IMG/VR virus record: IMGVR_UViG_3300010396_000009
Span: 1-64,000 of that record
Direction: 5' to 3' (one strand)
DNA from: a virus
Length of the DNA: 64,000 nucleotides
In this document: in pieces, positions 1 to 64,000 of the stretch
How the letters are laid out: each line of letters opens with the position of its first letter
Numbering within the stretch: the stretch's first letter is position 1
Translations under genes and position numbers: made by a program
The notes under the pieces: model-generated
The model's input: the letters and a program-made list of their open reading frames with translations, nothing else
Databases searched by the model: none
Told to the model about the DNA's origin: nothing

Positions 1-890
1 CGCGCTCGAATAGCAATTCGCTGCCACCCCAAAGCCACGCCTGAGCCTCCTCGCAGCTTTTCACGGTAAATGGCACCTGGAGTGTATAGATCCTGGCGGT
101 AGATGGGCAATGGCAGATCAGGAATCTCATCTGCAATAGCTGCACCAGCACCTCCTTGGTGCACTCGATGTCATTATCCCGTCGATCAAGCGTATTGGAA
201 TGCTCCATTAGCCTGAGCATTCCATAGCGCTCCATGCGGATGCGACGAACTTCCTCGTTTCGCTCATCTTGCAAGATCTGCTTTATCGTCTGTGTCTCCG
301 GTCGCATCACTATCTGCTCATCGACGCAGACGCCGTGAATAAAGTACTCAGTAAAGTCGCCCCACTTAAGCGCTGGCCCGTCCTCGCAGTGGAGTCGCTT
401 GCTCGCTCTAAGCAAAGAAATGTCCTCTGTTTTGATGATCTCCGGCGGCTCGCAGATAAATAGATACTTCCTCGCGTCTCCTATGGACACCGTATAGGCG
501 ATCCCGCCCTGCAGGTTCTTGGTGAACAATCGATGACCCATCTTTGGTGCGCCTTTTCCTAGTGGCTTCGCGCCGGTCGCCCTGGTCCATGTGTCCTGGA
601 CCTCAGTGGTCTCGATGCACTTATTCGTCTGGCGCAGTCCCTCGTACGCGGCGGCCAGGTCCAGCGTGATGAGCACACTCGAGTATCCTGACACATTGAT
701 CATGGGTCCGTATTGGGCCTGCGGATCATTCGCCCACTGGTTTCCCACCGCGTGAGCGACCACCGGTGACGAGACCCAGTGACAGTACTTGTATCCAGAG
801 AGAGAGAATCTCTATTTCTCGCTTTCGCTCCTTAGATAAGGGCTGGCAGAAGGCCTCGATGTTAGCCGCTCCACCTAGATGGTCGTACAT
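1..890 (-). CDS. DUF6745-like protein, 3' part cut by window edge, frameshifted near its start
   Basis: The reading frame runs off the left edge. From about position 805 leftward it encodes a continuous protein with the HCEDGPA and YFIHG signatures and a following segment (EVRRIRMERYG, then IYTLQVPFTV) that resemble DUF6745 proteins of unknown function. The best start is the ATG at 890, overlapping the ligase stop by 16 nt. That frame (MYDHLGGAANIEAF...) is lost at a CT dinucleotide run (minus strand, 797-806): one extra CT unit would join it to the long frame. As written the ATG frame ends early and the long frame has an in-frame TAG upstream of the run. It is either a true frameshift, a slippage-controlled gene or an assembly error. 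Family call moderate, function unknown. Confidence 0.6.
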
Positions 891-1711
891 TCATGCGCTC
901 CTTTGTCTTCTCTGAAACCCTTGAATCGCGGGTGCCGAAGCCCGCCCGCGCTATCGCGCCGCTGATAAGTGACCTCAATGACTGTGCCGAGATACTTCTC
1001 CTCGTTCTCGCTGATCAGGTCCCTCGTCGCATCGTCCATGCCCGAGCAGTTGCAGATGTGCTCATAGTACTCAGTGTCACCCTCCAATTTAATGATACCG
1101 AGCTCAAGCGCGCCGAGGGTGCCCAGATACTTTCCCTTCCCCTCCTTGTAGCCAATTATAATAAGGTCAGCCGTGAGCACCGGCTTCCACTTGCACCAGT
1201 TCAATAGGTTACCATCCTTGAAGACATGACCCTCATAATCAGGCGGCGTCACTACGCTCCAGGCCTGGATAAACGGCTCTACTGAGTCACAGTCGACTCT
1301 CTCGAAGTCGACGAACGGCACATGAAGCACCTTGCAATAGTCCCGCAGCGATTCCAGGCTGAGATTAGCACTCTGTGACGGGATCGCGAAGCACTCCATT
1401 CTCAGTGAGTTATACTCGCGGTTCGCCAGATGGCTCTTGACCTGCGAGGCCTCCTCACCGGGCGCGAACAGCTCGCAGAACAGGGCACCGTTGAACTCTC
1501 GACGCCTTATGTTATAGAGCACGTCACCCGGCTGCCCGCCCAGCTGAATCTCATGGGCGCCGTCCGGGTGCCTGGTGAGACACGTTGGCATGTGATCTTG
1601 GCTACCGTGGCCGATCACGGTGATCATTATACCGTCTCGCTTGAGGTGAGCGTACTTGCGCACGTCGCCGGGCTTGTACGTCGTGATTTTCGGTCGCTCA
1701 TAGTGCATCAT
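875..1711 (-). CDS. ATP-dependent DNA ligase
   Basis: Seals nicks in phage DNA by lysine-AMP chemistry. Nucleotidyltransferase motif I is KRDG with the presumed catalytic Lys24; a motif III-like segment lies around FCELFAPGEE (78-88); motif IV is EGHVFKDG (160-167); motif V is the KWK at 174-176. An OB-fold-like C-terminal part follows (ADLIIIGYKEGKGKYLG). At 278 residues it is a minimal phage-type ligase. The start overlaps the stop of the upstream gene, typical of translational coupling. An RNA ligase is less likely because the motif IV to V spacing and OB domain fit DNA ligases. Confidence 0.88.
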   Translation of the reverse strand: MMHYERPKITTYKPGDVRKYAHLKRDGIMITVIGHGSQDHMPTCLTRHPDGAHEIQLGGQPGDVLYNIRRREFNGALFCELFAPGEEASQVKSHLANREYNSLRMECFAIPSQSANLSLESLRDYCKVLHVPFVDFERVDCDSVEPFIQAWSVVTPPDYEGHVFKDGNLLNWCKWKPVLTADLIIIGYKEGKGKYLGTLGALELGIIKLEGDTEYYEHICNCSGMDDATRDLISENEEKYLGTVIEVTYQRRDSAGGLRHPRFKGFREDKGAHECTTI

Positions 1712-2052
1712 GATTCATACACCTCACTCTTCTTCGGCTGAGTTGTCTCGCCCATGATGTGCTCGATGTCAATTACGTCACCTGAGTCAAGTGTGTCCCA
1801 GTTCTCCTCGACGTATCGGTGGGCCCGGAACATGGTCCTTGAGCTCTCACCCCAGCCGCACGGGTCACACTGCTGCTTTTGCTCGTCTCCGCCGAGCCGC
1901 GAGAAGATGATATAGTCCAGCGGACGATTTGGATCATAGCCAGCTCGCCAGATCGTCCTGCGCTCCCACTCGGTCGTTGGTCGAAGGCGAGTCGCCAGAA
2001 CCGGGATGTACGTCATTCGGTCGCGCACCTCGAAGATCTTAGTATTAAGCAT
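1708..2052 (-). CDS. Unknown 114-residue protein
   Basis: No family recognised. The protein is polar with a CDPCGWGES motif near the middle that could bind metal, and an acidic region DSGDVIDIEHIMGE near the C-terminus. It begins 39 nt downstream of the TATAAT of a well-formed promoter and is the first gene of the unit that also contains the ligase and the DUF6745 gene. The short GGAGAG before the ATG at 2052 serves as ribosome-binding site. The overlap with the ligase start suggests coupled translation. Confidence 0.7.
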   Translation of the reverse strand: MLNTKIFEVRDRMTYIPVLATRLRPTTEWERRTIWRAGYDPNRPLDYIIFSRLGGDEQKQQCDPCGWGESSRTMFRAHRYVEENWDTLDSGDVIDIEHIMGETTQPKKSEVYES

Positions 2053-2062
2053 CTCATCTCTC

Positions 2063-2080
2063 CATAGGACATAGGATAGG
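2063..2080 (-). repeat. CCTATGTCCTAT-type leader repeat
   Basis: On the minus strand the 5' leader before the gene starting at 2052 reads TATCCTATGTCCTATG. Near-copies stand before other minus-strand starts: 4505-4513, 5324-5337, 16000-16008, 23481-23499 and 23841-23853. Shorter TCCTGT or GTCCT forms occur near 30881, 36591 and 61457. Role unknown. Confidence 0.6.
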
Positions 2081-2090
2081 TCACATTATC

Positions 2091-2119
2091 ATTATACCAT
2101 AATCTGCTCGACTTGTACA
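2091..2119 (-). promoter_or_regulatory. sigma70-type promoter, TGTACA-N17-TATAAT
   Basis: Minus strand: TGTACA at 2119-2114, 17 nt, TATAAT at 2096-2091. It overlaps the 3' end of the dCMP deaminase gene and faces the gene starting at 2052. Same architecture as six other sites in the window. Confidence 0.75.
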
Positions 2120-2490
2120 CCCGCCTTTCTGAGGAGCTCAATACCGGCCGTCAATCTGTACTCTCGCAGATATATCAGTCGTCGGATACCGCCGTTGATA
2201 ATCGCGCTGGCGCAGCTCTCGCACGGCGAATCAGTGACGAACATGTGATACGGCGTGAATCGCATCTTGATCAGGGCATTGATCTCTGAGTGAATGCAGC
2301 CGCATGATCCAGGTACATCGCTGTGCAGGCACTCATTTGGCCCACCCTTGTAGGTGCCGTTATACCCCACCGCGAGCTGTCCATACGCCTCGTCAGTGAT
2401 CACCGAGCCCACCTGGAGGCGCTGACAGGTGCTCATCTGAGCGAATTCTTGAGCTACTCTCATCATTAGCTGATCCTTAGTCGGTCTCAT
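2092..2490 (-). CDS. dCMP deaminase (zinc-dependent)
   Basis: Converts dCMP to dUMP, feeding thymidylate synthesis. The zinc site is complete: His67 and proton-shuttle Glu69 in the HSEINAL motif, and Cys90 and Cys93 in the PCESC motif. Length 132 residues fits compact phage deoxycytidylate deaminases. An additional Cys-rich stretch before the HSE motif (CLHSDVPGSCGC) is also typical of the family. It is packed 2 nt from the helicase gene upstream. Its presence beside a dCMP-specific synthase homologue (15920-16912) implies competing use of dCMP. Confidence 0.9.
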   Translation of the reverse strand: MRPTKDQLMMRVAQEFAQMSTCQRLQVGSVITDEAYGQLAVGYNGTYKGGPNECLHSDVPGSCGCIHSEINALIKMRFTPYHMFVTDSPCESCASAIINGGIRRLIYLREYRLTAGIELLRKAGVQVEQIMV

Positions 2491-2492
2491 GA

Positions 2493-4478
2493 TTATCTCC
2501 CCAATATTCTCTTGAGAATCTCCCTCAGGTCCTGCACCTGAAGGGCGCTTGTCCTCTTGTTAGTCACCCGGGCTCGGATCTCTTCATCGACTGTTCCAAG
2601 CACCGTCAGGTCGGTGATACGCACGTTTCTCCTGGTTCCCTTTCTATGGCACCTGTCCTCGCTCTGGCTCCTCTTAGGGTGAGACCAGTCCTGGCTGTAG
2701 TAGATCTCATGGGTGCAGTCTGTGTCATGCGGCTTATCACTCGTGTAGTCATATCCGAGCAGGTTAATACCTGTGCCGCCGGCGCCCGGGTTACCGACGA
2801 GGACCTTGCACCTCGTGTCGCAGTTAAACCTGCGCACGTTCTCCTCTCTATCGGCCTCGCGAGTGCCGCCGCGGAACTCAACTGCGTCTATGTTCTCTCT
2901 TCGCAGTCTCTCCATGATAGAGCTGATGTCCTGCTTGAAGTGAGCCCAGACGATGGTCTTCTCTGTCGGCTCCTTGTCCTTGAGGATCTCGACCAGGGCC
3001 TCTATTTTTGGGTTAGGCTCGAACTTGTCAATCTGCCTGGCCGAGAGCACCTCGCCTGTCTCGTTATCAATGATCGGATCAAATGAGATGAACCCGCTGG
3101 TGATCTGCGCCAATCGCAGGAGCTTCACCAGGATGTTATCGGCGTTGAGTTGCTTGGTCTCATCCGCCAGGTCTCGCTCGATCTCGGCGGTCAGGTCGTC
3201 TCGCACCTGGTTATATATCTCCGCCTGGCGCTCGGTCATCTCGACCTCATATATGTCATAGACCTTCTCGGGCAGGTCCGGCAGCGCTTCTGATTTTTTC
3301 ACGATGAACGAGCATCTGGCGAGCCGCTCTTTCATGAAGGGAAGATTCTGCACGCCGGATAACCTCTTGGTTCCACGCGCTGGGTCACGGGCCTCGTAGA
3401 CACCATAGAATTTGCAGAAGGCCTCCCGAGAAGTGAATCCAGAACCTCCCTCTCGCATGAACTCAAATAATGAGAAGAGATCGAATACTGAGTTGCAGAC
3501 CGGGGTCCCAGTGAGCACCATTCTCGCGTTGGCGATGTCTCTTAATTCTATGGCGCTCTTCGACCTCTTGGTCTGCGACCCCTTAATGTAATGCGCCTCA
3601 TCTAGGACAGCCAAATCCCACTCAAGCTTAGAGATCAGCTCCCACGTCTTGCCCGAGAGGCACTCATAGGAGCAGACGACGATCGTGTACTGGAGCTCGT
3701 CGCGACCGTTCTTCACCATCGCCTCGAAGAACTGCTTCATCCGCTTGAACTCGCCGCCGCGGAGCACGGTCACCTTTCCCGCCACGTTCGAGAATCGCTC
3801 GAACTCCGTGGCCCAGTTTTGCCTGACGTTCTTCGGGGCCACGATTATGCAGCGATACATTCGCCCGTGCTTTGCTGAGATCACCGGAGCCTCGAGATCC
3901 ACTCGCTTAACGACGATCGGGGTCTTGCCGGTGCCCTGCTCCATGAAGAGCCCGTAGCCGTCTGTGTGCAAGCAGTTGGCCAGGCCGATATCCTGATGGA
4001 GCATCAGGTCGAGCCCGCTGTGAGAGGTGTACTGCCTCACTATGGGCTGCGTTGGAGCCGCGAGCATCGTGATCATGGGCTTGAGCGCCAGGTACTCGCG
4101 ATACTCGGCCGTTCGATGCATCGCGATCTGCTGATGCCTCACAGTTGTGATCAGATACCTGATGACGATCTCGGCATCCGGGCTCATCTTCACCTGGCTC
4201 TCGGGCCAGAGCTCAGTGATCAGCTGAGCCGAGATGTCAGTGCTGGGCACATTCCACTGAGTGCCGCTCTTAAGCCCGACCTCCTGTCGCTGCGGGAACC
4301 TCGACATAAATCCGTAAGTCGCCTCGTGACTCGGCCAGGTATTCGGCTCGCTCGTCGTTATCCTGAGTGACAGCTGCGAGGCGTCCTTGGCTGTGTCAAT
4401 CACGAGCTGATCCCAGGTAGACAAGCGCAATGGCTTCATGAGCTCGTCTTTGGTGATTGGCGTGTTTACTACTGCCAT
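2493..4478 (-). CDS. SNF2-like superfamily 2 DNA helicase/translocase
   Basis: A 661-residue ATP-dependent DNA translocase. Walker A is GTGKT (182-186) in FMEQGTGKTPIVV; motif Ia is IVAPKNVRQNW; DEAH lies at 293-296; motif III is LTGTP around 320. The C-terminal helicase lobe carries FRGGT, GGTGINLLGYD and a QSEDRCHRKGT motif, as in SNF2 and DEAD/SNF2-like phage proteins. The role is probably replication, recombination or repair. AAAGGA precedes the ATG, and a hairpin plus the CCTATGT repeat lies in the leader. Confidence 0.87.
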   Translation of the reverse strand: MAVVNTPITKDELMKPLRLSTWDQLVIDTAKDASQLSLRITTSEPNTWPSHEATYGFMSRFPQRQEVGLKSGTQWNVPSTDISAQLITELWPESQVKMSPDAEIVIRYLITTVRHQQIAMHRTAEYREYLALKPMITMLAAPTQPIVRQYTSHSGLDLMLHQDIGLANCLHTDGYGLFMEQGTGKTPIVVKRVDLEAPVISAKHGRMYRCIIVAPKNVRQNWATEFERFSNVAGKVTVLRGGEFKRMKQFFEAMVKNGRDELQYTIVVCSYECLSGKTWELISKLEWDLAVLDEAHYIKGSQTKRSKSAIELRDIANARMVLTGTPVCNSVFDLFSLFEFMREGGSGFTSREAFCKFYGVYEARDPARGTKRLSGVQNLPFMKERLARCSFIVKKSEALPDLPEKVYDIYEVEMTERQAEIYNQVRDDLTAEIERDLADETKQLNADNILVKLLRLAQITSGFISFDPIIDNETGEVLSARQIDKFEPNPKIEALVEILKDKEPTEKTIVWAHFKQDISSIMERLRRENIDAVEFRGGTREADREENVRRFNCDTRCKVLVGNPGAGGTGINLLGYDYTSDKPHDTDCTHEIYYSQDWSHPKRSQSEDRCHRKGTRRNVRITDLTVLGTVDEEIRARVTNKRTSALQVQDLREILKRILGR

Positions 4479-4516
4479 GACTCAGATCCTTTCAATAGGG
4501 ACTACATAGGACAATA

Positions 4517-4546
4517 GCTGCAGCGGAAAAGGTCCTCCGCTGCAGC
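4517..4546 (-). terminator. 10-bp perfect hairpin between early genes
   Basis: Stem 4517-4526 pairs with 4537-4546 (GCTGCAGCGG and its complement) around a 10-nt loop. It lies about 50 nt after the stop of the gene at 4596 and before the leader of the helicase gene. There is no T-tract, so it may be a processing or stabilising structure and not an intrinsic terminator. Confidence 0.55.
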
Positions 4547-4595
4547 CCAACGCATCTTATCAAGTTATAAGCGCTCTGTAAACCTCAGTCGTCGC

Positions 4596-5300
4596 TCAAT
4601 TATTGAGCGGGTTCCCCTTGTCTCGCAGGGCCAGCTTGATCAGCTCCGGCGGCATCGAGAGCATCAATTTGAGAAGCTCGTCTGCTTTCGCAGAGAGCTT
4701 CTGCACCTTCTTCTCGCCGCCCATATTTCGCTCAAGAGCATAGAGCTCCTCTAACCTGGCGTAGCACTGATCGAGGATCTCATCGCCGCGCACCTTGTGC
4801 TGCATGAAGATCTCGAAGTAGCGACACTGGGCAGTCACACCGGTCTGAAGCTCGGTCTCCCTTTTACGAAAAGCTCGCATGTCATTCGCCAGAAGCCTCC
4901 TCAGAGAGTTGACCTCGTTCTGGTACCCGGCGATGATGAACCGCAGCGTAGAGGCTCGCTCATTGGTCAGCGAGGCCAGTTTTCTGCCCACCTGCGAGTG
5001 CTTGTGTGGCTTGATGTCATTCACGCGGCAGATCAGCTTGAGCATCTTTTTGATGCCCGAGGCCGAGAGGCACTCGATGAGCTCCTTTTGCTTCTCGACG
5101 ATCTGCAGCTGCAGATGAATCGTCAACTTTGCTGAGTCCGTCACCCGCTCTCTGAGGTGATGCAGCTCTGCGATCATAGGATTAACCACCTTTCGATGCT
5201 CTTGATAGACGCGTTTCACATCTCTTTGCTTGTCCGAGATGACGCATCTGATTCGGTTCTTGACGTGCTTGATCTCCTTGCGAATTTCCTCTATCGTCAT
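4596..5300 (-). CDS. Unknown charged coiled-coil protein
   Basis: About 234 residues, rich in Lys, Glu, Arg and Leu with long heptad-like helical stretches (for example LHHLRERVTDSAKLTIHLQ and KQKELIECLSAS). No family recognised. The ATG at 5300 is preferred to the upstream in-frame ATG at 5354 because AAAGGAG sits 7 nt before it and the upstream segment is leader carrying the CCTATGTCCTAT repeat. An early structural or host-interaction protein is possible, but nothing shows it. Confidence 0.72.
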   Translation of the reverse strand: MTIEEIRKEIKHVKNRIRCVISDKQRDVKRVYQEHRKVVNPMIAELHHLRERVTDSAKLTIHLQLQIVEKQKELIECLSASGIKKMLKLICRVNDIKPHKHSQVGRKLASLTNERASTLRFIIAGYQNEVNSLRRLLANDMRAFRKRETELQTGVTAQCRYFEIFMQHKVRGDEILDQCYARLEELYALERNMGGEKKVQKLSAKADELLKLMLSMPPELIKLALRDKGNPLNN

Positions 5301-5339
5301 GATAGGCTCCTTTGGGTGATGGGAATAGGACATAGGATC

Positions 5340-5395
5340 GGAAATGCGAAGCAAGAACTCAGCTACGTTAGCTGAGTCCTTGCTCTGCGCATTCC
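5340..5395 (-). terminator. Long imperfect hairpin after the gene at 5430
   Basis: A 9-bp perfect stem (5357-5365 with 5369-5377, loop CGT) extends through one mismatch into GCAAG/CTTGC (5351-5355 with 5379-5383) and then GGAAATGCG/CGCATTCC with one bulge. It lies between the stop at 5430 and the CCTATGTCCTAT leader of the next gene. No T-tract follows. Confidence 0.6.
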
Positions 5396-5429
5396 GGGGC
5401 TTTTAATCACTCGCCCAGGTGATTTCGAC

Positions 5430-5921
5430 TCAGCTCTTTGCTTCCTCCTTCGCGGCCTCGGGAACCGGCTGCCCGGCGAGGGCGGCCTTGAACATCTCGA
5501 CGAACTCTTCCGTCTTGACGCCGTCCTTCTCCAGCTCGGCGCGCAGCTCGGCGAAGCGATCCATCATGCTGCGCAGCTTCTTGACCTTGCCCTTGGCATT
5601 GCCGCCGCCCTTCTCGCAGTCAGCGGCCTCCTCGTCCAGCTTGGCGGCCTTCTGGCGCATCTCTTCGGCGCGGCGACGAAGCAACGGGGCCTCGTTCTCG
5701 AAGTGCGAGCGCTTGAGCTGCTTGTGAACCTTCGGATCGAAGTCGGCCGGCCACTCCTTCAATTTCTGGGTCGGCTTGCCCTCGGGGTTGGGCGCGAGCA
5801 GCGGATGCATGATTTTCTCGGGCTTCTCCTTCTTGGCCTTGGGCGCCGGGTCGCCAGGCTTCGTAGACTGCTTGTCGGATTTCTTGGCCTTCGGTTCTTT
5901 TTCAGCAACTGCTTCAGACAT
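5430..5921 (-). CDS. Lys/Glu-rich early protein, paralogue of 9618-10142
   Basis: About 163 residues. The N-terminal third is Lys/Pro/Ala-rich and probably disordered. A core with KLKEWPADFDP and KRSHFENEAPLL is followed by a coiled-coil-like region and an acidic end. The same core (KLKEWPTDYDP, KRSNFENEIPFL) occurs in the protein at 9618-10142, so the two arose by duplication. The ATG at 5921 is chosen over one at 5963 because GAGGAG precedes it. It has its own promoter (5987-6015) with a structured leader. Function unknown; high early expression is inferred from the promoter. Confidence 0.75.
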   Translation of the reverse strand: MSEAVAEKEPKAKKSDKQSTKPGDPAPKAKKEKPEKIMHPLLAPNPEGKPTQKLKEWPADFDPKVHKQLKRSHFENEAPLLRRRAEEMRQKAAKLDEEAADCEKGGGNAKGKVKKLRSMMDRFAELRAELEKDGVKTEEFVEMFKAALAGQPVPEAAKEEAKS

Positions 5922-5986
5922 TTTTCTTCTCCTCTTCCTAAGGTGACAAAAGACAGGGAACACAGAATTGTGTAACCAGAAAGCGT

Positions 5987-6015
5987 ATTATACCATATAA
6001 TATGGCCGATGTAAA
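5987..6015 (-). promoter_or_regulatory. sigma70-type promoter, TTTACA-N17-TATAAT
   Basis: Minus strand: TTTACA at 6015-6010, 17 nt, TATAAT at 5992-5987. It faces the gene starting at 5921. The leader contains a small ACACA/TGTGT hairpin and a GTGTTCCCTGT segment before the GAGGAG ribosome-binding site. Confidence 0.75.
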
Positions 6016-6103
6016 TAGTGGACCCATAAAAAGTGGTTTATATGAGGAAAATTCTGCAAATCATAATGATCACAGGTCCACCGTGCTGCTGTGATCACTC
6101 TGA

Positions 6104-6292
6104 TTATTGCTGGTTGCTGGGGCGCCCGACAGACCTGACTTCAGCAAGATGAGGAGCATTGCACTCGCAGGCGATTGCAATGCGGCAATACTCGCTCAGT
6201 GATTGCTTGCTCTTCTTGGCCGCTTTCTTGAGAGCCTTCATGAGCTCCTTGGACATCGCGATCTGCAGTCTTCCGTTTGCTGGCTGTTTCAT
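6104..6292 (-). CDS. Small ribbon-helix-helix-like DNA-binding protein
   Basis: 62 residues. The pattern RLQIAMSKELMKALKKAAKK followed by SLSEYCRIAI matches the beta strand and two helices of Arc/MetJ/CopG ribbon-helix-helix regulators. It starts in an ATGA overlap with the stop of the zincin-like gene at 6289, so the two are probably co-translated. The target is unknown; a CopG-like regulator of phage or host promoters is the most likely role. Confidence 0.6.
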   Translation of the reverse strand: MKQPANGRLQIAMSKELMKALKKAAKKSKQSLSEYCRIAIACECNAPHLAEVRSVGRPSNQQ

Positions 6293-6837
6293 AGCTTGTT
6301 CTCAACTGCCTTGATATGTCTCGGGCTGTCCTCAAGAATGACTCGCCAGTGCCGAGACTCGACTGGCTTGAGTCGAAGATCCTTTACTATGAATGCATAT
6401 CGCTTAGGCGCTATGCACTCAAGTAAAGTGGGATTCGTCACGAAGACCTTCATCGACTCCGCGAAGTCCTCGATGGTCTGTGACGCGGCATACGACCCGA
6501 CTGGAGGCTCATCCATGGCGCCCATGATCAGTGAGTGCCATCGTCGTCGCACGTCGCCCCAGCCCAGGAGATGATTCACGTGATGCCCGAGTTCGTGAGC
6601 CGTTACGCCGAGCACAGTGAGATCCGCGGTGTATCCTGGCCAGGTCCAGCTATAGAGAGATGTACTCGGTGCTTTGCACCTAAGTGCATCTACTATAAGT
6701 TGTCCGAACTTATACACACCATAGTGATTAGGTTTGAGCTTCGGTCGAAAGTCCATGAGCGGCACCTGAAGCTCATTGACTCGGCAGAAGTTCTCGACTG
6801 CTGCTCGAGCCGCGACTGAGTCATGCGGAAGGATCAT
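6289..6837 (-). CDS. Zincin-like putative metalloprotease (HELGH)
   Basis: 182 residues with TAHELGHHVNHL at 79-90, giving the HExxH zinc site (His81, Glu82, His85). The segment TIEDFAES (121-128) about 40 residues later offers Glu or Asp as third ligand, as in gluzincins. No signal peptide or membrane helix, so it acts in the cytoplasm. It might cleave a host or phage protein early in infection, but the substrate is unknown and the family is inferred from the motif alone. It lies between two coupled small genes (ATGA junctions). Confidence 0.68.
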   Translation of the reverse strand: MILPHDSVAARAAVENFCRVNELQVPLMDFRPKLKPNHYGVYKFGQLIVDALRCKAPSTSLYSWTWPGYTADLTVLGVTAHELGHHVNHLLGWGDVRRRWHSLIMGAMDEPPVGSYAASQTIEDFAESMKVFVTNPTLLECIAPKRYAFIVKDLRLKPVESRHWRVILEDSPRHIKAVENKL

Positions 6838-7310
6838 CTGGTCTCCTTCGCATCCCTGACGTAGCGATCGAACAAGAGCTGCTCGAGCTCATCCAGGCTC
6901 AGGCTCATGTGGGTCTCATTCTCTGTGACCGTATGCCATCGCCCATTGCTGAACCCAATCCAGTAGGAGTTGTCCAGATAAGCTAGTCCCGGACCCTCTA
7001 CGCCATCTCCCAGCGTATCACACTTGCCGAGGTCTGCTAATAATACTCGGGTCCTCCGGAATTCCTCGATGGTCATCGATGGCATTTTACAGGTGAGCAC
7101 TGCTGCCCTGATCTGATCTGTGCTCGTCTCGCCGTCGAGTTCTCGCTCTGCGACTTTATCGACTACCTCGAGGACGAACTCAAGAGCTTTCGTGAAACCC
7201 TCCCAGTAATAGTACTGACCTGATGTCATCGCGGGCCAGCTAACCTTCGCGAACAGCAACCTCGCCTTCTCTTGCCACTTGAGCTTCACTGACTCTGGTA
7301 TCTTGCTCAT
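6834..7310 (-). CDS. Unknown early protein
   Basis: About 158 residues, no recognised family. The sequence is mixed helical with Trp/Tyr-rich stretches (WPAMTSGQYYYWEGF) and an acidic C-terminal helix (SLDELEQLLFDRYVRD). The ATG at 7310 is chosen because AGAGGA precedes it by a normal distance; the longer frame to 7412 overlaps the Cys-rich small gene in another frame. The stop overlaps the start of the zincin-like gene. Confidence 0.65.
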   Translation of the reverse strand: MSKIPESVKLKWQEKARLLFAKVSWPAMTSGQYYYWEGFTKALEFVLEVVDKVAERELDGETSTDQIRAAVLTCKMPSMTIEEFRRTRVLLADLGKCDTLGDGVEGPGLAYLDNSYWIGFSNGRWHTVTENETHMSLSLDELEQLLFDRYVRDAKETR

Positions 7311-7440
7311 GACTGATCCTCTTTCTGATGTCATCTGTATAGCGACATCGACAGTGCTCTTGACACCGCCCGCAGATGCGACAAGTATCTGACGTATCGC
7401 ACTCCATTTCACCCATTCCGTACAGTTGGTAGCATTTCAT
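7240..7440 (-). CDS. Small Cys-rich putative zinc-binding protein
   Basis: 66 residues with a cluster CRICGRCQEHCRC near the middle that looks like a compact zinc knuckle. It starts in an ATGA overlap with the stop of the gene at 7437, as many true neighbours do. The last 70 nt overlap the next gene at 7310, and the C-terminal part is low complexity, so the real end may be affected by an error or the gene may be spurious. Confidence 0.45.
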   Translation of the reverse strand: MKCYQLYGMGEMECDTSDTCRICGRCQEHCRCRYTDDIRKRISHEQDTRVSEAQVAREGEVAVREG

Positions 7441-7754
7441 GGGTATTTATCACTTTCTGGGATTTCTAGCTCGATCAGCACCTCGGGCTCGGCGTCCTCT
7501 AGTAAGTGGAGCCTCACCTCGCGGTACAGCGTCTTATCTATCTCTGGCTCGCAGTCATCAGTCCATTCTGAGACGTATCGCGTGACCTGACCATTGCACA
7601 CCGTCGCGGCGTGCTTGAGCTTGAGACCGTAGCACTCCATTGCCTCATTAACCCACTCTTGGCCAGCAAGGTCCTCACCGTTTCTGTAATTGTCCTCCAT
7701 CCATTTGGTGAACTCCTCACCATTCCAAATTATCACCACCAACCTGTGTCTCAT
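7437..7754 (-). CDS. Unknown early protein
   Basis: About 105 residues, acidic overall. It begins MRHRLVVIIWNGEEF and ends with VLIELEIPES. The ATG at 7754 is preferred over 7826: it forms the ATGA overlap with the upstream HTH gene and is preceded by AAAGG. No family recognised. Possibly a small soluble alpha/beta protein. Confidence 0.65.
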   Translation of the reverse strand: MRHRLVVIIWNGEEFTKWMEDNYRNGEDLAGQEWVNEAMECYGLKLKHAATVCNGQVTRYVSEWTDDCEPEIDKTLYREVRLHLLEDAEPEVLIELEIPESDKYP

Positions 7755-8020
7755 CACGCACCCTTTCTCATCTTGAGCTTGATTGACCTGCGCTCCACCC
7801 TGATCTCCGGGCCAACGGCCCGGCACAGCTTCACCAGAGTGTAGAATTGCGGAAGTCTTGTCTTGTGACTCCGCAGGTTATACAAGGTCCCGGCGCCGAG
7901 CCGGGCCTCCTTGGACAGCGCATTTATGTTGTCGTACTGCTCTTCAGCCAGGACGAACGCGAGATCAGTCGTCGTGCGCATCTCTGAAAGGTATTGACGG
8001 TCTACGTGTATCTTGCTCAT
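7754..8020 (-). CDS. Helix-turn-helix (XRE/Cro-like) DNA-binding protein
   Basis: 88 residues. The segment INALSKEARLGAGTLYNLRS gives a helix-turn-helix of lambda Cro/CI type, followed by LPQFYTLVKLCRAVG, the usual fourth helix. The C-terminus is strongly basic (RRSIKLKMRKG). Probably a phage transcription regulator. Coupled by overlap to both neighbours. Confidence 0.7.
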   Translation of the reverse strand: MSKIHVDRQYLSEMRTTTDLAFVLAEEQYDNINALSKEARLGAGTLYNLRSHKTRLPQFYTLVKLCRAVGPEIRVERRSIKLKMRKGA

Positions 8021-8394
8021 TCATAATCTCCTAGTGATCCGTAGGGGTCCTCGAAGTAGAAGTGCTCGTGGTACAGCTTGTCGATTAGGCCCAGGTCCAT
8101 GCCGACCCGGCGCTCGAAGCAGTCGACGAGCCACCGCTCGCGCTGCTCGTAGTAGTCCTGCCACGGCTGGGCGTCTCGCTTGGGCTGATACGGCCAGAGC
8201 AAGTCGACGTTGTGCGGCGTGATCTCACGACCGTCGACTGTGAGGACGCAGCTGAGGCCACCGTGTCTCAGCGAGTACGTGTGGCCGCAACGGGTCACAG
8301 TGTACTCGACCCAGCCGTACGGGTCCTCCCGCGGGCCCTCCGTGCCGCTGCGGCGGCGTATGGTGGTGCCGTTACATAGCTTCGTTGAGATCAT
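8017..8394 (-). CDS. Unknown early protein
   Basis: 125 residues, no recognised family. Aromatic- and Arg-rich C-terminal half (WQDYYEQRERWLVDCFERR) and an acidic tail (EDPYGSLGDYE). Overlaps the csrA-like gene by 23 nt at its start and the HTH gene by 4 nt at its stop, so it sits in a coupled string of early genes. Confidence 0.65.
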   Translation of the reverse strand: MISTKLCNGTTIRRRSGTEGPREDPYGWVEYTVTRCGHTYSLRHGGLSCVLTVDGREITPHNVDLLWPYQPKRDAQPWQDYYEQRERWLVDCFERRVGMDLGLIDKLYHEHFYFEDPYGSLGDYE

Positions 8395-8584
8395 CTCGAC
8401 TCTCCTTTCTCATCGGCTCATATGGCAGCTCGCCGCGACGAATCCTAAGATTCGTGGGCGCGCTGATGCCAATGCGGACTCGGGGCTTGTCATTGCCACG
8501 GACCTCGACGATGAGAATCGTGATCTCATTTCCTGGGTCACCGATCACGATGCTCTGACCCAGTTCCCTCGATAAGACAAGCAT
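8372..8584 (-). CDS. csrA: CsrA-like RNA-binding translational regulator
   Basis: 70 residues. It begins MLVLSRELGQSIVIGD and continues ITILIVEVRGN, VRIGISAP and RIRRGEL, following the five-strand CsrA/RsmA fold. The RNA-contacting ends are present: LSR near the N-terminus and an Arg-rich ending beta strand before RGEL. Known CsrA dimers bind GGA in leader RNAs and control translation or stability. AAGGAG precedes the start. A phage copy could reprogramme host carbon metabolism or tune phage mRNAs, whose leaders here often contain GGA. Confidence 0.87.
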   Translation of the reverse strand: MLVLSRELGQSIVIGDPGNEITILIVEVRGNDKPRVRIGISAPTNLRIRRGELPYEPMRKESRDDLNEAM

Positions 8585-8605
8585 TCTTTGCTCCTTCCTT
8601 GATTA

Positions 8606-8878
8606 CTAATTGTTAGAAAACGTCTGAGTCAGCATGTCGCGCAGGTCCTTGCAGTCAGGAACCTCCATGACCTTGCCGTTGGCTATAACATAGCCTGTGT
8701 TCTCGTGATGAGCCACGAAGACAACTCGCCCGTTAAGATTCTTGAGCGAGCGGATCTCGTGCCATTGAAGGGTCTTGAGCAGCTCATTCACCTCACCAGA
8801 CAAGTTAAGCTCGCATGGCTTAACCTGCATTCTGAACGGCATCCCGTGCTCATCAACGAGAGTAATAATCTCGTTCAT
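8606..8878 (-). CDS. Unknown early protein
   Basis: 90 residues, no recognised family. It contains VFVAHHENTGYVIANGKVMEV, a beta-rich central part, and an acidic helix at the end. Start overlaps the stop of the gene at 8875 in an ATGA junction. Confidence 0.65.
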   Translation of the reverse strand: MNEIITLVDEHGMPFRMQVKPCELNLSGEVNELLKTLQWHEIRSLKNLNGRVVFVAHHENTGYVIANGKVMEVPDCKDLRDMLTQTFSNN

Positions 8879-9099
8879 ATGAGCACTAGGACCGGGATCA
8901 GGTTCTGAGCCGAGTGAATGGCGAGCACAGCATCTGCATCGAACATGATGCCGCCGGTCTCAAAGTAGATCGCCCCCTCGCTGGCCTTCAGTGAAAGGCG
9001 CTCGCAGAACATCCGCGCCCCGTTTGACTTTCGGATCTCGACGACTCGCCCGATGATGGGAGAAAGGTCTCGATCCTCGTAGTGCTTCAAGCGTACCAT
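8875..9099 (-). CDS. Unknown small early protein
   Basis: About 74 residues, beta-rich, hydrophobic C-terminus (AVLAIHSAQNLIPVLVLI). The ATG at 9099 is chosen because AAGGAG lies 8 nt upstream; the longer frame to 9162 has no such site. No family recognised. Confidence 0.6.
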   Translation of the reverse strand: MVRLKHYEDRDLSPIIGRVVEIRKSNGARMFCERLSLKASEGAIYFETGGIMFDADAVLAIHSAQNLIPVLVLI

Positions 9100-9234
9100 G
9101 ACATGCTCCTTATAAAAGACATCCCGAGTTTCAGGGCATCGGGAACGCCCGCTCTTGGACACCGAGCGCCTAAGCTCTCGGTGTCCTCGAGTGGAGATTC
9201 CGTTACCGGGATCTGGTCACTTCAGCTACACACC

Positions 9235-9480
9235 CTACACACCCTCGACTCCCAAGCCAAGCAGCTTGGTCTCGAGTCGAGAGACCTCGTCGCGAGCCTT
9301 GCACAGCCGACGATAGGTCGCGACCGCGGGCAGACCACCGAGATCCATGATCTCGACCTCGCGAGCCGATTCACGAGCCTTCTTTTCATCGCTCTCGGCC
9401 CGTCGGGTCATCGCGGCGGCTCGCCGCTCGGCCTTCTGCTCGGGCGTCAGCTTCTTCTTCTCTTTCTTTGTCTTCGCCAT
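9235..9480 (-). CDS. Small Lys/Glu/Arg-rich protein
   Basis: About 81 residues. The first half is almost wholly charged (KTKKEKKKLTPEQKAERRAA), then a short helix ending GLGVEGV. The ATG at 9480 follows AAAGGTGAG. Its composition resembles the disordered N-terminus of its upstream neighbour (9618-10142). Possible nucleic-acid-binding protein. Confidence 0.6.
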   Translation of the reverse strand: MAKTKKEKKKLTPEQKAERRAAAMTRRAESDEKKARESAREVEIMDLGGLPAVATYRRLCKARDEVSRLETKLLGLGVEGV

Positions 9481-9558
9481 GGTCTCACTCACCTTTCTTC
9501 GCTCTAACATTGGTTAAGGGATACAGGATACACAAACCTCTACTCTTCCTCGCTCGCC

Positions 9559-9611
9559 GGAGCTTCCTGCGAAGGGAGCGGTTCCTCGCCTCTCGCCTTC
9601 GCAAGAGCTCC
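9559..9611 (-). terminator. Hairpin after the gene at 9618
   Basis: GCGAAGG (9569-9575) pairs with CCTTCGC (9596-9602), and outside it GGAGCT (9559-9564) pairs with AGCTCC (9606-9611). It follows directly the stop of the paralogue gene at 9618, mirroring the hairpin after the first paralogue. No T-tract. Confidence 0.5.
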
Positions 9612-9617
9612 TCCAGG

Positions 9618-10142
9618 TTAACCCTTCGCATCGGTCGGGATCTTTCCGGCCGCGGCGTCCTGGAACATCTTCATGTACTCGGCCAGCTGCTCTTCGCTGA
9701 GCTCAGTGCGCAGCTCATTGAACAGCTCGCCGAACTTGTCCGCCATCTTGGTGAACTTCTTGATCTTCTTGGCCTCGGTCGGAGAACCACCGGCCTTGAT
9801 CGCGGTGATCTCCTTATTGATCTCATCGATCTTCTTCTGCAGGCGGACCACGCGCTGCTCGAGGAACGGGATCTCGTTCTCGAAGTTGCTGCGCTTCAGC
9901 CGAAGATGAACGGCGGGATCATAATCAGTGGGCCACTCCTTGAGCTTGACCGTGGCCTCGCCGTCAGGGCCCATCTGGAGACCCGGGTACATCACCTTGA
10001 TAACCTTCTCCTTGGGCTCGCGCTTCTTCTTTTCCTTTGGAGCCTTAGTCTCCTCGGTCTTGGTCTCGGGCGCCACATTCTTGGCCTGAGCCTCAGTGAC
10101 AGGTGCTGCTTCGTTCTTCTGACCTCTGTTCTTCTTACTCAT
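9618..10142 (-). CDS. Lys/Glu-rich early protein, paralogue of 5430-5921
   Basis: 174 residues. Disordered Lys/Glu/Ala/Pro-rich N-terminus (about 1-50), a core with VMYPGLQ, KLKEWPTDYDP and KRSNFENEIPFL (about 50-100), then a coiled coil and a C-terminal helix ending in AAAGKIPTDAKG. Shares order and key residues with 5430-5921. AAAGGA lies before the ATG. It has its own consensus promoter (10221-10249) and a structured leader. Function unknown; an abundant early protein is the inference. Confidence 0.75.
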   Translation of the reverse strand: MSKKNRGQKNEAAPVTEAQAKNVAPETKTEETKAPKEKKKREPKEKVIKVMYPGLQMGPDGEATVKLKEWPTDYDPAVHLRLKRSNFENEIPFLEQRVVRLQKKIDEINKEITAIKAGGSPTEAKKIKKFTKMADKFGELFNELRTELSEEQLAEYMKMFQDAAAGKIPTDAKG

Positions 10143-10220
10143 GACGACTTCCTTTCAAGACAGAAAACAGTCGGTGTTGAAACGGCCACCGACACGCCGT
10201 TCTACTTCGCTGATTAAAGC

Positions 10221-10249
10221 ATTATAACGACTCACGACGAACTTGTACA
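10221..10249 (-). promoter_or_regulatory. sigma70-type promoter, TGTACA-N17-TATAAT
   Basis: Minus strand: TGTACA at 10249-10244, 17 nt, TATAAT at 10226-10221. The roughly 70-nt leader can fold: GTCGGTG pairs with CACCGAC a little downstream, an alternative to AACGGC/GCCGTT. It faces the gene starting at 10142. Confidence 0.78.
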
Positions 10250-10258
10250 GGACTCTCC

Positions 10259-10474
10259 CTACTCAAATTGACAGTCCTGCTCGCGCTCCAGGAACGACTC
10301 ATGGCGCTGGCGAGCCCACCGAAGGGCCGCCGGGCGTGTGCTGACACCAGCTTCCCTGAGAGCTGTGAGCAGCTCCTCATCTGTATAGCACTCATCGACG
10401 ACGGAGCATGAACCTTCTCCGAACGTCGGGTCCTGGCGAATCGCCTCGACCAGTGGATCTCGCTTCTTGCTCAT
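10259..10474 (-). CDS. Unknown small early protein
   Basis: About 71 residues, starting MSKKRDPLVEAIRQDP. The ATG at 10474 follows AGAGGAG; the longer frame to 10576 overlaps the next gene's end. It is acidic and helical in the middle (TDEELLTALREAG) with an Arg-rich helix toward the C-terminus. No family recognised. Confidence 0.6.
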   Translation of the reverse strand: MSKKRDPLVEAIRQDPTFGEGSCSVVDECYTDEELLTALREAGVSTRPAALRWARQRHESFLEREQDCQFE

Positions 10475-10575
10475 GATGGCTTGCTCCTCTAAGTAACGGT
10501 CATATTGACGAAGAATAGGCCCGGCCACGGCTGCTATCCGTAGCCAGAACCTCACAGGCTCAGTTCTTATGTACA

Positions 10576-11094
10576 TTATGGTCTGTTCTCCGCAAGGAAG
10601 TTGTTAATCTGATCCGAGTCTCCGACTAACTCGACGAATCCATGACCGCACCAGCGAGCAGTGATGCACCAGTCATGAAGATGCTGCAGTAAGCTCGTCC
10701 ACTTGATCTCATCGAGGGCTTCTTCGAGATCAGCGAATTCTCGATCTGGCTCTTTGAGCAGCTGATCGCATCTAACAGTTCTGCGAATTGGCACCTTCTC
10801 ACCATCTAAGCCCCACTGCTCACTAAGGGCCCAGTTCCATAATCGGCGTTCCGCCTCCTCGAGCGAGACACAGAAATCTGTCGCCGGGTATCCGTCATAC
10901 CCGATGTCGAATCCGCCCTTGCAGATAGAGATCGAGTAGCGAAAGAACGGATCATCTGCTGCCCACTCTGCGGTGATCGGCACTTCGTAGACGAAGCGCG
11001 GTTCGCCGTCTTCTTGAAGATCTCCCTCATGAGGGAGCGGCTTCTTGCTGGTGCAGAGCCTTCGAGATTTTTGAAACTGCTCGAATGTATTCAT
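10576..11094 (-). CDS. Unknown early protein
   Basis: About 172 residues, no recognised family. A beta-rich centre with PFFRYSISICKGGFDIGYDGYPATDF and an acidic helix DLEEALDEIKW. The start at 11094 follows GGGAGAAG. Trp-rich (WAADDP, WNWALSEQWG, WCITARWCGHG). Confidence 0.65.
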   Translation of the reverse strand: MNTFEQFQKSRRLCTSKKPLPHEGDLQEDGEPRFVYEVPITAEWAADDPFFRYSISICKGGFDIGYDGYPATDFCVSLEEAERRLWNWALSEQWGLDGEKVPIRRTVRCDQLLKEPDREFADLEEALDEIKWTSLLQHLHDWCITARWCGHGFVELVGDSDQINNFLAENRP

Positions 11095-11154
11095 GACTTC
11101 TCCCATGGGGTCCAGTTAATGCGATTAGTCAGCTTGGTTAGGCACATGCTCGCC

Positions 11155-11364
11155 TTATGCACCTCGGGGGTAGTGAGAAACTACCTGCTGGCAGAAGTAG
11201 CACATCTCGAGAGGGTTAAACGTGACGCAGATGTCGCAGATTCTAAGCTGCCTGGACTTTGAATCCGGGGTGACCTCATCGCACTGCTCGAGCTCAGCAT
11301 ATTCCTTGGCAAGGTCAGCGATCTGCTCGAGTCGATCACTGTCCAATCTTCCTACAGTCGGCAT
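11155..11364 (-). CDS. Small zinc-ribbon-like protein
   Basis: 69 residues. CDIC and CYFC pairs separated by 11 residues suggest a compact zinc ribbon at the C-terminal half; the N-terminal half is an acidic helix. The leader AGGAGAAGCAAG before the ATG is identical to that of the upstream gene at 11632. Confidence 0.6.
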   Translation of the reverse strand: MPTVGRLDSDRLEQIADLAKEYAELEQCDEVTPDSKSRQLRICDICVTFNPLEMCYFCQQVVSHYPRGA

Positions 11365-11374
11365 CTTGCTTCTC

Positions 11375-11632
11375 CTAGAGGGACAACAATTGATTAACGA
11401 ACTGCCAGGACTTGTAAACGGTCATTTGCTTGATCTCATCATCGGCATCCTTGCACCAGAGCTCGAAGACCCGAAGATCATTAGCCCAGTAGTCATCTTC
11501 GCCTTCGCCCCAGACGGTTATGACCATTGGCTGCCTGCTGCGGTCGCAGTACCAGATGTCTGCATCCTCGTCTCGCCCGACGAAAACACAGCTGCTACAC
11601 TTGGCCCACTTGTATTTCGGTTCACACAGCAT
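11375..11632 (-). CDS. Small Cys-rich early protein
   Basis: 85 residues with CSSC followed by C29 and C60, a possible metal site, and an acidic centre (GEGEDDYWANDLRVF). AGGAGAAGCAAG precedes the ATG. It is the first gene after the structured, gene-free segment 11640-12030. No family recognised. Confidence 0.62.
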   Translation of the reverse strand: MLCEPKYKWAKCSSCVFVGRDEDADIWYCDRSRQPMVITVWGEGEDDYWANDLRVFELWCKDADDEIKQMTVYKSWQFVNQLLSL

Positions 11633-11639
11633 CTTGCTT

Positions 11640-12030
11640 CTCCTGTTCTACGAGAGACCTGTCTCATTCAGCGGCGGTAGGTCATCTCCGCCGGATCCCG
11701 GGCTACCATGCCGGGATTTCGACTACCTGTCTTGTGCTACGCCCGCTGTCACCGGGAGGTTGTCTATAGCTCACGCCGGGGATAGTGCCGGTCTACTGCC
11801 TGCTCTAGGCAGATCGTGATTGGCTGCAGTCCAGTCGTACCACCTGAGATGAGAGGGGCTGCGATGTGGGAACAGATTCGCGGATGCCCGGTGTTACTGC
11901 TGCATAGGCCTGTCAAATTGTCAAAGAGCCTGGCAGATGGAGCTGCCAGCCGTCTTCGGAGGTAGTGACACCTCCTCGGTCTCTGTGAGGAGCACGGGCC
12001 GTCGGACACAACCTGGCCGTTGTGTCCTCC
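11640..12030 (-). ncRNA. Candidate structured RNA or leader with tandem hairpins
   Basis: About 390 nt without a convincing gene, between the leftward genes at 12043 and 11632. Perfect hairpins seen: 11672-11693 (6 bp), 11695-11717 (7 bp, 9-nt loop), 11930-11949 (7 bp, 6-nt loop), 11958-11975 (6 bp, 6-nt loop) and 12004-12027 (9 bp, 6-nt loop), plus CTGCCT/AGGCAG around 11797-11813. A boxA-like motif lies between them. It could be an antitermination leader, a terminator array or a stand-alone RNA. No known RNA family was recognised by eye. Confidence 0.5.
11911..11929 (-). promoter_or_regulatory. boxA-like antitermination element
   Basis: Minus strand GCTCTTTGACAATTTGACA, which matches the bacterial rRNA and lambda-type boxA core GCTCTTTAACA at all but one base. 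It directly follows a 7-bp hairpin (11930-11949), the hairpin-then-boxA order of rRNA leaders. BoxA RNA is known to recruit NusB and S10. It is placed ahead of the roughly 11.6-kb early operon. Confidence 0.55.
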
Positions 12031-12042
12031 GGTTCGGGCTCG

Positions 12043-12492
12043 CTACTTGAGCGGCTTGGTCCCGTTGATGGTCAGGTTGAAGCTCAGCGTGGCGGGAAGC
12101 CGCACACCGTCAACCACCACCGTGGTCTGCTCCGAGATCGTCCAGCCGAGGCTCTTGTCGGGGTTCTCGTACTTCACCCTGGCCGAGTACGGCACCTTGC
12201 CGACGGCCACCTCGATGGGCTTGGCGTGCTGGGCAAACCGCTCCCTGGTCATCACCGAGGTGACGGCCTGGTGCCTGGCCTGCTTCCGCAGCTTCTTGGC
12301 CTCGCTGCTCATCAGCACAGCGATCTCCTCCATGCTCAGTCCCATCGCCAGCCAGGCATTCCGCTTGGCGTCGACCTCCGCTGCCGCTGCGGCGTTCTGC
12401 GGGGTGATACCCGTCTGCAGCCTGGCCTCGACCTGGGCCAGGGATTCGCCAACGCTGCTCATCTTCGATGATGCTGTGTTACGACGGCTCAT
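12043..12492 (-). CDS. Unknown early protein
   Basis: 149 residues, Ala- and Ser-rich helical N-terminus, then a beta-rich end (RLPATLSFNLTINGTKPL). No family recognised. AGGAGA precedes the ATG. Two long frames on the other strand over the same DNA lack such a signal and were set aside. This is the first leftward gene after the AT-rich segment and the 9-bp hairpin 12004-12027 lies just past its stop. Confidence 0.65.
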   Translation of the reverse strand: MSRRNTASSKMSSVGESLAQVEARLQTGITPQNAAAAAEVDAKRNAWLAMGLSMEEIAVLMSSEAKKLRKQARHQAVTSVMTRERFAQHAKPIEVAVGKVPYSARVKYENPDKSLGWTISEQTTVVVDGVRLPATLSFNLTINGTKPLK

Positions 12493-12812
12493 GACATGTC
12501 TCCTGTGTGGACCAACCGCTACGCCACCCAGGTCGCCATGCGGATACCGCTAGGTCCTAGGTCGGATCGTAGTATTAAAATCCGATCGCATTATAGTATA
12601 AAATTGCAAAGATTAAAAATTTTTATTTAGTTTTCACTAACTCATGTGCAGCACACAACTTAGGGACGCGGCCACTAGTATACAAATGAGCAGTAGATAC
12701 TTTTTGTATATCATGACATATTTGCTACTTTTTAATTAAAAATTTGGCTAAATTTTTATACATAAAATGATGATCGTCCCTAAGTTCATACAATGAGTAT
12801 ATTATATTTAAT
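12493..12812. other. AT-rich intergenic segment with inverted repeat
   Basis: No gene seen in about 320 bp. Strikingly AT-rich compared with its surroundings from about 12570. Holds a perfect 12-bp inverted repeat AACTTAGGGACG (12657-12668) and its complement (12775-12786), a 14-bp palindrome TTTTTAATTAAAAA (12729-12742), and a minus-strand TATAAT at 12595-12590 without a good -35 box, next to a TCGGAT/ATCCGA pair. It probably contains the early leftward promoter or operator and the edge of the inserted HNH gene. Confidence 0.55.
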
Positions 12813-13337
12813 ATGAACAATCAATTAAAACAATTGACGTTTAACTTCCAAGTGGACCATTTTCATGAAGGTCTACTTCTGCGAAAGATTCCTAATGAAA
12901 CAGGGTTCTTCGCTAGAGAAGATGGAACTATCTGGACTACTTGGATTAACAGGGGCAGAGGAAAACGAAGACATGAGTGGATTATGGGAGATGAGTACTT
13001 ACCAGTACATTTAAGTTTATGCGGTAAGCACCCGCATGTTAAGCTTTGGACAAAAGTCTACCATGTAGGGGTTGTCATTCTTACTACTTTCATAGGGCCA
13101 TGTCCGCCAGGACTAGAGTGTTGTCACGGGCCAGACGACAATCCTATGAATAATGCTGTAAGTAATCTTAGATGGGATACTAGATCTGCTAACGTAAAAG
13201 ACAGAAAATTTTCAAAGCTAGACGCTGAGCAAAGACAAGAAATTAAGTAAGAGTACGCTGATGGGACTAAAGTTGCAGAGATAGCTATATTGTTTGGAGT
13301 ATCGAAGAATTCTATTTATTTAGCTCTTCGAAGTTAG
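12813..13337 (+). pseudogene. HNH homing-type endonuclease, interrupted by an in-frame TAA
   Basis: The only rightward gene. The first 145 codons encode an HNH_3-like nuclease: VGVVILTTFIGPCPPG, CCHGPDDNPMNNA and NLRWDT are the usual signatures. At 13248-13250 a TAA interrupts ...QRQEIK, but the same frame continues for 28 sense codons (EYADGTKVAEIAILFG then VSKNSIYLAL) to TAG at 13335-13337, giving the resolvase-like helix-turn-helix typical of the C-terminus of these nucleases. It is AT-rich, on the opposite strand and beside the polymerase gene, all pointing to a mobile gene. It converges on the polymerase stop with 4 nt of overlap. A decayed gene is most likely. Confidence 0.75.
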
Positions 13338-15232
13338 CCAAGCGGCTCCAAGTGCTGCTCACGCTCCTTGCTCTTGGCGTGCAGCCAGTTCTCGGTGGAC
13401 CAGCCGACGGTGGCCCTGATCGGCACGCAGAACGGCTTGCTCGGCGCGTCTAGTACTGTCACGATGCGCCTGAGTAAATTATCATCTTTCTCGAGCAGCT
13501 CGAGCGGGGCGTACCCAACGATCTCGTCATGCACTGACGCCACTTGTAGTAGCTCTGGCACTTCGTCGTTGAGCGCCACCATGCGCTCTTTCAAAAGGTC
13601 GCCGGCGCCCGACTGACATACAGCGTTGAACGCCTTATGAGCCCACTTCTCATCGAGGATCCTGCGACGCCCATAGTGATTTCGCACATAGCCGCGCTTG
13701 CGACATGCAGCCGACGCCTGCCGCGAGGCCTGCTTGAGCTCAGGCAATAACTTATTATGGTAGTCGTTATAGATCTTCAGAGCCCGCTGCTCGCACAGCA
13801 TCTGAATCATCGCGCCGCGAGACTCGGGTCTCACGCCTGATGCATCGACCTCCTTGATGATGTCACCGACGAAGTCTTCATTGATCGCCAGCGTCGCCAC
13901 GGTCTTTTTCTTGCCACCGCCGTATCCCATCATAAAGTTGATCGTCTTCGCTGGCTCGCGTGGGCACGGCACAGAATCAGCAACGTACTGGTGAAAGTCT
14001 GTCCAGGGGTTTGCTACGTAAGCATCTATGCAGTTCTTGTTCTCTGTGTAGTGCACGATTATGCGGAATTCTATTTGTGAGTAGTCAGCTACTACGATTC
14101 CGTAACCCTCTGGTGGTATGATCAGAGTCTTCGCTATTTTACTCAGCTGCTGTAGATTTGGATCACTGCAGCTCATGCGCCCGGTGCGCACGCTTTGATT
14201 ATACGTCGCGTGCATTCGCCCGCGAGGATCAACGATCTCTTGCCACTTCTCGAGAAATAGCGACCTGAGGTTCTCGCACTTGCGGTACTCAATCATCGCG
14301 TTGATGAGATCTTTAGGTGAGCCCGGATACTTCTTATAGAGCTTTAGAGCGTTCTTATCGAAGCTCGGACCAGGCACGCCGGTCTCGGTAGTGGGCTCCG
14401 TCCACGCCAGTACAGGGAGACCAAACTGGTTGCACAGGATATCATAGCAGTCCTTGCTGCTCGTCGGGAGAAAGGATCTACCCGCGAGCTTGTCCATCTG
14501 CGCATCGAGCTCATACATCTTGATGAGCGTGCGCATCTCAGCTTTCTTGAGCTCTGTGGGATTCACTAGGATGCCGCGCTGCTCCATCTCGAATAGCAGC
14601 CGGGTTACTCGATGCTCAGTATACTGGACTCCCAGCGACTCTTCGGGCATCTTATCCTTGATATAGCTATAAAGAGCCTTTGTGGCTTTTATATCTATAC
14701 AAGCGTACTCGGCCAGGATATCTATCGGGATGCGACCGTAGTCCTTGTTCCCGGCGAGGTACGGCACCATCGCCAAGCCAAATTTGTCAATATCGAAGTC
14801 ACACCACTGCTTGGATAGCACATCGAGTCCATAGCCGCCCTTGAACTGTCTGTCTGAGTCGACTAATTTAGCGTCATTGACCGTGCAGATCATTTCGGTC
14901 GACGACTTCGGAGATAATCCCAGGTCAGTCGCTGAGACATGGGCGTCGAACTTTATGTTATGATTCACCCAGCGCTTTGTAGCCATCAGCACATCAGACC
15001 ACCAGCCCGTGATCATCAGGTGCCTGGGTACGAAGTGTGTCGGGGCATCAAGACCGAATGACACAGCCGCGCCGATCGCGCTGCAGTGCCCGGTGTGTGG
15101 ATTTACCGCCATGAGCTTTGGATCGCCAGACGATGTCTCAAAGTCAGCGAACAAGTGCTCTATTGATGATGGAACAGCGGGCAGCTCGCTGAACTGCTCA
15201 ACGAGCTGCCCGCCAGACTCAAATGTGATCAT
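13334..15232 (-). CDS. Family A DNA polymerase with 3'-5' exonuclease
   Basis: 632 residues. The exonuclease domain has DFET (30-33), NIKFD (92-96) and YACID (176-180), a complete proofreading site. The polymerase domain has motif A VADYSQIEFR with Asp383, the O-helix KTINFMMGYG (429-438), and motif C VHDE (567-570). The O-helix residue equal to E. coli Phe762 is Phe (F433), which is linked in viral surveys to virulent replication. There is no 5'-3' nuclease domain. The stop overlaps the kinase-side neighbour's operon order; the start overlaps the kinase gene by 4 nt. Confidence 0.94.
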   Translation of the reverse strand: MITFESGGQLVEQFSELPAVPSSIEHLFADFETSSGDPKLMAVNPHTGHCSAIGAAVSFGLDAPTHFVPRHLMITGWWSDVLMATKRWVNHNIKFDAHVSATDLGLSPKSSTEMICTVNDAKLVDSDRQFKGGYGLDVLSKQWCDFDIDKFGLAMVPYLAGNKDYGRIPIDILAEYACIDIKATKALYSYIKDKMPEESLGVQYTEHRVTRLLFEMEQRGILVNPTELKKAEMRTLIKMYELDAQMDKLAGRSFLPTSSKDCYDILCNQFGLPVLAWTEPTTETGVPGPSFDKNALKLYKKYPGSPKDLINAMIEYRKCENLRSLFLEKWQEIVDPRGRMHATYNQSVRTGRMSCSDPNLQQLSKIAKTLIIPPEGYGIVVADYSQIEFRIIVHYTENKNCIDAYVANPWTDFHQYVADSVPCPREPAKTINFMMGYGGGKKKTVATLAINEDFVGDIIKEVDASGVRPESRGAMIQMLCEQRALKIYNDYHNKLLPELKQASRQASAACRKRGYVRNHYGRRRILDEKWAHKAFNAVCQSGAGDLLKERMVALNDEVPELLQVASVHDEIVGYAPLELLEKDDNLLRRIVTVLDAPSKPFCVPIRATVGWSTENWLHAKSKEREQHLEPLG

Positions 15233-15795
15233 ACGCTAGTTCCTTGAGTGAGCTCCCTGAACTCTTTCAAGCGAGCCCTGTATGCCCGCGCGACGCGCTC
15301 GATGAGATCACCCTCGGTGACCTTGCCGAGCATGTCAACATTGACGATGTATGGCTGATCGCGAACGATGATAGTGCCCTTGCTCACCATTCCCATAAAA
15401 GTGTCATTCACTTTCAGGATGTGCTCAAGGTTATACATCGAGTCTCCGCGCGCTCGGAAGCGCTCCTCAATATGTTGCGCTGATGCATAGATCACCACCT
15501 GAAACCCGCATCGTCGCTTGAACTCCGCCTGTACGAGGTCCCACTTGAGTGGGGTCATCTGAGTAGATCGATCATCGCAGAAGCGATAAGCGAGCTCATC
15601 TAAATGAAACCTATCCCATATCGACGTCACGCACATCCGATCAATGTAGTCGTGATATGCGTCGAACCACTTAGGAATCCTGCTCAGGTGATGAAGCATG
15701 TGAGGCATGCAAAACGTATCATCTTGTAAGCGCTCGACCAGCTTTTGGCAGAAGGTCGTCTTGCCGACGAGGTCGGCCCCTGATACTACGATCAT
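15229..15795 (-). CDS. Deoxynucleoside monophosphate kinase-like protein
   Basis: 188 residues. P-loop GADLVGKTT near residue 7 and DRF around 62, with an Arg-rich lid-like stretch (RFRARGD), matching thymidylate/deoxynucleotide kinases. In phages with modified pyrimidines such kinases phosphorylate the unusual dNMP. Located between the polymerase and the synthase gene, so it probably takes the synthase product to the diphosphate. A deoxynucleoside kinase is the alternative. Confidence 0.72.
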   Translation of the reverse strand: MIVVSGADLVGKTTFCQKLVERLQDDTFCMPHMLHHLSRIPKWFDAYHDYIDRMCVTSIWDRFHLDELAYRFCDDRSTQMTPLKWDLVQAEFKRRCGFQVVIYASAQHIEERFRARGDSMYNLEHILKVNDTFMGMVSKGTIIVRDQPYIVNVDMLGKVTEGDLIERVARAYRARLKEFRELTQGTSV

Positions 15796-15798
15796 ACG

Positions 15799-15981
15799 CT
15801 ACTCCCTTTCTTCAATCTCGAGGAACATTCCAGTATCCGCGTCGAGCTTCTCGAACTTCCCTTTCTTGGTGACCTGAATGATCTCGATGTCGCCGTTAGA
15901 GGCCTCCTCGAGAACTTCGTCACTCAGCGCGCTCACCACTGACAGCTTTGGCTCGTCTTCGCTCACGATTAACCACTGCAT
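15799..15981 (-). CDS. Unknown small acidic protein
   Basis: 60 residues, strongly acidic (SALSDEVLEEASNGDIEI and LEIEERE). AGGAG lies 7 nt before the ATG and the leader has a GTCCTTT form of the repeat. Its first 62 nt overlap the 3' end of the synthase gene in another frame, an unusually long overlap. No family recognised. Confidence 0.6.
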   Translation of the reverse strand: MQWLIVSEDEPKLSVVSALSDEVLEEASNGDIEIIQVTKKGKFEKLDADTGMFLEIEERE

Positions 15982-16912
15982 TGAAAGCTCCTGATTTAAA
16001 GGACATAAGATCGATTACAGAAACACACGTCTTACTCGCGCACGCTTTCACCAAGTCTCGGCTCATGTCGCCGAGCTTTGCATATATATTTGGGTCATAA
16101 TTCTTGTCCTCGCGAAGTGACCGCTCGACTTCCACGGCGTCCTGGATTGTCGCGATCGAGTCGTTGAGCAGCCACGTGTTTGGCAGCGCCCTATCGACTC
16201 CCCACACGCGATACTTGGCGGCTTCCTCGGCCTTTTCCTTAAACCGCGAGTACAGGTGCATGCTCCCGACGTTATGCGTGTAGTCGCCGATCTTGAGATC
16301 GAGCTCGCACGCCATAAGTCTCTGGATGCACGTGAATGCAAAGACGTCGAGCGGAAAGCCCAGCCATGCGTCATTACTTCGCATGTTCACCACAAGATTA
16401 AGTCTTTCCTTGCGAGCTATAAACTGTAACGTTAAGGTGCACGGAATGTCCTTGTGAGGAGGCACCTGATCTGCTGCCCAGAGGTCCTCGGGGTGCCAAA
16501 TGGTCACCACGGCCTGGCGACTATTCGGATCTTTCGCCAAGATATCACGGGCTATGTAGAGCAGCGGTGCCTCAGTTTCAACTGTCCAGAATAGCCGTGG
16601 TCCGTACGCCCCGTATGTCACCTCGCCTGAAGCATACTTTCGATAGCTCGGCGCATACTCCTGAAGCATAGCGATCGCCCCGCTGCCTCCCATATACCAG
16701 AGCACCTCGGCGGCCGCGTACGCAGCAGATACATTTCTTACATCGTTCATTAATAAGGTGCACTGCCCAGCTGCGCTCAGCTTCGCTGAGTAGCCAATGA
16801 TCTCGCCGCAGACGTCGCCATCGCGTGACGCTTGAGAGCCTATGTCCTGGTCTAGTAGCTGATCCAGGAGATGAATGAACCATGTGTCGATAGAGTTGAA
16901 CATTAGTCGCAT
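15920..16912 (-). CDS. Thymidylate-synthase-family enzyme, probable dCMP hydroxymethylase
   Basis: About 330 residues. Catalytic Cys158 lies in KDIPCTLTLQF, and RSND (178-181) is the Arg/Ser phosphate-binding segment. At the residue where dUMP-specific thymidylate synthases have Asn (PFN), this protein has Asp189 (GFPLDVF). That change is known from T4 dCMP hydroxymethylase and switches specificity to dCMP. GSMHLY replaces the usual GDxHxY, also fitting. The product would be hydroxymethyl-dCMP (or methyl-dCMP) for DNA modification. A promoter lies just upstream (16919-16947), so the transcript could be nearly leaderless. Annotation as dCMP-specific is inference from one residue. Confidence 0.75.
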   Translation of the reverse strand: MRLMFNSIDTWFIHLLDQLLDQDIGSQASRDGDVCGEIIGYSAKLSAAGQCTLLMNDVRNVSAAYAAAEVLWYMGGSGAIAMLQEYAPSYRKYASGEVTYGAYGPRLFWTVETEAPLLYIARDILAKDPNSRQAVVTIWHPEDLWAADQVPPHKDIPCTLTLQFIARKERLNLVVNMRSNDAWLGFPLDVFAFTCIQRLMACELDLKIGDYTHNVGSMHLYSRFKEKAEEAAKYRVWGVDRALPNTWLLNDSIATIQDAVEVERSLREDKNYDPNIYAKLGDMSRDLVKACASKTCVSVIDLMSFKSGAFNAVVNRERRRAKAVSGERAE

Positions 16913-16918
16913 GCTCCT

Positions 16919-16947
16919 ATTATAACAGGGATCCCTTCTTAGGTACA
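16919..16947 (-). promoter_or_regulatory. sigma70-type promoter, TGTACC-N17-TATAAT
   Basis: Minus strand: TGTACC at 16947-16942, 17 nt, TATAAT at 16924-16919, inside the end of the methyltransferase gene. The ATG at 16912 lies only 7 nt after the TATAAT, so the expected start site coincides with the start codon. Confidence 0.65.
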
Positions 16948-18206
16948 CTCTTCCAGGACCTTACCAGCTTTCCGGTGATTGGGTCAACGTTGAAGCGCCG
17001 AAACTGCTTTTGCACGCACTTCGGGTAGCGATCCATTGAGAACTGCTGCCCAACGTAGTTGCTCACGTCGATGACCTTCTCGATCATTCCCGACGAGTCT
17101 TGTCCCTCGAAGAGCCCGGTCCTCGCGTTATACGTAGTGGTCCATTCTTTTACTTCATCATCGGTGTTATCCCACTCATCATTCAGGCACGACAGGCATT
17201 GCTCGGCTATCCACTCGCCGACCTCTGGGCACACTCCCTTCGCCAGCTGGTGACACGGGTCATGCCCGACTGGGATCTTGTCACCCCAGCCCATGATCTT
17301 GGCGAGCTCACCTATAGTTAGAGGGCGATCATGCCACGGGTGAATCAGCCTAGTTGAGCTCGACTGGAGAGTCGGACACGGGCGGAACCAGCTCGTGCGA
17401 TATATGCAGTGCATGCTAAAGGGCATATTAGACGAGCGATTAGTCCACTTTAGCTTTTGTCGAGCCGTGCAGTTCTCGAAGTCATACTGAGCTAGCGTGT
17501 TCAATCCCCAGCCCGTTGGCAGCCGCGGAATGGCGTCCCTGTCGTCTTCTCTCAGCAGGGCATAAGAATCAGCGTCATAGTTATCAGAGACGCGATCCCA
17601 CGGGTGAGTAACCCTGTCCATGTCACCGCCTATAGCGTCAAAGAGCACGGGATAGTACGGGCTGATGTCAGGCAGCGAGATGTTGAATTTCTTGTCGCGC
17701 GGATACAGGATGTAGAAATATCTCTTGCGCTGCTGACAGTTGCCGAATGTGGCGGCGTTGATGAAGACATGGGCGACGCGGTAGCCGTAGGTCACAGCGC
17801 GCTGCGTTACTTCAGCAAATAAAGGTCGCCCGGTGCTATACGCCTGGTTCACGCTTTCAAGGACGATGATCGGAAATTGACCCATCGCCCAATTGAATAC
17901 GTCGTGCGTGTCCTGGCATTGCCTCGCATGGATGCCATGACCCGATGCGCCGTACCCAGCCGTAGTGCACGACCACGAGGTGCATCTTGGATTGGCGAAG
18001 CACACGTCACCATCAAGGCACTTCGGCCAATCATCCGGGTGTGAGTCAATGACGTTAGGCACGCCCCACACCCGACGACTGGTCTCGAGTCCAAACCCGT
18101 GACGCTCTAGGTGGTACTCGACGTCGAAGTGCTTTTGGAATCCGCCTGAGAATCCGCCGGCGAAGACGTGGCACCCGACGGCTTTTCTCTTAGAAACTGT
18201 AACCAT
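16920..18206 (-). CDS. DNA C5-cytosine methyltransferase
   Basis: About 428 residues. Motif I is CHVFAGGFSGGF near the N-terminus, motif IV ANPRCTSWSC holds the catalytic Cys, motif VI is VLESVN, motif VIII is QQRKRYF, and the C-terminal motifs include LTIGELAKIMGWGD and AKGVCPEVGEW. The PRC instead of PPC and ESV instead of ENV are deviations seen in phage enzymes. The ATG at 18206 is preferred: AAGGA stands 5 nt upstream, and the longer frame to 18290 overlaps the zinc-ribbon gene. It either protects phage DNA or, with the synthase, creates modified cytosine. Confidence 0.87.
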   Translation of the reverse strand: MVTVSKRKAVGCHVFAGGFSGGFQKHFDVEYHLERHGFGLETSRRVWGVPNVIDSHPDDWPKCLDGDVCFANPRCTSWSCTTAGYGASGHGIHARQCQDTHDVFNWAMGQFPIIVLESVNQAYSTGRPLFAEVTQRAVTYGYRVAHVFINAATFGNCQQRKRYFYILYPRDKKFNISLPDISPYYPVLFDAIGGDMDRVTHPWDRVSDNYDADSYALLREDDRDAIPRLPTGWGLNTLAQYDFENCTARQKLKWTNRSSNMPFSMHCIYRTSWFRPCPTLQSSSTRLIHPWHDRPLTIGELAKIMGWGDKIPVGHDPCHQLAKGVCPEVGEWIAEQCLSCLNDEWDNTDDEVKEWTTTYNARTGLFEGQDSSGMIEKVIDVSNYVGQQFSMDRYPKCVQKQFRRFNVDPITGKLVRSWKSVPKKGSLL

Positions 18207-18340
18207 ACATTCCTTGCTATGGCCATGCATGCTGGGCACAGCCAAACTATCGAAGCGTTCTCGTAACTGGTCAAGGACAGCGAGTGACACTTGTACTTAG
18301 TGTCGCATCGCCCGCACTGGAACTTGTTACCCTTGATCAT
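18107..18340 (-). CDS. Small zinc-ribbon protein overlapping the methyltransferase
   Basis: 77 residues. CGRC and CPAC pairs 24 residues apart form a zinc ribbon; the last third is Ser/Thr/Ala-rich. It starts in an ATGA overlap with the stop of the MazG-like gene. Its last 100 nt overlap the start of the methyltransferase, so its true end is uncertain. Confidence 0.5.
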   Translation of the reverse strand: MIKGNKFQCGRCDTKYKCHSLSLTSYENASIVWLCPACMAIARNVWLQFLREKPSGATSSPADSQADSKSTSTSSTT

Positions 18341-18828
18341 CTTTTCTTTTTCTTGTAATTCTTGAGGACAGTCTTCAGATCTGGCGCCCTATAATTTGCA
18401 CCCTTCTGCCGGACGCGGGCGCCGTCTGGGTCAGCCACCTGACGCTCCTTGGTCATGTTACTGGCATGGACCTCCTCAAAGGCCTCGACTAGCGGCAGAT
18501 CGTACGACACCGCAGTGCCCAGCAGCACGTAGAGCATGTCAGCTAAGGCATCTAGCAAGAGAAGCTCATCGCAGGTATGCAGCGCCGTAGCTTTCTCTGA
18601 AAGCTCCTCAGCGTCTAGGTGCAGGCGCAGATAGCGAATGTCGCTCGTCTCCTTGAACTTGGCAATCATGCGCTCAGCCAGTGTAGATAGCTCCGCGGCA
18701 GCCGCCTCCAATTCAGGGCTCGGGTCGAGCTTACCGTGAAGCTTCTGCCGATAGCCGATCCCGAGCTTGATGTGAAACGCTCGCACGTGCTCGATCGCCT
18801 GCTGCAGCGTTAGGTCAGAATTTTTCAC
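18337..18828 (-). CDS. MazG-like nucleotide pyrophosphohydrolase
   Basis: 163 residues. The all-alpha NTP-PPase signature is present: LDAEELSEKATAL followed by DALADMLYVLLG, giving the EExxE and ExxD-like metal-binding acids. Members hydrolyse dNTPs to dNMPs; in phages with modified bases they can remove unmodified dCTP or dUTP, or lower ppGpp. The basic C-terminal tail KKKKR is unusual. It overlaps the primase gene by 14 nt. Confidence 0.72.
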   Translation of the reverse strand: MKNSDLTLQQAIEHVRAFHIKLGIGYRQKLHGKLDPSPELEAAAAELSTLAERMIAKFKETSDIRYLRLHLDAEELSEKATALHTCDELLLLDALADMLYVLLGTAVSYDLPLVEAFEEVHASNMTKERQVADPDGARVRQKGANYRAPDLKTVLKNYKKKKR

Positions 18829-21673
18829 TCATGCCTCCTTTATCTCTTAGGTGGTCAGGTACCTGGGTTAACTCCATCTCCTTCAAGAGCGATATGAACT
18901 GCGGCGTCTTGATGTAGCCCTTCTCGGCCGGGCGACGCTTGACGGCTCGCTTCCTCACTAGTAGCGAGATCAGCTGAGCGGTCTGCTCATTGTCAAGCCC
19001 GGTCCAGTCCTTCACGTCAACCAGCGTGATGCAGTCATTGTACAGCAGCTGATCGCGCGCCTCATTAGGGAACGGCAGCCCGTCGATGAACTTGACTATC
19101 TGCTGTGGGTCGATCATGTCGCTCGTCGTTCTGATCGCCTCGGAGTAGAACTTATAGCCGAACGTCGGACTCCTATAGATCCTCAGCAGGTACTGCTCGA
19201 TGTACTCTGCATGGCACGGTCTAACTACGCACGTGAGCTCATCTCCTCCGTCCTCGCAGCTGAACGTTCGCATCGCGAGGGCAGCTGATAATCGGCTGAT
19301 TTTGTGCCGCGTTGATCCGCGATCTATGATCGGAATATCATCTGAGAACTCATCTGTGAGTCTACCAGAGATCTCAGAGATCAGTCGCGAGGTCTCTGGC
19401 AGTATGACGACCTGCTTTTGCTTACGAGTCCAGCACCAGAGGATCAGCTCTTTGCACATGTCAGTCGTGTATTGGTGCTCAATTTTCGGTGGATCGCGAA
19501 CAAGAGCGTTGAGAGCCCTCGCGTCTATCTCACCGTCAGCGACGATTATATGAGCATCAAATCTTCTGATGTCCTCGGGAGCGCCGATTAAGTTCTTGAT
19601 AGCCTCGACGCCGAACGCGTGCGATGACATCTTTCGATCATCGCGAGGATTAGATACGGCTATGAGCCTGGTCCTGGCTGGCGATCTGCGCTTCTCGATC
19701 TTCGTCGTCTGCGCGACGCCCGACGATCGCATGTCAGTCAGTGAGGCGATCACCTCGACGCGGGCTCCCTTGAGCTCCTCGAGTATCACGAGGCGACGAT
19801 CATGCTGCGGTATCACGCCCCACGAGACATACCACTGCCCGCCGACTTGCTTAAGACCACCTAATAATCCAGCGACGCTCGCATTCTTGCACGGCACGAT
19901 CTCGCCGAGCTGATAGTGCCGCATGAGCTTCTCGACGGTCTCTGACTTGCCGTTGGATGAATCTCCCACGATGAGCACCTCGACCCAGCCCTTCGTCAGC
20001 TTACCGTCCACGTCGAGGATCAGTGGAGAGTGATATGAGAGATCGACCATTAGGTGCATGTCGCGACGCAGGAATATCTTCGTCACATGGGTCTCAAGAT
20101 CTGCATAAATATCATTTAATTTTTCGCTAAGTGATTCTACTGTCCACTCTTTGGGTCTGAATACCCGAAGGCTTGGCAGGTCCTGCGGCTTATACTTCGA
20201 CAGCGAGTCATGGGTAGCCTCACTTTTGCTGAGCAGCAATGTAGCAGCCTGCGTCTTAGGGTGCGGCCACATCTTGCCGATGAACTTGTACGTGGTGTTT
20301 AGGTCGGCGTCACACTCCATGCAGATAGCATGCTGCATCGTGCGCTCGGTATCAGTGTTAGTGATCTCGAGCGACGGGTTTATTCGCACGTCCCATGCAT
20401 TGTAGTGGTCCTCGACAGAGATCCTGACCACCTCGCACTTGCGCGGGATCACGAGCGCGGCTCGCATCGCGGAGTCTAGCTTCTCATGCGGCACGTCGAT
20501 CATCTGAAGTATCGCGGGTGACTCGGCGGCGACATGAAACGTTTTCTTATCCTGCGGATAGATGCCGCACAGCGCACAGCACTCCTGGCTCTTGTCACAG
20601 TCGATGGTGATTCGCTTCGGAACGATGAATGGCTTGTCCATCGCGGCGGAGACAACAGCGTCAAAAGACATCCGCTTGCCAACGTTCGTGCTCTGAATCG
20701 TGTCGCTGAACTTGGTCTCGGCAGGCAGCGCGTCGGGATCCTCTTCTACTTTTTTACCGGTGTCCACATACTCCGTGACCTTTGTGAGCTCGGCAAACAA
20801 GTCACCCTTCACCTTGGCGACGAAGTCGTTAATGTCGCCTTTCGGATACGTGTCCCTGTCAAGCGGCAGATGTAGTATGCCAAGCCACTTGACCACCGGT
20901 CGCAGCACGACTGCTAATTTTATAGAGGCCTTGATACCAGCCTCGTCCACGTCCATGCATATCCACGCTCGCTTGCCAGCGAATCGCGACGTCAGGCCCG
21001 TGTGCCACTTACCCTCGCCGGATGTGGCGCTTACACAGCCAATCTTGTGCTTGTTGAGCTCCTGAGCCGCGACAAGAGCCTTCACCTCGCCGCCGCATAG
21101 CAAGATATCATCATACTCCATCTGGTCGATGGGATACAGGCGCACCGGCGTCCCGCGACCAGCGGCATTCTTGAACTTGGTTGGGCCAGGCGCACCGGGC
21201 AGATAGTACCTGATGTTGACATAAGCTCCGCTATCATTCGCGATTGGGATGGTCACCCTGTTCTCGTGACAACCCAGTCGTCGCTTGCGAATGGTGACAT
21301 CTGTCACACCGCGAGCATATAGCTCCGACAAGAGATGCTTCTGCTCCCAGATAGCCTGGTGCTCGCGCTCGATCACGTCTATGTTGATCGTCTTGACCTG
21401 CTCAAGGTCATATCGCTTCTGCAGGTCAATGAATATTGCCGCTCGCGAGGTTTTCCAGACAGCGGCGAGGAACGATATGAAGTCGCCGCCCTTGTTGCAC
21501 TGCGAGGCGTGGCAATAAAACTGCAGCGTTTTTAGGTTAAGGCTGCAGCTGGGAGTCGCGTCCTCATGGAATGGGCAGCGAACCTTCACCTCGTCACCCG
21601 AGAGGGGAAGAATCGGCGTCCATTTTGCTCGCTCGAGCTCAGTAAGTGCAGAGATCTGGGCCGCTTTTGCCAT
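18815..21673 (-). CDS. Primase-helicase: CHC2 and Toprim domains fused to an MCM-like AAA+ ATPase
   Basis: 952 residues. The CHC2 zinc finger has Cys33, His36, Cys54 and Cys59. A Toprim domain has Glu196 and DVDEAG (241-246). A Cys-rich middle part (ECCALCG, CMECD, about 360-460) could be the zinc/OB N-terminal domain of an MCM. The AAA+ domain carries Walker A GDSSNGKS (570-577), Walker B LVILEELKG, sensor Asn in AVSNP and RRFD (703-706), echoing the MCM SRFD arginine finger. Most phage primase-helicases use a RecA-fold (DnaB/gp4) helicase, so this pairing is unusual. It would prime and unwind at the fork. Confidence 0.82.
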   Translation of the reverse strand: MAKAAQISALTELERAKWTPILPLSGDEVKVRCPFHEDATPSCSLNLKTLQFYCHASQCNKGGDFISFLAAVWKTSRAAIFIDLQKRYDLEQVKTINIDVIEREHQAIWEQKHLLSELYARGVTDVTIRKRRLGCHENRVTIPIANDSGAYVNIRYYLPGAPGPTKFKNAAGRGTPVRLYPIDQMEYDDILLCGGEVKALVAAQELNKHKIGCVSATSGEGKWHTGLTSRFAGKRAWICMDVDEAGIKASIKLAVVLRPVVKWLGILHLPLDRDTYPKGDINDFVAKVKGDLFAELTKVTEYVDTGKKVEEDPDALPAETKFSDTIQSTNVGKRMSFDAVVSAAMDKPFIVPKRITIDCDKSQECCALCGIYPQDKKTFHVAAESPAILQMIDVPHEKLDSAMRAALVIPRKCEVVRISVEDHYNAWDVRINPSLEITNTDTERTMQHAICMECDADLNTTYKFIGKMWPHPKTQAATLLLSKSEATHDSLSKYKPQDLPSLRVFRPKEWTVESLSEKLNDIYADLETHVTKIFLRRDMHLMVDLSYHSPLILDVDGKLTKGWVEVLIVGDSSNGKSETVEKLMRHYQLGEIVPCKNASVAGLLGGLKQVGGQWYVSWGVIPQHDRRLVILEELKGARVEVIASLTDMRSSGVAQTTKIEKRRSPARTRLIAVSNPRDDRKMSSHAFGVEAIKNLIGAPEDIRRFDAHIIVADGEIDARALNALVRDPPKIEHQYTTDMCKELILWCWTRKQKQVVILPETSRLISEISGRLTDEFSDDIPIIDRGSTRHKISRLSAALAMRTFSCEDGGDELTCVVRPCHAEYIEQYLLRIYRSPTFGYKFYSEAIRTTSDMIDPQQIVKFIDGLPFPNEARDQLLYNDCITLVDVKDWTGLDNEQTAQLISLLVRKRAVKRRPAEKGYIKTPQFISLLKEMELTQVPDHLRDKGGMSEKF

Positions 21674-21762
21674 ATTGGTGGAACGAGTGCATCATGCGGA
21701 GAATAAGAAACCCGGCGGCAGCTCTTACAATACTACCGCCGGGCGGACCAGGGCAGTGCTTC

Positions 21763-22629
21763 CTAGAACTTGCTCTCCCCGCTCGTCTCCGCGGCCTGGG
21801 CCTCGGCCTCTTCCTCCTCATGGTCAGTGACCAAGAGTCGCTCGGCGTGCTTGGCTTTCAGGTCGCGATGCGCCTGCTGAAGGGCCTGGGCCTCGCCGGG
21901 ATCCATGACAAAGGGTGAAACACCCTCGACGGTCGGCGACGACACGTCGATGCCGTACCATTCGCCACCCTCCGAAGTGCGCTTCTTGGGGTTCACCCGA
22001 CCCTCGTAGACCTGGCCCCACAGCGGAACTTGTTGTGACTTCATCGAGATCATGTCACAGAGCCGCTGCCCGCGAGCGTACTCGCCGCCCGAGAATGTCA
22101 GGAGCACAGGAATTCGCGACAGCTCCTCCTGGAGCGCGAGCCAGCACACGAAGTTGAAGTACTGCTTGTGCTTGATCATGAACTTATCATTCTCTGGGCA
22201 CTTCTCTGTGCGCTTGTCCTTGTCGCGAGACTTGATCGCGATGTCCGAGCCTGGGTCAAATGACTGGGCGCGGATCATCGGAAGCTTGTCCTTCATCTGG
22301 AACGGGTTGACCGTGCACCACTCGCTGAAGAACAGCAGCGGAATGAAGTGAAACGGTACATCGTTCTCAGCGAGCAGCATATTCACAGGGGTCACGATGA
22401 CCGATCCCTCCTGAAAGTCGCTGAAGATGCTCGTCCGATTGGACTGCATCACCTTCAACCGACCTGGGCGAAGGTACTTGCGCACCTCCTCGGTGCCCTC
22501 GCCGGCCGCGACCCTGAGGTGCTCAGGAATCTGCGACGCAAGCCCTGTTGGTCCACCGAGGATCAACCCATAACCTGGGCGCGGAGCCTCGGCAACTGCG
22601 ACATCAGTACTCTCTTGCTTCTTAGCCAT
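21763..22629 (-). CDS. Putative single-stranded DNA-binding protein
   Basis: 288 residues. No clear family, but the C-terminus is a run of acidic residues ending in Phe (DHEEEEAEAQ...SGESKF), the hallmark of T7 gp2.5 and bacterial SSB tails that recruit replication proteins. The centre is beta-rich. It has a strong promoter of its own, expected for an abundant protein, and lies just downstream of the primase-helicase. Role inferred from tail, context and promoter. Confidence 0.55.
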   Translation of the reverse strand: MAKKQESTDVAVAEAPRPGYGLILGGPTGLASQIPEHLRVAAGEGTEEVRKYLRPGRLKVMQSNRTSIFSDFQEGSVIVTPVNMLLAENDVPFHFIPLLFFSEWCTVNPFQMKDKLPMIRAQSFDPGSDIAIKSRDKDKRTEKCPENDKFMIKHKQYFNFVCWLALQEELSRIPVLLTFSGGEYARGQRLCDMISMKSQQVPLWGQVYEGRVNPKKRTSEGGEWYGIDVSSPTVEGVSPFVMDPGEAQALQQAHRDLKAKHAERLLVTDHEEEEAEAQAAETSGESKF

Positions 22630-22714
22630 TTTACATCTTCTTTCTATCAGGCCCCTCGATTAGTAAAGAATCGCTGCTAGGCCGAGGCCAGAGCCAGAAG
22701 CGATCACGAGGCGT

Positions 22715-22743
22715 ATTATACTCTGCAAGCTCTGCTCAGTACA
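22715..22743 (-). promoter_or_regulatory. sigma70-type promoter, TGTACT-N17-TATAAT
   Basis: Minus strand: TGTACT at 22743-22738, 17 nt, TATAAT at 22720-22715. About 85 nt of leader, with a GGCC/GGCC-containing segment, precede the ATG at 22629. Confidence 0.72.
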
Positions 22744-22750
22744 CACTAAA

Positions 22751-23461
22751 TTAAAAAATATTCTCCTCTTCATCGCTCTCGGGTTTTGGGTCGTCTGACC
22801 CCTCGGTATTTTTTGCGTCCTGATCATGCAGAAGGCCCTTGAGCATAATCGCCAGCGCGTTAAGCGCTGCGTAGTCATTCGGGTCAGTCTTAGCCGCGGC
22901 CTTCATGATGTTCTGCTGCTTCTTGAGCAGCTCTGGATCACTGATTACGCCGGGCTCGACTCCTTTCTTGTTGCGAATCGTTACCCTATACTGCGGCAGC
23001 ATCTTGGATGGATCGCATCCAGGTGGAATATTGCCGCCCTTGGCGATGTCCTCGCTGATTCGCTCGAGCATAGACGGCCAGTGCGGCCTGAACGGCACTC
23101 CTTCCGGGATCTTGAAGTACTCGCGCATCAGCTCGTACTCGGGCGACCCGTACTTCGGAGTCACGACCGTCTGCTTGACCTCGGGCGAGCCAGTGCACTT
23201 CTCTGTCCTGATCGGCTCGTAGTCACCCTTCAGGGTCCAACACATGCACGCAAGGCGCTCAAAAAACTCATAGAGCTTCTTGACCTCCCTGCGGATGTCC
23301 TCCAGGGCGGCAGCGGCCTCCTTGAGAGCGTATATCGAGTCAACGAGTGCCTCGAGATCCGGCTTGGTGGCCCCGGTTTGTCGCAGCTCCATTAACTTGT
23401 GATAAATGTGCTCATGCGCTCGACGAGCCTCCGCATGGATATCCCTATCTAGTTGCTGCAT
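22751..23461 (-). CDS. Unknown replication-region protein with acidic Phe-ended tail
   Basis: 236 residues. Helical N-terminal half (RRAHEHIYHKLMELRQ and KEAAAALEDIRREVKKLYEF), then a basic centre, and an acidic tail (DDPKPESDEEENIF) ending in Phe like the neighbouring protein at 21763. No family recognised. Possibly a second single-strand-binding or recombination-mediator protein. The leader has the CCTATGT repeat. Confidence 0.6.
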   Translation of the reverse strand: MQQLDRDIHAEARRAHEHIYHKLMELRQTGATKPDLEALVDSIYALKEAAAALEDIRREVKKLYEFFERLACMCWTLKGDYEPIRTEKCTGSPEVKQTVVTPKYGSPEYELMREYFKIPEGVPFRPHWPSMLERISEDIAKGGNIPPGCDPSKMLPQYRVTIRNKKGVEPGVISDPELLKKQQNIMKAAAKTDPNDYAALNALAIMLKGLLHDQDAKNTEGSDDPKPESDEEENIF

Positions 23462-23488
23462 TGCATCACCCTTTTCTAAACATAGGAC

Positions 23489-23821
23489 TTAGGACATAGA
23501 ACTGCTTAGCGCGCTCAGGTCAACCTCTCGAAAGTTTCTGACGTCCTTGTCATGATCGAAGCACAATAGCCTCACATCGCCGTACAGCCAGACCGCGACC
23601 GCCAGCATGATAGATACGTCGATCATCTTGCCGGACACGGCAATCGCGTCCTCGCTCGGATCGAAGCTATTCTCGCGGAACGCCTGATCTACTTGGCTCA
23701 TGAAGCCAGGATCATGCCAAGGAAAGTGCTTAGACTCGTCGCTGAACAAGAACACAAGCGGCCCGAACTTCTTGGCCTTGAACATCGAGTACTCAGTGGG
23801 CTCGAGCACGAAGACACGCAT
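23489..23821 (-). CDS. Unknown small protein
   Basis: 110 residues, no recognised family. Contains a hydrophobic segment VSIMLAVAVWLYGDV that is too short and mixed to be a sure membrane helix. First gene after promoter 23861-23889. GAGGTG precedes the ATG. Confidence 0.65.
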   Translation of the reverse strand: MRVFVLEPTEYSMFKAKKFGPLVFLFSDESKHFPWHDPGFMSQVDQAFRENSFDPSEDAIAVSGKMIDVSIMLAVAVWLYGDVRLLCFDHDKDVRNFREVDLSALSSSMS

Positions 23822-23860
23822 CGTGATTCACCTCATAGATATAGGACACAGGACTTTGAT

Positions 23861-23889
23861 ATTATACCAATGACCCGTGATGATGTACA
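23861..23889 (-). promoter_or_regulatory. sigma70-type promoter, TGTACA-N17-TATAAT
   Basis: Minus strand: TGTACA at 23889-23884, 17 nt, TATAAT at 23866-23861. The leader carries GTCCTGTGTCCTAT, a form of the repeat found elsewhere. It faces the gene at 23821 and separates the glycan cassette from the replication region. Confidence 0.77.
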
Positions 23890-23891
23890 CC

Positions 23892-24779
23892 CTAACCGTC
23901 TTCCCTGCGAGTAGTGAAATACTCAGCGACTCCTCTCACGAGTCGTTGCTTATTCTTGAGTGCGTGCTCTGTCCACGACACCGCGCCGTTCTCAAGAATC
24001 TCTAGATCGGTATCCGGATCCACTTCGCGCATCCAATAGCGACGCTCGCTGTTCTGTCGATCGCGAAGATCTCCGTGCCACATATGAACAACACTGCCCA
24101 TCACGAATCCCATCTCACCCTTGACGTCTATCTGCCAATCAGCGGCCCACCTGGCCAGGTGCCTCGCCATAGGCTTGCCGATCGACTCATCGAATCCTGG
24201 TGACTTATCTAGGGTGAACCCGCGAAGCATCGCTGAGTCGCCGCAACCAGTGATCATATATGGGTAGAGCTTATTCTTCTTAAGCAACTCTGAGCGAGCG
24301 GCCCATGCGAAGCCTGGATGTGATACTGAGAAGTCTCGCCAGCACTCGTGGCCCGTCGAGTAGTGCCAGCCAACTGAGCGCACAGTCGACGCGATCTCAT
24401 CATCGCGATCCAAAAGGTGTGCCTGGCTGAACATTTGAACTACCGGGAAGTGATCGAGCTCTCTCCTTGTCGCCTCGAGCCAGCCGTCGCGCATGAACAA
24501 GATGTCTGCATCAATCCACGCGATGGCCTCATAGCTATCTGCGAGATGATCGATCAGGGTGTTGAGCAGCGCCTCCTTCTGCCATAGCGTGCAGCGGTCG
24601 CGAGGTACGACGATAGAGTTAAGGTCGTTCGCCTGATCATCGAACGCAAGGTGAGCCATCGCGTACGGCGCATCATACTCGTGAAGCATCCTGCGAAACC
24701 TCGCGAGATTATATGCGGGCCTCACGTAATTACAGGGATTGAAATGAGTAAAAATGATGCAGAGCGGCTCTTTTGACAT
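23892..24779 (-). CDS. GT-A-fold glycosyltransferase
   Basis: About 296 residues. WIDADILF gives the DxD metal/nucleotide-sugar site of GT-A enzymes around residue 95. A downstream GGCGDSAMLRGF-like acceptor region and HMWHGDLRDR near the C-terminus resemble bacterial galactosyl/glucosyl transferase-like proteins. The ATG at 24779 replaces an upstream TTG. It probably adds a sugar to a phage or host polymer as part of the cassette running to 30860. Confidence 0.78.
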   Translation of the reverse strand: MSKEPLCIIFTHFNPCNYVRPAYNLARFRRMLHEYDAPYAMAHLAFDDQANDLNSIVVPRDRCTLWQKEALLNTLIDHLADSYEAIAWIDADILFMRDGWLEATRRELDHFPVVQMFSQAHLLDRDDEIASTVRSVGWHYSTGHECWRDFSVSHPGFAWAARSELLKKNKLYPYMITGCGDSAMLRGFTLDKSPGFDESIGKPMARHLARWAADWQIDVKGEMGFVMGSVVHMWHGDLRDRQNSERRYWMREVDPDTDLEILENGAVSWTEHALKNKQRLVRGVAEYFTTRREDG

Positions 24780-24933
24780 GAAAACCAACCTTATAGCGGT
24801 CTCTGGTAAGGCCCAGGAATGGGATAGATTAGTTAAATGATTATTCCATCAGGTTAACTGTGGACATTAATTCGGGAAAGTAATTATGACTCATTTCCTA
24901 GTTTACCAGCCTTACCTATTTTAACAGCAAGTA
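24780..24933 (-). other. 154-nt leader with long-range inverted repeat
   Basis: No gene. GGTAAGGC (24805-24812) is the perfect complement of GCCTTACC (24909-24916), so the leader of the glycosyltransferase gene can close into a long hairpin. More AT-rich than its flanks. Possible attenuator or RNA switch; no known riboswitch recognised. Confidence 0.4.
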
Positions 24934-25239
24934 TCACAGCTCCAGCCCAAGATTCCTGTGCCTTGCTTGGGCGACCTTCAAGCTGGGCATGGCTCGCTCA
25001 AGAGCGTGGTCCACGTCGCAGGCCCTAAGGTAGATCCTAAACTCGTCATGCGAGTACTTGTTGCTATCATCCAGGCACTCCATGACGATGACCTGATCTA
25101 TACTCCAGAGTGATGTATCGAGCGCCCTGCAGACATCGACGTAACCCTTCGACGTGAGTCGCACTCTCCATAGCACCATTGGCTTAGTGAATCGCCCAAG
25201 CATGATCAGCAATCGTCGAAACCAGTTAGTATAGATCAT
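24934..25239 (-). CDS. Unknown protein in glycan cassette
   Basis: 101 residues, basic, Arg/Leu-rich. It has MECLDDSNKYSHDEFRIYLRACDVDHALERAMP. No family recognised. Start overlaps the stop of the glycosyltransferase at 25236 (ATGA). Confidence 0.65.
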   Translation of the reverse strand: MIYTNWFRRLLIMLGRFTKPMVLWRVRLTSKGYVDVCRALDTSLWSIDQVIVMECLDDSNKYSHDEFRIYLRACDVDHALERAMPSLKVAQARHRNLGLEL

Positions 25240-26003
25240 GGTTTGAACCCAGTAGGAGAATGCCCTGGCACGTCTACGTGCTCGTTGAACTCGCCAGGTG
25301 ATGGTCGCTCACCTCGCCAACCCTTGGTCCTTACAAGGAGTCGCATGTCCTTATCGTGATCAGCGAGCTTATCTATGATCGCGCCATCACGACGAGGGGA
25401 TATGCGCCCACACCAATTAGTGTCGTGTGGTCCAAGGTGAAGAACATAGAACGGCAAATAGACTTTCTCGGCCGGTGTCCAGCGAGATTGAAAATAACCA
25501 TCCCCACCTCCGGCGTGTGTGAATGTGACATCGTACCACGGACGCTTCTTTATATGAGAGTCGTCAGCATGAAACAAGTGAAAGTAACCCGCAAAGCACA
25601 CATCCTTGATCGGCGACAATTGACTCCACTCAAAGCTGGGAGTCCATGATAGCGGATCCTGCAGCACTAGGCGACGAGCGCTATACAGCGTAGACTGATT
25701 GAGCCTATGTAGTGATAGTCGCTCAGGGAGCAGAGTATCAGCGTCAAATACTATAATCCATCCATCGCGACCAAGTGCGTCAAATCCCTCCTCCATCGCC
25801 AGGCCCTTATTGAACTTGGCCCCGTGCCTATAAAAGGCGTCTGTTTCAAAAACCTTGGCACCTGGCACCTTGGAGACTACGTCCTTGGTTCTTTGATCGT
25901 CTGGGTGAGTCACGACGACGCATTCGCTCAGGTGACGCATGTTGCGCACTAGAGTGATCTCCAGCAGGTCGTCGTATCCAACGCAGATCGTGATACCCTT
26001 CAC
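25236..26003 (-). CDS. Glycosyltransferase (GT-A type)
   Basis: 255 residues. FDADTLL around residue 90 is a DxD-type motif in a VFDADTLLPERL setting; the N-terminal strand GITICVGYDDLLEITL starts a Rossmann-like GT-A domain. His-rich HLFHADDSHIKKRPW in the centre. Overlaps the methyltransferase upstream by 4 nt. Probable partner of the other cassette enzymes. Confidence 0.75.
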   Translation of the reverse strand: MKGITICVGYDDLLEITLVRNMRHLSECVVVTHPDDQRTKDVVSKVPGAKVFETDAFYRHGAKFNKGLAMEEGFDALGRDGWIIVFDADTLLPERLSLHRLNQSTLYSARRLVLQDPLSWTPSFEWSQLSPIKDVCFAGYFHLFHADDSHIKKRPWYDVTFTHAGGGDGYFQSRWTPAEKVYLPFYVLHLGPHDTNWCGRISPRRDGAIIDKLADHDKDMRLLVRTKGWRGERPSPGEFNEHVDVPGHSPTGFKP

Positions 26004-26659
26004 GCTTTTCTCCCTATGGCGTATAAAAAGCTCTCACGCTCTATGATCTTTCGCTTCGCTATGCGGCAATCCGTTAACCCGGCGTTCATCATGCAGCTAA
26101 GCAGAGTCTGCTCGTTGAAGAACCACCAATGATCTGGGTTGCATGGATCCTCATCATCAGGGACTATGATAATCATATGCCCATCTCGCGTTACATGACG
26201 AACTAGAAGCTTGAGCTGCTCTGGAGCATCTCTCAGGTGCTCTAGCACATGAGCCGCTAGGATCAGGTCGTATGTATCGCGAAATAGCTCGATCGCCTCG
26301 CAGCTGCAAAGATACGCGTTATGACCCTGCGCAATCATCCAATCAATGGCGTACTGCCTTGTATCTATGCCGACGTAGTCATAGCTGAGACTTATTAACC
26401 ACTCGGCGTATGGGCTCAGCCCGCATCCCACCTCGAGTGCTTCTCCGCCAAGCAGATAGTCAAAGTGCGCGCCAAGCGCATCACCTAGCTCTTTGATATA
26501 GGTGCTTGGCTCAGCTTTCATCATGTCTTCATAGTACTGTTTGCCAAACGACAATGACTCCCGCTCTTTTATGTGAAACTCACACTTCGAGAGGCATCGC
26601 TGCACACTGCTGTCGACATCTATCTCATTGACACAACCACACTCTAGGTTGATGCTCAT
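26000..26659 (-). CDS. Class I SAM-dependent methyltransferase
   Basis: About 219 residues. Motif I ALEVGCGLSPYAEWL, post-I acidic YVGIDTRQ, and motif IV DLILAAHVLEHLRD match Methyltransf_11-type enzymes. An N-terminal Cys-containing segment (LECGC, CLSKCEF) may bind zinc, as in sugar C-methyltransferases. Start at 26659, an ATGA overlap with the upstream gene's stop. Probably O- or C-methylates a sugar. Confidence 0.8.
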   Translation of the reverse strand: MSINLECGCVNEIDVDSSVQRCLSKCEFHIKERESLSFGKQYYEDMMKAEPSTYIKELGDALGAHFDYLLGGEALEVGCGLSPYAEWLISLSYDYVGIDTRQYAIDWMIAQGHNAYLCSCEAIELFRDTYDLILAAHVLEHLRDAPEQLKLLVRHVTRDGHMIIIVPDDEDPCNPDHWWFFNEQTLLSCMMNAGLTDCRIAKRKIIERESFLYAIGRKA

Positions 26660-27228
26660 GCTCGCTTCCAATCTGGTCCAGGAATGCCCATCTTGTAGAT
26701 GTACCATGACGGGAGCACCTCATGCGTCAGATAGACAGTGCCGTCTATCTCATCAGCGAACTCCTGCACAGCTCGCATTACTCCTGGGTGAGTCTCATCA
26801 TAGTCATGCCCGGCTAGTATTCCGCGATCGCTCAGCTTCTCCCACCATATCTTTATGTCCGTTTTTACGGCCTCATATGAATGATCCGCGTCTATGTACA
26901 CCCAGTCGATCGGTGGTGGGGTGTATAGATGAATTTTCTCAGCCACGACCACAGAGGATTCGAGTATGAGCCGCGCCCTGCCTGAGTGCGCTGAGTACTT
27001 GCTGACAGCTGCGTGAAAGTCTCCCTCACGGCTAAGCGAGTGATCAAAGTGCCTGGCATAATCGTCGACGCCAAAGTAAGTGTGCCCGTACCATGAGTTG
27101 AAAAAGTGCTGGGAGTACTCACCGCGATCGACGCCAATCTCCACACAGCAATATAACCGTCGCCAATTGCAGAGCAATGAGAGCTCTAGGCGATGGTCGA
27201 CCTCATGTGACTTGACTATCTTACTCAT
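26656..27228 (-). CDS. Class I methyltransferase (Methyltransf_24-like)
   Basis: 190 residues. CVEIGVDRGEYSQHF is motif I and DWVYIDADHSYEAVKTDI with GILAGHDY is the family signature of cephalosporin-hydroxylase/macrocin-O-methyltransferase-like enzymes, often in glycan clusters. Overlaps the next radical SAM gene by 4 nt. Confidence 0.8.
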   Translation of the reverse strand: MSKIVKSHEVDHRLELSLLCNWRRLYCCVEIGVDRGEYSQHFFNSWYGHTYFGVDDYARHFDHSLSREGDFHAAVSKYSAHSGRARLILESSVVVAEKIHLYTPPPIDWVYIDADHSYEAVKTDIKIWWEKLSDRGILAGHDYDETHPGVMRAVQEFADEIDGTVYLTHEVLPSWYIYKMGIPGPDWKRA

Positions 27229-28226
27229 ACCTTTCCGTTCTCCACATAATCGGTACCACGATTGAGAGCGTTCTCCTTAATCTGCTCCCTGTTATCGACC
27301 AGCTGTACAAGCCGATTCTTGGGCTTTGGCTTATAGATGCTCTTATGCGTCTCGCTCACTTGCTCTGCAGAGCCACCGATGGCCAAGTCTCCATACCCAC
27401 GCATCGGAAACCCACAAGCCATGCAATGATACCTGACCTGAGCGTCGAAGGCGTCTATGCCCTTGTTCCACCAACCGTCAATGACTGGAACGCCCAGATC
27501 AGGATAATCAGGCTCGTCTTGGTGCAGCACTGCCTGCGCACCAGCAATTTCGCAAAACCAACCGCGAAGCTCTCCCCTGAACTCGTTGATCATGGCCGAC
27601 CAGTATTGATTGACATCGCACCTGCCGATCAGCTGCCAGCGCTCTGCCTCATCCATTATAACGTCTTGCATCGCTACGTACACTGGTGAGTGCCGAGCAT
27701 CGCCGACCTGGTGGGCCCTCTGCATTGGATCAATTATCAGCTTCGCCTCGTGCCAGGATGGATCGAGGCCCTTCAGGTACGGGCGGCACTCTGGCCAGTC
27801 AGAGCAGAACTCATCATATGCCTCGCGGCTTAGATGAACGTTCAAATTAGAAACCTTTGGATCGAACGTCACCCGCATCGTCTTGGCATTACCCCTTGGA
27901 TGATTGCACCAGATACCTCGCTGCTCGAACATCGTGAGCTCACGAAGAATTTGGCACAGCTGATCAAACTGCGGATGCAGAGCCGGGTTGCCTCCAAATA
28001 GTCCGATGACGCCGAAGTAGCCCTTGAGCGATTCAACGGCGGCGCGATAGTGCTCAGGCGTCATCATCCACTTCTTACCCTGCAAGTTAGAGCCCTGCGT
28101 GCATCCAAAGCAAGCCTGATCGCATGATCTAGTGACGCAGATCTGCAACACACCACCTCGCCAGATGCTGGGACGACGATCACGCGGAGACTTCATTGTC
28201 GCTGGGAGCGGTATCATCTGAGTCAT
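27225..28226 (-). CDS. Radical SAM protein
   Basis: 333 residues. CDQACFGC at about 35-42 is the CxxxCxxC 4Fe-4S motif; GGNPALHP plays the GGE SAM-binding role. Cys-rich sites further on (WFCEIAG, HCMACGFP) could hold an auxiliary cluster. The substrate is unknown; context suggests sugar, lipid carrier or peptide modification. The domain order resembles SPASM/twitch proteins, but the C-terminal part is not a clean match. Confidence 0.82.
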   Translation of the reverse strand: MTQMIPLPATMKSPRDRRPSIWRGGVLQICVTRSCDQACFGCTQGSNLQGKKWMMTPEHYRAAVESLKGYFGVIGLFGGNPALHPQFDQLCQILRELTMFEQRGIWCNHPRGNAKTMRVTFDPKVSNLNVHLSREAYDEFCSDWPECRPYLKGLDPSWHEAKLIIDPMQRAHQVGDARHSPVYVAMQDVIMDEAERWQLIGRCDVNQYWSAMINEFRGELRGWFCEIAGAQAVLHQDEPDYPDLGVPVIDGWWNKGIDAFDAQVRYHCMACGFPMRGYGDLAIGGSAEQVSETHKSIYKPKPKNRLVQLVDNREQIKENALNRGTDYVENGKV

Positions 28227-28855
28227 TGCAGTCGAGCCTTTGCTATTTCCGGGAGCTTCTCATACCATCCAGGTGCACCCATCGCATTCTGCATGTGATA
28301 GTGCCCAGTATGCCACTGAAATCTATAACTAGGATTTGGGTTAGCTGACAAAGTATCCATCGGCATCCCAAGCTTTGCGATCATCATCTGATCAAACGTC
28401 TCTGAGTTAGTCTCAGGCCACTTCGGTCCTCGCTGAAACGCTATTGACCCATGAAACCTACCAGACGCGTCCTCAAGCTCAACGTTTCCAGTGTAATCAC
28501 TCTCGACCATGGAGGGCTTGCTAAAGCGACCGTACTTGGTAGTATTGACATGGGCACTGATGTGCCATGGCTTATACAAGTCATCATCGTCCCAGACAAC
28601 TAGAACATCGCCCAGTGCGAGCTTCAGCATCTCGTTGTACTTCTCGGGCATTGACTTAAAGCGATTCTGGAACCAATAGTACCGAACAAGAGTCGAGTCT
28701 CTGTCGAGCCACGCGGCGCTATCACTATCGTCAAAGATCAGCAGCTCTCGCCGATCGGCTGGGTAGTCCTGCGACAGAAACATCTGAATCGATTTATCGA
28801 GTAGCCTGGGCCTCTGATATGTTGGGCAGAGGCACGTCACGAACGGCAGAGGCAT
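28223..28855 (-). CDS. Family 2 glycosyltransferase
   Basis: 210 residues. Begins VTCLCPTYQRPRLLDKSI, the family-2 N-terminus, with FDDSDS as the first acidic site and VVWDDDDLYKPWH as the DxD. Short for the family, so probably only the catalytic domain. Tightly packed with neighbours. Confidence 0.85.
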   Translation of the reverse strand: MPLPFVTCLCPTYQRPRLLDKSIQMFLSQDYPADRRELLIFDDSDSAAWLDRDSTLVRYYWFQNRFKSMPEKYNEMLKLALGDVLVVWDDDDLYKPWHISAHVNTTKYGRFSKPSMVESDYTGNVELEDASGRFHGSIAFQRGPKWPETNSETFDQMMIAKLGMPMDTLSANPNPSYRFQWHTGHYHMQNAMGAPGWYEKLPEIAKARLQ

Positions 28856-28857
28856 AG

Positions 28858-29067
28858 CTATTCTTTCACAAAGACAGGAAACTGAATCTGATCAGCTGAG
28901 CCAGGCTGCAAAAATGTCAGCTCGCGTGTGCACTCTGCGCACCACATTTTTAGAGTCACCGTAAGCTGACCTGCGTCTGATCTGTGCACAGACACCTCAG
29001 ACCTAAACTGCTTGTGCTCGCAATCTAGTCTTTTCCATGGAGTGGTAGTAGTCTGAATATAGCTCAT
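28858..29067 (-). CDS. Unknown small protein, glycan cassette
   Basis: 69 residues, beta-rich, with CEH and CAEC pairs that could bind zinc. Between two glycosyltransferase genes and overlapping the upstream one by 4 nt. No family recognised. Confidence 0.6.
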   Translation of the reverse strand: MSYIQTTTTPWKRLDCEHKQFRSEVSVHRSDAGQLTVTLKMWCAECTRELTFLQPGSADQIQFPVFVKE

Positions 29068-30860
29068 GATGATTTGACAATCTCAGGCCACCGTGAGCCA
29101 AGCGGATGCGGACACTTCTCAAGAGAATAAAGAGACTTGTCCTCAACTGGGCAACCGCATTTCGAGCATGCACCGTCGTTTAGTAATGGGCACAGCATGC
29201 ATGCGTCTAAGCGAGCTTTCTGCAGTTCTTCTGAGACCTTTTCACCGCCCTTAGTAGCATGTCGCAGCATGGCCTTGCCGTAGTTCCAGGCCTTAACGAC
29301 CGGGGACGGAAGAGGCAACTTGTCCTCCTCGCGCTTGGACAGCACTGACATGCCATAGTTATTTTCATAGCTTCGCCACAGAGTCCACTCAGGGTGCTCC
29401 TTAACGAAGATGCGAATAGCGTGCAGGAGCCCAGGACCGCCGTCCTCACCACGCTCGCCAAACCCATTGACGGCCGTATCATGCATCACAATCCACTTAT
29501 TCACCTTCGTGTGATGCAGATTAAGCTCCGCCAATAAGTGATCACGTGTATGTCGTGTATCAATGAACAGCATATCGGTCTGCTGAATGTCCGTCATCTC
29601 AGAATGACCGATGCGGAAGCGATAGTCTGTCTTGCCGCGTAGCTTCTCAAAGCCGTCTGCCTCGCGATACCGCTCCTCTGCGTAGCTTACCAGAATCTTC
29701 GGCTGCCCGGCTAGCAGGGCCGTGGTCGATACGTTATGTCGTTTTCCCCACTCTGTCACATGTTCGCACTGCGATGAGAGCTCCCTCAACAGCCAGCAGT
29801 GCTCGTTAATATCATGCGGCGTCCTCGACACGTGATCGTATAGCTCCTCAAGCGTCTGTGCTTCTTGCGCTCCGCAAGATGGGCAGGCCGACACTGGAAT
29901 ATTCTGATGCTCCAGCAGCTGCTTCGTCGTAGGTGTGGGCTCTTTGGTGAGCAGAGACCAGATATGCTCAGTGATTGACGTGAGCTTACGCAGGTCAACG
30001 CCGGGCTTCAGATACTCATGATCACCTGCATGAGTCCATGATGAGCCATCCTCGTTGATACCCTTCACGAAATGCTTATACGCGCGGTCAAGGGGCAAGC
30101 CGAGCTCTCGATGTCCGATAACATAGTTGCGAGCCTTCTGCAGTGTATTGCTCGGATACGGAGTGGCCTCGCCGCGGAACCGGTGGAGCCACCTGAGCTG
30201 TGGTATGCAGATTACGCGATGACCGGCTTGGCGATACTTCGTGTGAATGTACCACTCCTCACCGCCGAACCCATCCATGGCTCGATTAAACCCTAGCCAC
30301 GCGTCCTTCCGACAAGAGAATAGGCCGAGACCCTGCGCCGGGATCTCAAAAGGCTCACCCGAGCATCTCTGGTCATTGATATCACCGCGATGATCCATCG
30401 CCCAGATGCCCCACATGCCGTGTCGCCAAACGTCATCGAAGTGTGTGCCGAGTATGTTGCGACGATCGTCATAGATGATCGGCCCGCATATGAGATCGCG
30501 AGTATCCCAATGCTCATCATAATACTTCAGCAGGGACTCCAGGGCACCTCGCTGCAGAATAACGTGCGAATCAACGCACAGCACGTACTCGCCAGCAGCT
30601 CGCTTAAACACCTCGTCACGGGGCGCAGCCGTACCGATTATCTCAGAGAATGGCACATACGCGGCCTTGCCAAAGTCACCCTTGACCTGTGTCTGGATAA
30701 AGTTTCGAACGCGCTGCCCCTGTGAGCTGTTCGGATTGTTATCGACCACCATGAGTTCGCAGTCGCTGAGCAACTCTTGGTGCATTTCTCGCATGCACTG
30801 CACTGTGAAATACACGCCGTCGAAGTCGTCAAAAACGGCCATGCCGATGGTCAAGCGCAT
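29064..30860 (-). CDS. Fusion of family 2 glycosyltransferase and class I methyltransferase-like domain
   Basis: 598 residues. Residues 1-270: a GT2 domain with TIGMAVFDDFDGVYF, VVDNNPNS and LCVDSHVIL as the DxD-like site, and an FGGEEWYIHTKYR acceptor motif. Residues about 330-530: CPSCGAQ zinc pair, then MLFIDTRHTRDHLLAELNLHH and VMHDTAVNG, like cephalosporin-hydroxylase-type methyltransferases. The C-terminus is Cys-rich (CMLCPLLNDGACSKCGCP). Such a three-part protein is uncommon. It lies next to the Thr-rich protein and may act on it. Confidence 0.75.
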   Translation of the reverse strand: MRLTIGMAVFDDFDGVYFTVQCMREMHQELLSDCELMVVDNNPNSSQGQRVRNFIQTQVKGDFGKAAYVPFSEIIGTAAPRDEVFKRAAGEYVLCVDSHVILQRGALESLLKYYDEHWDTRDLICGPIIYDDRRNILGTHFDDVWRHGMWGIWAMDHRGDINDQRCSGEPFEIPAQGLGLFSCRKDAWLGFNRAMDGFGGEEWYIHTKYRQAGHRVICIPQLRWLHRFRGEATPYPSNTLQKARNYVIGHRELGLPLDRAYKHFVKGINEDGSSWTHAGDHEYLKPGVDLRKLTSITEHIWSLLTKEPTPTTKQLLEHQNIPVSACPSCGAQEAQTLEELYDHVSRTPHDINEHCWLLRELSSQCEHVTEWGKRHNVSTTALLAGQPKILVSYAEERYREADGFEKLRGKTDYRFRIGHSEMTDIQQTDMLFIDTRHTRDHLLAELNLHHTKVNKWIVMHDTAVNGFGERGEDGGPGLLHAIRIFVKEHPEWTLWRSYENNYGMSVLSKREEDKLPLPSPVVKAWNYGKAMLRHATKGGEKVSEELQKARLDACMLCPLLNDGACSKCGCPVEDKSLYSLEKCPHPLGSRWPEIVKSS

Positions 30861-30888
30861 CTAAGATATCTCCTTAACACAGGACAAA

Positions 30889-32778
30889 TTATACGCACTG
30901 ACAGCTTCCGTATGACAGCTGCCCAGCATACGAGCCGTCACCGATGGGCGGCTCGGGTGTGCAGCTGTGCGGACCTACGCATGTGCCAGTGCAATCATTA
31001 GTATTCATCTGCCAGAAGTATACACCGAACTCAAAATCACTCTGAACCCAAATCCATGTAGACGTTCCAAAGCACGAACCGCTCGGCGTCGTAGTCGTAG
31101 TCGATGTGGTTGATGTGGTCGATGTTGTCGTTGTAGTTGTAGTAGACGTGCTCGTCGTCGTTGTGGTTGTGGTGCTCGTCGTAGTAGTGCCGCATGGAGT
31201 GCTGCGGCATTCCCCAGATACGTCACCCAAGCCTTGCGGACCAACATTACACGGGCAGTCACTTGTGCAAGTCGTCGACGACAAGGTCCACGTTGTGCCA
31301 TTCCATCGCCATAAACACTTTGAATTACTGCAACCTGGTGTAGTCGTCGTAGTAGTTGTACCACACAAAGACGGCGTAGTAGTGGTCTGTATTGGCGATA
31401 CGCAGTCTGTTGTTGTATGCGAACCGCACGCTACGCACGGAACGCTCGGAGCATAGCACACGCACCCAGTGTTAATTGATCCGCCATCAGGAGTAAAATT
31501 ACAACCTGATAAGATAATCGGATTGCCCGTACCCGTCTGGACTATAGTAGAAACGTTAGTCGCGGGATTCCACACCGACCCATCGCACCACCAGACACAA
31601 TATGCCCCGCAGCAGCCACTTGGGCATCCGCGATTTGCCGGCGTGGTAGTAGTCTGGCACGGAGTATGAACCGGATCGCATGATGGATTAGCCCCAGGAG
31701 TATCTGGCTGATTACACATGTAGCATCCCTGCTGCGCATTGCAGTCCAGGGCGCCGTGAGGCTGCCACGATACGCCATCCCACATCCAATTGCAACCAGA
31801 GCACCCAGTCCCACCTCCAGTCGTCGTACCGCACGTCGTCGTGGATGACGTCCCGCCACAGTATGGCTGAGGAGGCACTCCGGCAGCAGACGGTACGCAG
31901 TCAGTCTGAGCTGAGCTACATGTTCCATCACCGCAGAAATTAGGCTTTAGGCACTGACAACCGGGAGTAGTAGTCGTAGACGTAGTAGATGTTGTGGTGG
32001 TGGACGTTGTGGTGTTAAGGCACGGCACGCACCCACTTGGCGTAGTAGTGGTCGTAGTCGTGCCGCCGGTGGTGGTCGTAGTTGAAGTCGTCGACGTAGT
32101 GGTAGTTGTATTGCAGTTATTAGTCGTCAGTGTCCATACAAGGTTCACTGCGTCCCACGACCAGATGCACGTGCCAGCACACTTATAAGTATCATGTGGC
32201 GTAGTGGTACCATACACTGGTGGACCTGGCGTAGTAGTGCCGCCGCCCTGATTCGCCAGCACACCGATTCTACCAGAGTCTACTTCAGGTTGACACTCAG
32301 CATATAGCAGCTGATGCGGAACAGTACCCGGCACCATGTAGTCGCCGACTATTCCGAGGGTTTGCAAGAATGCGATAGTCCCCTTGGACCTCACGACAAC
32401 TGGCTCATAAGGCGTGATTAGCTTTATCCAGCCAAACTCACCTGGGCACAGCTGATATGCCTCATTGCCGCCATACTGCGAGGCATCTGCCGTCGCTAGC
32501 CTAACCTTAAAGTAAAAGTCTACGCCGCCTGGCTCAGCATCATAGATTTCTACGATGCCGTATGGGCACACGATGTCATCAGATTTGCACGGCCACCAGA
32601 GCTGCCGCTGCCAGGTAGTCTTTTTCTGTACTGCGCCGTGTTGATCTTGCAGCGTGTTTGGACCCAGCGGATTGCCATGATCTGACGCAGCATCGACCAT
32701 CGCATTGAACGTACCGACGTCGATAGACTTATCACGCAGAGCAGCTCGTATCAAGTTAGCTCGTGATCTCGTGATCAT
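30889..32778 (-). CDS. Mucin-like Thr-rich protein with repeated Cys/Trp modules
   Basis: 629 residues. Residues 1-175 are a globular domain with no known family. From 176 on, Thr/Ser-only tracts (about 223-247, 256-271 and near the C-terminal end) alternate with modules of pattern Cys-x-Trp-x-Trp ... Trp ... Cys (CIWSWDAVNLVW, CNWMWDGVSW, CVWWCDGSVW, CLWRWNGTTW, STWIWVQSDF). Thr codons vary, so the tracts are selected as protein. Sits between tail genes and the glycosyltransferase cassette; probably an O-glycosylated, disulfide- or metal-stabilised tail protein. Similar in kind to mucin-like linkers, but no homologue recognised. Confidence 0.7.
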   Translation of the reverse strand: MITRSRANLIRAALRDKSIDVGTFNAMVDAASDHGNPLGPNTLQDQHGAVQKKTTWQRQLWWPCKSDDIVCPYGIVEIYDAEPGGVDFYFKVRLATADASQYGGNEAYQLCPGEFGWIKLITPYEPVVVRSKGTIAFLQTLGIVGDYMVPGTVPHQLLYAECQPEVDSGRIGVLANQGGGTTTPGPPVYGTTTPHDTYKCAGTCIWSWDAVNLVWTLTTNNCNTTTTTSTTSTTTTTGGTTTTTTTPSGCVPCLNTTTSTTTTSTTSTTTTPGCQCLKPNFCGDGTCSSAQTDCVPSAAGVPPQPYCGGTSSTTTCGTTTGGGTGCSGCNWMWDGVSWQPHGALDCNAQQGCYMCNQPDTPGANPSCDPVHTPCQTTTTPANRGCPSGCCGAYCVWWCDGSVWNPATNVSTIVQTGTGNPIILSGCNFTPDGGSINTGCVCYAPSVPCVACGSHTTTDCVSPIQTTTTPSLCGTTTTTTTPGCSNSKCLWRWNGTTWTLSSTTCTSDCPCNVGPQGLGDVSGECRSTPCGTTTTSTTTTTTTSTSTTTTTTTSTTSTTSTTTTTPSGSCFGTSTWIWVQSDFEFGVYFWQMNTNDCTGTCVGPHSCTPEPPIGDGSYAGQLSYGSCQCV

Positions 32779-33569
32779 GGCAAGTACGGGCTCTGCGGGT
32801 TTAGGATATTGGCGAACGAAGCTGGTGGATAGTTCTTAAATGCTGTTCCTGATCCAGCGAAGGATATCTGCTCCCATTGCTGAGTCTTGGTGCGAAAATA
32901 GCTATTCCAACCCTGTGGTTGAAAGTTAAATCTCTTCGTAAGATCGTACTGCGTATCACCCACTGAGTTATACTTCATATGAATGACAGGCGGATTGAAC
33001 AGCAGCGACTCCGCTGGAGCGACGAACCCAGGGAGCAGGCCACTGATAAACTCTGAATCGTTGACACTACCAACAAGGTTGTACAGGTCTGAGTTGATCG
33101 CGTCTGGAGACACGAACATCTCATTACGCACAAAATTACAAGATCTCTTGATCCAGCCCGGCGCCTCATCTTCAGTGATCAGATCTCCACTGGGGAACCA
33201 GCGGAAAAACTGATACGGCATCGGCACAAACTCTGCAATGGGCTCGATCTCTTCAGTGATGATCTCGACACGCTTAGTCGAGTATCGAATCGTCACTAGA
33301 GCTGTGCCAGGATTGATCATCTGCCCGGTAGCAGAGCCTACGTCATCCCATGGCTCGATGCCGGCGCCGTACGCTGTAGGAATGAGAGATGCAGAACCTT
33401 TTGGCCAGGCACGGTGATTTGACAATATGTCAGACGCGAGCCTGTGTCTATCTGTATAGGCGCAGAATAACTGCACAGTCGCGCTCATCAGACCGCGCTC
33501 GTCATCATACTCTTCGCGCGCAGTGCCGAAGCGCTCATAGCAAGTTACGCTAGAATATTCATTGGCCAT
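32775..33569 (-). CDS. Tail-associated protein, possibly baseplate or distal tail
   Basis: 264 residues, no clear family. Aromatic-rich with beta strands (VEIITEEIEPIAEFVPMPYQFFRWF). Position after the tape measure and before the tail-tip protein suggests a distal-tail or hub role. Inferred from gene order only. Confidence 0.6.
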   Translation of the reverse strand: MANEYSSVTCYERFGTAREEYDDERGLMSATVQLFCAYTDRHRLASDILSNHRAWPKGSASLIPTAYGAGIEPWDDVGSATGQMINPGTALVTIRYSTKRVEIITEEIEPIAEFVPMPYQFFRWFPSGDLITEDEAPGWIKRSCNFVRNEMFVSPDAINSDLYNLVGSVNDSEFISGLLPGFVAPAESLLFNPPVIHMKYNSVGDTQYDLTKRFNFQPQGWNSYFRTKTQQWEQISFAGSGTAFKNYPPASFANILNPQSPYLP

Positions 33570-33572
33570 TTG

Positions 33573-35918
33573 TTAACCAGCGTTCATCGCTCGGCCCATG
33601 TTGAATATCTCACCGTTCGGATTGTCGAACGCTGCTCGAATTCTCTTAGCGTCACCAATAGTGGCGATCAAGTCGTTATGATGCTCTTCATCTTGCTTCA
33701 TCTTGGCATCATTAAGCTCTTTCATAAGCTCTGATTGCTTTTCAGTAGCCTCTACCTCAGGTGATTTAGCAGCTGCTTGCTGTATACGACGATTGAGGGC
33801 CATCAGGTCCTCAATACCGACATTGGCTCCGCTGCCATGCTCATGCTCTTTCTTTTTCTTTTCGCTAGGCCAATCAAAGCCAAATGGAGGCTCCTCTGTT
33901 TCATTGCCACCGGGTCCAAAGTTGATTATGTCACGAAGTTTCTCGCGCCACTTCTCAAGCTCCTTTTGATCTACGCCAAGATTAGCGCCGAACTTATTCT
34001 TGAACCCGTCAAATGCCTTGTCGAAGTCTCCGCCCAGACCCTTAGCATCTGCTCGCAGGTCTGTGATGATCTTGTTTATGTCGGGCATCCCGACACCAGC
34101 GAACGCTGCGTTGAACTTATCCTTGATATCAGCCGCGGCAGCAGCAGCCTTGTCCCTTGCTGTGCCAAACGCTTTGCCAACCTTATCCATCGCGTCAAAG
34201 GCGGGCTTCATGGCATCATTGATCTTAATGCGAACTACGTTCATCACAGTAAAGCCGAGCATCCTCAGATACTCAAAGATCTGGCCGAATATTGAATCAG
34301 CACCCTCCTCGATGCCGCCAAACATTTCTGAGAACGCGTTGAGCCACCCTTTGCATACTGTTATGACTAGCGTCGATAGCAGCGTAAATGATCCGCTGAA
34401 AAAGTCAACCCAGTTGCTGATGGCGAATACGGCGAAGTCAAATATCGCCTTAAACACCGTTGTGAACACTACATAAAATGGCTTCAGCATCATGGCGATG
34501 GTGTTAAAAGCGACCTTAGCGACGAACACCATAAAGTCCCACTCAGCCTTGGTAGTAGCTTTTATGATTGACCAGCTCAGCGAGACAGCCTCAACGTAGG
34601 TCTGCCACATACCGATCAGCATCACCACCGCGAATGTAACAGCACCGATCGCTACGGCGACCCAGTCAAGCACGTGCTTTCCGATATTCTCCCACACCCA
34701 CTCGGACGCCGCCATGATCGCGTCCCACGCGCTGAGCGCTAGGTTTACGACTACATTAAACGCAGCCTGAGCTAACTCTACGAGTGGTTGAATAGCTGCT
34801 GCGATCTGCTTCCAGGCTCCAACTGCCATGTCGGCTAGCTCAAGCATTTTCTCGAGCACATAGGCCATCACCTCGAGCGCGAGCATCTTTGCGCCTGTCC
34901 AGATCATTGCCCACGTAGTGCCCCAGTTCTGCACTGCAGTCTGCAGCACGGCAAAGACCTTAACGCCGTAGCTTAGCAAGACCTCACCCCACTCCTTAGC
35001 CACCTCGATTGCCTTATCAAATGCATCACCGATAAAATCACCACCCTGAGACGCCTGATCCACTAGGTAATGAACAACCTTGGCAACCTTCTCCATAATC
35101 GGGATGAGCTTATTGGTCAGGGTAGGAGCCAGCAGGCTGCCAATGGTCCTGTAGATGTCATCGAAGATGTTATTCAGGCGCTCCAGCGCGCCCCACAAAG
35201 TATTGGCCTGATTCTCAGCAGCACCGTGATATTGCTCACTGAGCTTAGCGAGAATCATTCGCTGAAGGCCCATCATGTCGTTCGCCTTCTCCATGGCCTC
35301 GATCATGCGAAGCTGCTGCTCAGTAAACTTCGTACCGCTCTGCGCCAGGTCCTTGAGCCCCTCGATTGGATCCTGCAGCAGCTTGCCGTAGTGCTCGGCT
35401 GCTGAGCTTAATGATCCGCCCATCGTCGCAGCGAAGTCCATGGCCGACTTAATAGCGTCCTTGAACACATCGCCACGCACATTGCGAAACTGCAATAGCG
35501 TCAGCTGAGCTGCTCGTATCGCGTCCTGGCCATTGACCGAGATTCCCTTCAGAGCGTCGCTCATCTGCTCAAGACCATTGAGCGTGTACCCGACACTGTG
35601 ACCCATCGCGTGAATCATGTTGCCCAGCTGATCAATATCGCGGGTCATCTCGATGAAGTTCTGGGTGCCCTTTTTAATGTTAGCCCAGATATCATTAAAA
35701 CCCTGCTCTATGATCTCGGTAACGGCCTGCCATGCGGAGGCGACCATTCCACCAACTTCGCGGATCGCGTCGCCAGCCTTCTGCCACGTTGACTCGGCGA
35801 CGGACGCAGACTGCTCAATGTGCTCGCCGAACTCGTCAAACAGCTGCTCGCTCTCGCCGAGGGCCTCCTCGAGGTCATCGTAGTCGCCGCCTATCTCGAT
35901 TGACGACTTGTCAGCCAT
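33573..35918 (-). CDS. Tail tape measure protein
   Basis: 781 residues. Long helical protein; N-terminal part resembles the lambda-type tape-measure region (SMDFAATMGGSLSSAAEHYGKL, LLQDPIEGLKDLAQSG). Hydrophobic membrane-like segments occur in the middle (VAVAIGAVTFAVVMLIGMW). It follows the chaperone frameshift gene, whose shifted product ends inside this start. The length fits a short-to-medium siphovirus tail. Confidence 0.88.
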   Translation of the reverse strand: MADKSSIEIGGDYDDLEEALGESEQLFDEFGEHIEQSASVAESTWQKAGDAIREVGGMVASAWQAVTEIIEQGFNDIWANIKKGTQNFIEMTRDIDQLGNMIHAMGHSVGYTLNGLEQMSDALKGISVNGQDAIRAAQLTLLQFRNVRGDVFKDAIKSAMDFAATMGGSLSSAAEHYGKLLQDPIEGLKDLAQSGTKFTEQQLRMIEAMEKANDMMGLQRMILAKLSEQYHGAAENQANTLWGALERLNNIFDDIYRTIGSLLAPTLTNKLIPIMEKVAKVVHYLVDQASQGGDFIGDAFDKAIEVAKEWGEVLLSYGVKVFAVLQTAVQNWGTTWAMIWTGAKMLALEVMAYVLEKMLELADMAVGAWKQIAAAIQPLVELAQAAFNVVVNLALSAWDAIMAASEWVWENIGKHVLDWVAVAIGAVTFAVVMLIGMWQTYVEAVSLSWSIIKATTKAEWDFMVFVAKVAFNTIAMMLKPFYVVFTTVFKAIFDFAVFAISNWVDFFSGSFTLLSTLVITVCKGWLNAFSEMFGGIEEGADSIFGQIFEYLRMLGFTVMNVVRIKINDAMKPAFDAMDKVGKAFGTARDKAAAAAADIKDKFNAAFAGVGMPDINKIITDLRADAKGLGGDFDKAFDGFKNKFGANLGVDQKELEKWREKLRDIINFGPGGNETEEPPFGFDWPSEKKKKEHEHGSGANVGIEDLMALNRRIQQAAAKSPEVEATEKQSELMKELNDAKMKQDEEHHNDLIATIGDAKRIRAAFDNPNGEIFNMGRAMNAG

Positions 35919-36576
35919 TTGCTGTATTCCTCTTCCGTGGCGAACTCAACTACTGGGCTAGTCTCTTTGTGATCCTCGAGAGCGTGCTCCCACTGAATTG
36001 GGGTCATCCTTGCGATCGTGTCGTAGGTCCACCCCTTGTACTTGTCTAGCAGCCTGGCGTAGACTTCTTTCTTGGTTATTGTTCTTGGGTCTCGCTCACC
36101 TCTTTTGGGGTCCCGTCTTGCTGGGCCCCGTCCTCCTTGTCTTTGTCTTTCTTCCTGAGTCGCTCAGGCATATTGAGATCAGAAAAAATTCTTGCGAATT
36201 CCTTGATTGACTCACCATCGGGTTTTCCATCATCGCGAAACAAGAGCTTCTTGCACTGCTCGGCAGTCATTCGCGGATGCTCGCGCTTCAAGCTCTGATA
36301 GAGCATGCGGCACTGACCCTCTGGTCCAGAGAGCTCTCGCAGCCCGCGACCGGTCATCAGATCAATCTTTGATGCTTCGCGAACCGCGGCGCCGACGACC
36401 TCATCCCTGCTCTCCTGATCCATGTCGGGAGTGAGAGAATTACGAGCGATCTTGATGAGCCGAGACCTGAGCCAGTTGTTCAGCTCATCCCAGTCACGAT
36501 CGGAAAGAGGGGAGATATTGTAATCGACACCCTTCAGTGTCAGGGGCGCCGAGGCCGCAGAAATGCTAGGCGGCAT
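35891..36576 (-). CDS. Tail assembly chaperone, -1 frameshift product (gpGT-like)
   Basis: 228 residues when ribosomes slip at 36109-36103. The first 158 residues are shared with the short form; the added 70 residues run YARLLDKYKGWTYDTIARMT...EEEYSKWLTSRQSR and end at TAG 35893-35891, inside the tape-measure start. No start codon opens the extension, so frameshifting is the natural reading. This is the lambda G/GT arrangement. Confidence 0.82.
36076..36576 (-). CDS. Tail assembly chaperone, short form (gpG-like)
   Basis: 166 residues, charged and helical, ending with a Lys/Glu-rich tail. In lambda-like phages this chaperone binds the tape measure and tail tube protein during assembly. Position between the tail tube and the tape measure and the frameshift to a longer form identify it. 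Sequence alone shows no family motif. Confidence 0.78.
   Translation of the reverse strand: MPPSISAASAPLTLKGVDYNISPLSDRDWDELNNWLRSRLIKIARNSLTPDMDQESRDEVVGAAVREASKIDLMTGRGLRELSGPEGQCRMLYQSLKREHPRMTAEQCKKLLFRDDGKPDGESIKEFARIFSDLNMPERLRKKDKDKEDGAQQDGTPKEVSETQEQ
36103..36109 (-). other. Programmed -1 frameshift slippery site CCCAAAA
   Basis: In the zero frame the bases fall as C CCA AAA, a canonical X XXY YYZ heptamer. It lies 8 codons before the short form's stop. The -1 frame stays open for 70 codons beyond. Confidence 0.82.
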
Positions 36577-36604
36577 TTAAGTCTCCGCAAGAGGACAATA
36601 AAAC

Positions 36605-37486
36605 TTAGGACTGAGCAACCGGCCACCAGGTGGTGAGGTCCGGTAGCTTAATAGAACCGAGTGATCCATCAGCAGTCAGCACTCCGTTGAATTCTGTATT
36701 AACAGTCTGCTGAAGGATCTTCGCCGTTTCGCGATCAACCTGGATTCCAGTAAAATCTTTCACCTGAGCCCACTTAAGCTCCCAAAACGTAGTCGCATCG
36801 ACGTACAATCGAACGGCGATATCATCGCCCTTATTAAATCTAGAGCGGTTCAAGTTCTGCTCGACGACCGATAGGGTGCAGTCCATGTTGCCGGATTTGC
36901 GACCCTTCCACAGGTGATTAACCCCCGCCGCGGCGACAATAGTGCTCGAGTTAACGTACTCCTGCACCTCGTTAGTGATAGTCAACGTGGCTGATGCCAC
37001 ATCTGACCACGTCGTAAATGACGTCCACGGTGACACGGTCGCGTAGCTCAGGCTGCCGAGCGCGATCGGTGGAATCGTCGGCGTGCTGACATCCAGATAA
37101 ACAGCCCCGCTGACGCCCTGCGATGTGAGATTTAGATGACCATCGAAATCGATGGCCATATTGATCATCTCACCGCCTTCGAAGTTCCAGTTCACGACGA
37201 GCTGCCTGACGATGGCAGTGCCCGAGTATTCAATACCGGCACCATATGCATCATTATCCGGTGCAGTGTAACCCTGAAATGTGAATGAGTCGCCGGGCAT
37301 TACTGTTGGCTGCTTACCGTACTGGGCGAAGCTTCCAGTCCACTCCTCAACACCGCGTCGGCGGAAAGGACCAAACGCTGTGTTGGACGCTACGCCCTTG
37401 GCCAGCGTCTGGGAGTCGTTGATTGACCAGTTGCGAACCGTGGACTGGTTGTTGACCACGCCGAACTTGCCGCTGTGAACAGCCAT
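36605..37486 (-). CDS. Major tail tube protein
   Basis: 293 residues. Beta-rich throughout, with TLAKGVASNTAFGPFRRRG near the N-terminus. Position between tail terminator and chaperone is diagnostic for the tail tube. The protein is somewhat long for the family and may carry an extra C-terminal or Ig-like domain (about 140-200). Confidence 0.78.
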   Translation of the reverse strand: MAVHSGKFGVVNNQSTVRNWSINDSQTLAKGVASNTAFGPFRRRGVEEWTGSFAQYGKQPTVMPGDSFTFQGYTAPDNDAYGAGIEYSGTAIVRQLVVNWNFEGGEMINMAIDFDGHLNLTSQGVSGAVYLDVSTPTIPPIALGSLSYATVSPWTSFTTWSDVASATLTITNEVQEYVNSSTIVAAAGVNHLWKGRKSGNMDCTLSVVEQNLNRSRFNKGDDIAVRLYVDATTFWELKWAQVKDFTGIQVDRETAKILQQTVNTEFNGVLTADGSLGSIKLPDLTTWWPVAQS

Positions 37487-37487
37487 A

Positions 37488-38009
37488 TTATGCTCCGCTA
37501 TTTTGCGTGATCAGGTCATCTGTCTTGAACCACATCTCAACCTCGCAGCCCCATATCGAGCTAAAGCCGCGAATTCCCCTATTTTTCTCGGAGTCAGTGA
37601 GAAGAACACTGCCCGTGATAAAGTCATAGCGCTTGACGAAGGGCTGACCGCTCCACTTGAGCAAAGGAAGAACATTCTTCCAGTTCGCCATAGCGCACCA
37701 GATCGCCCACGTCACTGGTAATATACCTCGAATGACGTTAACGTCACCAGTCGAGATCCACCACTCGTAGTTGAACACAAGCTTCGAGGCGGTCGAGTTA
37801 CCCTGAAGATTAGCCTGAGACTGATTGGCGACGAGAGTCACCTCGGGCACATCTGTCGTCGAGATCTCGATCTTGTCCGGCGGTATGAAGCTCTGCTTAT
37901 TGAATTTTATCCTATTGCCCTGCTTTACCAGTGACTGGAAATAGGCTGATCCCTCCACGAGACCCCAGAGGGCATCATACACCTGAGCTGGAGGACACTC
38001 CTCAGCCAC
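37488..38009 (-). CDS. Tail terminator-like protein
   Basis: 173 residues, beta-rich with Trp-rich core (YEWWISTGDV, WAIWCAMANWKNVLPLL). Position directly before the tail tube, after the gpG-like head-tail protein, fits a tail terminator (gpU-like). Family similarity is not visible by eye. Confidence 0.6.
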   Translation of the reverse strand: MAEECPPAQVYDALWGLVEGSAYFQSLVKQGNRIKFNKQSFIPPDKIEISTTDVPEVTLVANQSQANLQGNSTASKLVFNYEWWISTGDVNVIRGILPVTWAIWCAMANWKNVLPLLKWSGQPFVKRYDFITGSVLLTDSEKNRGIRGFSSIWGCEVEMWFKTDDLITQNSGA

Positions 38010-38481
38010 GGAGCACCTCCGTGAACGTTTTCTTGGCAGCTTTCTTCATGTCCTTGATCGACTGGTCGTCGGGCTCGACGAGGATTTTTCTTTCAGGGTT
38101 ATTGCCTAGGCCCTGCTGATGAATCTCGGCAAGGTCAGCCACTGGCATGTTAGCGGTCGGGTGATGAATCGTGGACCTGAAACCAAAGACCATTGACCTT
38201 GACGTGACCCTGATCACATCGATGATCGCTGATAGCTTTAGGCGCAGGAACCTAGTGTCTACCAGGATGCGCCTATGACCCTTTTTCTTCGCTCTCTTAT
38301 CAGAGATTGGCTTCCAGTTTCCTCCGCCAAGCGAAAACAAGGTGAACCTCTTCACGATAAAGGCCCGGTAGAGATCTGCCCAGCTTCGCTGAACATCCTT
38401 TACCGGGCCTTGCTTCGCTTGAATATCGCGCCGTAGCTTTCGCATCCGGCGAAGATCAGTCTTAACTCGAACCCTGATCAT
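38002..38481 (-). CDS. Mu gpG-like virion morphogenesis protein
   Basis: About 159 residues, very basic N-terminal half. The stretch WKPISDKRAKKKGHRRILVDT followed by LRLKL matches the usual signature of Mu gpG/phage virion morphogenesis proteins (head-tail joining). The ATG at 38481 is preferred to 38568, which lies inside the capsid gene. Overlaps the tail terminator by 8 nt. Confidence 0.7.
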   Translation of the reverse strand: MIRVRVKTDLRRMRKLRRDIQAKQGPVKDVQRSWADLYRAFIVKRFTLFSLGGGNWKPISDKRAKKKGHRRILVDTRFLRLKLSAIIDVIRVTSRSMVFGFRSTIHHPTANMPVADLAEIHQQGLGNNPERKILVEPDDQSIKDMKKAAKKTFTEVLRG

Positions 38482-38486
38482 TCGTG

Positions 38487-39566
38487 TTACGAGTAGAGTC
38501 CAGAGAACTCCAAGCCAGTGTTGAGGTTCGTGCCGGTGAGCTTGATCAAGCAGGCGGGTCGCGTGCACATATAGAGCACATTGCTCTGAACGTGCATCAT
38601 GATACCCTTGTCGAAGGGCAGCCTCTCCTGCTTCGCGTAGATCAGCTGACCGCGGGTATTGACCGTCTCGACGAAGTCGCCGGGAGCGACCACTTCAAGG
38701 AACAGGTCACGGGCGCCGGTCGGGAACGCGATCGCCTGCGTAGTCGGAATGAATCGCGTGGTTCCGACGAATCCGCGATAGTTCTCCCAGGACACATCAG
38801 CGAAGTTGAATCCACCTTCCTGAGAGCCGCCGGGGATCTGGGTCTCGCGCAAGAAGCTGTTCTGCTGATAGTACTCGTACGCCTTGCGGACGGTGCCGTG
38901 GTGCACGAAGTTGTCCCAGAACTGGTTCCCGCAGATCACCTTGACTCCGGTGAACGGGGTGTTACCGAGGGCGACCTGCATCTGGCGGATGAGACCCTGG
39001 GCGAGCATCTTCATGTCGACCGTCGGGTTCGGTAACGCGTATGTCCCCGCGTCCGTGAAGTCAACAGTAATGCTCGTCTGCGAGATGCCGAAGTCGGTGA
39101 AGAAGTTCTCGACCGTGGAGCCGTCAGCGTCCAGGATGACGCCCGTGAGAGCGCCGATGCGGTGGTACTCCCAGGTGACCTCCTGATTGGCCTTCATCTG
39201 CTCGAGGCGATCGTTGACGATCTGTGAGAAGACCTCGGTCTGGTCCTCGCTCCCGAAGGCTCGCTTGCCCTCCAGGTCCTCAGCGAGGAGCTCAAACCAC
39301 TGAGGCATGTGAGGCACCTGGAACGCTCGCTCCTTGCGGCGAGGTTGGTGCATCGTGTTCTGCAGCGAGGAGCCGCGAGTCTGGGTCTGAACCAGCTGCA
39401 GGATGCCCTGGCGCTCTTCGATGACTGCATGCCTTGTCGTAATCGGGCGCTGCTGGAACAGCCCCATTTCTCCGATTCGACCTGGCATATACGGCAGCTT
39501 GTCGATCGCCAGCGTAAGACTCTGCAAATCGAACGGCGAGCCGTCGAATATGTCTAAGAGGGCCAT
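38487..39566 (-). CDS. Major capsid protein (lambda gpE-like, HK97 fold)
   Basis: 359 residues. Residues 33-65, with LFQQRPITTRHAVIEE and GILQLVQTQTRG, match the phage_cap_E family N-terminal domain. The C-terminal part ends in NTGLEFSGLYS. Located just after the decoration-like gene and before head-tail genes. A single copy. The lambda-type capsid gene stands among Mu-type neighbours. Confidence 0.88.
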   Translation of the reverse strand: MALLDIFDGSPFDLQSLTLAIDKLPYMPGRIGEMGLFQQRPITTRHAVIEERQGILQLVQTQTRGSSLQNTMHQPRRKERAFQVPHMPQWFELLAEDLEGKRAFGSEDQTEVFSQIVNDRLEQMKANQEVTWEYHRIGALTGVILDADGSTVENFFTDFGISQTSITVDFTDAGTYALPNPTVDMKMLAQGLIRQMQVALGNTPFTGVKVICGNQFWDNFVHHGTVRKAYEYYQQNSFLRETQIPGGSQEGGFNFADVSWENYRGFVGTTRFIPTTQAIAFPTGARDLFLEVVAPGDFVETVNTRGQLIYAKQERLPFDKGIMMHVQSNVLYMCTRPACLIKLTGTNLNTGLEFSGLYS

Positions 39567-39629
39567 TCGTGTCTTCCTTTGATTCTCTCGAGACTGGGTT
39601 AAACTGACAACAGAGAACTAGTGTCTTGA

Positions 39630-40196
39630 TTACGTCGTCTGCGTTCCGATCGCCGCGGCAGCGGGCTCGGTCAGCATGTCGATGGGCGGATTCAAGGCCT
39701 GCAGTGAGGTGATGATAGTCGCGGCGGTATACGCCACACCAGCGAGATCGGCAGCCTGAATCATTGATTGGTTGATCAGGGCGGGGCCACGAAACAAGAT
39801 CGGATACTTGGCCGCGGTGATTGCGTTATTTGCGAGCGCCTCGGGGATATTCTGCGAGTCATCGCCAAGAAAGAGACCGACGACCGAAGCCTCGTCGCCG
39901 GAGTTTGCGGCTGTCCACTGGGTGGCGACTTTCTTAAGCGGAAGCCCGGCCTGAATTGCCCCAGCCGCGATGGAAATGCCAGACGTGTTTTTGATCGTCT
40001 GAGCCGTTCTTGTGTAGAGCTGATTCGGCTCCCAGCGCACGAGCTCATACGGTCGCACCCGGTCAGTGATCGGCCCCTGAGCCACGGCACCCAGCATACC
40101 GAGCGCAAGGATCGCCTCGGAGTACTCCGGAAAAATTGCGCATGCCAGCGCCATGATCGCGATGATAGCCAGCGTGGGCAGAAGCGAAAATTTCAT
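39630..40196 (-). CDS. Head decoration-like protein with hydrophobic N-terminus
   Basis: 188 residues from the ATG at 40196. It begins with MKFSLLPTLAIIAIMAL, a signal-peptide- or membrane-like helix, then a domain with ALANNAITAAKYPILFRGPA that resembles gpD-like head-decoration proteins. The position between scaffold and capsid genes is that of lambda gpD. A hydrophobic N-terminus on a head protein is odd. RBS GGGAC is weak. Confidence 0.62.
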   Translation of the reverse strand: MKFSLLPTLAIIAIMALACAIFPEYSEAILALGMLGAVAQGPITDRVRPYELVRWEPNQLYTRTAQTIKNTSGISIAAGAIQAGLPLKKVATQWTAANSGDEASVVGLFLGDDSQNIPEALANNAITAAKYPILFRGPALINQSMIQAADLAGVAYTAATIITSLQALNPPIDMLTEPAAAAIGTQTT

Positions 40197-40245
40197 TTGT
40201 CGAGTCCCGTTTGTGAGTATAGAGTCGTGAGATCGAATTAAGCGT

Positions 40246-40935
40246 TTACGAATTTCGCCGATGACGGGCAGCGTGCTGTGCGGCTCGTCGCTCGGCGTCC
40301 TTGACGATGGACGGCGTGCCGTTGTCACCATGGTTAGGTGATTGCTGATGATTGGTTCGCTCTCCCGTCGAGGTGATCGGACTGTTCAGCGAGAGGGCTG
40401 CGACGATGTCGTCGAAGTCATCTCCTGTCTCGTTGGGATACATGGTCTCATGCGAGAGGGCGAAGGAAACGGCCTTCGGCGTCGCGTACTTTGCCTTGAG
40501 CTGCTTCATCACCGGGACCGAGATCTTCTTACTGGTCACGAGACCCAGGAGCTCTTGTTCGCGAGCCTTGACCAGGCGATTCTGAAGGGACTTCGGAACG
40601 TCGAAGCTCATGGCCGGGGGAGGCTCGTAATTGCGATCATGGGCTCTGTTGCGTCGCCCACCACCGAACTCATCACCCTCACCCTCGTCCTCGAAGACTT
40701 CAGGAGGAACCCCGGCGCCCATTCCCTCGGCCTCGGAGAGCTCCCCTTCCTCTTCCTCTTCCTCGAATTCAGGAAGCTCTTCTTCCTCACCCTCGCCGCC
40801 TTCGCCTTCACCTTCACCTGGAGGAGCGGAGTTGAAAGCTTGCTCGATGCACTCGCTGATCGCCTCGTCATCGGCCCCTTCGGGGCACTCAACTCCGAGC
40901 TTCTGAGCGAGATTAACAAGGGCCGGACTTGCCAT
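40246..40935 (-). CDS. Nested scaffold protein (internal start, lambda Nu3/Mu Z-like)
   Basis: About 229 residues in the same frame as the protease, starting MASPALVNLAQKLG. AAGGA stands 7 nt before this ATG. Lambda Nu3 in C and Mu Z in I are the known parallels. It contains the acidic patch and the helical C-terminus, without the protease domain. Confidence 0.7.
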   Translation of the reverse strand: MASPALVNLAQKLGVECPEGADDEAISECIEQAFNSAPPGEGEGEGGEGEEEELPEFEEEEEEGELSEAEGMGAGVPPEVFEDEGEGDEFGGGRRNRAHDRNYEPPPAMSFDVPKSLQNRLVKAREQELLGLVTSKKISVPVMKQLKAKYATPKAVSFALSHETMYPNETGDDFDDIVAALSLNSPITSTGERTNHQQSPNHGDNGTPSIVKDAERRAAQHAARHRRNS

Positions 40936-41541
40936 ATTATTTCCTTCTTCGTGATCGCAAGCGATGAATGAAAGCTCGATGCCTGATTGATTTGCTAACT
41001 GAGCCGCTACGTCAGAGAATTTACTCAGAGCTGGAACAACGGGATAATCCGTAATCGCCACGTGGCGAATTGGTCTAGCATAGCGCTTGCCGACGCCAGA
41101 CGTAAATTCATGCGGCATGAATAGGGAAACGTCGCTCTCCCTAAACTGCTCCTTGTATTCTGGCCTTCGCCATTTTATGTAGGCGAATAGCGCCGGCTGA
41201 CCTCGCCGATTTGGGTGCTCAGACGGCTCAACGGCCATCTTGACCACGGTGCCTCGACGGGCCTCGGGGTCAGTAGTGTGACCGATAGGAACTGGTACTG
41301 GGATGCCGTCATGGGCCATCTGATTGAACGTGCGCACCCAGTGCTCGAGCTGGAACTCATCGACGGGAAGCTCGAATTGAGTCTCCCCGTTATCATCTAC
41401 CTTGACAAAGGTTCCAGGGTACGCGAGCTCTTTTCTCGAGATAAGCTCAGGCTCATCGAGCCCGCAGGACGCGTCCACTGATAAGCAGACTGTCTTGGGA
41501 AGCTTTAGAAACCACTCAGTTCTGAGTCTATTTTTGGCCAT
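40246..41541 (-). CDS. Capsid maturation protease with scaffold domain (Mu protein I-like)
   Basis: 431 residues. Residues 50-185 match the Mu gpI peptidase: VDEFQLEHWVRTFNQM, VPIGHTTDPEARRGTVVK with the likely catalytic His, and SDVSLFMPHEFTSGVG around the presumed Ser. A very acidic region (EEEEELPEFEEEEEE, about 250-280) and a basic, helical C-terminus form the scaffold. Cleaves scaffold and itself. An internal start at 40935 gives the scaffold alone. Confidence 0.82.
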   Translation of the reverse strand: MAKNRLRTEWFLKLPKTVCLSVDASCGLDEPELISRKELAYPGTFVKVDDNGETQFELPVDEFQLEHWVRTFNQMAHDGIPVPVPIGHTTDPEARRGTVVKMAVEPSEHPNRRGQPALFAYIKWRRPEYKEQFRESDVSLFMPHEFTSGVGKRYARPIRHVAITDYPVVPALSKFSDVAAQLANQSGIELSFIACDHEEGNNMASPALVNLAQKLGVECPEGADDEAISECIEQAFNSAPPGEGEGEGGEGEEEELPEFEEEEEEGELSEAEGMGAGVPPEVFEDEGEGDEFGGGRRNRAHDRNYEPPPAMSFDVPKSLQNRLVKAREQELLGLVTSKKISVPVMKQLKAKYATPKAVSFALSHETMYPNETGDDFDDIVAALSLNSPITSTGERTNHQQSPNHGDNGTPSIVKDAERRAAQHAARHRRNS

Positions 41542-41547
41542 GCTATG

Positions 41548-42237
41548 CTAAATATACCCTGTCACTAGTGCGCCCGCATTGAAACGAAATCCAGGGTCGA
41601 CGTCCGGAGTTCCGATGAACGGCCGAGTCTTAGCCAATCGAGAGCCAAATCTGATCGGCCTACAGCGACAGCGACAATTCCACCCATTCGGGGTGAAATA
41701 TGAGCGCCAGAACTTATGACGCTTGGGATACCTGACGCCGTGAAGAGCTCTGTGACTCTTCCTGGCGTCTATCTTGGCGACGTACTCAAAGCCCCAAATA
41801 CTGGGATCACTGTATCCCTGAATCCAGGTAGCCGCCGCATCAGCGATAGATGACTGAGTCCTGGCTACAGTCTGTATCAGAGACTTATCCTCGCCGTAGA
41901 CACCAATTCTAGTGAGGGCCCTGCGAATATACTGTAATCGCTTCGCCTCGGAGAGCTGTGAGGCTACTCGAATCGCCTTCAATAGATCAGCTCGCACGCG
42001 AGACATGTTCTCGTCTGTGATACTTCGCGCTATCGAGCGAAACATCTCAGTGGCAGCTATCCTTTGGCGCTTGGGAAGCGATCTGAAGACCTTGATGCCA
42101 TGATCCTGCGCCATCGCGAATACTTGGTGCTCGACTTCTGAGCAGTCGAGAGCATAGCCCACCGGATCAGAGGCCGCCTCCAGAGACCATGCGAAGTACC
42201 TGGAGGCGGCGATCGAAGATAGCTGATCTGGCGTCAT
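41548..42237 (-). CDS. Minor head protein (Mu gpF/SPP1 gp7-like)
   Basis: 229 residues. C-terminal half has TVARTQSSIADAAATW, FEYVAKIDARKSHRALHGVR, FWRSYFTPNGWNCRCRCRP, the signature of phage_Mu_F head morphogenesis proteins. Shorter than many because of a small N-terminal region. It may help connect portal and capsid. Confidence 0.82.
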   Translation of the reverse strand: MTPDQLSSIAASRYFAWSLEAASDPVGYALDCSEVEHQVFAMAQDHGIKVFRSLPKRQRIAATEMFRSIARSITDENMSRVRADLLKAIRVASQLSEAKRLQYIRRALTRIGVYGEDKSLIQTVARTQSSIADAAATWIQGYSDPSIWGFEYVAKIDARKSHRALHGVRYPKRHKFWRSYFTPNGWNCRCRCRPIRFGSRLAKTRPFIGTPDVDPGFRFNAGALVTGYI

Positions 42238-42527
42238 TAGGCAGCGGGCGTATTGGCGACGACGGCCGCGGCCAGGGCCGCCTGACTTGTGCCGAGCTCT
42301 GTTGAGAGCGCGTTCAGCGCCGCGGAATCGTCCTGCGGAGCCGAGGCGATTGCCGCATCGAGCTTGTCCTTGAGATTCTTAAGAAGCTGAGCTGCCGAGG
42401 CCTCCGCACTTGTGTTCGCCGTGACCTGAGCTGTGAGAGCATCGAGTGCTGCTGACATCTGCTGTACCTTTTGCATGAGGTGATTGACCCGGTGCTCGAG
42501 CACCAAAGCGTTGTTCTCTAAGTGCAT
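42237..42527 (-). CDS. Unknown small coiled-coil virion protein
   Basis: 96 residues. Helical N-terminal half (LEHRVNHLMQKVQQMSAAL), then Ala-rich, ending AALAAAVVANTPAA. Overlaps its neighbour by 1 nt (TAATG). No family recognised. Confidence 0.62.
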   Translation of the reverse strand: MHLENNALVLEHRVNHLMQKVQQMSAALDALTAQVTANTSAEASAAQLLKNLKDKLDAAIASAPQDDSAALNALSTELGTSQAALAAAVVANTPAA

Positions 42528-42536
42528 AATTTACCC

Positions 42537-43508
42537 TTACTGAGGCCAGCCCCACCAGAAGGTGTCAAAGCTCATGAACCAGCTGTTATAAGACGGGATG
42601 CCCTGCAGCTCACTCACCTGATTGACCATAGACACCTGTCCTGGACTCAGCAGTGGACCGATGGGTGATTGATATGGCTGCACTGACTGCACCGAGAATG
42701 GGTGAGTTGTGACCCCGACATCGCCATCTACTAGTCTGCGCTGCCCTGCCCTGCACTGCTTGATAAACTTCTCGACTCGCTTTACGTCCGAGCTAAATCG
42801 ATCGCGACCCTCCTCATCAGACGTGTCTCTGATGCCCCTAGCTCGATAAAGAATCGATGCCGCGAGCATCGTGCAGTTGCGACGGAGCCCGGATGACTGC
42901 TGGGCAATCTGCGGAGTAATAATACCGCATGGACTGCCTCGAAGCTGCATCTTAAAGTCATCTGTCGCCTCGTCAACCGCAGCCCAGATGTTATTTAAAA
43001 TATCTGACGTGACTCCAGTGTTAGCGGTATCGGCCCATTGAGTAATAGCATCGGCGGAATAGCGCCTATTCATCTCCCAGTGAGAGGTCCAGAATGCCGG
43101 GTAGTCGTCGTTGCTTACCCAGATCTGATACTGCTCATTGATTACTCGATAAACGCCGTTCTGCTGCAGCGATGTAGTAACCGAGAAGCTAAACAGGTAA
43201 ACAGTGCCGATGGTCCCATCTGGAAGAACTGCAGTAGGCGCAGTAGGATCCTCAGGAAGCACGCCACCAGAAACAGTGCACAAGACACCTTTGCCGATGC
43301 CAATCTGCGTAGCTGGTGATGGCGGTGTCAACGGCCCAGAAAGATTAACAGTGAGAGTCGAGAACGAGAGATCAGTGTTCGTTGGACTTGGCAGTATCAT
43401 CGTTGGATGCGGATCGCACGACGTGATCGTCTCACCGGGCGCCAGCTGCCTAGTGAAATCGAAGTAAAGTATCGGTATGGCGAGTACGCGCTTCTTTATG
43501 ACTAGCAT
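42537..43508 (-). CDS. Head-tail connector with DUF1320 (Mu gp36-like) C-terminal region
   Basis: 323 residues. N-terminal part is beta-rich with many Thr/Ser/Pro. The C-terminal part (about 150-270), IWAAVDEATDDFKMQLRG, ASILYRARGIRDTSDEEGRDRF, VERVEKFIKQC-like, matches DUF1320. A long N-terminal fusion on gp36 is unusual. Confidence 0.68.
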   Translation of the reverse strand: MLVIKKRVLAIPILYFDFTRQLAPGETITSCDPHPTMILPSPTNTDLSFSTLTVNLSGPLTPPSPATQIGIGKGVLCTVSGGVLPEDPTAPTAVLPDGTIGTVYLFSFSVTTSLQQNGVYRVINEQYQIWVSNDDYPAFWTSHWEMNRRYSADAITQWADTANTGVTSDILNNIWAAVDEATDDFKMQLRGSPCGIITPQIAQQSSGLRRNCTMLAASILYRARGIRDTSDEEGRDRFSSDVKRVEKFIKQCRAGQRRLVDGDVGVTTHPFSVQSVQPYQSPIGPLLSPGQVSMVNQVSELQGIPSYNSWFMSFDTFWWGWPQ

Positions 43509-43516
43509 TTAGATGC

Positions 43517-43702
43517 TCAGTTGCTCGGCGGAACGAGATATGGCTGCTGCGGTAACCTGATGACGAAGACCGTGCTCGGCGCGCCGAGCACAAATGGAGG
43601 TCCCGGCACCGGCTGCTGGGTGATGGCTCCCGTAACTGGGCGCCAGATCACCCTAGACGCGATGCCCATGGTCCTCTGCGTATGACCCCAGAATATCATC
43701 AT
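43517..43702 (-). CDS. Unknown small protein
   Basis: 61 residues, Pro-rich in the second half (QQPVPGPPFVLGAPSTVFVI). Close spacing to neighbours. No family recognised. Could be a short structural protein. Confidence 0.45.
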   Translation of the reverse strand: MMIFWGHTQRTMGIASRVIWRPVTGAITQQPVPGPPFVLGAPSTVFVIRLPQQPYLVPPSN

Positions 43703-43711
43703 GATAGCACA

Positions 43712-45220
43712 TCACGGCTGCGTGTACAGCGTGAAGGGAAGCTCGATGGCGCCGACGGCAGTCGCGAGGAACGTGATGCCGCCGCCGTTCATATCTGTAT
43801 TGGCCAAATCTACCTTGTAGGTGCCGCTGGTGCCGATCTCTGTGATGCCGCTCATATTGGCAACGTTAGCATACGAATTACCGTCGATAGATCTCTGGAG
43901 CGTGATTTGCCCAGATAACCCAGATAAGAGCTGCTGTGGGTTCGCCGCGTTAAACATCGGGAATGTATAGCCGCTGATACCGACGTCCTTCTTGAAGACC
44001 AGCTGTCCATTCAATAAGGTGACCAGGGCGCCAGCCTGCATCGGCGTTCCGATGGCGACTAGAAGCGCCGCATAGTTAGCCGCGAGCACGCTCGCCTGGG
44101 CTGCTGTCTTGGCAGCGTCGTACGCTGATATGAGCGCCATTGCATCGCCGGCCTTTGCGGGCGCGTAGTTAGGCTGACTGACAGATAGCGCGACTGATGC
44201 GCCCGCTTGCATCGGCGTCCCTACCGCCGTCAAGAGCAACGTCTCGTCAGCTATGTTATTTGTCGGCAGCTTGTTGTAGATGGATGTAAGATGCGACTGA
44301 TCCGTGGCAGTCCACACGACGGATGCCTCGTCGACAGTCTGCGTGTATGCCGATAGAGTGTATACGACAGACGAAATTGTCGCCGATACATCCATGCGTA
44401 TTTGCTCGAGTGTCGGTGAAGCGCCCGGTGTATACGTCCAGCGGTACACACCTGTTGATGGGTTTGTGGCAGCAGACAAATTGCCCGACAAATTGCCGCT
44501 TGTGTTGCCCGTGGCCGTCAGCGTCGGAGTCGTATCGGCATTCACAGCCGTTCCGTCGACGGCGGAGTACGTGCGGCACTCGATGGTATAGGTCTCACCA
44601 GGGACATACTGCCCGATGGTAGTCAGCAACAAGTGCTTCGATGCAGACTGATTAATAGCGACGATATCAGCGTGACTGGCAACAGCGCCGCCGACGTTAA
44701 GGTTATCGAGATAGCCGGCCCTGGCGGACGTAAGTCGTGTCAAGAGCGTCGCAGCATCTACGCCGTCACCACTGGCAATAGTCGCCGGGACTTTGCCGCC
44801 GCTGGAATTCAACTGGCCCGTACCCGTTCCGACCTGCAAGCCGTGGAGGTTGTTATTGGCGTCGACCGTGGGCACGCCTCCATTTGCGCCGGCTGTGGCA
44901 TTCGGCACGCCGTCAAACCCTGCATTGTGTGCATTCGCGACTTCATACGCGTCGCCAGCGTCATTGATTGACGCCTCAGCCCCGCGCCATGCTAGCGGCC
45001 CGGTCGTGCCTGTGTCGCCGGTCCCTAGATCGAAGTAATAGAACCCGCTCGAAATTTCGGTTGCGTTTGTCACGCCGGCCGCCGGGTTCCCGAATAACCC
45101 GCCGTTCTTGCTGATCGTGATTGCAATAGTCTTCCCGGTCGCCAGCGTCTTGCCATCCGATGACAGGTAAGCCCGGAACGCCACACGCTTGGCGACTGAT
45201 TGAGGTATCCGCTCTGCCAT
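43712..45220 (-). CDS. Fibre-like virion protein with tandem repeats
   Basis: 502 residues, beta-rich, Thr/Ser/Gly/Ala-rich. It contains AVGTPMQAGASVAL and AIGTPMQAGALVTL, a repeated phrase about 65 residues apart. The N-terminal part starts like phage tail-fibre or adaptor proteins (RVAFRAYLSSDGKTL). No enzymatic motif seen. Probably a neck, head or tail fibre, next to a right-handed beta-helix protein. Confidence 0.65.
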   Translation of the reverse strand: MAERIPQSVAKRVAFRAYLSSDGKTLATGKTIAITISKNGGLFGNPAAGVTNATEISSGFYYFDLGTGDTGTTGPLAWRGAEASINDAGDAYEVANAHNAGFDGVPNATAGANGGVPTVDANNNLHGLQVGTGTGQLNSSGGKVPATIASGDGVDAATLLTRLTSARAGYLDNLNVGGAVASHADIVAINQSASKHLLLTTIGQYVPGETYTIECRTYSAVDGTAVNADTTPTLTATGNTSGNLSGNLSAATNPSTGVYRWTYTPGASPTLEQIRMDVSATISSVVYTLSAYTQTVDEASVVWTATDQSHLTSIYNKLPTNNIADETLLLTAVGTPMQAGASVALSVSQPNYAPAKAGDAMALISAYDAAKTAAQASVLAANYAALLVAIGTPMQAGALVTLLNGQLVFKKDVGISGYTFPMFNAANPQQLLSGLSGQITLQRSIDGNSYANVANMSGITEIGTSGTYKVDLANTDMNGGGITFLATAVGAIELPFTLYTQP

Positions 45221-45223
45221 GAT

Positions 45224-46672
45224 TTATCCTAAAGCGGAAAGACCAGATGGAAGTGCCGCACGGTTCGCGCCACCCGCCGCCGCCTGACTCTGCAACGCCC
45301 CGCCGTCCGCAAACCCCGCTGTAACCAGCCCCGGCAGCGACCCCGGAAACCCCGCCGCCTTGCACGCTGCCCCGCCGCCAGCCGTCGAGTTCAGCGAGAA
45401 GTCATTGCTAGTGCGTGCGGTAAACGGATCGGCAGTCAGCGTCACGTCTCCGCTGCCGGCGGCGAGATTATTGCGCGCCCCACTGGTGTTCGAACCGTAG
45501 GCGTTGTTGCGGTTCGCGACGATAAACGCGGCCGAGTTGGTGTCGTTTACTCCATACCCGCCGTTGCCCCAGAAAATCGAATTTTGCAGAAGCAGCCCGA
45601 AGAAATTTCCGTTGGCGATCGCACTCACGATTCCGTCGCTGGTCTGCGAGACAAAATCACAATGACCCACGTCGATCATGCTCCCGCTCGTTGCTGATGA
45701 TCCGGCCGCCGACGTGAGGTTGATTCCGGTTGCGTTGCTATAAAACACACAGTTGCGAACGGTGTAACCGTTGACGCCAGACACGCCCATCGACGGAATT
45801 TTGATGCCAGCGCCGGTGTTGCCGTGGATGTAGCAGTTCATAATCCGGCTCGTGTTCGCAATGATAATGCCATCTGCGCCGCCGGTCACTTCAAGTCCGT
45901 CGCAGATCAAATTCGAAATCGCGAATGCGATTGAATTGTCGGAGAGAATAGCTGCTTTGTGACCCGACAGTTTGCAGTTGGAAATTCTCCAATTGGCTGT
46001 GGTCCGATTGAATCCCGGAACAAACGCATATCCAGGTGTACCCGCAGTGGTGCTAAAGTCGATGTTGTCGAACACACGAAAGTTCAATGTCACGCTGGCG
46101 TTGTCTTTAATCATCATCAGGTTGTTCGTGGCAGTCGTAATCAGCGGTCGCGTCCCGTCGTGGTCTCCGCGAGTCGTGTGATACCCTTGCCACGTAATGA
46201 CGCCGCTTGTCTGGTCGCCGGGATTACTGAGGATGATTGATGATGAAATTGTCTGGTTCGTGCCGTCAGCCTTGAGCCATGCAGTGTTCCCGGCAACGAG
46301 CACTCCCTCTGCTTTAGTAATCGTCGCCAGAGCACCGCCTACATTTGCCGTACCTGCTGCCCCGACACCAGTTGCCACGTTGCGGTCGAATGTGATTGAC
46401 GATCCGACAACAACAGACGCCACATTGTAGATGCCGGTGGTGAAGTTCGTGCCCGCTGTGATCTGTGTCCAATTTCCTACCATGTCAGATGTGGCAGAAG
46501 CAGTGGATACGGTTGCACTCGCCCCTGACGTGGTCAATCCGCTCAAGGCATATTGGGCACTCGCCTGCTGGCTGTAATCAGTGCCAGACGAACCGGTGAC
46601 ATAGCCACCTCCATTGTTGTCGCTTCCCGAACCGGGGCGAACTTCTGCAACACTAGCTGCCGGAAGTGTCAT
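45224..46672 (-). CDS. Right-handed beta-helix (pectate-lyase-like) fibre protein
   Basis: 482 residues. Repeating pattern of short turns with Asn and aliphatic residues (YTVRNCVFYSNATGINL, NCYIHGNTGAGIKI, LQNSIFWGNGGYGV) is typical of parallel beta-helix repeats (NosD/pectate-lyase type). Probably a receptor-binding or depolymerase protein. No catalytic residues can be assigned. Confidence 0.78.
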   Translation of the reverse strand: MTLPAASVAEVRPGSGSDNNGGGYVTGSSGTDYSQQASAQYALSGLTTSGASATVSTASATSDMVGNWTQITAGTNFTTGIYNVASVVVGSSITFDRNVATGVGAAGTANVGGALATITKAEGVLVAGNTAWLKADGTNQTISSSIILSNPGDQTSGVITWQGYHTTRGDHDGTRPLITTATNNLMMIKDNASVTLNFRVFDNIDFSTTAGTPGYAFVPGFNRTTANWRISNCKLSGHKAAILSDNSIAFAISNLICDGLEVTGGADGIIIANTSRIMNCYIHGNTGAGIKIPSMGVSGVNGYTVRNCVFYSNATGINLTSAAGSSATSGSMIDVGHCDFVSQTSDGIVSAIANGNFFGLLLQNSIFWGNGGYGVNDTNSAAFIVANRNNAYGSNTSGARNNLAAGSGDVTLTADPFTARTSNDFSLNSTAGGGAACKAAGFPGSLPGLVTAGFADGGALQSQAAAGGANRAALPSGLSALG

Positions 46673-46915
46673 TTAGCTAACTGGATGCCTTTTCAATCTG
46701 AGGATGACTTGCTCTCTTTTGAGTCCCGGTAATGCCTGTCGCAGAATTCTGAATGCCTTCTTCTGGTCTGGTGCATCGCACCAGACTCGCGCTTCGTCAC
46801 CTGCCACGGTCCAGTGCTTCGGTTTCGCGTGCTTTCTATGTGCAACTGCCGCTGGCTTCGCCCGGTACTTTTCGCGAGTCTCCGCGATAATTTTATCGAT
46901 CACTTCGGGTGTCAT
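46673..46915 (-). CDS. Unknown small basic protein
   Basis: About 80 residues from the ATG at 46915. Basic, with KKAFRILRQALPGLKREQV toward the end. No family recognised. Confidence 0.55.
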   Translation of the reverse strand: MTPEVIDKIIAETREKYRAKPAAVAHRKHAKPKHWTVAGDEARVWCDAPDQKKAFRILRQALPGLKREQVILRLKRHPVS

Positions 46916-46958
46916 CGCGAGTCCCGTATGCAATTGTTGTTGAGGTGAACGCCACGCA

Positions 46959-47276
46959 CTAGCCCCTCACTGGATTGACCGCGATTTTGAGCACCGTCGG
47001 CATTGCCGAATTCTGCCCCGTGGCCATACCCTGCAACGTCGTCAGCAGTGCGATTAGTGCGTTCACGTCGGCACCCTGTAGCGGCGTGCGACCGTCTGCT
47101 GGCGAACCGTCCTCGATAACAGACGAGTCGTTCGGGATCATCGCGCCCATGCCCTTCGCGGACCATGCTGCCAACGTCACGGCCAGCGTCGTCTGCAGCT
47201 GGGCAATCTGATCAGCGACGGGACGGATGTTTTGGTTGCAGAACTGTATCGCCGATGGGTCGATTACGTTGGGCAT
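46959..47276 (-). CDS. Unknown small virion-region protein
   Basis: 105 residues, helical, Ala/Leu/Thr-rich (QLQTTLAVTLAAWSAKG). No family recognised. Confidence 0.58.
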   Translation of the reverse strand: MPNVIDPSAIQFCNQNIRPVADQIAQLQTTLAVTLAAWSAKGMGAMIPNDSSVIEDGSPADGRTPLQGADVNALIALLTTLQGMATGQNSAMPTVLKIAVNPVRG

Positions 47277-47366
47277 GATCTTAGTCCTCGACTGCTAATG
47301 ACTCTCGAAATCGCGAGCTATCGCGTGTGTAAACTTCGGCCGGTCTCCGGTTTGAGTAGACGGGTA

Positions 47367-47765
47367 TCACTGCCCGTCGATGGCCAGCTGCACAGTCGCG
47401 ACATCCGCGTGTCTCGAGGCGTCCAGGACATGAGTTGCCACGGCACGCGCCTGCGAAATCGTGATCGGGTTACCACCTCGCCTGGCCTTCACGCGAGCAT
47501 CATGAACGACGGGACCAAGAACACCTTGAGTGTACTCGCAAGTTGACTCATCATATCCTGCGCTCAGGTGATCGTGAAACTCGACGGCTGATGTAGACGC
47601 TGGAAATCCACATAGCCCGGTGAACAGCGCAGGTAACCCTGGCAGGATCAAGTTGATGAGAGTCGCGAGCCATGCCGGCAGCATGCCTGCTAGCGCAGGA
47701 TCACCTTGCGCTGATGAGAGTGCTGCTGATGCGAGCTTCTGCTGTGATGCCGAGAGAGGATTCAT
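47367..47765 (-). CDS. Unknown protein with hydrophobic segment
   Basis: About 132 residues. The ATG at 47765 is taken because AAAGGAG lies 7 nt before it; the longer frame to 47960 overlaps the methyltransferase gene. A hydrophobic stretch AWLATLINLILPGLPALFTGL could cross a membrane. The second half is hydrophilic. Confidence 0.6.
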   Translation of the reverse strand: MNPLSASQQKLASAALSSAQGDPALAGMLPAWLATLINLILPGLPALFTGLCGFPASTSAVEFHDHLSAGYDESTCEYTQGVLGPVVHDARVKARRGGNPITISQARAVATHVLDASRHADVATVQLAIDGQ

Positions 47766-47811
47766 CTTATCTCCTTTGTAGATTTGCGAAATCAGCGACA
47801 TCGCCTCGCAA

Positions 47812-48516
47812 CTACTGTCGTAGTTGTCTGCGAATACTATTGCACATCGCGCAGTTGGGTGATGTGCAAACCGGCTGGTTATAAAATACACCGTCCCACA
47901 CAGCACCCTGAGCCGGTGCAGCAGTTGATTGAAACTGCCGCTGATAGATCCAGGTATCACCGCTCTTTGTGCAAGCTATTCCTGACGGCTGATGAAGATA
48001 ACTGGCGAATGCCTTGAATGATTGCAATCGTGGCTTCAGCTTGGCGAGCACTGTTGGGTATAGATACGCCACGGCTACGTCGCCGGAGACTGGCGTGTTC
48101 GCCACGTCTCCCTCGACGATCGTGACATAGCCGTCGAGTCCGAGATTTCTGATGCGCTCGCGCGCCGCCCTGGCCCTGCTAGGATCAAGCTCAACTCCGA
48201 TGCACTTACATTTCCATTTTTCTGCTGCGGCTACGCACCAGCGGGCGTCATAACCGCAGCCGAAGTCGACGAAGGCGACCTCAGGTCGTGGGAGCATGTT
48301 GATCACGCGAACTACCTCGCTCATGGGCGTGTGCGCGGCGTCATCAGTAGCCAGAGGTCGCGAGGTTAGCTCCGGCTCAGGCGCGAATGTATCGCCGCTG
48401 ATTTGCGGAGTAGAGGTAGAAACGGCCGCGGGCTGAGGCGCGAATGTATCGTACTGAGCTACCGCGAGCGCCGGATACGCGATCGTGAGCAAGAGCGGAA
48501 TCAAGAACGCTTTCAT
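47812..48516 (-). CDS. Methyltransferase-fold protein with signal peptide
   Basis: 234 residues. The N-terminal 21 residues (MKAFLIPLLLTIAYPALAVAQ) are a classic signal peptide. Residues about 70-170 form a SAM-methyltransferase fold: VAFVDFGCGYDARW, CIGVELDPSRA, YVTIVEGDVANT. A Cys-rich end (VCTSPNCAMCN) may bind metal. An exported SAM enzyme is paradoxical because SAM is cytoplasmic. It lies between a protease-like gene and virion genes. Activity may be lost or performed before export. Confidence 0.72.
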   Translation of the reverse strand: MKAFLIPLLLTIAYPALAVAQYDTFAPQPAAVSTSTPQISGDTFAPEPELTSRPLATDDAAHTPMSEVVRVINMLPRPEVAFVDFGCGYDARWCVAAAEKWKCKCIGVELDPSRARAARERIRNLGLDGYVTIVEGDVANTPVSGDVAVAYLYPTVLAKLKPRLQSFKAFASYLHQPSGIACTKSGDTWIYQRQFQSTAAPAQGAVWDGVFYNQPVCTSPNCAMCNSIRRQLRQ

Positions 48517-48545
48517 AGAGTGCTCCTTTAAAGAAGTAACTAGGA

Positions 48546-49328
48546 TCAGGCAGCTCTAACGGCCTGCAGATCGGCATTAAGAGCTGTCATATCGATGGCG
48601 TTCGGTGCAGTGTTGTTCGTGAACCAACTTGGGGCGATAATCCCATAGGCCTCGTCGATATAGGCCTCCGCCGCTGCCGGAGTCATGTCAATCAGTGCGC
48701 CCCATGTCACGACCTTGAACTTGAGGGCTCCGCCCTGATCTATGTAACCCACGACGATGACAGCGTGACCACCCCATGAGCCCGGTTGATTCTGATGATT
48801 GGACAGCGGGCCATAGACGTCCCACACATTCTTGCCCTGCCATGCAGTCGGAAGCTGAATTCCGATGTAGGAGAACGCAAAGCAATAAATAGTCTGCTGA
48901 AACGTCGGCAAATCCAATTGACTGTTGCCGGCCTCGATAGAAGCGTAGGCTCCGATCTTATAGCCAGACAATCCAATTTTGGCCATGTAATTCATGACGT
49001 CAAGCTCATTACAGCCGTTGTCATTGCGACCAGTGCGCGGATCATAGCCGCTGATCGCCGAATACATGCCAATCACGTCAGCGTCAGACGGTGTAACGAT
49101 CGCGCCGTTATTGCCCGTCCAGACCTGAATACCGTGACCGAACCCAGCACATGTGCAGTCGCCAATACTATCATTGGCCATCGCTCCCCAGCTGATTCCC
49201 GGAGGCGTCCAGTCGACGATCGACGGCGCTGGCGGCAACCCTGGTGTCAAGTACCTTGCGAGCTTAAGCGTTCGCTCATCGATGCGCGGTGCGTGTTTCC
49301 CGAGCTTAACTTTTGTGTGATCAATCAC
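48546..49328 (-). CDS. Papain-like cysteine protease fold protein
   Basis: 260 residues. [12 protein letters not shown] holds the likely nucleophile Cys in a DCT context, and [13 protein letters not shown] the likely His, as in papain-like proteases. No signal peptide. Substrate unknown: a virion-processing or host-directed protease, or an endolysin-like peptidase. Close to lysis-type membrane genes. Confidence 0.7.
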
Positions 49329-50209
49329 GGCGAGTACTTTCCAATGAGGGCGCGCATCTTATCGACTGTCTTTGGCATCTGCATATCGGCCGGCGTGATG
49401 TTTAGCCAATCTCCGGTCTGCAAGTTCTTTACGACCACAGTGGGGTATCCGCCGTTCGCGGCGATCTGCTTTGCGTAGAGCGTCTTAATCTGTCCGCCGT
49501 CTGATATGCTCTCAGAGTTGTACCACACCCACTTATGACCCTTGCCAAAGATCGAGTCCTTGGGAACCAGCGGACCTGAGCCAACAGCGAAGAATGGATC
49601 ACGGAGAATAGCACCAACAGCCTGCTGCTGGGGCAAATTATTGGTATCAGTGATAATGACAATGAGAAGCTTAGCAGCCGTGACCGGCGGATTAGGTCCT
49701 GGCCCTGGTCCTGGCCCTGGTCCTGGTCCTGGTTCATCACCAGGTGGCCCCTGCGGACCAGGGTCACCCTTAGGCCCCTGCGGTCCAGGTGGACCCTGCG
49801 GTCCAGGTGGACCTTGCGGTCCTGGTTTTCGCGCTGAGTCACTCTCTGTGACGGTAACAGTGCACTCGTTAGAGATTACGTCGCCGCCGTACGCCCTGAC
49901 GATGTACTCTCCCGGCACCATCGACCAGGCTAAGGTCTTAAGCGGCGCAGGGTTAAACTCCTCATCAAGGAGATTCAGATCATCAGAGTCATCTGACTTG
50001 ACCCAGTGAACCTTTGATAGGTTCGTAGTCGCCTCTAACTTGAGAATTTTCCCGGCAGCAATAGTGAGAGTCGATGGCACTACTATCGCAGGTCCGCCAT
50101 TGACGGGTTCGCCTCTGAGGCGACCCTTCGCCTTGATAGAAACCGGAGAATAAGCTCCGGCACAGCCGGTAATTACGAATAGCAGAAGTAGAGAAAGGAC
50201 GCGACTCAT
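49325..50209 (-). CDS. Putative lipoprotein with collagen-like repeat
   Basis: 294 residues. [18 protein letters not shown] is a lipoprotein signal with lipobox Cys16 (ITGC). Then an Ig-like beta region, a collagen Gly-X-Y tract ([19 protein letters not shown], about 130-155), a Gly-Pro tract, and a C-terminal alpha/beta domain of unknown type (about 175-294). A lipoprotein with collagen triplets is rare in phage; it might act in the infected cell envelope (superinfection exclusion) or be a virion fibre. Confidence 0.68.
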
Positions 50210-50574
50210 TACTGCCCTCCCTCTTGCTGCTTCGCAAATGGAGTCTCGTTCAAGTGAGTCACCAGAGCCGTATTGCCCTGCGAGTACGCCTCAGACACAG
50301 CCAGCGTAAGCAACTGCCGCAACCTAGGCACAGGCTGTCCGCTCGCTGACTTGGGCGGCTCGGGAAGCGCCTCGGCTGCCTGCTTGACGTTCTGCTTTCC
50401 GATGCGCTCACCGATGGTCTGCAGGATCAGCCCAACGAGCGCTGGGGATAAACCAAGGGCTGTCGTCAGATCAGTATTCTGAGACAACCCAAATGCGACG
50501 GCGTACAGCAAAATGCCCGAGTAGTGCAACACGGTCTGCATGTTCACCATGACCTTCGAGGGAAGCTGGCTCAA
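50209..50574 (-). CDS. Holin-like or membrane protein
   Basis: 121 residues. Hydrophobic helix [18 protein letters not shown] and a second [11 protein letters not shown], then a Pro-rich linker and a basic helix. It could be a small-membrane-protein candidate holin. Overlaps its neighbour at the ATGA. No family recognised. Confidence 0.5.
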
Positions 50575-50828
50575 GATGATGCTCCCAGTACTGTCTCCAG
50601 CTGAGTCAGGAACGCCAGCGTCTTGTCGAAGTTCGCGAGAAACGAGGCGTTTGATTGCGATAAAAAATCGACGACCGCGTTCGCCTTCGCTAGGTCCGCG
50701 CCAATCTTCGGAAACTCTTCCGCGATTGCTGGGCCAAACGAGGTCAGTGCCGTTTTGGCATCGGACAGGACAATCGGCTCGACTGACTCGAATTTTTTCG
50801 CGAGCGCGACAGCATCAGAGAGCTTCAT
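50571..50828 (-). CDS. Unknown small protein
   Basis: About 85 residues from the ATG at 50828, with AAAGG before it. Helical, Ala/Leu-rich (KTALTSFGPAIAEEFPKIGADLAK). No family recognised. Overlaps the upstream and downstream genes slightly. Confidence 0.55.
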   Translation of the reverse strand: MKLSDAVALAKKFESVEPIVLSDAKTALTSFGPAIAEEFPKIGADLAKANAVVDFLSQSNASFLANFDKTLAFLTQLETVLGASS

Positions 50829-50868
50829 AATAGGACCTTTCATAAACAGGGACACGAGTAATATACCG

Positions 50869-51252
50869 TCAGCTCTGCTCACCTTCAGTAGCAGTCATCC
50901 TATTGCTTAGGTTATGCTGCTTCTCCCTGAGGTTCTTGATCTCGGCGTCGTTGCTGTTGATCCTGGTCTCATGAACAGCCAAGTGCTCAGCGTGCTCATT
51001 GACCCGGTCGTTCAGGGTGCTCACGGTATTGGCCAAGGTAGCCACACTGCTCATCGCAGTCACCAGCTCAGCTGGCTTGGTGGTCTCAAGTCTCCTGATC
51101 CTCCATGAGAGACTCTTGAGTCGTATGTGCGTGATCTTTGTGCTGCTCCACATCTTGGCCATCCAGATGGCGAGCGGTATAGCAAAGGCGGAGCCTATTG
51201 TCACCATTAATCCCGCGAGCGTTAGCCACTCCGTTAGCCCTATCGCGCCCAT
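50869..51252 (-). CDS. Membrane-anchored coiled-coil protein, possibly lysis-related
   Basis: 127 residues. One N-terminal membrane helix (WLTLAGLMVTIGSAFAIPLAIWM) and a long coiled coil (about 60-127, HETRINSNDAEIKNLREKQ). That layout is like an inner-membrane spanin or a holin-associated protein, but no partner outer spanin is seen. It is the gene next to the portal gene. Confidence 0.55.
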   Translation of the reverse strand: MGAIGLTEWLTLAGLMVTIGSAFAIPLAIWMAKMWSSTKITHIRLKSLSWRIRRLETTKPAELVTAMSSVATLANTVSTLNDRVNEHAEHLAVHETRINSNDAEIKNLREKQHNLSNRMTATEGEQS

Positions 51253-51266
51253 CTATGATGCTCCTA

Positions 51267-52664
51267 TTATATCGAGTTAATACTAGCATGCCCGTTTCTC
51301 TCAGCTCCGTTTCTCTTGGCCATGAGATATCGTTGCTTGCGACTGAGGCTAGCTCGCATGACGGCCTGACCAGGCTGTTTCTGGATGCCCTTCACCTCAG
51401 GCGCGCCGAGCTGCTCTCGAATAGCAGCCCAGTCTAGGTGAGCCTGCTCTTGAGCCTGCCCAGCCTCTGTTCCCCAGTGCTTCTCATAGAGTCCCTTGAT
51501 GAACGCTCGCTTCTCATCGACGAGCGGCGAAGCCGTGACCTTGACCTTGTCCACGTATCGAGGACCGTAATTCAGCTCAAGAAGAACATTGACCACCTGG
51601 CTATTCAGCAGGGCCATGATCTCCCTGTGAGTCATCTCCAGGTTATCGACCACGAAGTCAGCGTGTGCTTCGGCCTCTGCCTTGGTGCCGAATTGACCCT
51701 CCTGAATAGCTCGCTCAGGAAAGCCAAAGCCGCGGGCCTTTAGCACATCATGATACTTAAGGCGCTCGACGAAAGCGCCCTGCTGAGTCTGCGGTGATTG
51801 GAGCTCAACTCGCCATGCCGCGTTAGCTGGGTTGAAGTTATTCATATCATCCACCTGACCAAGGATAGAGCTCGGCACGGCGACCATGCCAGATGACTGC
51901 AGCGACTTGAGAATATTCGCCGCGATCACAGCATTATCTGTCTCACCAGTGACCGCTCCGGTGACGGGATCTTTCTGTATAGAGGTCCCCATTGGGTAAT
52001 AGACGATCCAGTGTGACCCTGCGATCTTGACGTCAAATCTCCTGGCCCCGTCATCGCACTCGAGCCAAGAGTCATAGGGTCTCTCGCACCTGCGCAAGAG
52101 CGGCTCGCTGTACCAGTTCGTGCCCTCAGCATCACGGTATAAGCAGGCGAAGTCGCCCCTGTACAGATAGACCGGGTTTGGGTTCAACACATTGTGAATT
52201 GCGCTGTTTCGCACGCCGACCATATTGCCATGATAGTCGACGAGAATAGTCGTAAGATCCTGAAGCAGTCCCTTAAATTTCTTCACGTAGAACATACCAG
52301 TGTCTTCGTGCTGCTCCTTCACTACTTCATACGGCTGCCAGCCGAAGTCCAGAAATCCTCGCAGAGCGTCGCGCAGAAACTGAATTCGAAAAGGGACAGT
52401 CGATTGCTTGATGCAGAGCTCGGCATCCTTGAACTCCTCATGCTCGCACTCGACTGTCCACTCGGAGCCAAGCAAGGCAGCCTGATATATGTCGCGAAGC
52501 AGTCCCAGCGTTGGATCGCGGCGCATGAGACGCACTTTGCGAAACCACTGAGAGGTGACTACCGGGTTGAGGGCCAGCACACCAGGTGGGACAAACCCAT
52601 CGGGACCAGCGCCGACGAGAATCTGGGCTACGGTCCTGGCTTGCTTTGGTTCTTTGTCAGCCAC
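51267..52664 (-). CDS. Portal protein (Mu gp29-like, DUF935)
   Basis: 465 residues. Typical portal-family pattern with DPTLGLLRDIYQAALLGSEW, LDFGWQPYEVV, and C-terminal FPERAIQEGQFGTKAEAEAHADF, as in Mu-like portals. The portal ring is the DNA entry gate and head-tail connector. Placed immediately after the terminase and the 52664-54034 protein. Confidence 0.85.
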   Translation of the reverse strand: MADKEPKQARTVAQILVGAGPDGFVPPGVLALNPVVTSQWFRKVRLMRRDPTLGLLRDIYQAALLGSEWTVECEHEEFKDAELCIKQSTVPFRIQFLRDALRGFLDFGWQPYEVVKEQHEDTGMFYVKKFKGLLQDLTTILVDYHGNMVGVRNSAIHNVLNPNPVYLYRGDFACLYRDAEGTNWYSEPLLRRCERPYDSWLECDDGARRFDVKIAGSHWIVYYPMGTSIQKDPVTGAVTGETDNAVIAANILKSLQSSGMVAVPSSILGQVDDMNNFNPANAAWRVELQSPQTQQGAFVERLKYHDVLKARGFGFPERAIQEGQFGTKAEAEAHADFVVDNLEMTHREIMALLNSQVVNVLLELNYGPRYVDKVKVTASPLVDEKRAFIKGLYEKHWGTEAGQAQEQAHLDWAAIREQLGAPEVKGIQKQPGQAVMRASLSRKQRYLMAKRNGAERNGHASINSI

Positions 52665-54034
52665 TAGTCACCCTTGATCTCATGACCCTGGTTAAACGTC
52701 GCCGTTCCCACCTCGTGGGCGCCCCACTCCTGAGCTGCCCAGTGCTTGATCAGCTGCATCGTGTGCTCATCGCTGCACCGCACCGCTATGACGACCTTCG
52801 GCACGTCGAGGATCTTTCGAACGGCGACCTGAAGATCAACTCCGCCACGAGCAAATCTCTTCACGTCGCGAGAGAATTTCATACCGCGCTTCTCTGGGAG
52901 CGTGAACACGGCATTAAGGCCCATCGCCTCTCTTTGATGAGGTTTCACACGAGCGGTAGGCTCTAAAGGAGACATGTCACCTCTTGAGTTGAGCGCCCTG
53001 GCCTTGCTGCGCTTGGCGACGCCGTCGATAGAGTGCAGAACGGAGACATTATCGGTCTCGACGTTCACGAGCACCCACTGTCGCCTATCCTCTGGGTCTG
53101 GATTTGGATAGCGCTGAAGCTGCACCACCAGTTTGATGTCAGGGAAACCGTACTTCAGGTCCATTATCGAGTCGCGCATCTCGGCCGCATTGCCGGCGGG
53201 GACCACGTAGTGGGCCCTCGGAAGAACCTGGCGCTGGTGCTTGGCTGCACGAGCCTTGGCGAACCTATCCTTGGGCTCACCAGCTAGTGCTACTGAGCCC
53301 GGCAAGCTTTTTTTTCGCGCTGCTTTTGAGTCTTGAGAACCAAGAACGACGTTATCAACTAGGCTCAGCGAGAAGCTCGCGAATCGCCCTTGAGCGTCCC
53401 TCTCGTACTGCCGCTGGGAGACGTGGGTCTTCCCTTGGCGGTCGAGCGCCTCGTATCTCGTGCGAACCCCTGCATGATGATGCCAAAGCCTCTTGTGCTT
53501 TGCCGCGATTGCCTTGGTCCCCGGAAAAGTGCTCTTCTTGAACTTCTCGTAGCCAGAGCGGTGAACGTCCTCGTGCGTCTTGTGATGCTTAATGATATCC
53601 TTCACCGAGATCATGTTGTTCTCGGAGATCGGTGGAAGGTCGTTGTCTCGCCGCACCTGATTGCCGTATCCTCTGCTAAGATCGCTCTTTGTCCTCTTGA
53701 AGAGCCTGCCGCTCACCAGGTCCTTGGTGTACTGGATAGGGTGCATGACGGCCTGCTTCGTGTTCTTGATCGTCGCGGATACGAGCGGAGACACATCGCA
53801 CGCTACACCCTCCATGGAGAGCGCGTAGAGCTGCTTCCTGGTCAGTGGGCGACCCTGCTCAGCGAGCGAAAGGTAATACGAGGCGGCTCGGCTGATCGGC
53901 TTTCGTCGGCGACCTTTTCGCTTTACCTTGTAGGGCAATTTTTTCCCCTTCGGAGTCTTTTTCTCGAACTCGTGGGCGATCTCGGGATGATGAATGTGCA
54001 TGTAGGCTCGCTGCGCCTGAGATACAAAAGGCAT
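52664..54034 (-). CDS. Terminase-adjacent head protein
   Basis: About 456 residues from the ATG at 54034, which overlaps the terminase stop in TAATG. It begins MPFVSQAQRAYMHIHHPEIA, a motif known from small phage proteins of unknown function. Basic, Arg/Lys-rich; His-rich HHAGVR in the middle. Role unknown, maybe internal head or head-maturation protein. Confidence 0.65.
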   Translation of the reverse strand: MPFVSQAQRAYMHIHHPEIAHEFEKKTPKGKKLPYKVKRKGRRRKPISRAASYYLSLAEQGRPLTRKQLYALSMEGVACDVSPLVSATIKNTKQAVMHPIQYTKDLVSGRLFKRTKSDLSRGYGNQVRRDNDLPPISENNMISVKDIIKHHKTHEDVHRSGYEKFKKSTFPGTKAIAAKHKRLWHHHAGVRTRYEALDRQGKTHVSQRQYERDAQGRFASFSLSLVDNVVLGSQDSKAARKKSLPGSVALAGEPKDRFAKARAAKHQRQVLPRAHYVVPAGNAAEMRDSIMDLKYGFPDIKLVVQLQRYPNPDPEDRRQWVLVNVETDNVSVLHSIDGVAKRSKARALNSRGDMSPLEPTARVKPHQREAMGLNAVFTLPEKRGMKFSRDVKRFARGGVDLQVAVRKILDVPKVVIAVRCSDEHTMQLIKHWAAQEWGAHEVGTATFNQGHEIKGD

Positions 54035-55344
54035 TATGCCGCTCCCACCAAAACACTCGGAACCACGTCGCTCGTAGGAACAACTGGCCACACTCGATGA
54101 ATAATATACCCAAGGGCGTCAGTGATGTGACCAATGTCATCATGATCATCGACGTCGCGACTGCCGGGCTCATATGCCCTGGTCACCAGATCATGAAGCA
54201 GCCATTTGCACCGGGGATCAACGAAGACTCGTCGCTCTCCCAGGGCGTTGCAGAAGGACGCATTGCATGCCGAGAACCGCTCATGAATCGCGGGGTTCTT
54301 CGCAGGATAGAAGATCTTCTTTCTAAGGAAACGCTGATCATTCTGGATATGTGCATAGTCGCTCTGAACAGCGCTAGTCTTCCTGGCCTTGGATGACGCA
54401 TCGCCGAAGAAGATCCAGCCTGATTGGTGCACACTTGGCCTATTATAGCGCTTATCTAATTCATTTAACGCAGCCGGCGTGTTAGTGTTGCGAATCCAGA
54501 TCTCGTCGATGACATTGAGCTTCGGCCTAGACGTCGTGTGCTGCTGGCAGATGACCCACGCCATAGGGTCTACGTTGAAGTCAGATCCGATGATCAGTGG
54601 CTTACTTGGGTCATACTTTGCTGATTCTATGTTAAGCTTCTCATCGAACGCGTAGAACACCAGCCCAGATGTTCCCTGCCAGATGGCCCCGAACTGCTCG
54701 TCAAAATCCTTCTGATCAAGACTTCTGGCGGCGTCAGCTATTTCCTCCTCGCTCAGGATGTCAGCGCTTGGCCAGGTATAGCTCTCGTATCTCGGGCCAA
54801 GCTTTCCAGAACCGTAGTCCTCCCAGCACTTCTTGAACTCGGAGGCACCTGGTCCAAACCGCTTGGGAACACCGATACGCCAACACCAGCCAGTTTTATG
54901 AGATAACGTCGGGCGAACCGAGCGATCGAACGAGCCGGGCCATTGATCGCACGATTCATCGATGACCCCGCCGTCCCACTGAACGCCCTCGATTCTAGCC
55001 GGCTCATTCATGCCGACGAGGAAGAGCTTAGATCCGAAGCGAGTCTTGATCGTCAGATCACTCTCGCGTATGTCATCAGGCGAGGCTATCCACTCCTTTG
55101 GAATCAGGGCCTTGATCTTCTCCCAGGCGACTAATTTAGCCTGCGCCCTAGTGGGATACGCCAGGAAATAGATCGGATCAGGCCAGGGCTTCTTAACCGG
55201 GAGAAACCTTACCAGTCGTCGCCTAGATAGCTCCGTCTTGCCAGAGCCTCGGCCGCAAGCCAGCGCGACGAAGCGCGCCTTGGTGCGCCACACCCTAGTC
55301 TGAGCCGGGTGATAGCGAAGCGGAAACCAAGCCGGGGTGAGCAT
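54034..55344 (-). CDS. Terminase large subunit
   Basis: 436 residues. ATPase: Walker A GRGSGKTEL (near residue 32), Walker B VIDESC with catalytic Glu. Nuclease: IIGSDFNVDPMAW, GDASSKAR and DDIGHITDALGY offer the metal-binding Asp residues of the RNase-H-like domain. Motor for DNA packaging. Overlaps its upstream neighbour by one base. Confidence 0.93.
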   Translation of the reverse strand: MLTPAWFPLRYHPAQTRVWRTKARFVALACGRGSGKTELSRRRLVRFLPVKKPWPDPIYFLAYPTRAQAKLVAWEKIKALIPKEWIASPDDIRESDLTIKTRFGSKLFLVGMNEPARIEGVQWDGGVIDESCDQWPGSFDRSVRPTLSHKTGWCWRIGVPKRFGPGASEFKKCWEDYGSGKLGPRYESYTWPSADILSEEEIADAARSLDQKDFDEQFGAIWQGTSGLVFYAFDEKLNIESAKYDPSKPLIIGSDFNVDPMAWVICQQHTTSRPKLNVIDEIWIRNTNTPAALNELDKRYNRPSVHQSGWIFFGDASSKARKTSAVQSDYAHIQNDQRFLRKKIFYPAKNPAIHERFSACNASFCNALGERRVFVDPRCKWLLHDLVTRAYEPGSRDVDDHDDIGHITDALGYIIHRVWPVVPTSDVVPSVLVGAA

Positions 55345-55805
55345 TACTTCGCCTTAAGTTGCTCTCTTAAGGCTTTGTACCGCTTCATCCGTTCAGGTCG
55401 CACAGGGTGCAGTGACTGCAGATCCTGGATCGCCAAGGCGACCTCGCGACCAACGCCTCGCCCGGGATCAAGCATCAGGTCATGGCTCATCTTGATGAGG
55501 TCCTTGACCACGTGAACTCCCTCGGTCGGAGCGAACATCTCACCGAAGAAAGAGTCAAAGATGAGCTGCTGAAACTGCAGGACCTTTTCCCTGCGCCCGG
55601 TCACGGCGATCTTGCAGTCGGCGTAAAGCTTCGCATCCAGGCCGTGCTCCTTGGCTAGTTTGAGCGCCGGCTCGATGTTGTCCCGCTGATTCACGGAGAT
55701 GATCTTCGTGAACTGATCATCGGCGCTGTCCATGGCCAGGGAGAAGTCCCGGCGCACCTGACCACGGCGAAGCATTCGATTAGCTGCTTTGAGCATGGGA
55801 TTCAT
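55344..55805 (-). CDS. Unknown terminase-adjacent protein
   Basis: 153 residues, helical and basic-rich (KMSHDLMLDPGRGVGREV). No family recognised. The 3' end of the gene overlaps the start of terminase by 1 nt and its 5' end overlaps the large gene by 26 nt. Confidence 0.62.
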   Translation of the reverse strand: MNPMLKAANRMLRRGQVRRDFSLAMDSADDQFTKIISVNQRDNIEPALKLAKEHGLDAKLYADCKIAVTGRREKVLQFQQLIFDSFFGEMFAPTEGVHVVKDLIKMSHDLMLDPGRGVGREVALAIQDLQSLHPVRPERMKRYKALREQLKAK

Positions 55806-58800
55806 TCTGAAGCACCTTTACGTTAATGGCGTTATTCTGCTCAGCGATTTTCTTTACCAATTCGGGATCGCTGGTAAGCACCAGGACCCGGTCGTTGTCC
55901 TTCTTCTGACCCTTGATTCCGTTCTCCCTGAGCTCCGTCAAGAATTTACCCAGAAGGTATGCGTTGGCCGCGAACGCTACGACCATGTAGGTCAGATGGG
56001 CGGCTCCCTTGACTGCTGCAGGGAAAGCTAGCTCATGCGAAGCAGCTGCCTCCTTGACCAATTTTTTAACTCTCGCGGTCCTGGCTCGTCGCTTGGCGAT
56101 CTTCTCAATTTTCTCTGGTGAGCCCTGCGCCACGACCTCGCCGTTAGGCTTTACTTTTGCCAAGATTCCGCTGGAGATCAGGTCAGCCGCGACCGTAGTC
56201 GCCACGTACGGCCCCACATCCTTGATAAGCCACCAGCCGACACCCTTCAGGAACGGCAGGGCTGCGATGGCGGGGAAGGCCATTTCTTTGCCCTTCTTTT
56301 TCTTCATCTCCTTGATTTTGCCATGGAGCGGCTTCTCGAGGTTAGTCACCGGGGGTTTCTTCTTGGGTTTCTGGACAGGGACTCCGCCGTTTGACACCAC
56401 AGCTGCTCGCTGCTGAGCCTTCGGCATTACCTTTGAGGCGGGCTTAGGCGCAGGTTTAGGCGCAGCGATAGGGGCCGGCGCAGCTCGCCTCACAGGCCGC
56501 TTCTTTGTAACTCCGCTCTTAAGAATCTTGCCTCGAAAAGCCGCGACGACGGCGTCTAATAAGCGCATCAGGGCGGCTCTCACCACCACGTGCACCCTGC
56601 CGTAGCCATCGGCGAACGAGTCAAAGATCCCGGCCTTGGCGAGCCATCGCATGGCCGCGGTCGCCCCGACGATACCGCCAAAGTCAATGATCAGCTCATG
56701 AAACACGTCGCCAATCGGTTTCTCGTGGAAGTTAGGATCAGTGCGCCGCGGGATCGGACCGGTTTCTTCATGTGGCGTGAACGCGCTGGGTTGCACCCCT
56801 GGACCAGCGCCGGGCGCCTGGTGCTTAGATCCAAATGTTCCAGTGGCCGTCGGATGCCTGGTGATAATTCCGCCGGCGGCAAATTCATTGACGGCAGGCT
56901 CGATGTCAGAGCCCTTGACACCCAGCACGACGATCTTCTTACCCTTCATGTACAGGTTCTGGAGCGGCTTGAAGTGATACTTGTTCACCAGCTGCTGGTA
57001 CGCCGCCTTGGCCGAGGCGACGCTCTTGCAGTCAAACTCCCAATTCATCGGGGACTCTTCGGCCATGAATGAGGCGGCCTTGACCTGGCCGCTGTGCTCG
57101 TCAATGATCTCCTTGACCTGATTCTCCTTGCTCGGGTCAGTGGTCTGGGCGAAGATCTTGTTGCCGATCACCTTCGCCTGGACACCCAGCTTCTTGATCA
57201 GCTGATACGCCCCGACTGCCAGAGCCCCGGTGGCGAACGTGGCGGTGATCGCCAAGAGCGCCTCACCCTTGGTCCTGGGGATGAAGCCCTTCACACCCTG
57301 CCGGGATGCCTCCTTGACAGCGCCCGGCAGGGCGCGGGCTATTCTCCCGACCTTGCCGGGCATAGAGCCTACTGTTTCTTTTGCATGCTTGGCTCCCTTG
57401 CCAAGCTTTTGCAGCTTGACCCTGGTCTCGTGCGGCAGCATGTCATGCACCATACTAGAGGGCAGGAACTCGGTGCCCGGAAGCACCATTCGCACCCCGG
57501 CCTCGAATTTTCTGTCCATCTCCTTAAAGATTCGCCCCATGATCGCGTCCGTTTTCTCTGTGGCCTTGCACAGGATGCTCTTTTCGCCGTTGCGACGAGC
57601 GGCGAGTCCCTTCGATCTGAGATAGGCGAGGCCAGCGGCGACCGCGAGCGAATTGGCGAAGACAAACTCGACCACTTCTGCCGGACCAAGACCCATCGCA
57701 TATGACATCGCCACGTCCACCCTGGCCCCGCATCGCTGAGCGTAGCGACGCACAGCCTCCTGTCCTCGGTCGCCGTAGGCCCGAATCTTGATCTTTCGCT
57801 TCTGCATGCCGCGACCGAGCGAGGAGAGGATCTCGCAGCCGAAGCCGCGCAATTTTTGAGCGAGCCACCCAACGTACTTCGGACTCACGGACGAGAGCAC
57901 GAATTCGTAAGCCCGACCCATGTCCATCTGGAACGACGCCGCGACCTGAGATGAATTAGTCGGCTCCATCTTGCCGCCATACTTTTTGGTGATCTCCTTC
58001 ACCTCGGTCTTCTTGTCGCCGCGAAGCTTCTTCACCAAGACATAGGCGCCGTACGCGGCAGCCGAGATACCAGCGGCTGTCAGGGCAACAAGGGCTGCAG
58101 ACGCCGCAGCATTGGCACCGAACTTTAGAAGCATGGAGCCGATCGCCATATCAGCGGCGTCTTGGCCGGACTTAAATGCCTTTGCTCTTGTGTTCTCGTG
58201 AGCGAACTTCATCACACCGACCTGGCCGAAGTCGGGCGGGATCGGCGAGCCCTTGAACTCCTGCACGCACTTGTTGATAACTCGGCGCTCTCCAGTAGCG
58301 GTGAGCTTATGTGAGTGAGGAAACGGTCGCTTCACCTTGACACCGTTCTTGCGGAGCCACAGAGACGCCTCGTCTGCCAGGTCCTCGCCCTCAAAGTAGA
58401 GCTGCATTGCCTCTACGCCGCTGTTCCGATCCTTGGCGCCGGGCTCTGTGGGTTCACTTGAGTTTGGCCTGTACGCACTCTGCTGCTGGGCTGGCATCTG
58501 CATAGGAGGAATCACCACTCCGTTTCCGTTCACCCCTGAGGGATAATTGCGTCGCATCATCTGCTTCTCATCATAAAGCGCCATCATTGCGTCAACCATG
58601 CTCATCCCCCTCATCCCGCCGTAGTTAAATGGTCGGCCGACATCGCGCATCTCATGGATCTTCTTGCTCGGCCGAAAATGCACATAGAAAGTCTCGGGCT
58701 TGAAGACGTCGTCCTTGGTCCTGGGATTCTTCTTCCACGCAGATTTTCTTCTGCGCATCTCAAAGATGCCGAAGTTCCGGAGCTCAACTCGCTGACCGTT

Positions 58801-59979
58801 TAATAGCGCCAGCGCGATCTTATCAAGGACAGCAGAGACAACTGGCCTTGTGCGCGCCTGTGCAAAGCCGAGCTCTTCAGAGATAGCAAGGTACAAAGCG
58901 CGCTTAGTCAAGGTCGAGCCAGCGACGGAAACGTCGAAGTCCATGCTAATCGGCGTAAGCGATGCAGCGTACCTCAAGCCAGGTGGTTCAACGACCTTAT
59001 AGTGAATAATGCCCATCTTATGAAGCTCTTGCATCACCTTGTCATGAATGAGAAGATGCACCACGGAGGGACTAGCATGCGGATCTTTTTTCCACATCTC
59101 AGTCGCTATTGGCTTCAGATGTTTCTTGTACAGCTTTGTTATCAGCTTAGCGATTTTCTCTGAATCTTGAGGATAGTTAGGTCCAGGTTTGGCCAGGTGA
59201 GAGACACCCTTATGATTAACTGCCTCGATCGACCTAACTCCGGGCCAGCCGACGAAAACTTGAATATCCTGGGTGCTGAATGTGCCGCCGGCTCTCTTAG
59301 AGTTACTGGGGTGATTATGAATTATCGCGTACTTATTCTTCTTGTCTATGGCGCCAGGAACACTTAAGTGTACGCGTCCCTTGCTGCCGTCGAACCTATG
59401 AATCACGTCTCCCTCATGATTCACTATGACCGAGTGTTCCTTTTCGCTTTTCTTGCCCTTTCTGAGCACGCTTTGCCTAGCTTTGTTTGCACCCTCAGTA
59501 AAGTGATTCTTGAATCCACTAATAGAGTGCTCAAATGCGAACGCCGGCCACTGTCCAGTCATGTTCCCGGTCATGTCTCTTCGCCTGTCGGGAAACCTCA
59601 TATTTCTCTTATAGGCTCTCTTGCGAGCCTGGATCGCCGGGTCAGGGTTCTCGATGGGGCTTATGGCGCTCCCAGTGCAGCAGGGTTCGCCAGTGTTCTG
59701 CACAGTCGAGTCTATAACATGCGTCACCTTCCCCTTATACGCCTTAACAGCCTGGCGAAGAAATGAGATAAAGGTCTCATGCGAGTGCATGTATCGCGGG
59801 GCACCTTCAGAACGATCCGGCATACGAATGTGAAGCTCGAGCTCGCGCTCAGAGACCCTGTCCATTTTCAGGGGAGCCGTACCAGCGATCTTAGCCTGCA
59901 TCCAGTCGATGAACTGCTTAAGAGCGCCCGGTGACCTGAATATCATGGTCAGGTGAATCGGCAGCTCGTGAGTCTTCAT
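55780..59979 (-). CDS. Large multidomain virion or ejected protein with JAMM-like and HU-like domains
   Basis: 1399 residues. N-terminal region, then a JAMM/MPN-like segment (about 181-262) with IIHNHPSNSKRAGGTFSTQDI, giving HxHP and S/D ligands. An HU/IHF-type domain at about 352-445: LTKRALYLAISEELGF, RVELRNFGIFEMRRRKSAW, NPRTKDDVF, FRPSKKIHEM. A further long part alternates hydrophobic membrane-like helices (about 622-650, 767-785, 905-928) with small alpha/beta units that look duplicated, and a Pro/Ala/Lys-rich linker. It resembles polyvalent phage proteins that are ejected with DNA. Functions of the rest are unknown. Confidence 0.75.
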   Translation of the reverse strand: MKTHELPIHLTMIFRSPGALKQFIDWMQAKIAGTAPLKMDRVSERELELHIRMPDRSEGAPRYMHSHETFISFLRQAVKAYKGKVTHVIDSTVQNTGEPCCTGSAISPIENPDPAIQARKRAYKRNMRFPDRRRDMTGNMTGQWPAFAFEHSISGFKNHFTEGANKARQSVLRKGKKSEKEHSVIVNHEGDVIHRFDGSKGRVHLSVPGAIDKKNKYAIIHNHPSNSKRAGGTFSTQDIQVFVGWPGVRSIEAVNHKGVSHLAKPGPNYPQDSEKIAKLITKLYKKHLKPIATEMWKKDPHASPSVVHLLIHDKVMQELHKMGIIHYKVVEPPGLRYAASLTPISMDFDVSVAGSTLTKRALYLAISEELGFAQARTRPVVSAVLDKIALALLNGQRVELRNFGIFEMRRRKSAWKKNPRTKDDVFKPETFYVHFRPSKKIHEMRDVGRPFNYGGMRGMSMVDAMMALYDEKQMMRRNYPSGVNGNGVVIPPMQMPAQQQSAYRPNSSEPTEPGAKDRNSGVEAMQLYFEGEDLADEASLWLRKNGVKVKRPFPHSHKLTATGERRVINKCVQEFKGSPIPPDFGQVGVMKFAHENTRAKAFKSGQDAADMAIGSMLLKFGANAAASAALVALTAAGISAAAYGAYVLVKKLRGDKKTEVKEITKKYGGKMEPTNSSQVAASFQMDMGRAYEFVLSSVSPKYVGWLAQKLRGFGCEILSSLGRGMQKRKIKIRAYGDRGQEAVRRYAQRCGARVDVAMSYAMGLGPAEVVEFVFANSLAVAAGLAYLRSKGLAARRNGEKSILCKATEKTDAIMGRIFKEMDRKFEAGVRMVLPGTEFLPSSMVHDMLPHETRVKLQKLGKGAKHAKETVGSMPGKVGRIARALPGAVKEASRQGVKGFIPRTKGEALLAITATFATGALAVGAYQLIKKLGVQAKVIGNKIFAQTTDPSKENQVKEIIDEHSGQVKAASFMAEESPMNWEFDCKSVASAKAAYQQLVNKYHFKPLQNLYMKGKKIVVLGVKGSDIEPAVNEFAAGGIITRHPTATGTFGSKHQAPGAGPGVQPSAFTPHEETGPIPRRTDPNFHEKPIGDVFHELIIDFGGIVGATAAMRWLAKAGIFDSFADGYGRVHVVVRAALMRLLDAVVAAFRGKILKSGVTKKRPVRRAAPAPIAAPKPAPKPASKVMPKAQQRAAVVSNGGVPVQKPKKKPPVTNLEKPLHGKIKEMKKKKGKEMAFPAIAALPFLKGVGWWLIKDVGPYVATTVAADLISSGILAKVKPNGEVVAQGSPEKIEKIAKRRARTARVKKLVKEAAASHELAFPAAVKGAAHLTYMVVAFAANAYLLGKFLTELRENGIKGQKKDNDRVLVLTSDPELVKKIAEQNNAINVKVLQNESHAQSS

Positions 59980-60000
59980 AAGTGGAATATACCTAAGTGA

Positions 60001-60039
60001 CAGAGACTAGTGAACGCCTAAGCAATTCACTAGTCTCTG
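60001..60039. other. 14-bp perfect inverted repeat upstream of the large gene
   Basis: CAGAGACTAGTGAA (60001-60014) pairs exactly with 60026-60039 around an 11-nt loop. It stands 21 nt before the ATG of the 1399-residue gene, on the minus strand. No T-tract. It may be an operator, terminator or RNA processing site. Confidence 0.6.
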
Positions 60040-60083
60040 GAACTCAGCCGGTGTTAGCTCATGTACAAAGAGCCGCGGCTCAA

Positions 60084-60431
60084 TTACTTTGCTCTAGACA
60101 AGAGGTCAGGGAATTTTATCGACCTTCGCTTCACCCTCCCGGCATCGTGAGTCAAGTGTATAAAATAGCCTCTCGGCGGATCAGAGGGCCGAGGCCTGGT
60201 GGCCCTTCCATGAATTACCGCTTTGGTTCTTTCACCGGGCGCCCATCCTACCAGCAGATGAGAACTAGTGACCTGGATGATTAGGTCGCTACCCAGCGAG
60301 GGATTTACTGTTTTACCGGCTCTCGCCTTTACCGGTCGGGCAACGTCTGTTCCTAACTCTGCGCTAGCACCATCCTTACCTTGCACGCGGCTGTGTTGCT
60401 CCTTCCGTAAATCGCGACGCTGGGAGCCCAC
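60084..60431 (-). CDS. Doubtful small gene
   Basis: 115 residues from a GTG at 60431, overlapping the 60353 gene by 79 nt. The segment after about residue 40 (LIIQVTSSHLLVGWAPGERT...GYFIHLTHDAGRVKRR) reads like a real beta-rich basic protein, but no good start or ribosome site is visible. The region 59980-60352 holds nothing else besides the 14-bp repeat. Confidence 0.3.
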   Translation of the reverse strand: MGSQRRDLRKEQHSRVQGKDGASAELGTDVARPVKARAGKTVNPSLGSDLIIQVTSSHLLVGWAPGERTKAVIHGRATRPRPSDPPRGYFIHLTHDAGRVKRRSIKFPDLLSRAK

Positions 60432-60751
60432 GGAAACAGCGCAGGGAGCCCGGCATTGCCGTTGCTTCCCGGATAGAGCCGGGCAAACGGGTAAAAAGTC
60501 GCCGAGACAACTAATCCAAGGTCACAGTAGTTCGCCTGGTCCAAGTTCTGGAACTTGACCATCCCCTCCTGACCGCTCGTCACGGCGCCGATCGGAATCA
60601 GAGTTCCGCCGGACGTCGTGGGAATAGAGACGATGTCCGGGTGCGACACAGGACCGTTCGCCTGATTGGCCTGCATCGACGTGGGCCAGGACTCGATCAG
60701 AGGCGGATTGTTGATCTGCAGGTTCGCTGTTATCGTAAGCTCGTTGGCCAC
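60353..60751 (-). CDS. Unknown small virion-region protein
   Basis: 132 residues, beta-rich, with Thr/Ser/Gly-rich segments (IPTTSGGTLIPIGAVTSG). No family recognised; could be a head-fibre or decoration protein. Stop-start spacing of zero to the next gene. Confidence 0.62.
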   Translation of the reverse strand: MANELTITANLQINNPPLIESWPTSMQANQANGPVSHPDIVSIPTTSGGTLIPIGAVTSGQEGMVKFQNLDQANYCDLGLVVSATFYPFARLYPGSNGNAGLPALFPWAPSVAIYGRSNTAACKVRMVLAQS

Positions 60752-61111
60752 TTATACCTCCTGTATAGAAAAATCTAACTGATGAAACGCAGAGTCCTTC
60801 GAGCCGCGGCCGCGCCCCTGAGCTTTCTTGCCTCCAGGGAGAAGCCTCTGTCGTAACATCCGAGTTACTTCTCGGATGTTACTCCTGGTCATCAGCTTAT
60901 AGGTGACCCTGAGCGTACTATCTGATTGTATCTTCCCAGCGAAGCCCATGCTCGCCAATATACCGGCGATCTGCTTGTCCTGAGCAGGGTCTTCCGTAAA
61001 CCAGGATATGACATAGCTGTGATCAGTGGGTGCATACCGACGACCGGACGTGTCATGGGCCTGGTATGGCTCGTACTTGTAGGGCTCGCCGGGTATTGAC
61101 TTTCGCGGCAT
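60752..61111 (-). CDS. Unknown small basic protein
   Basis: 119 residues. Beta-alpha-beta-like core (SYVISWFTEDPAQDKQIAGI) and a basic C-terminal half (LRQRLLPGGKKAQGRGRGS). Its core resembles in style the small alpha/beta units in the 1399-residue protein. No family recognised. Confidence 0.6.
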   Translation of the reverse strand: MPRKSIPGEPYKYEPYQAHDTSGRRYAPTDHSYVISWFTEDPAQDKQIAGILASMGFAGKIQSDSTLRVTYKLMTRSNIREVTRMLRQRLLPGGKKAQGRGRGSKDSAFHQLDFSIQEV

Positions 61112-61456
61112 TTATTTCTTCGGCTGTGATGATGCCAGCTTAGATTCGATGAGAGCCAGGATCTGCTGCTTCTGGTCCTCGGTGAAGCCCTTGGGCGCGG
61201 GTGCAGCGGTGACTTCTGGCCAGTGCCAGCTCATTGGACGCTGCGCGGTCTGATCCTCTGGGATCCCCTGAATGCCGGGCGACGGTCCGCCCATTGGGTC
61301 CCAAAGTCCGATATTAAGCAATGTACCGTCCTTGGCCGGGTCAGAGCGATGGGCTCCCGGCGGATGAACGTATGTGACTATCGCAGGAACATGTTCCGGG
61401 CTGTTGGGGTACAGGCGAACGTGGATGATGCGACCGATTGTGGGAGTTTGAGACAT
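61112..61456 (-). CDS. Unknown small protein
   Basis: About 114 residues from the ATG at 61456 (an ATG at 61462 is also possible; AAAGG precedes both). Pro/Gly-rich with DPMGGPSPGIQG. GTCCTAT repeat in the leader. The C-terminal helix is KGFTEDQKQQILALIESKLA. Confidence 0.6.
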   Translation of the reverse strand: MSQTPTIGRIIHVRLYPNSPEHVPAIVTYVHPPGAHRSDPAKDGTLLNIGLWDPMGGPSPGIQGIPEDQTAQRPMSWHWPEVTAAPAPKGFTEDQKQQILALIESKLASSQPKK

Positions 61457-61470
61457 TGACATAGGACCTT

Positions 61471-61920
61471 TCAATTATAGAGATCTACTACTCGAGTACC
61501 TACTACGTGCTTTCCATCTGGGCCGCGTATATCAAACTCTATCTTCTTGGTGTGGCTATGAGCCCAGTGACGGATAAAAGACTCTGCGTACTGCATCCCG
61601 GACGCTGTGCACTCTACGTAGATGCTCTCATCCACCGTTAAGTCATATATTCTTATGAAGCTGTGAACGAAGGCCTCGCTCATGGCAAAGCCCCGCTTAT
61701 CGAAATTTTTTGGTGTCTTCTTGGGCAGCTTGATAAGACCCATCTTTATCAGAGTCTCCCCATGATCATCACCATGACAGCTGATCCAGCTGCCTGATGG
61801 AGTTAACCATCCTGAGTCAGTGCCGATGCTCACACCGCTAAGCGATACCTCACGCTGCTTAATAGCAGACATTACTCTGCGATGCTTATAATACTGCTGA
61901 TGCCGCGAGAAGCCAGACAT
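61471..61920 (-). CDS. Unknown protein
   Basis: 149 residues. N-terminal His/Tyr/Arg-rich (RHQQYYKHRRV), C-terminal alpha/beta segment. No family recognised. Directly after the radical SAM gene, with 2 nt between. Confidence 0.62.
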   Translation of the reverse strand: MSGFSRHQQYYKHRRVMSAIKQREVSLSGVSIGTDSGWLTPSGSWISCHGDDHGETLIKMGLIKLPKKTPKNFDKRGFAMSEAFVHSFIRIYDLTVDESIYVECTASGMQYAESFIRHWAHSHTKKIEFDIRGPDGKHVVGTRVVDLYN

Positions 61921-61922
61921 GC

Positions 61923-62876
61923 TTAAAGTGTTACTCCGGTTACTCGACGAACGACGTGGCTGTAGGACATCTTATGATCACAGCTATTACAGTTCGGCAA
62001 ATCGCGCCTCTTGTCCTGCAGATGGGCGCGGTAGCGAAACATGATCTCTGAGTTCCATACCTGATCAATAGTTTGATGATTCAAATCACCGATGAATACC
62101 GCATCGTCCTGTGTCTGGTCAATCGCGCAGCAGAGCGGCACTCGCCCATCATATTGGATGACGAGATGTCGATGCGGCCTGGCGCAGTGCGTCTGCGGGG
62201 CGCTTGCGGCGTGTCCCTTTGAGTGGAAGCTGTCGAACGAGTGAGCGTTCTCTGGGCGATCACTGCGCATGTCACTGATGCAAAGAAAGCGACCGCGAGA
62301 ATTATGACGGCGATACTTATGATCAGTACGACACCACAGATCATGAGCTCGCCCAGTGCTGTCAATGCTCTCATACAGTTCCTTCTGCTTGATCCCGGCA
62401 TCACCAAGATCATAGATGTTTAGGTTGATCACGTTGACGCCAGAGTCAAAGATATCGGTGATCCGGTCAACCATCGCTATTATTTGGTCTCGCGGGCCTC
62501 TGGTGATCGTGTCTCCGTTCGTCGAGACATAGATAGTGCAGTCAGGGCAAGCTCGGCGAAGACGCATAGCCCAGCTAGAATCATCAGACGAAAACAGTCG
62601 CTTGTCAAGAGTAGGCTCGTTTAGTAAAAACAATTGGATGCATCCATCGAACTGATGCTCGCGCAGCTGATCACAGATGCTCGTGAACAGCTCCTCGCTC
62701 ATCAATTTTTGATTGGGCCTGGGAATGTCACCACCGAATCCGCTGATGGGACAGAAACTGCAGCGTCGATTGCAGTAGGCGCTCGTCTCAATACTGAAGC
62801 GATTTGGCCAGGGATAGAACTCCCCTTTTGAGAAGTCCACCGGCGGCTCGTGCATCACGTCGAAAAATGAAGCCAT
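61923..62876 (-). CDS. Radical SAM/SPASM protein
   Basis: 317 residues. CNRRCSFC at about 34-41 gives the CxxxCxxC cluster site. The C-terminal half has CCAIDQTQD and LPNCNSCDHKM, typical SPASM cluster cysteines, which in known members bind extra Fe-S clusters and modify peptides, proteins or sugars. Second radical SAM in the window, far from the first. It stands among virion genes; substrate unknown. Confidence 0.85.
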   Translation of the reverse strand: MASFFDVMHEPPVDFSKGEFYPWPNRFSIETSAYCNRRCSFCPISGFGGDIPRPNQKLMSEELFTSICDQLREHQFDGCIQLFLLNEPTLDKRLFSSDDSSWAMRLRRACPDCTIYVSTNGDTITRGPRDQIIAMVDRITDIFDSGVNVINLNIYDLGDAGIKQKELYESIDSTGRAHDLWCRTDHKYRRHNSRGRFLCISDMRSDRPENAHSFDSFHSKGHAASAPQTHCARPHRHLVIQYDGRVPLCCAIDQTQDDAVFIGDLNHQTIDQVWNSEIMFRYRAHLQDKRRDLPNCNSCDHKMSYSHVVRRVTGVTL

Positions 62877-63028
62877 TACTTCCCCAGAAGGATCAGCACC
62901 CCGGCAGATAAGGCTAGGAGTCCCATGATAATGTGCTCGGCCTCGAACCGAAAGTTAGTCAACGACAAGATCCCAGTCAAGATCAGCCATACGCACAGAA
63001 GAATAACACCAAATGATCTGTTGCTCAT
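62876..63028 (-). CDS. Small two-helix membrane protein
   Basis: 50 residues from the ATG at 63028. Two hydrophobic segments: GVILLCVWLILTGILSL and IIMGLLALSAGVLILLG. A small holin-like membrane protein is possible. Its promoter ends 9 nt before the start codon, so the mRNA may be almost leaderless. Confidence 0.6.
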   Translation of the reverse strand: MSNRSFGVILLCVWLILTGILSLTNFRFEAEHIIMGLLALSAGVLILLGK

Positions 63029-63037
63029 GATAACTCC

Positions 63038-63066
63038 ATTATAATGATTATTCTTCGCTTTGTACA
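63038..63066 (-). promoter_or_regulatory. sigma70-type promoter, TGTACA-N17-TATAAT
   Basis: Minus strand: TGTACA at 63066-63061, 17 nt, TATAAT at 63043-63038. The ATG of the membrane-protein gene lies only 9 nt past the TATAAT, so a start site 6-8 nt downstream leaves almost no leader. Confidence 0.7.
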
Positions 63067-63767
63067 GCTGCTTCCTCTGGATTAGAGGGAATCGTCTCAT
63101 CCATGGCGATGGCATCTCTGTCAGGCGTAAGCGATGTGCCCTCCACGTCGATGCCCTTCACAGAGAGCTTGGTCCGGATCAGCTCCTCGAATTCCTTCAC
63201 GCGATAGTCGTCGCCCCACACCTCCCAGGCCGAGTGAGCGATGGCGGAGATCACGGATGTCATGGCCTGGGCGAAGGCGCCGTTGAGCCGGGTCTTCAGC
63301 TCCTGGATGTCACCGGCTTTGCCGGCCATGTCGGCGACCTCACGAAGCTTCGATGACATCATTTGGCCAGTGAGGAGCTTCATCTCTGTGATCTTGGCCT
63401 CAGTTTCAGGAGTGACAGGCATCTCCAGTACCTTGGCGTACTCGGCCACGGCGTCCCCGGCAGTTATGCGCATCAGGGACAATTCTTCGGTGAGGTCCAG
63501 GTTGTCGAGCGAGCCCATCTCCTCAACGACCTCCTCCATTTTCGCCGCCAGCGTGGGGCGAAGTGACTTAAGATAGAATCGAGACATGTATCTTCCCCTG
63601 TGCCCCTTATGGTCCGCCGAGTACATGTGCTGGCTGCATCTGGGCGGATCAGAGTCAGCCTCGGATTCATAGCGGCACCGGCGCCCCTTCAGAGAAGACG
63701 TCACCATGGCGGTGCAGCGCTCGACTGTGCTGTAGCGATTGTGAAGGGTCCTGGTTACGTCGCTCAT
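63048..63767 (-). CDS. Possible terminase small subunit or packaging protein
   Basis: 239 residues. The N-terminus has ERCTAMVTSSLKGRRC followed by CSQHM, the Cys/Cys/Cys/His pattern common in phage terminase-small-subunit-type proteins. The rest is helical and acidic. Placement ahead of the virion operon fits, but the distance to the large subunit (about 8 kb) is long. Confidence 0.5.
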   Translation of the reverse strand: MSDVTRTLHNRYSTVERCTAMVTSSLKGRRCRYESEADSDPPRCSQHMYSADHKGHRGRYMSRFYLKSLRPTLAAKMEEVVEEMGSLDNLDLTEELSLMRITAGDAVAEYAKVLEMPVTPETEAKITEMKLLTGQMMSSKLREVADMAGKAGDIQELKTRLNGAFAQAMTSVISAIAHSAWEVWGDDYRVKEFEELIRTKLSVKGIDVEGTSLTPDRDAIAMDETIPSNPEEAAVQSEE

Positions 63768-63777
63768 CTTATTTCCC

Positions 63778-64000
63778 TAGGCTAAGCACAGCTCCCTGGC
63801 TAATTCAAGAGCCTCCTGATACCGCGTCTTCATCTGCCCTATTGTAAGGGGTGGATCGTAGTGATCTGCGATTTCTCGCAAGGTGCAGTTCTGCAGTAGG
63901 TGCCACCTGAGGATGTTAGCCGCCTCCTTAGGTAATGAGTCCAGGACAAGCGACACCTCAGCTATGGTCTCAGCTGTCTTAACTGTGGCGCCGTCGTCTC
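63778..64000 (-). CDS. Sigma-factor region 4-like protein (C-terminal part)
   Basis: The frame runs off the right edge; only the last 73 residues are seen. LPKEAANILRWHLLQNCTLREIADHY followed by QMKTRYQEALELARELC matches the helix-turn-helix of sigma70 region 4. It could be a phage sigma factor for late transcription or another HTH protein. The 5' end is outside the window. Confidence 0.5.

Follow-up and report, generated by a model that had tools for sequence, protein, structure and literature searches.

Gene neighbourhood and layout of the giant protein

The DNA analysed here (the window) comprises bases 1-64000 of the 75,231-bp virus record IMGVR_UViG_3300010396_000009. It carries a siphovirus gene set, all on the minus strand, with the large terminase subunit (TerL), portal, MuF, a Mu-I-like protease, the major head protein and the tape measure. 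When a TerL profile was searched against 84,980 species genomes, just two relatives were found (48% and 46% identity), and since both are Planctomycetota assemblies the host of the phage is probably a planctomycete.

The head-gene block contains an open reading frame for a giant protein, here called P0001, whose coordinates and length in the original prediction were exact; it lies on the minus strand and begins with ATG (Table 1). Over its full length, GC at third codon positions exceeds GC at second positions. P0001 had been described as lying beside terminase, and TerL is indeed separated from it by one small ORF. TerL and portal are adjacent, as in the portal-terminase phages that encode polyvalent proteins. 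On the other side of P0001, the neighbouring genes include a sigma-like factor and ThyX.

Table 1. Positions of P0001, its parts and related head genes in the window
Feature	Residues	Nucleotides	Strand	Basis
Mu-I-like prohead protease and scaffold; own motifs ELSF189, AMSF310, AVSF357		40246..41541	-	Family alignment; motifs
MuF-like minor head protein, 229 aa, without JAMM domain		41548..42237	-	PF04233, E 5.7e-11
475-aa protein adjoining TerL; AASY69, ALSM90, RDxxGRFASFSL		52664..54091	-	Same motif; homologue fused to protease in G016/L013
TerL		54034..55344	-	PHROG 2, E 5e-30
Small 153-aa ORF between P0001 and TerL; DFSLAMD near N-terminus		55344..55805	-	ORF and motif reading
P0001, giant protein	1-1399	55780..59979	-	ORF, ATG start, codon-position GC
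N-terminal alpha/beta segment	1-92	59704..59979	-	Sequence reading only; no family match
JAMM/JAB-like domain; E181, H221, H223, S235, D238	about 159-335	58975..59505	-	17-sequence alignment, model, PDB and viral matches
Candidate protease site AASL, between JAMM and HU	338-341	58957..58968	-	Motif; aa 340-346 below pLDDT 50 in model
HU/IHF domain, NP at arm tip	357-443	58651..58911	-	PF00216, 61.7 bits; PDB IHF/HU matches
Membrane repeat unit	617-674	57958..58131	-	Cross-protein HMM iE 3.5e-5; hydropathy
Candidate protease site AASF	680-683	57931..57942	-	Motif
Soluble alpha/beta unit (ferredoxin-like pattern)	688-756	57712..57918	-	Sequence reading only; no family match
Candidate protease site AMSY; aligns with QASMGL in L009	757-760	57700..57711	-	Motif
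Membrane repeat unit	768-829	57493..57678	-	Cross-protein HMM iE 0.009; hydropathy
Membrane repeat unit	909-969	57073..57255	-	Cross-protein HMM iE 0.0015; hydropathy
Candidate protease site AASF	968-971	57067..57078	-	Motif
Soluble alpha/beta unit (ferredoxin-like pattern)	978-1042	56854..57048	-	Sequence reading only; no family match
Divergent membrane repeat unit	1093-1155	56515..56703	-	Aligns by hand and MAFFT; HMM iE 42, not significant
Weaker candidate site EMAF(PA)	1232-1235	56275..56286	-	Motif
Membrane repeat unit	1252-1307	56059..56226	-	Cross-protein HMM iE 8.2e-10 (best); hydropathy peak just upstream
Weaker candidate site ELAF(PA)	1316-1319	56023..56034	-	Motif
Membrane repeat unit	1330-1390	55810..55992	-	Cross-protein HMM iE 0.0085; hydropathy

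HU and JAMM domains

The original prediction attributed to P0001 a polyvalent-type architecture, and two unrelated domains, HU (PF00216) and JAMM, are found in its single chain. The HU/IHF domain, expected at about nt 58645-58926, scores far above the PF00216 cut-off of 22.4 bits (E 8e-17). It is the sole Pfam match of P0001, with no polyvalent-type domain family among the hits, and P0001 was the only PF00216 match reported in the 75,231-bp record. The PDB matches of this segment are IHF and HU. A KNPRT sequence carries the intercalating proline at the arm tip (position judged by eye), and the domain is predicted to be a DNA-bending module.

The JAMM-like HxHP segment, expected at about nt 59194-59439, holds the glutamate (E181, nt 59437-59439), HNHP (aa 221-224) and the S235xxD238 pair. 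This segment alone gave no match in Pfam and only weak matches by tblastn (E 0.08-6). Three of the latter were examined (a minor capsid protein of PF06152, another faecal phage protein and a DarB-like protein of Sinorhizobium phage PBC5), and all three keep E, HNHP and SxxD. Relatives were also sought in viral contigs with a DNA pattern for HNHP..FSxxDI; it returned 23 stretches, 16 of which align with P0001, and in the resulting 17-sequence alignment E, HNHP and FSxxDI are all invariant. The invariance of the glutamate is independent of the search, because this residue lies upstream of the pattern and was not part of it.

Single-sequence AlphaFold prediction of aa 112-470 was poor (pLDDT 45) and was set aside; the alignment-based model of the JAMM domain reached pLDDT 84 and pTM 0.81. 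Structure prediction by domain was the check proposed with the original claim, and the top PDB matches of this model are JAMM/MPN folds. The best VIA alignments were to PfJAMM1, EMC8/9, BubCD, Sst2/AMSH, CSN5, Rpn11, BRCC36 and RadC (Z 5.5-7.1), with PfJAMM1, EMC, Sst2, CSN5 and Rpn11 in the top rows at Z 6-7.1; deaminases, which share the wider fold, rank close behind. The modelled JAMM assignment is thus firm in kind and moderate in score, the latter because Foldseek alone gave no PDB match at E 0.001 or better. Among curated JAB families (RadC, Prok-JAB), P0001 itself had no match, and 5 of 17 relatives weakly match RadC (best E 0.011).

Elsewhere, this module occurs chiefly as the C-terminal part of MuF/minor capsid proteins. 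The best viral models matching it in BFVD include many siphovirus 'Minor capsid proteins' (E down to 1e-8), and most of the relatives found with the DNA pattern are MuF-type proteins in which CxxC..HPxCRC precedes JAMM. These MuF proteins with a C-terminal JAB, in viral contigs and in BFVD, have the same JAMM module with E, HNHP and FSxxDI, whereas in the window MuF is a separate gene (41548-42237) without JAMM and the JAMM domain resides in P0001, in which the Pfam search found no MuF domain (PF04233). As most of the relatives are cargo domains borne by MuF-type head proteins, this comparison supports carriage of P0001 in the head.

The original prediction also envisaged cleavage of ubiquitin-like or peptide bonds. 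According to published analyses, RadC-like and toxin JAB domains are devoid of the ubiquitin-tail groove, probably do not attack ubiquitin-like tails and are more likely nucleases (PMC5512222, PMC3482391). Because other roles are preferred for RadC-like JABs in the literature, a ubiquitin-type isopeptidase role was not adopted. The modelled metallo-hydrolase fold lies within the chain, and polyvalent proteins can hold embedded peptidases that release their parts (PMC5512222), so that JAMM itself, rather than the Mu-I-like protease, might cut P0001. This seems to us very improbable, because the genome already encodes a dedicated head protease; moreover, published opinion is against RadC-like JABs acting as tail peptidases (PMC5512222, PMC3482391).

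Membrane repeats and the only homologue found

The complete records of close relatives by TerL were examined for P0001-like proteins, and none was found except in one contig, L009 (IMGVR_UViG_3300047160_012786), which the TerL scan had brought up. When viral contigs were scanned with patterns made from P0001 and from this homologue, nothing beyond L009 emerged, and profile A2, run on 392 planctomycete genomes without a positive control, gave no match. In L009, 838 residues are visible, followed by a TerL 61% identical to that of the window; the homologous membrane repeat units lie directly upstream of this TerL. The contig breaks off upstream, and the comparison covers the repeats only, any HU and JAMM parts of the homologue lying outside the visible stretch.

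The predicted repetition of a hydrophobic helix followed by a small alpha/beta unit was borne out across the two proteins. An HMM for which six units of the L009 protein were the sole input, searched against twelve phage records, finds P0001 with a full E of 4.5e-23 and no other protein below E 0.5. It places units at aa 617-671, 770-809, 916-967, 1249-1304 and 1333-1383, with a very weak one at 1103-1152; phmmer pairs this divergent unit (aa 1093-1155) with aa 71-210 of the homologue. The reverse HMM search also succeeds. Each unit has a hydrophobic helix, LxxxG[IV]xA and then beta, alpha, beta, a pattern that we describe, from its sequence, as 'hydrophobic helix + beta-beta-alpha-beta'. Hydropathy peaks coincide with the helices, which would span the membrane.

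An HU domain together with hydrophobic helices, and the presence of a sigma-like factor and ThyX among the genes on one side, would also suit a protein made in the infected cell and never packaged, which would use HU and the helices to tether phage DNA at the membrane while JAMM acted locally. We consider this improbable, given that P0001 adjoins TerL on its other side and that the JAMM relatives are MuF cargo.

Prohead protease and candidate cleavage sites

In the alignment of the Mu-I-like prohead protease family, H88, S139 and H160 are invariant; 7 of 14 members match PF10123 (Mu-like_Pro), and the window member does not. Family members carry AASL, ALSL, ASM or AMSF in the linker after the protease domain and at a site before the scaffold coil. 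Motifs of the type A-x-S-[F/Y/L] between the modules of P0001 resemble this linker site of the phage's own protease (Table 1), and the first of them, AASL338, falls in a low-confidence linker of the JAMM model.

Across 103 called genes, A[AMVL]S[FYLM] has 13 matches, 9 of which are in the protease, P0001 and the 475-aa protein, that is, in about 9.5% of the residues. P0001 contains four as compared to 0.44 expected (shuffle p 0.0025), in a motif class that was picked after inspection of the data; per-gene shuffles gave p < 0.0025 for the protease and p 0.01 for the 475-aa protein. With a motif variant derived from relatives, four matches were observed in P0001 against 0.73 expected (p 0.006), one of them inside an alpha/beta unit. 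The enrichment in P0001 is modest, with shuffle p from 0.0025 to 0.0075 across tests. A PWM trained on the linkers of relatives placed 2 of its top 25 matches in P0001 (about 1.4 expected, not significant), and a BLOSUM 8-mer test was not significant either (p 0.11). Two module junctions of P0001, at aa 444-617 and about 830-909, bear no motif. A scaffold-like targeting tag was also sought in P0001 and rejected, the best score being 6.3 bits as compared to a shuffled maximum of 15.7; such a peptide is not an established requirement for substrates of the protease. Because the PWM and BLOSUM tests were null, no scaffold-like tag was found and the choice of motif class followed inspection of the data, processing of P0001 is put forward as a serious hypothesis rather than a result.

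These results bear on whether P0001 might instead be packaged and delivered whole, with the C-terminal helices threading the membrane, HU and JAMM as tethered effectors and A-x-S-F as ordinary linker. Polyvalent proteins of portal-terminase phages do bring unrelated domains together and are believed to be packaged (PMC5512222), and the blinder motif tests (PWM, BLOSUM) are not significant. Delivery of the intact protein accounts for everything but the motif pattern: the enrichment is common to P0001, the protease and the 475-aa protein, and a matching pattern occurs in another phage (see below). We regard it as unlikely, less so than the membrane-tethered nucleoid protein.

Motifs in head proteins of related phages

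The closest relative of the protease is found in G010 (IMGVR_UViG_3300033067_002207). Directly after TerL, this phage has a 1102-aa ORF with five GASxA-like sites as compared to 0.13 expected, GASxA being the motif of G010's own protease/scaffold linker. Like P0001, the 1102-aa protein adjoins TerL, is multi-module and repeats the protease-linker motif of its own phage; the two have no detectable sequence similarity, and no HU and no HNHP motif was seen on reading it through.

Two other G010 proteins, at 28276-28815 and 8160-8498 (L094:8276-8815; L093:8160-8498), start with INPLIKDAMRRAG and KSPLIVDAERRLI. These N-terminal peptides match the C-terminal end of the protease/scaffold family (NPLxxDAERRA) with 21.6 and 16.3 bits (shuffled maximum 15.7), and may be a capsid-targeting tag.

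In G016 (L013:13165-16008), prohead protease and scaffold form an in-frame fusion with a homologue of the 475-aa protein, and this fusion shows many ALS-type sites between modules. The motif RDxxG[RK]FA recurs in head proteins of this phage group with a candidate protease site after it (ASFSLSL, ASFSYAF, AGFGLS), in the window (52664-54091) and in L009 (4219-5049 and 2-2518); a related HPRDxxGxF is present in G009 and L121.

Other genes of the phage

A 130-aa SET-domain protein (PF00856, E 9e-14) is encoded on the minus strand of the same genome as the HU protein, outside the window (L088:12337-12729; record 68336-68728). SET proteins are unusual in phages, and HU-like proteins could, speculatively, be a substrate of this one. 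The thymidylate genes comprise a ThyX-like one (PF02511; L088:8822-9757, record 64821-65756), a ThyA-like thymidylate synthase (15920-16948) and a thymidylate kinase (15229-15795). Two Radical-SAM proteins were observed, one with SPASM and Radical_SAM (61923-62876) and one recognised by its cysteine motif only (27225-28226); together with glycosyltransferase/methyltransferase genes (28223-28855, 29064-30860) they lie close to tail genes. Furthermore, a protein with collagen-like GPQGPPG repeats is encoded at 49325-50209, and the product of 30889-32778 (629 aa) has long stretches of Thr/Ser and numerous Cys residues.

Discussion

Capsid delivery of P0001 is supported by its context only, and P0001 is probably present in the virion. 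The original prediction treated the protein as one host-takeover device. Its polyvalent architecture, HU, JAMM and repeats hold, but the module-boundary motifs, which resemble the protease linker, suggest that it may be a polyprotein. Our tentative reading of the sequence, to which we give slightly less than an even chance, is that P0001 is a polyprotein loaded into the capsid, from which the prohead protease would make modules for ejection; that the Mu-I-like enzyme does the cutting seems to us almost, but not quite, as probable as the contrary.

The packaging, cleavage, ejection and targets that we infer would run as follows. P0001 would be late, capsid-internal cargo of a siphovirus of (probably) Planctomycetota, and synthesis as a single chain would bring equal amounts of every module into the prohead. 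During head maturation the Mu-I-like protease would cut the linkers bearing A-x-S-[F/Y/L]-type motifs, which would free the alpha/beta module, the JAMM metallo-hydrolase, the DNA-bending HU module and several membrane units of one helix each. The pieces would stay with the DNA and leave with it on infection; the membrane units might then insert in the inner membrane and aid passage or act as anchor, the HU piece would bind or bend DNA in the head or at entry, and the JAMM piece may hydrolyse a peptide or nucleic-acid target of the host (or packaged).

The polyvalent proteins described from phages and from conjugative elements (Iyer et al., 2017, PMC5512222) resemble P0001 in having several unrelated domains per chain, in occurring in portal-terminase phages and in including JAB. 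With regard to the domains first described there as named Pfam families, HU was the only Pfam match of P0001, and its JAB was recognised by fold only. P0001 differs in adding HU (the term 'HU domain' is absent from that paper), repeated membrane units and possible prohead-protease processing. The internal proteins of T4 and the ejection proteins of SPN3US, processed by a prohead protease, are likewise head cargo with short linear protease motifs (PMC10052503). The SPN3US protease, however, mostly removes N-terminal propeptides at AXE (PMC10052503), whereas cuts in P0001 would fall between functional modules and at another motif, and for this reason module-separating cuts would be a new use of a prohead protease. 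In the literature searched, a limited search that is not proof of absence, no direct precedent for phage head polyproteins was found.

It is conceivable, although we hold this broader view with more doubt than the cutting of P0001 itself, that the lineage loads its heads with true polyproteins, in which unrelated effector and membrane modules are split at the phage's own prohead-protease sites and the motif co-evolves with the protease linker (A-x-S-F here, GASxA in G010), analogous to the polyproteins of RNA viruses. P0001 brings together, within a single chain, the MuF/JAB cargo known from many siphophages, a DNA-bending HU domain and membrane units, and does so in a phage lineage that probably infects Planctomycetota, a little-studied group. 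If true, the proposed processing would provide a concrete rule, a motif and its protease, by which a siphovirus may deliver many proteins in fixed ratio from its head.
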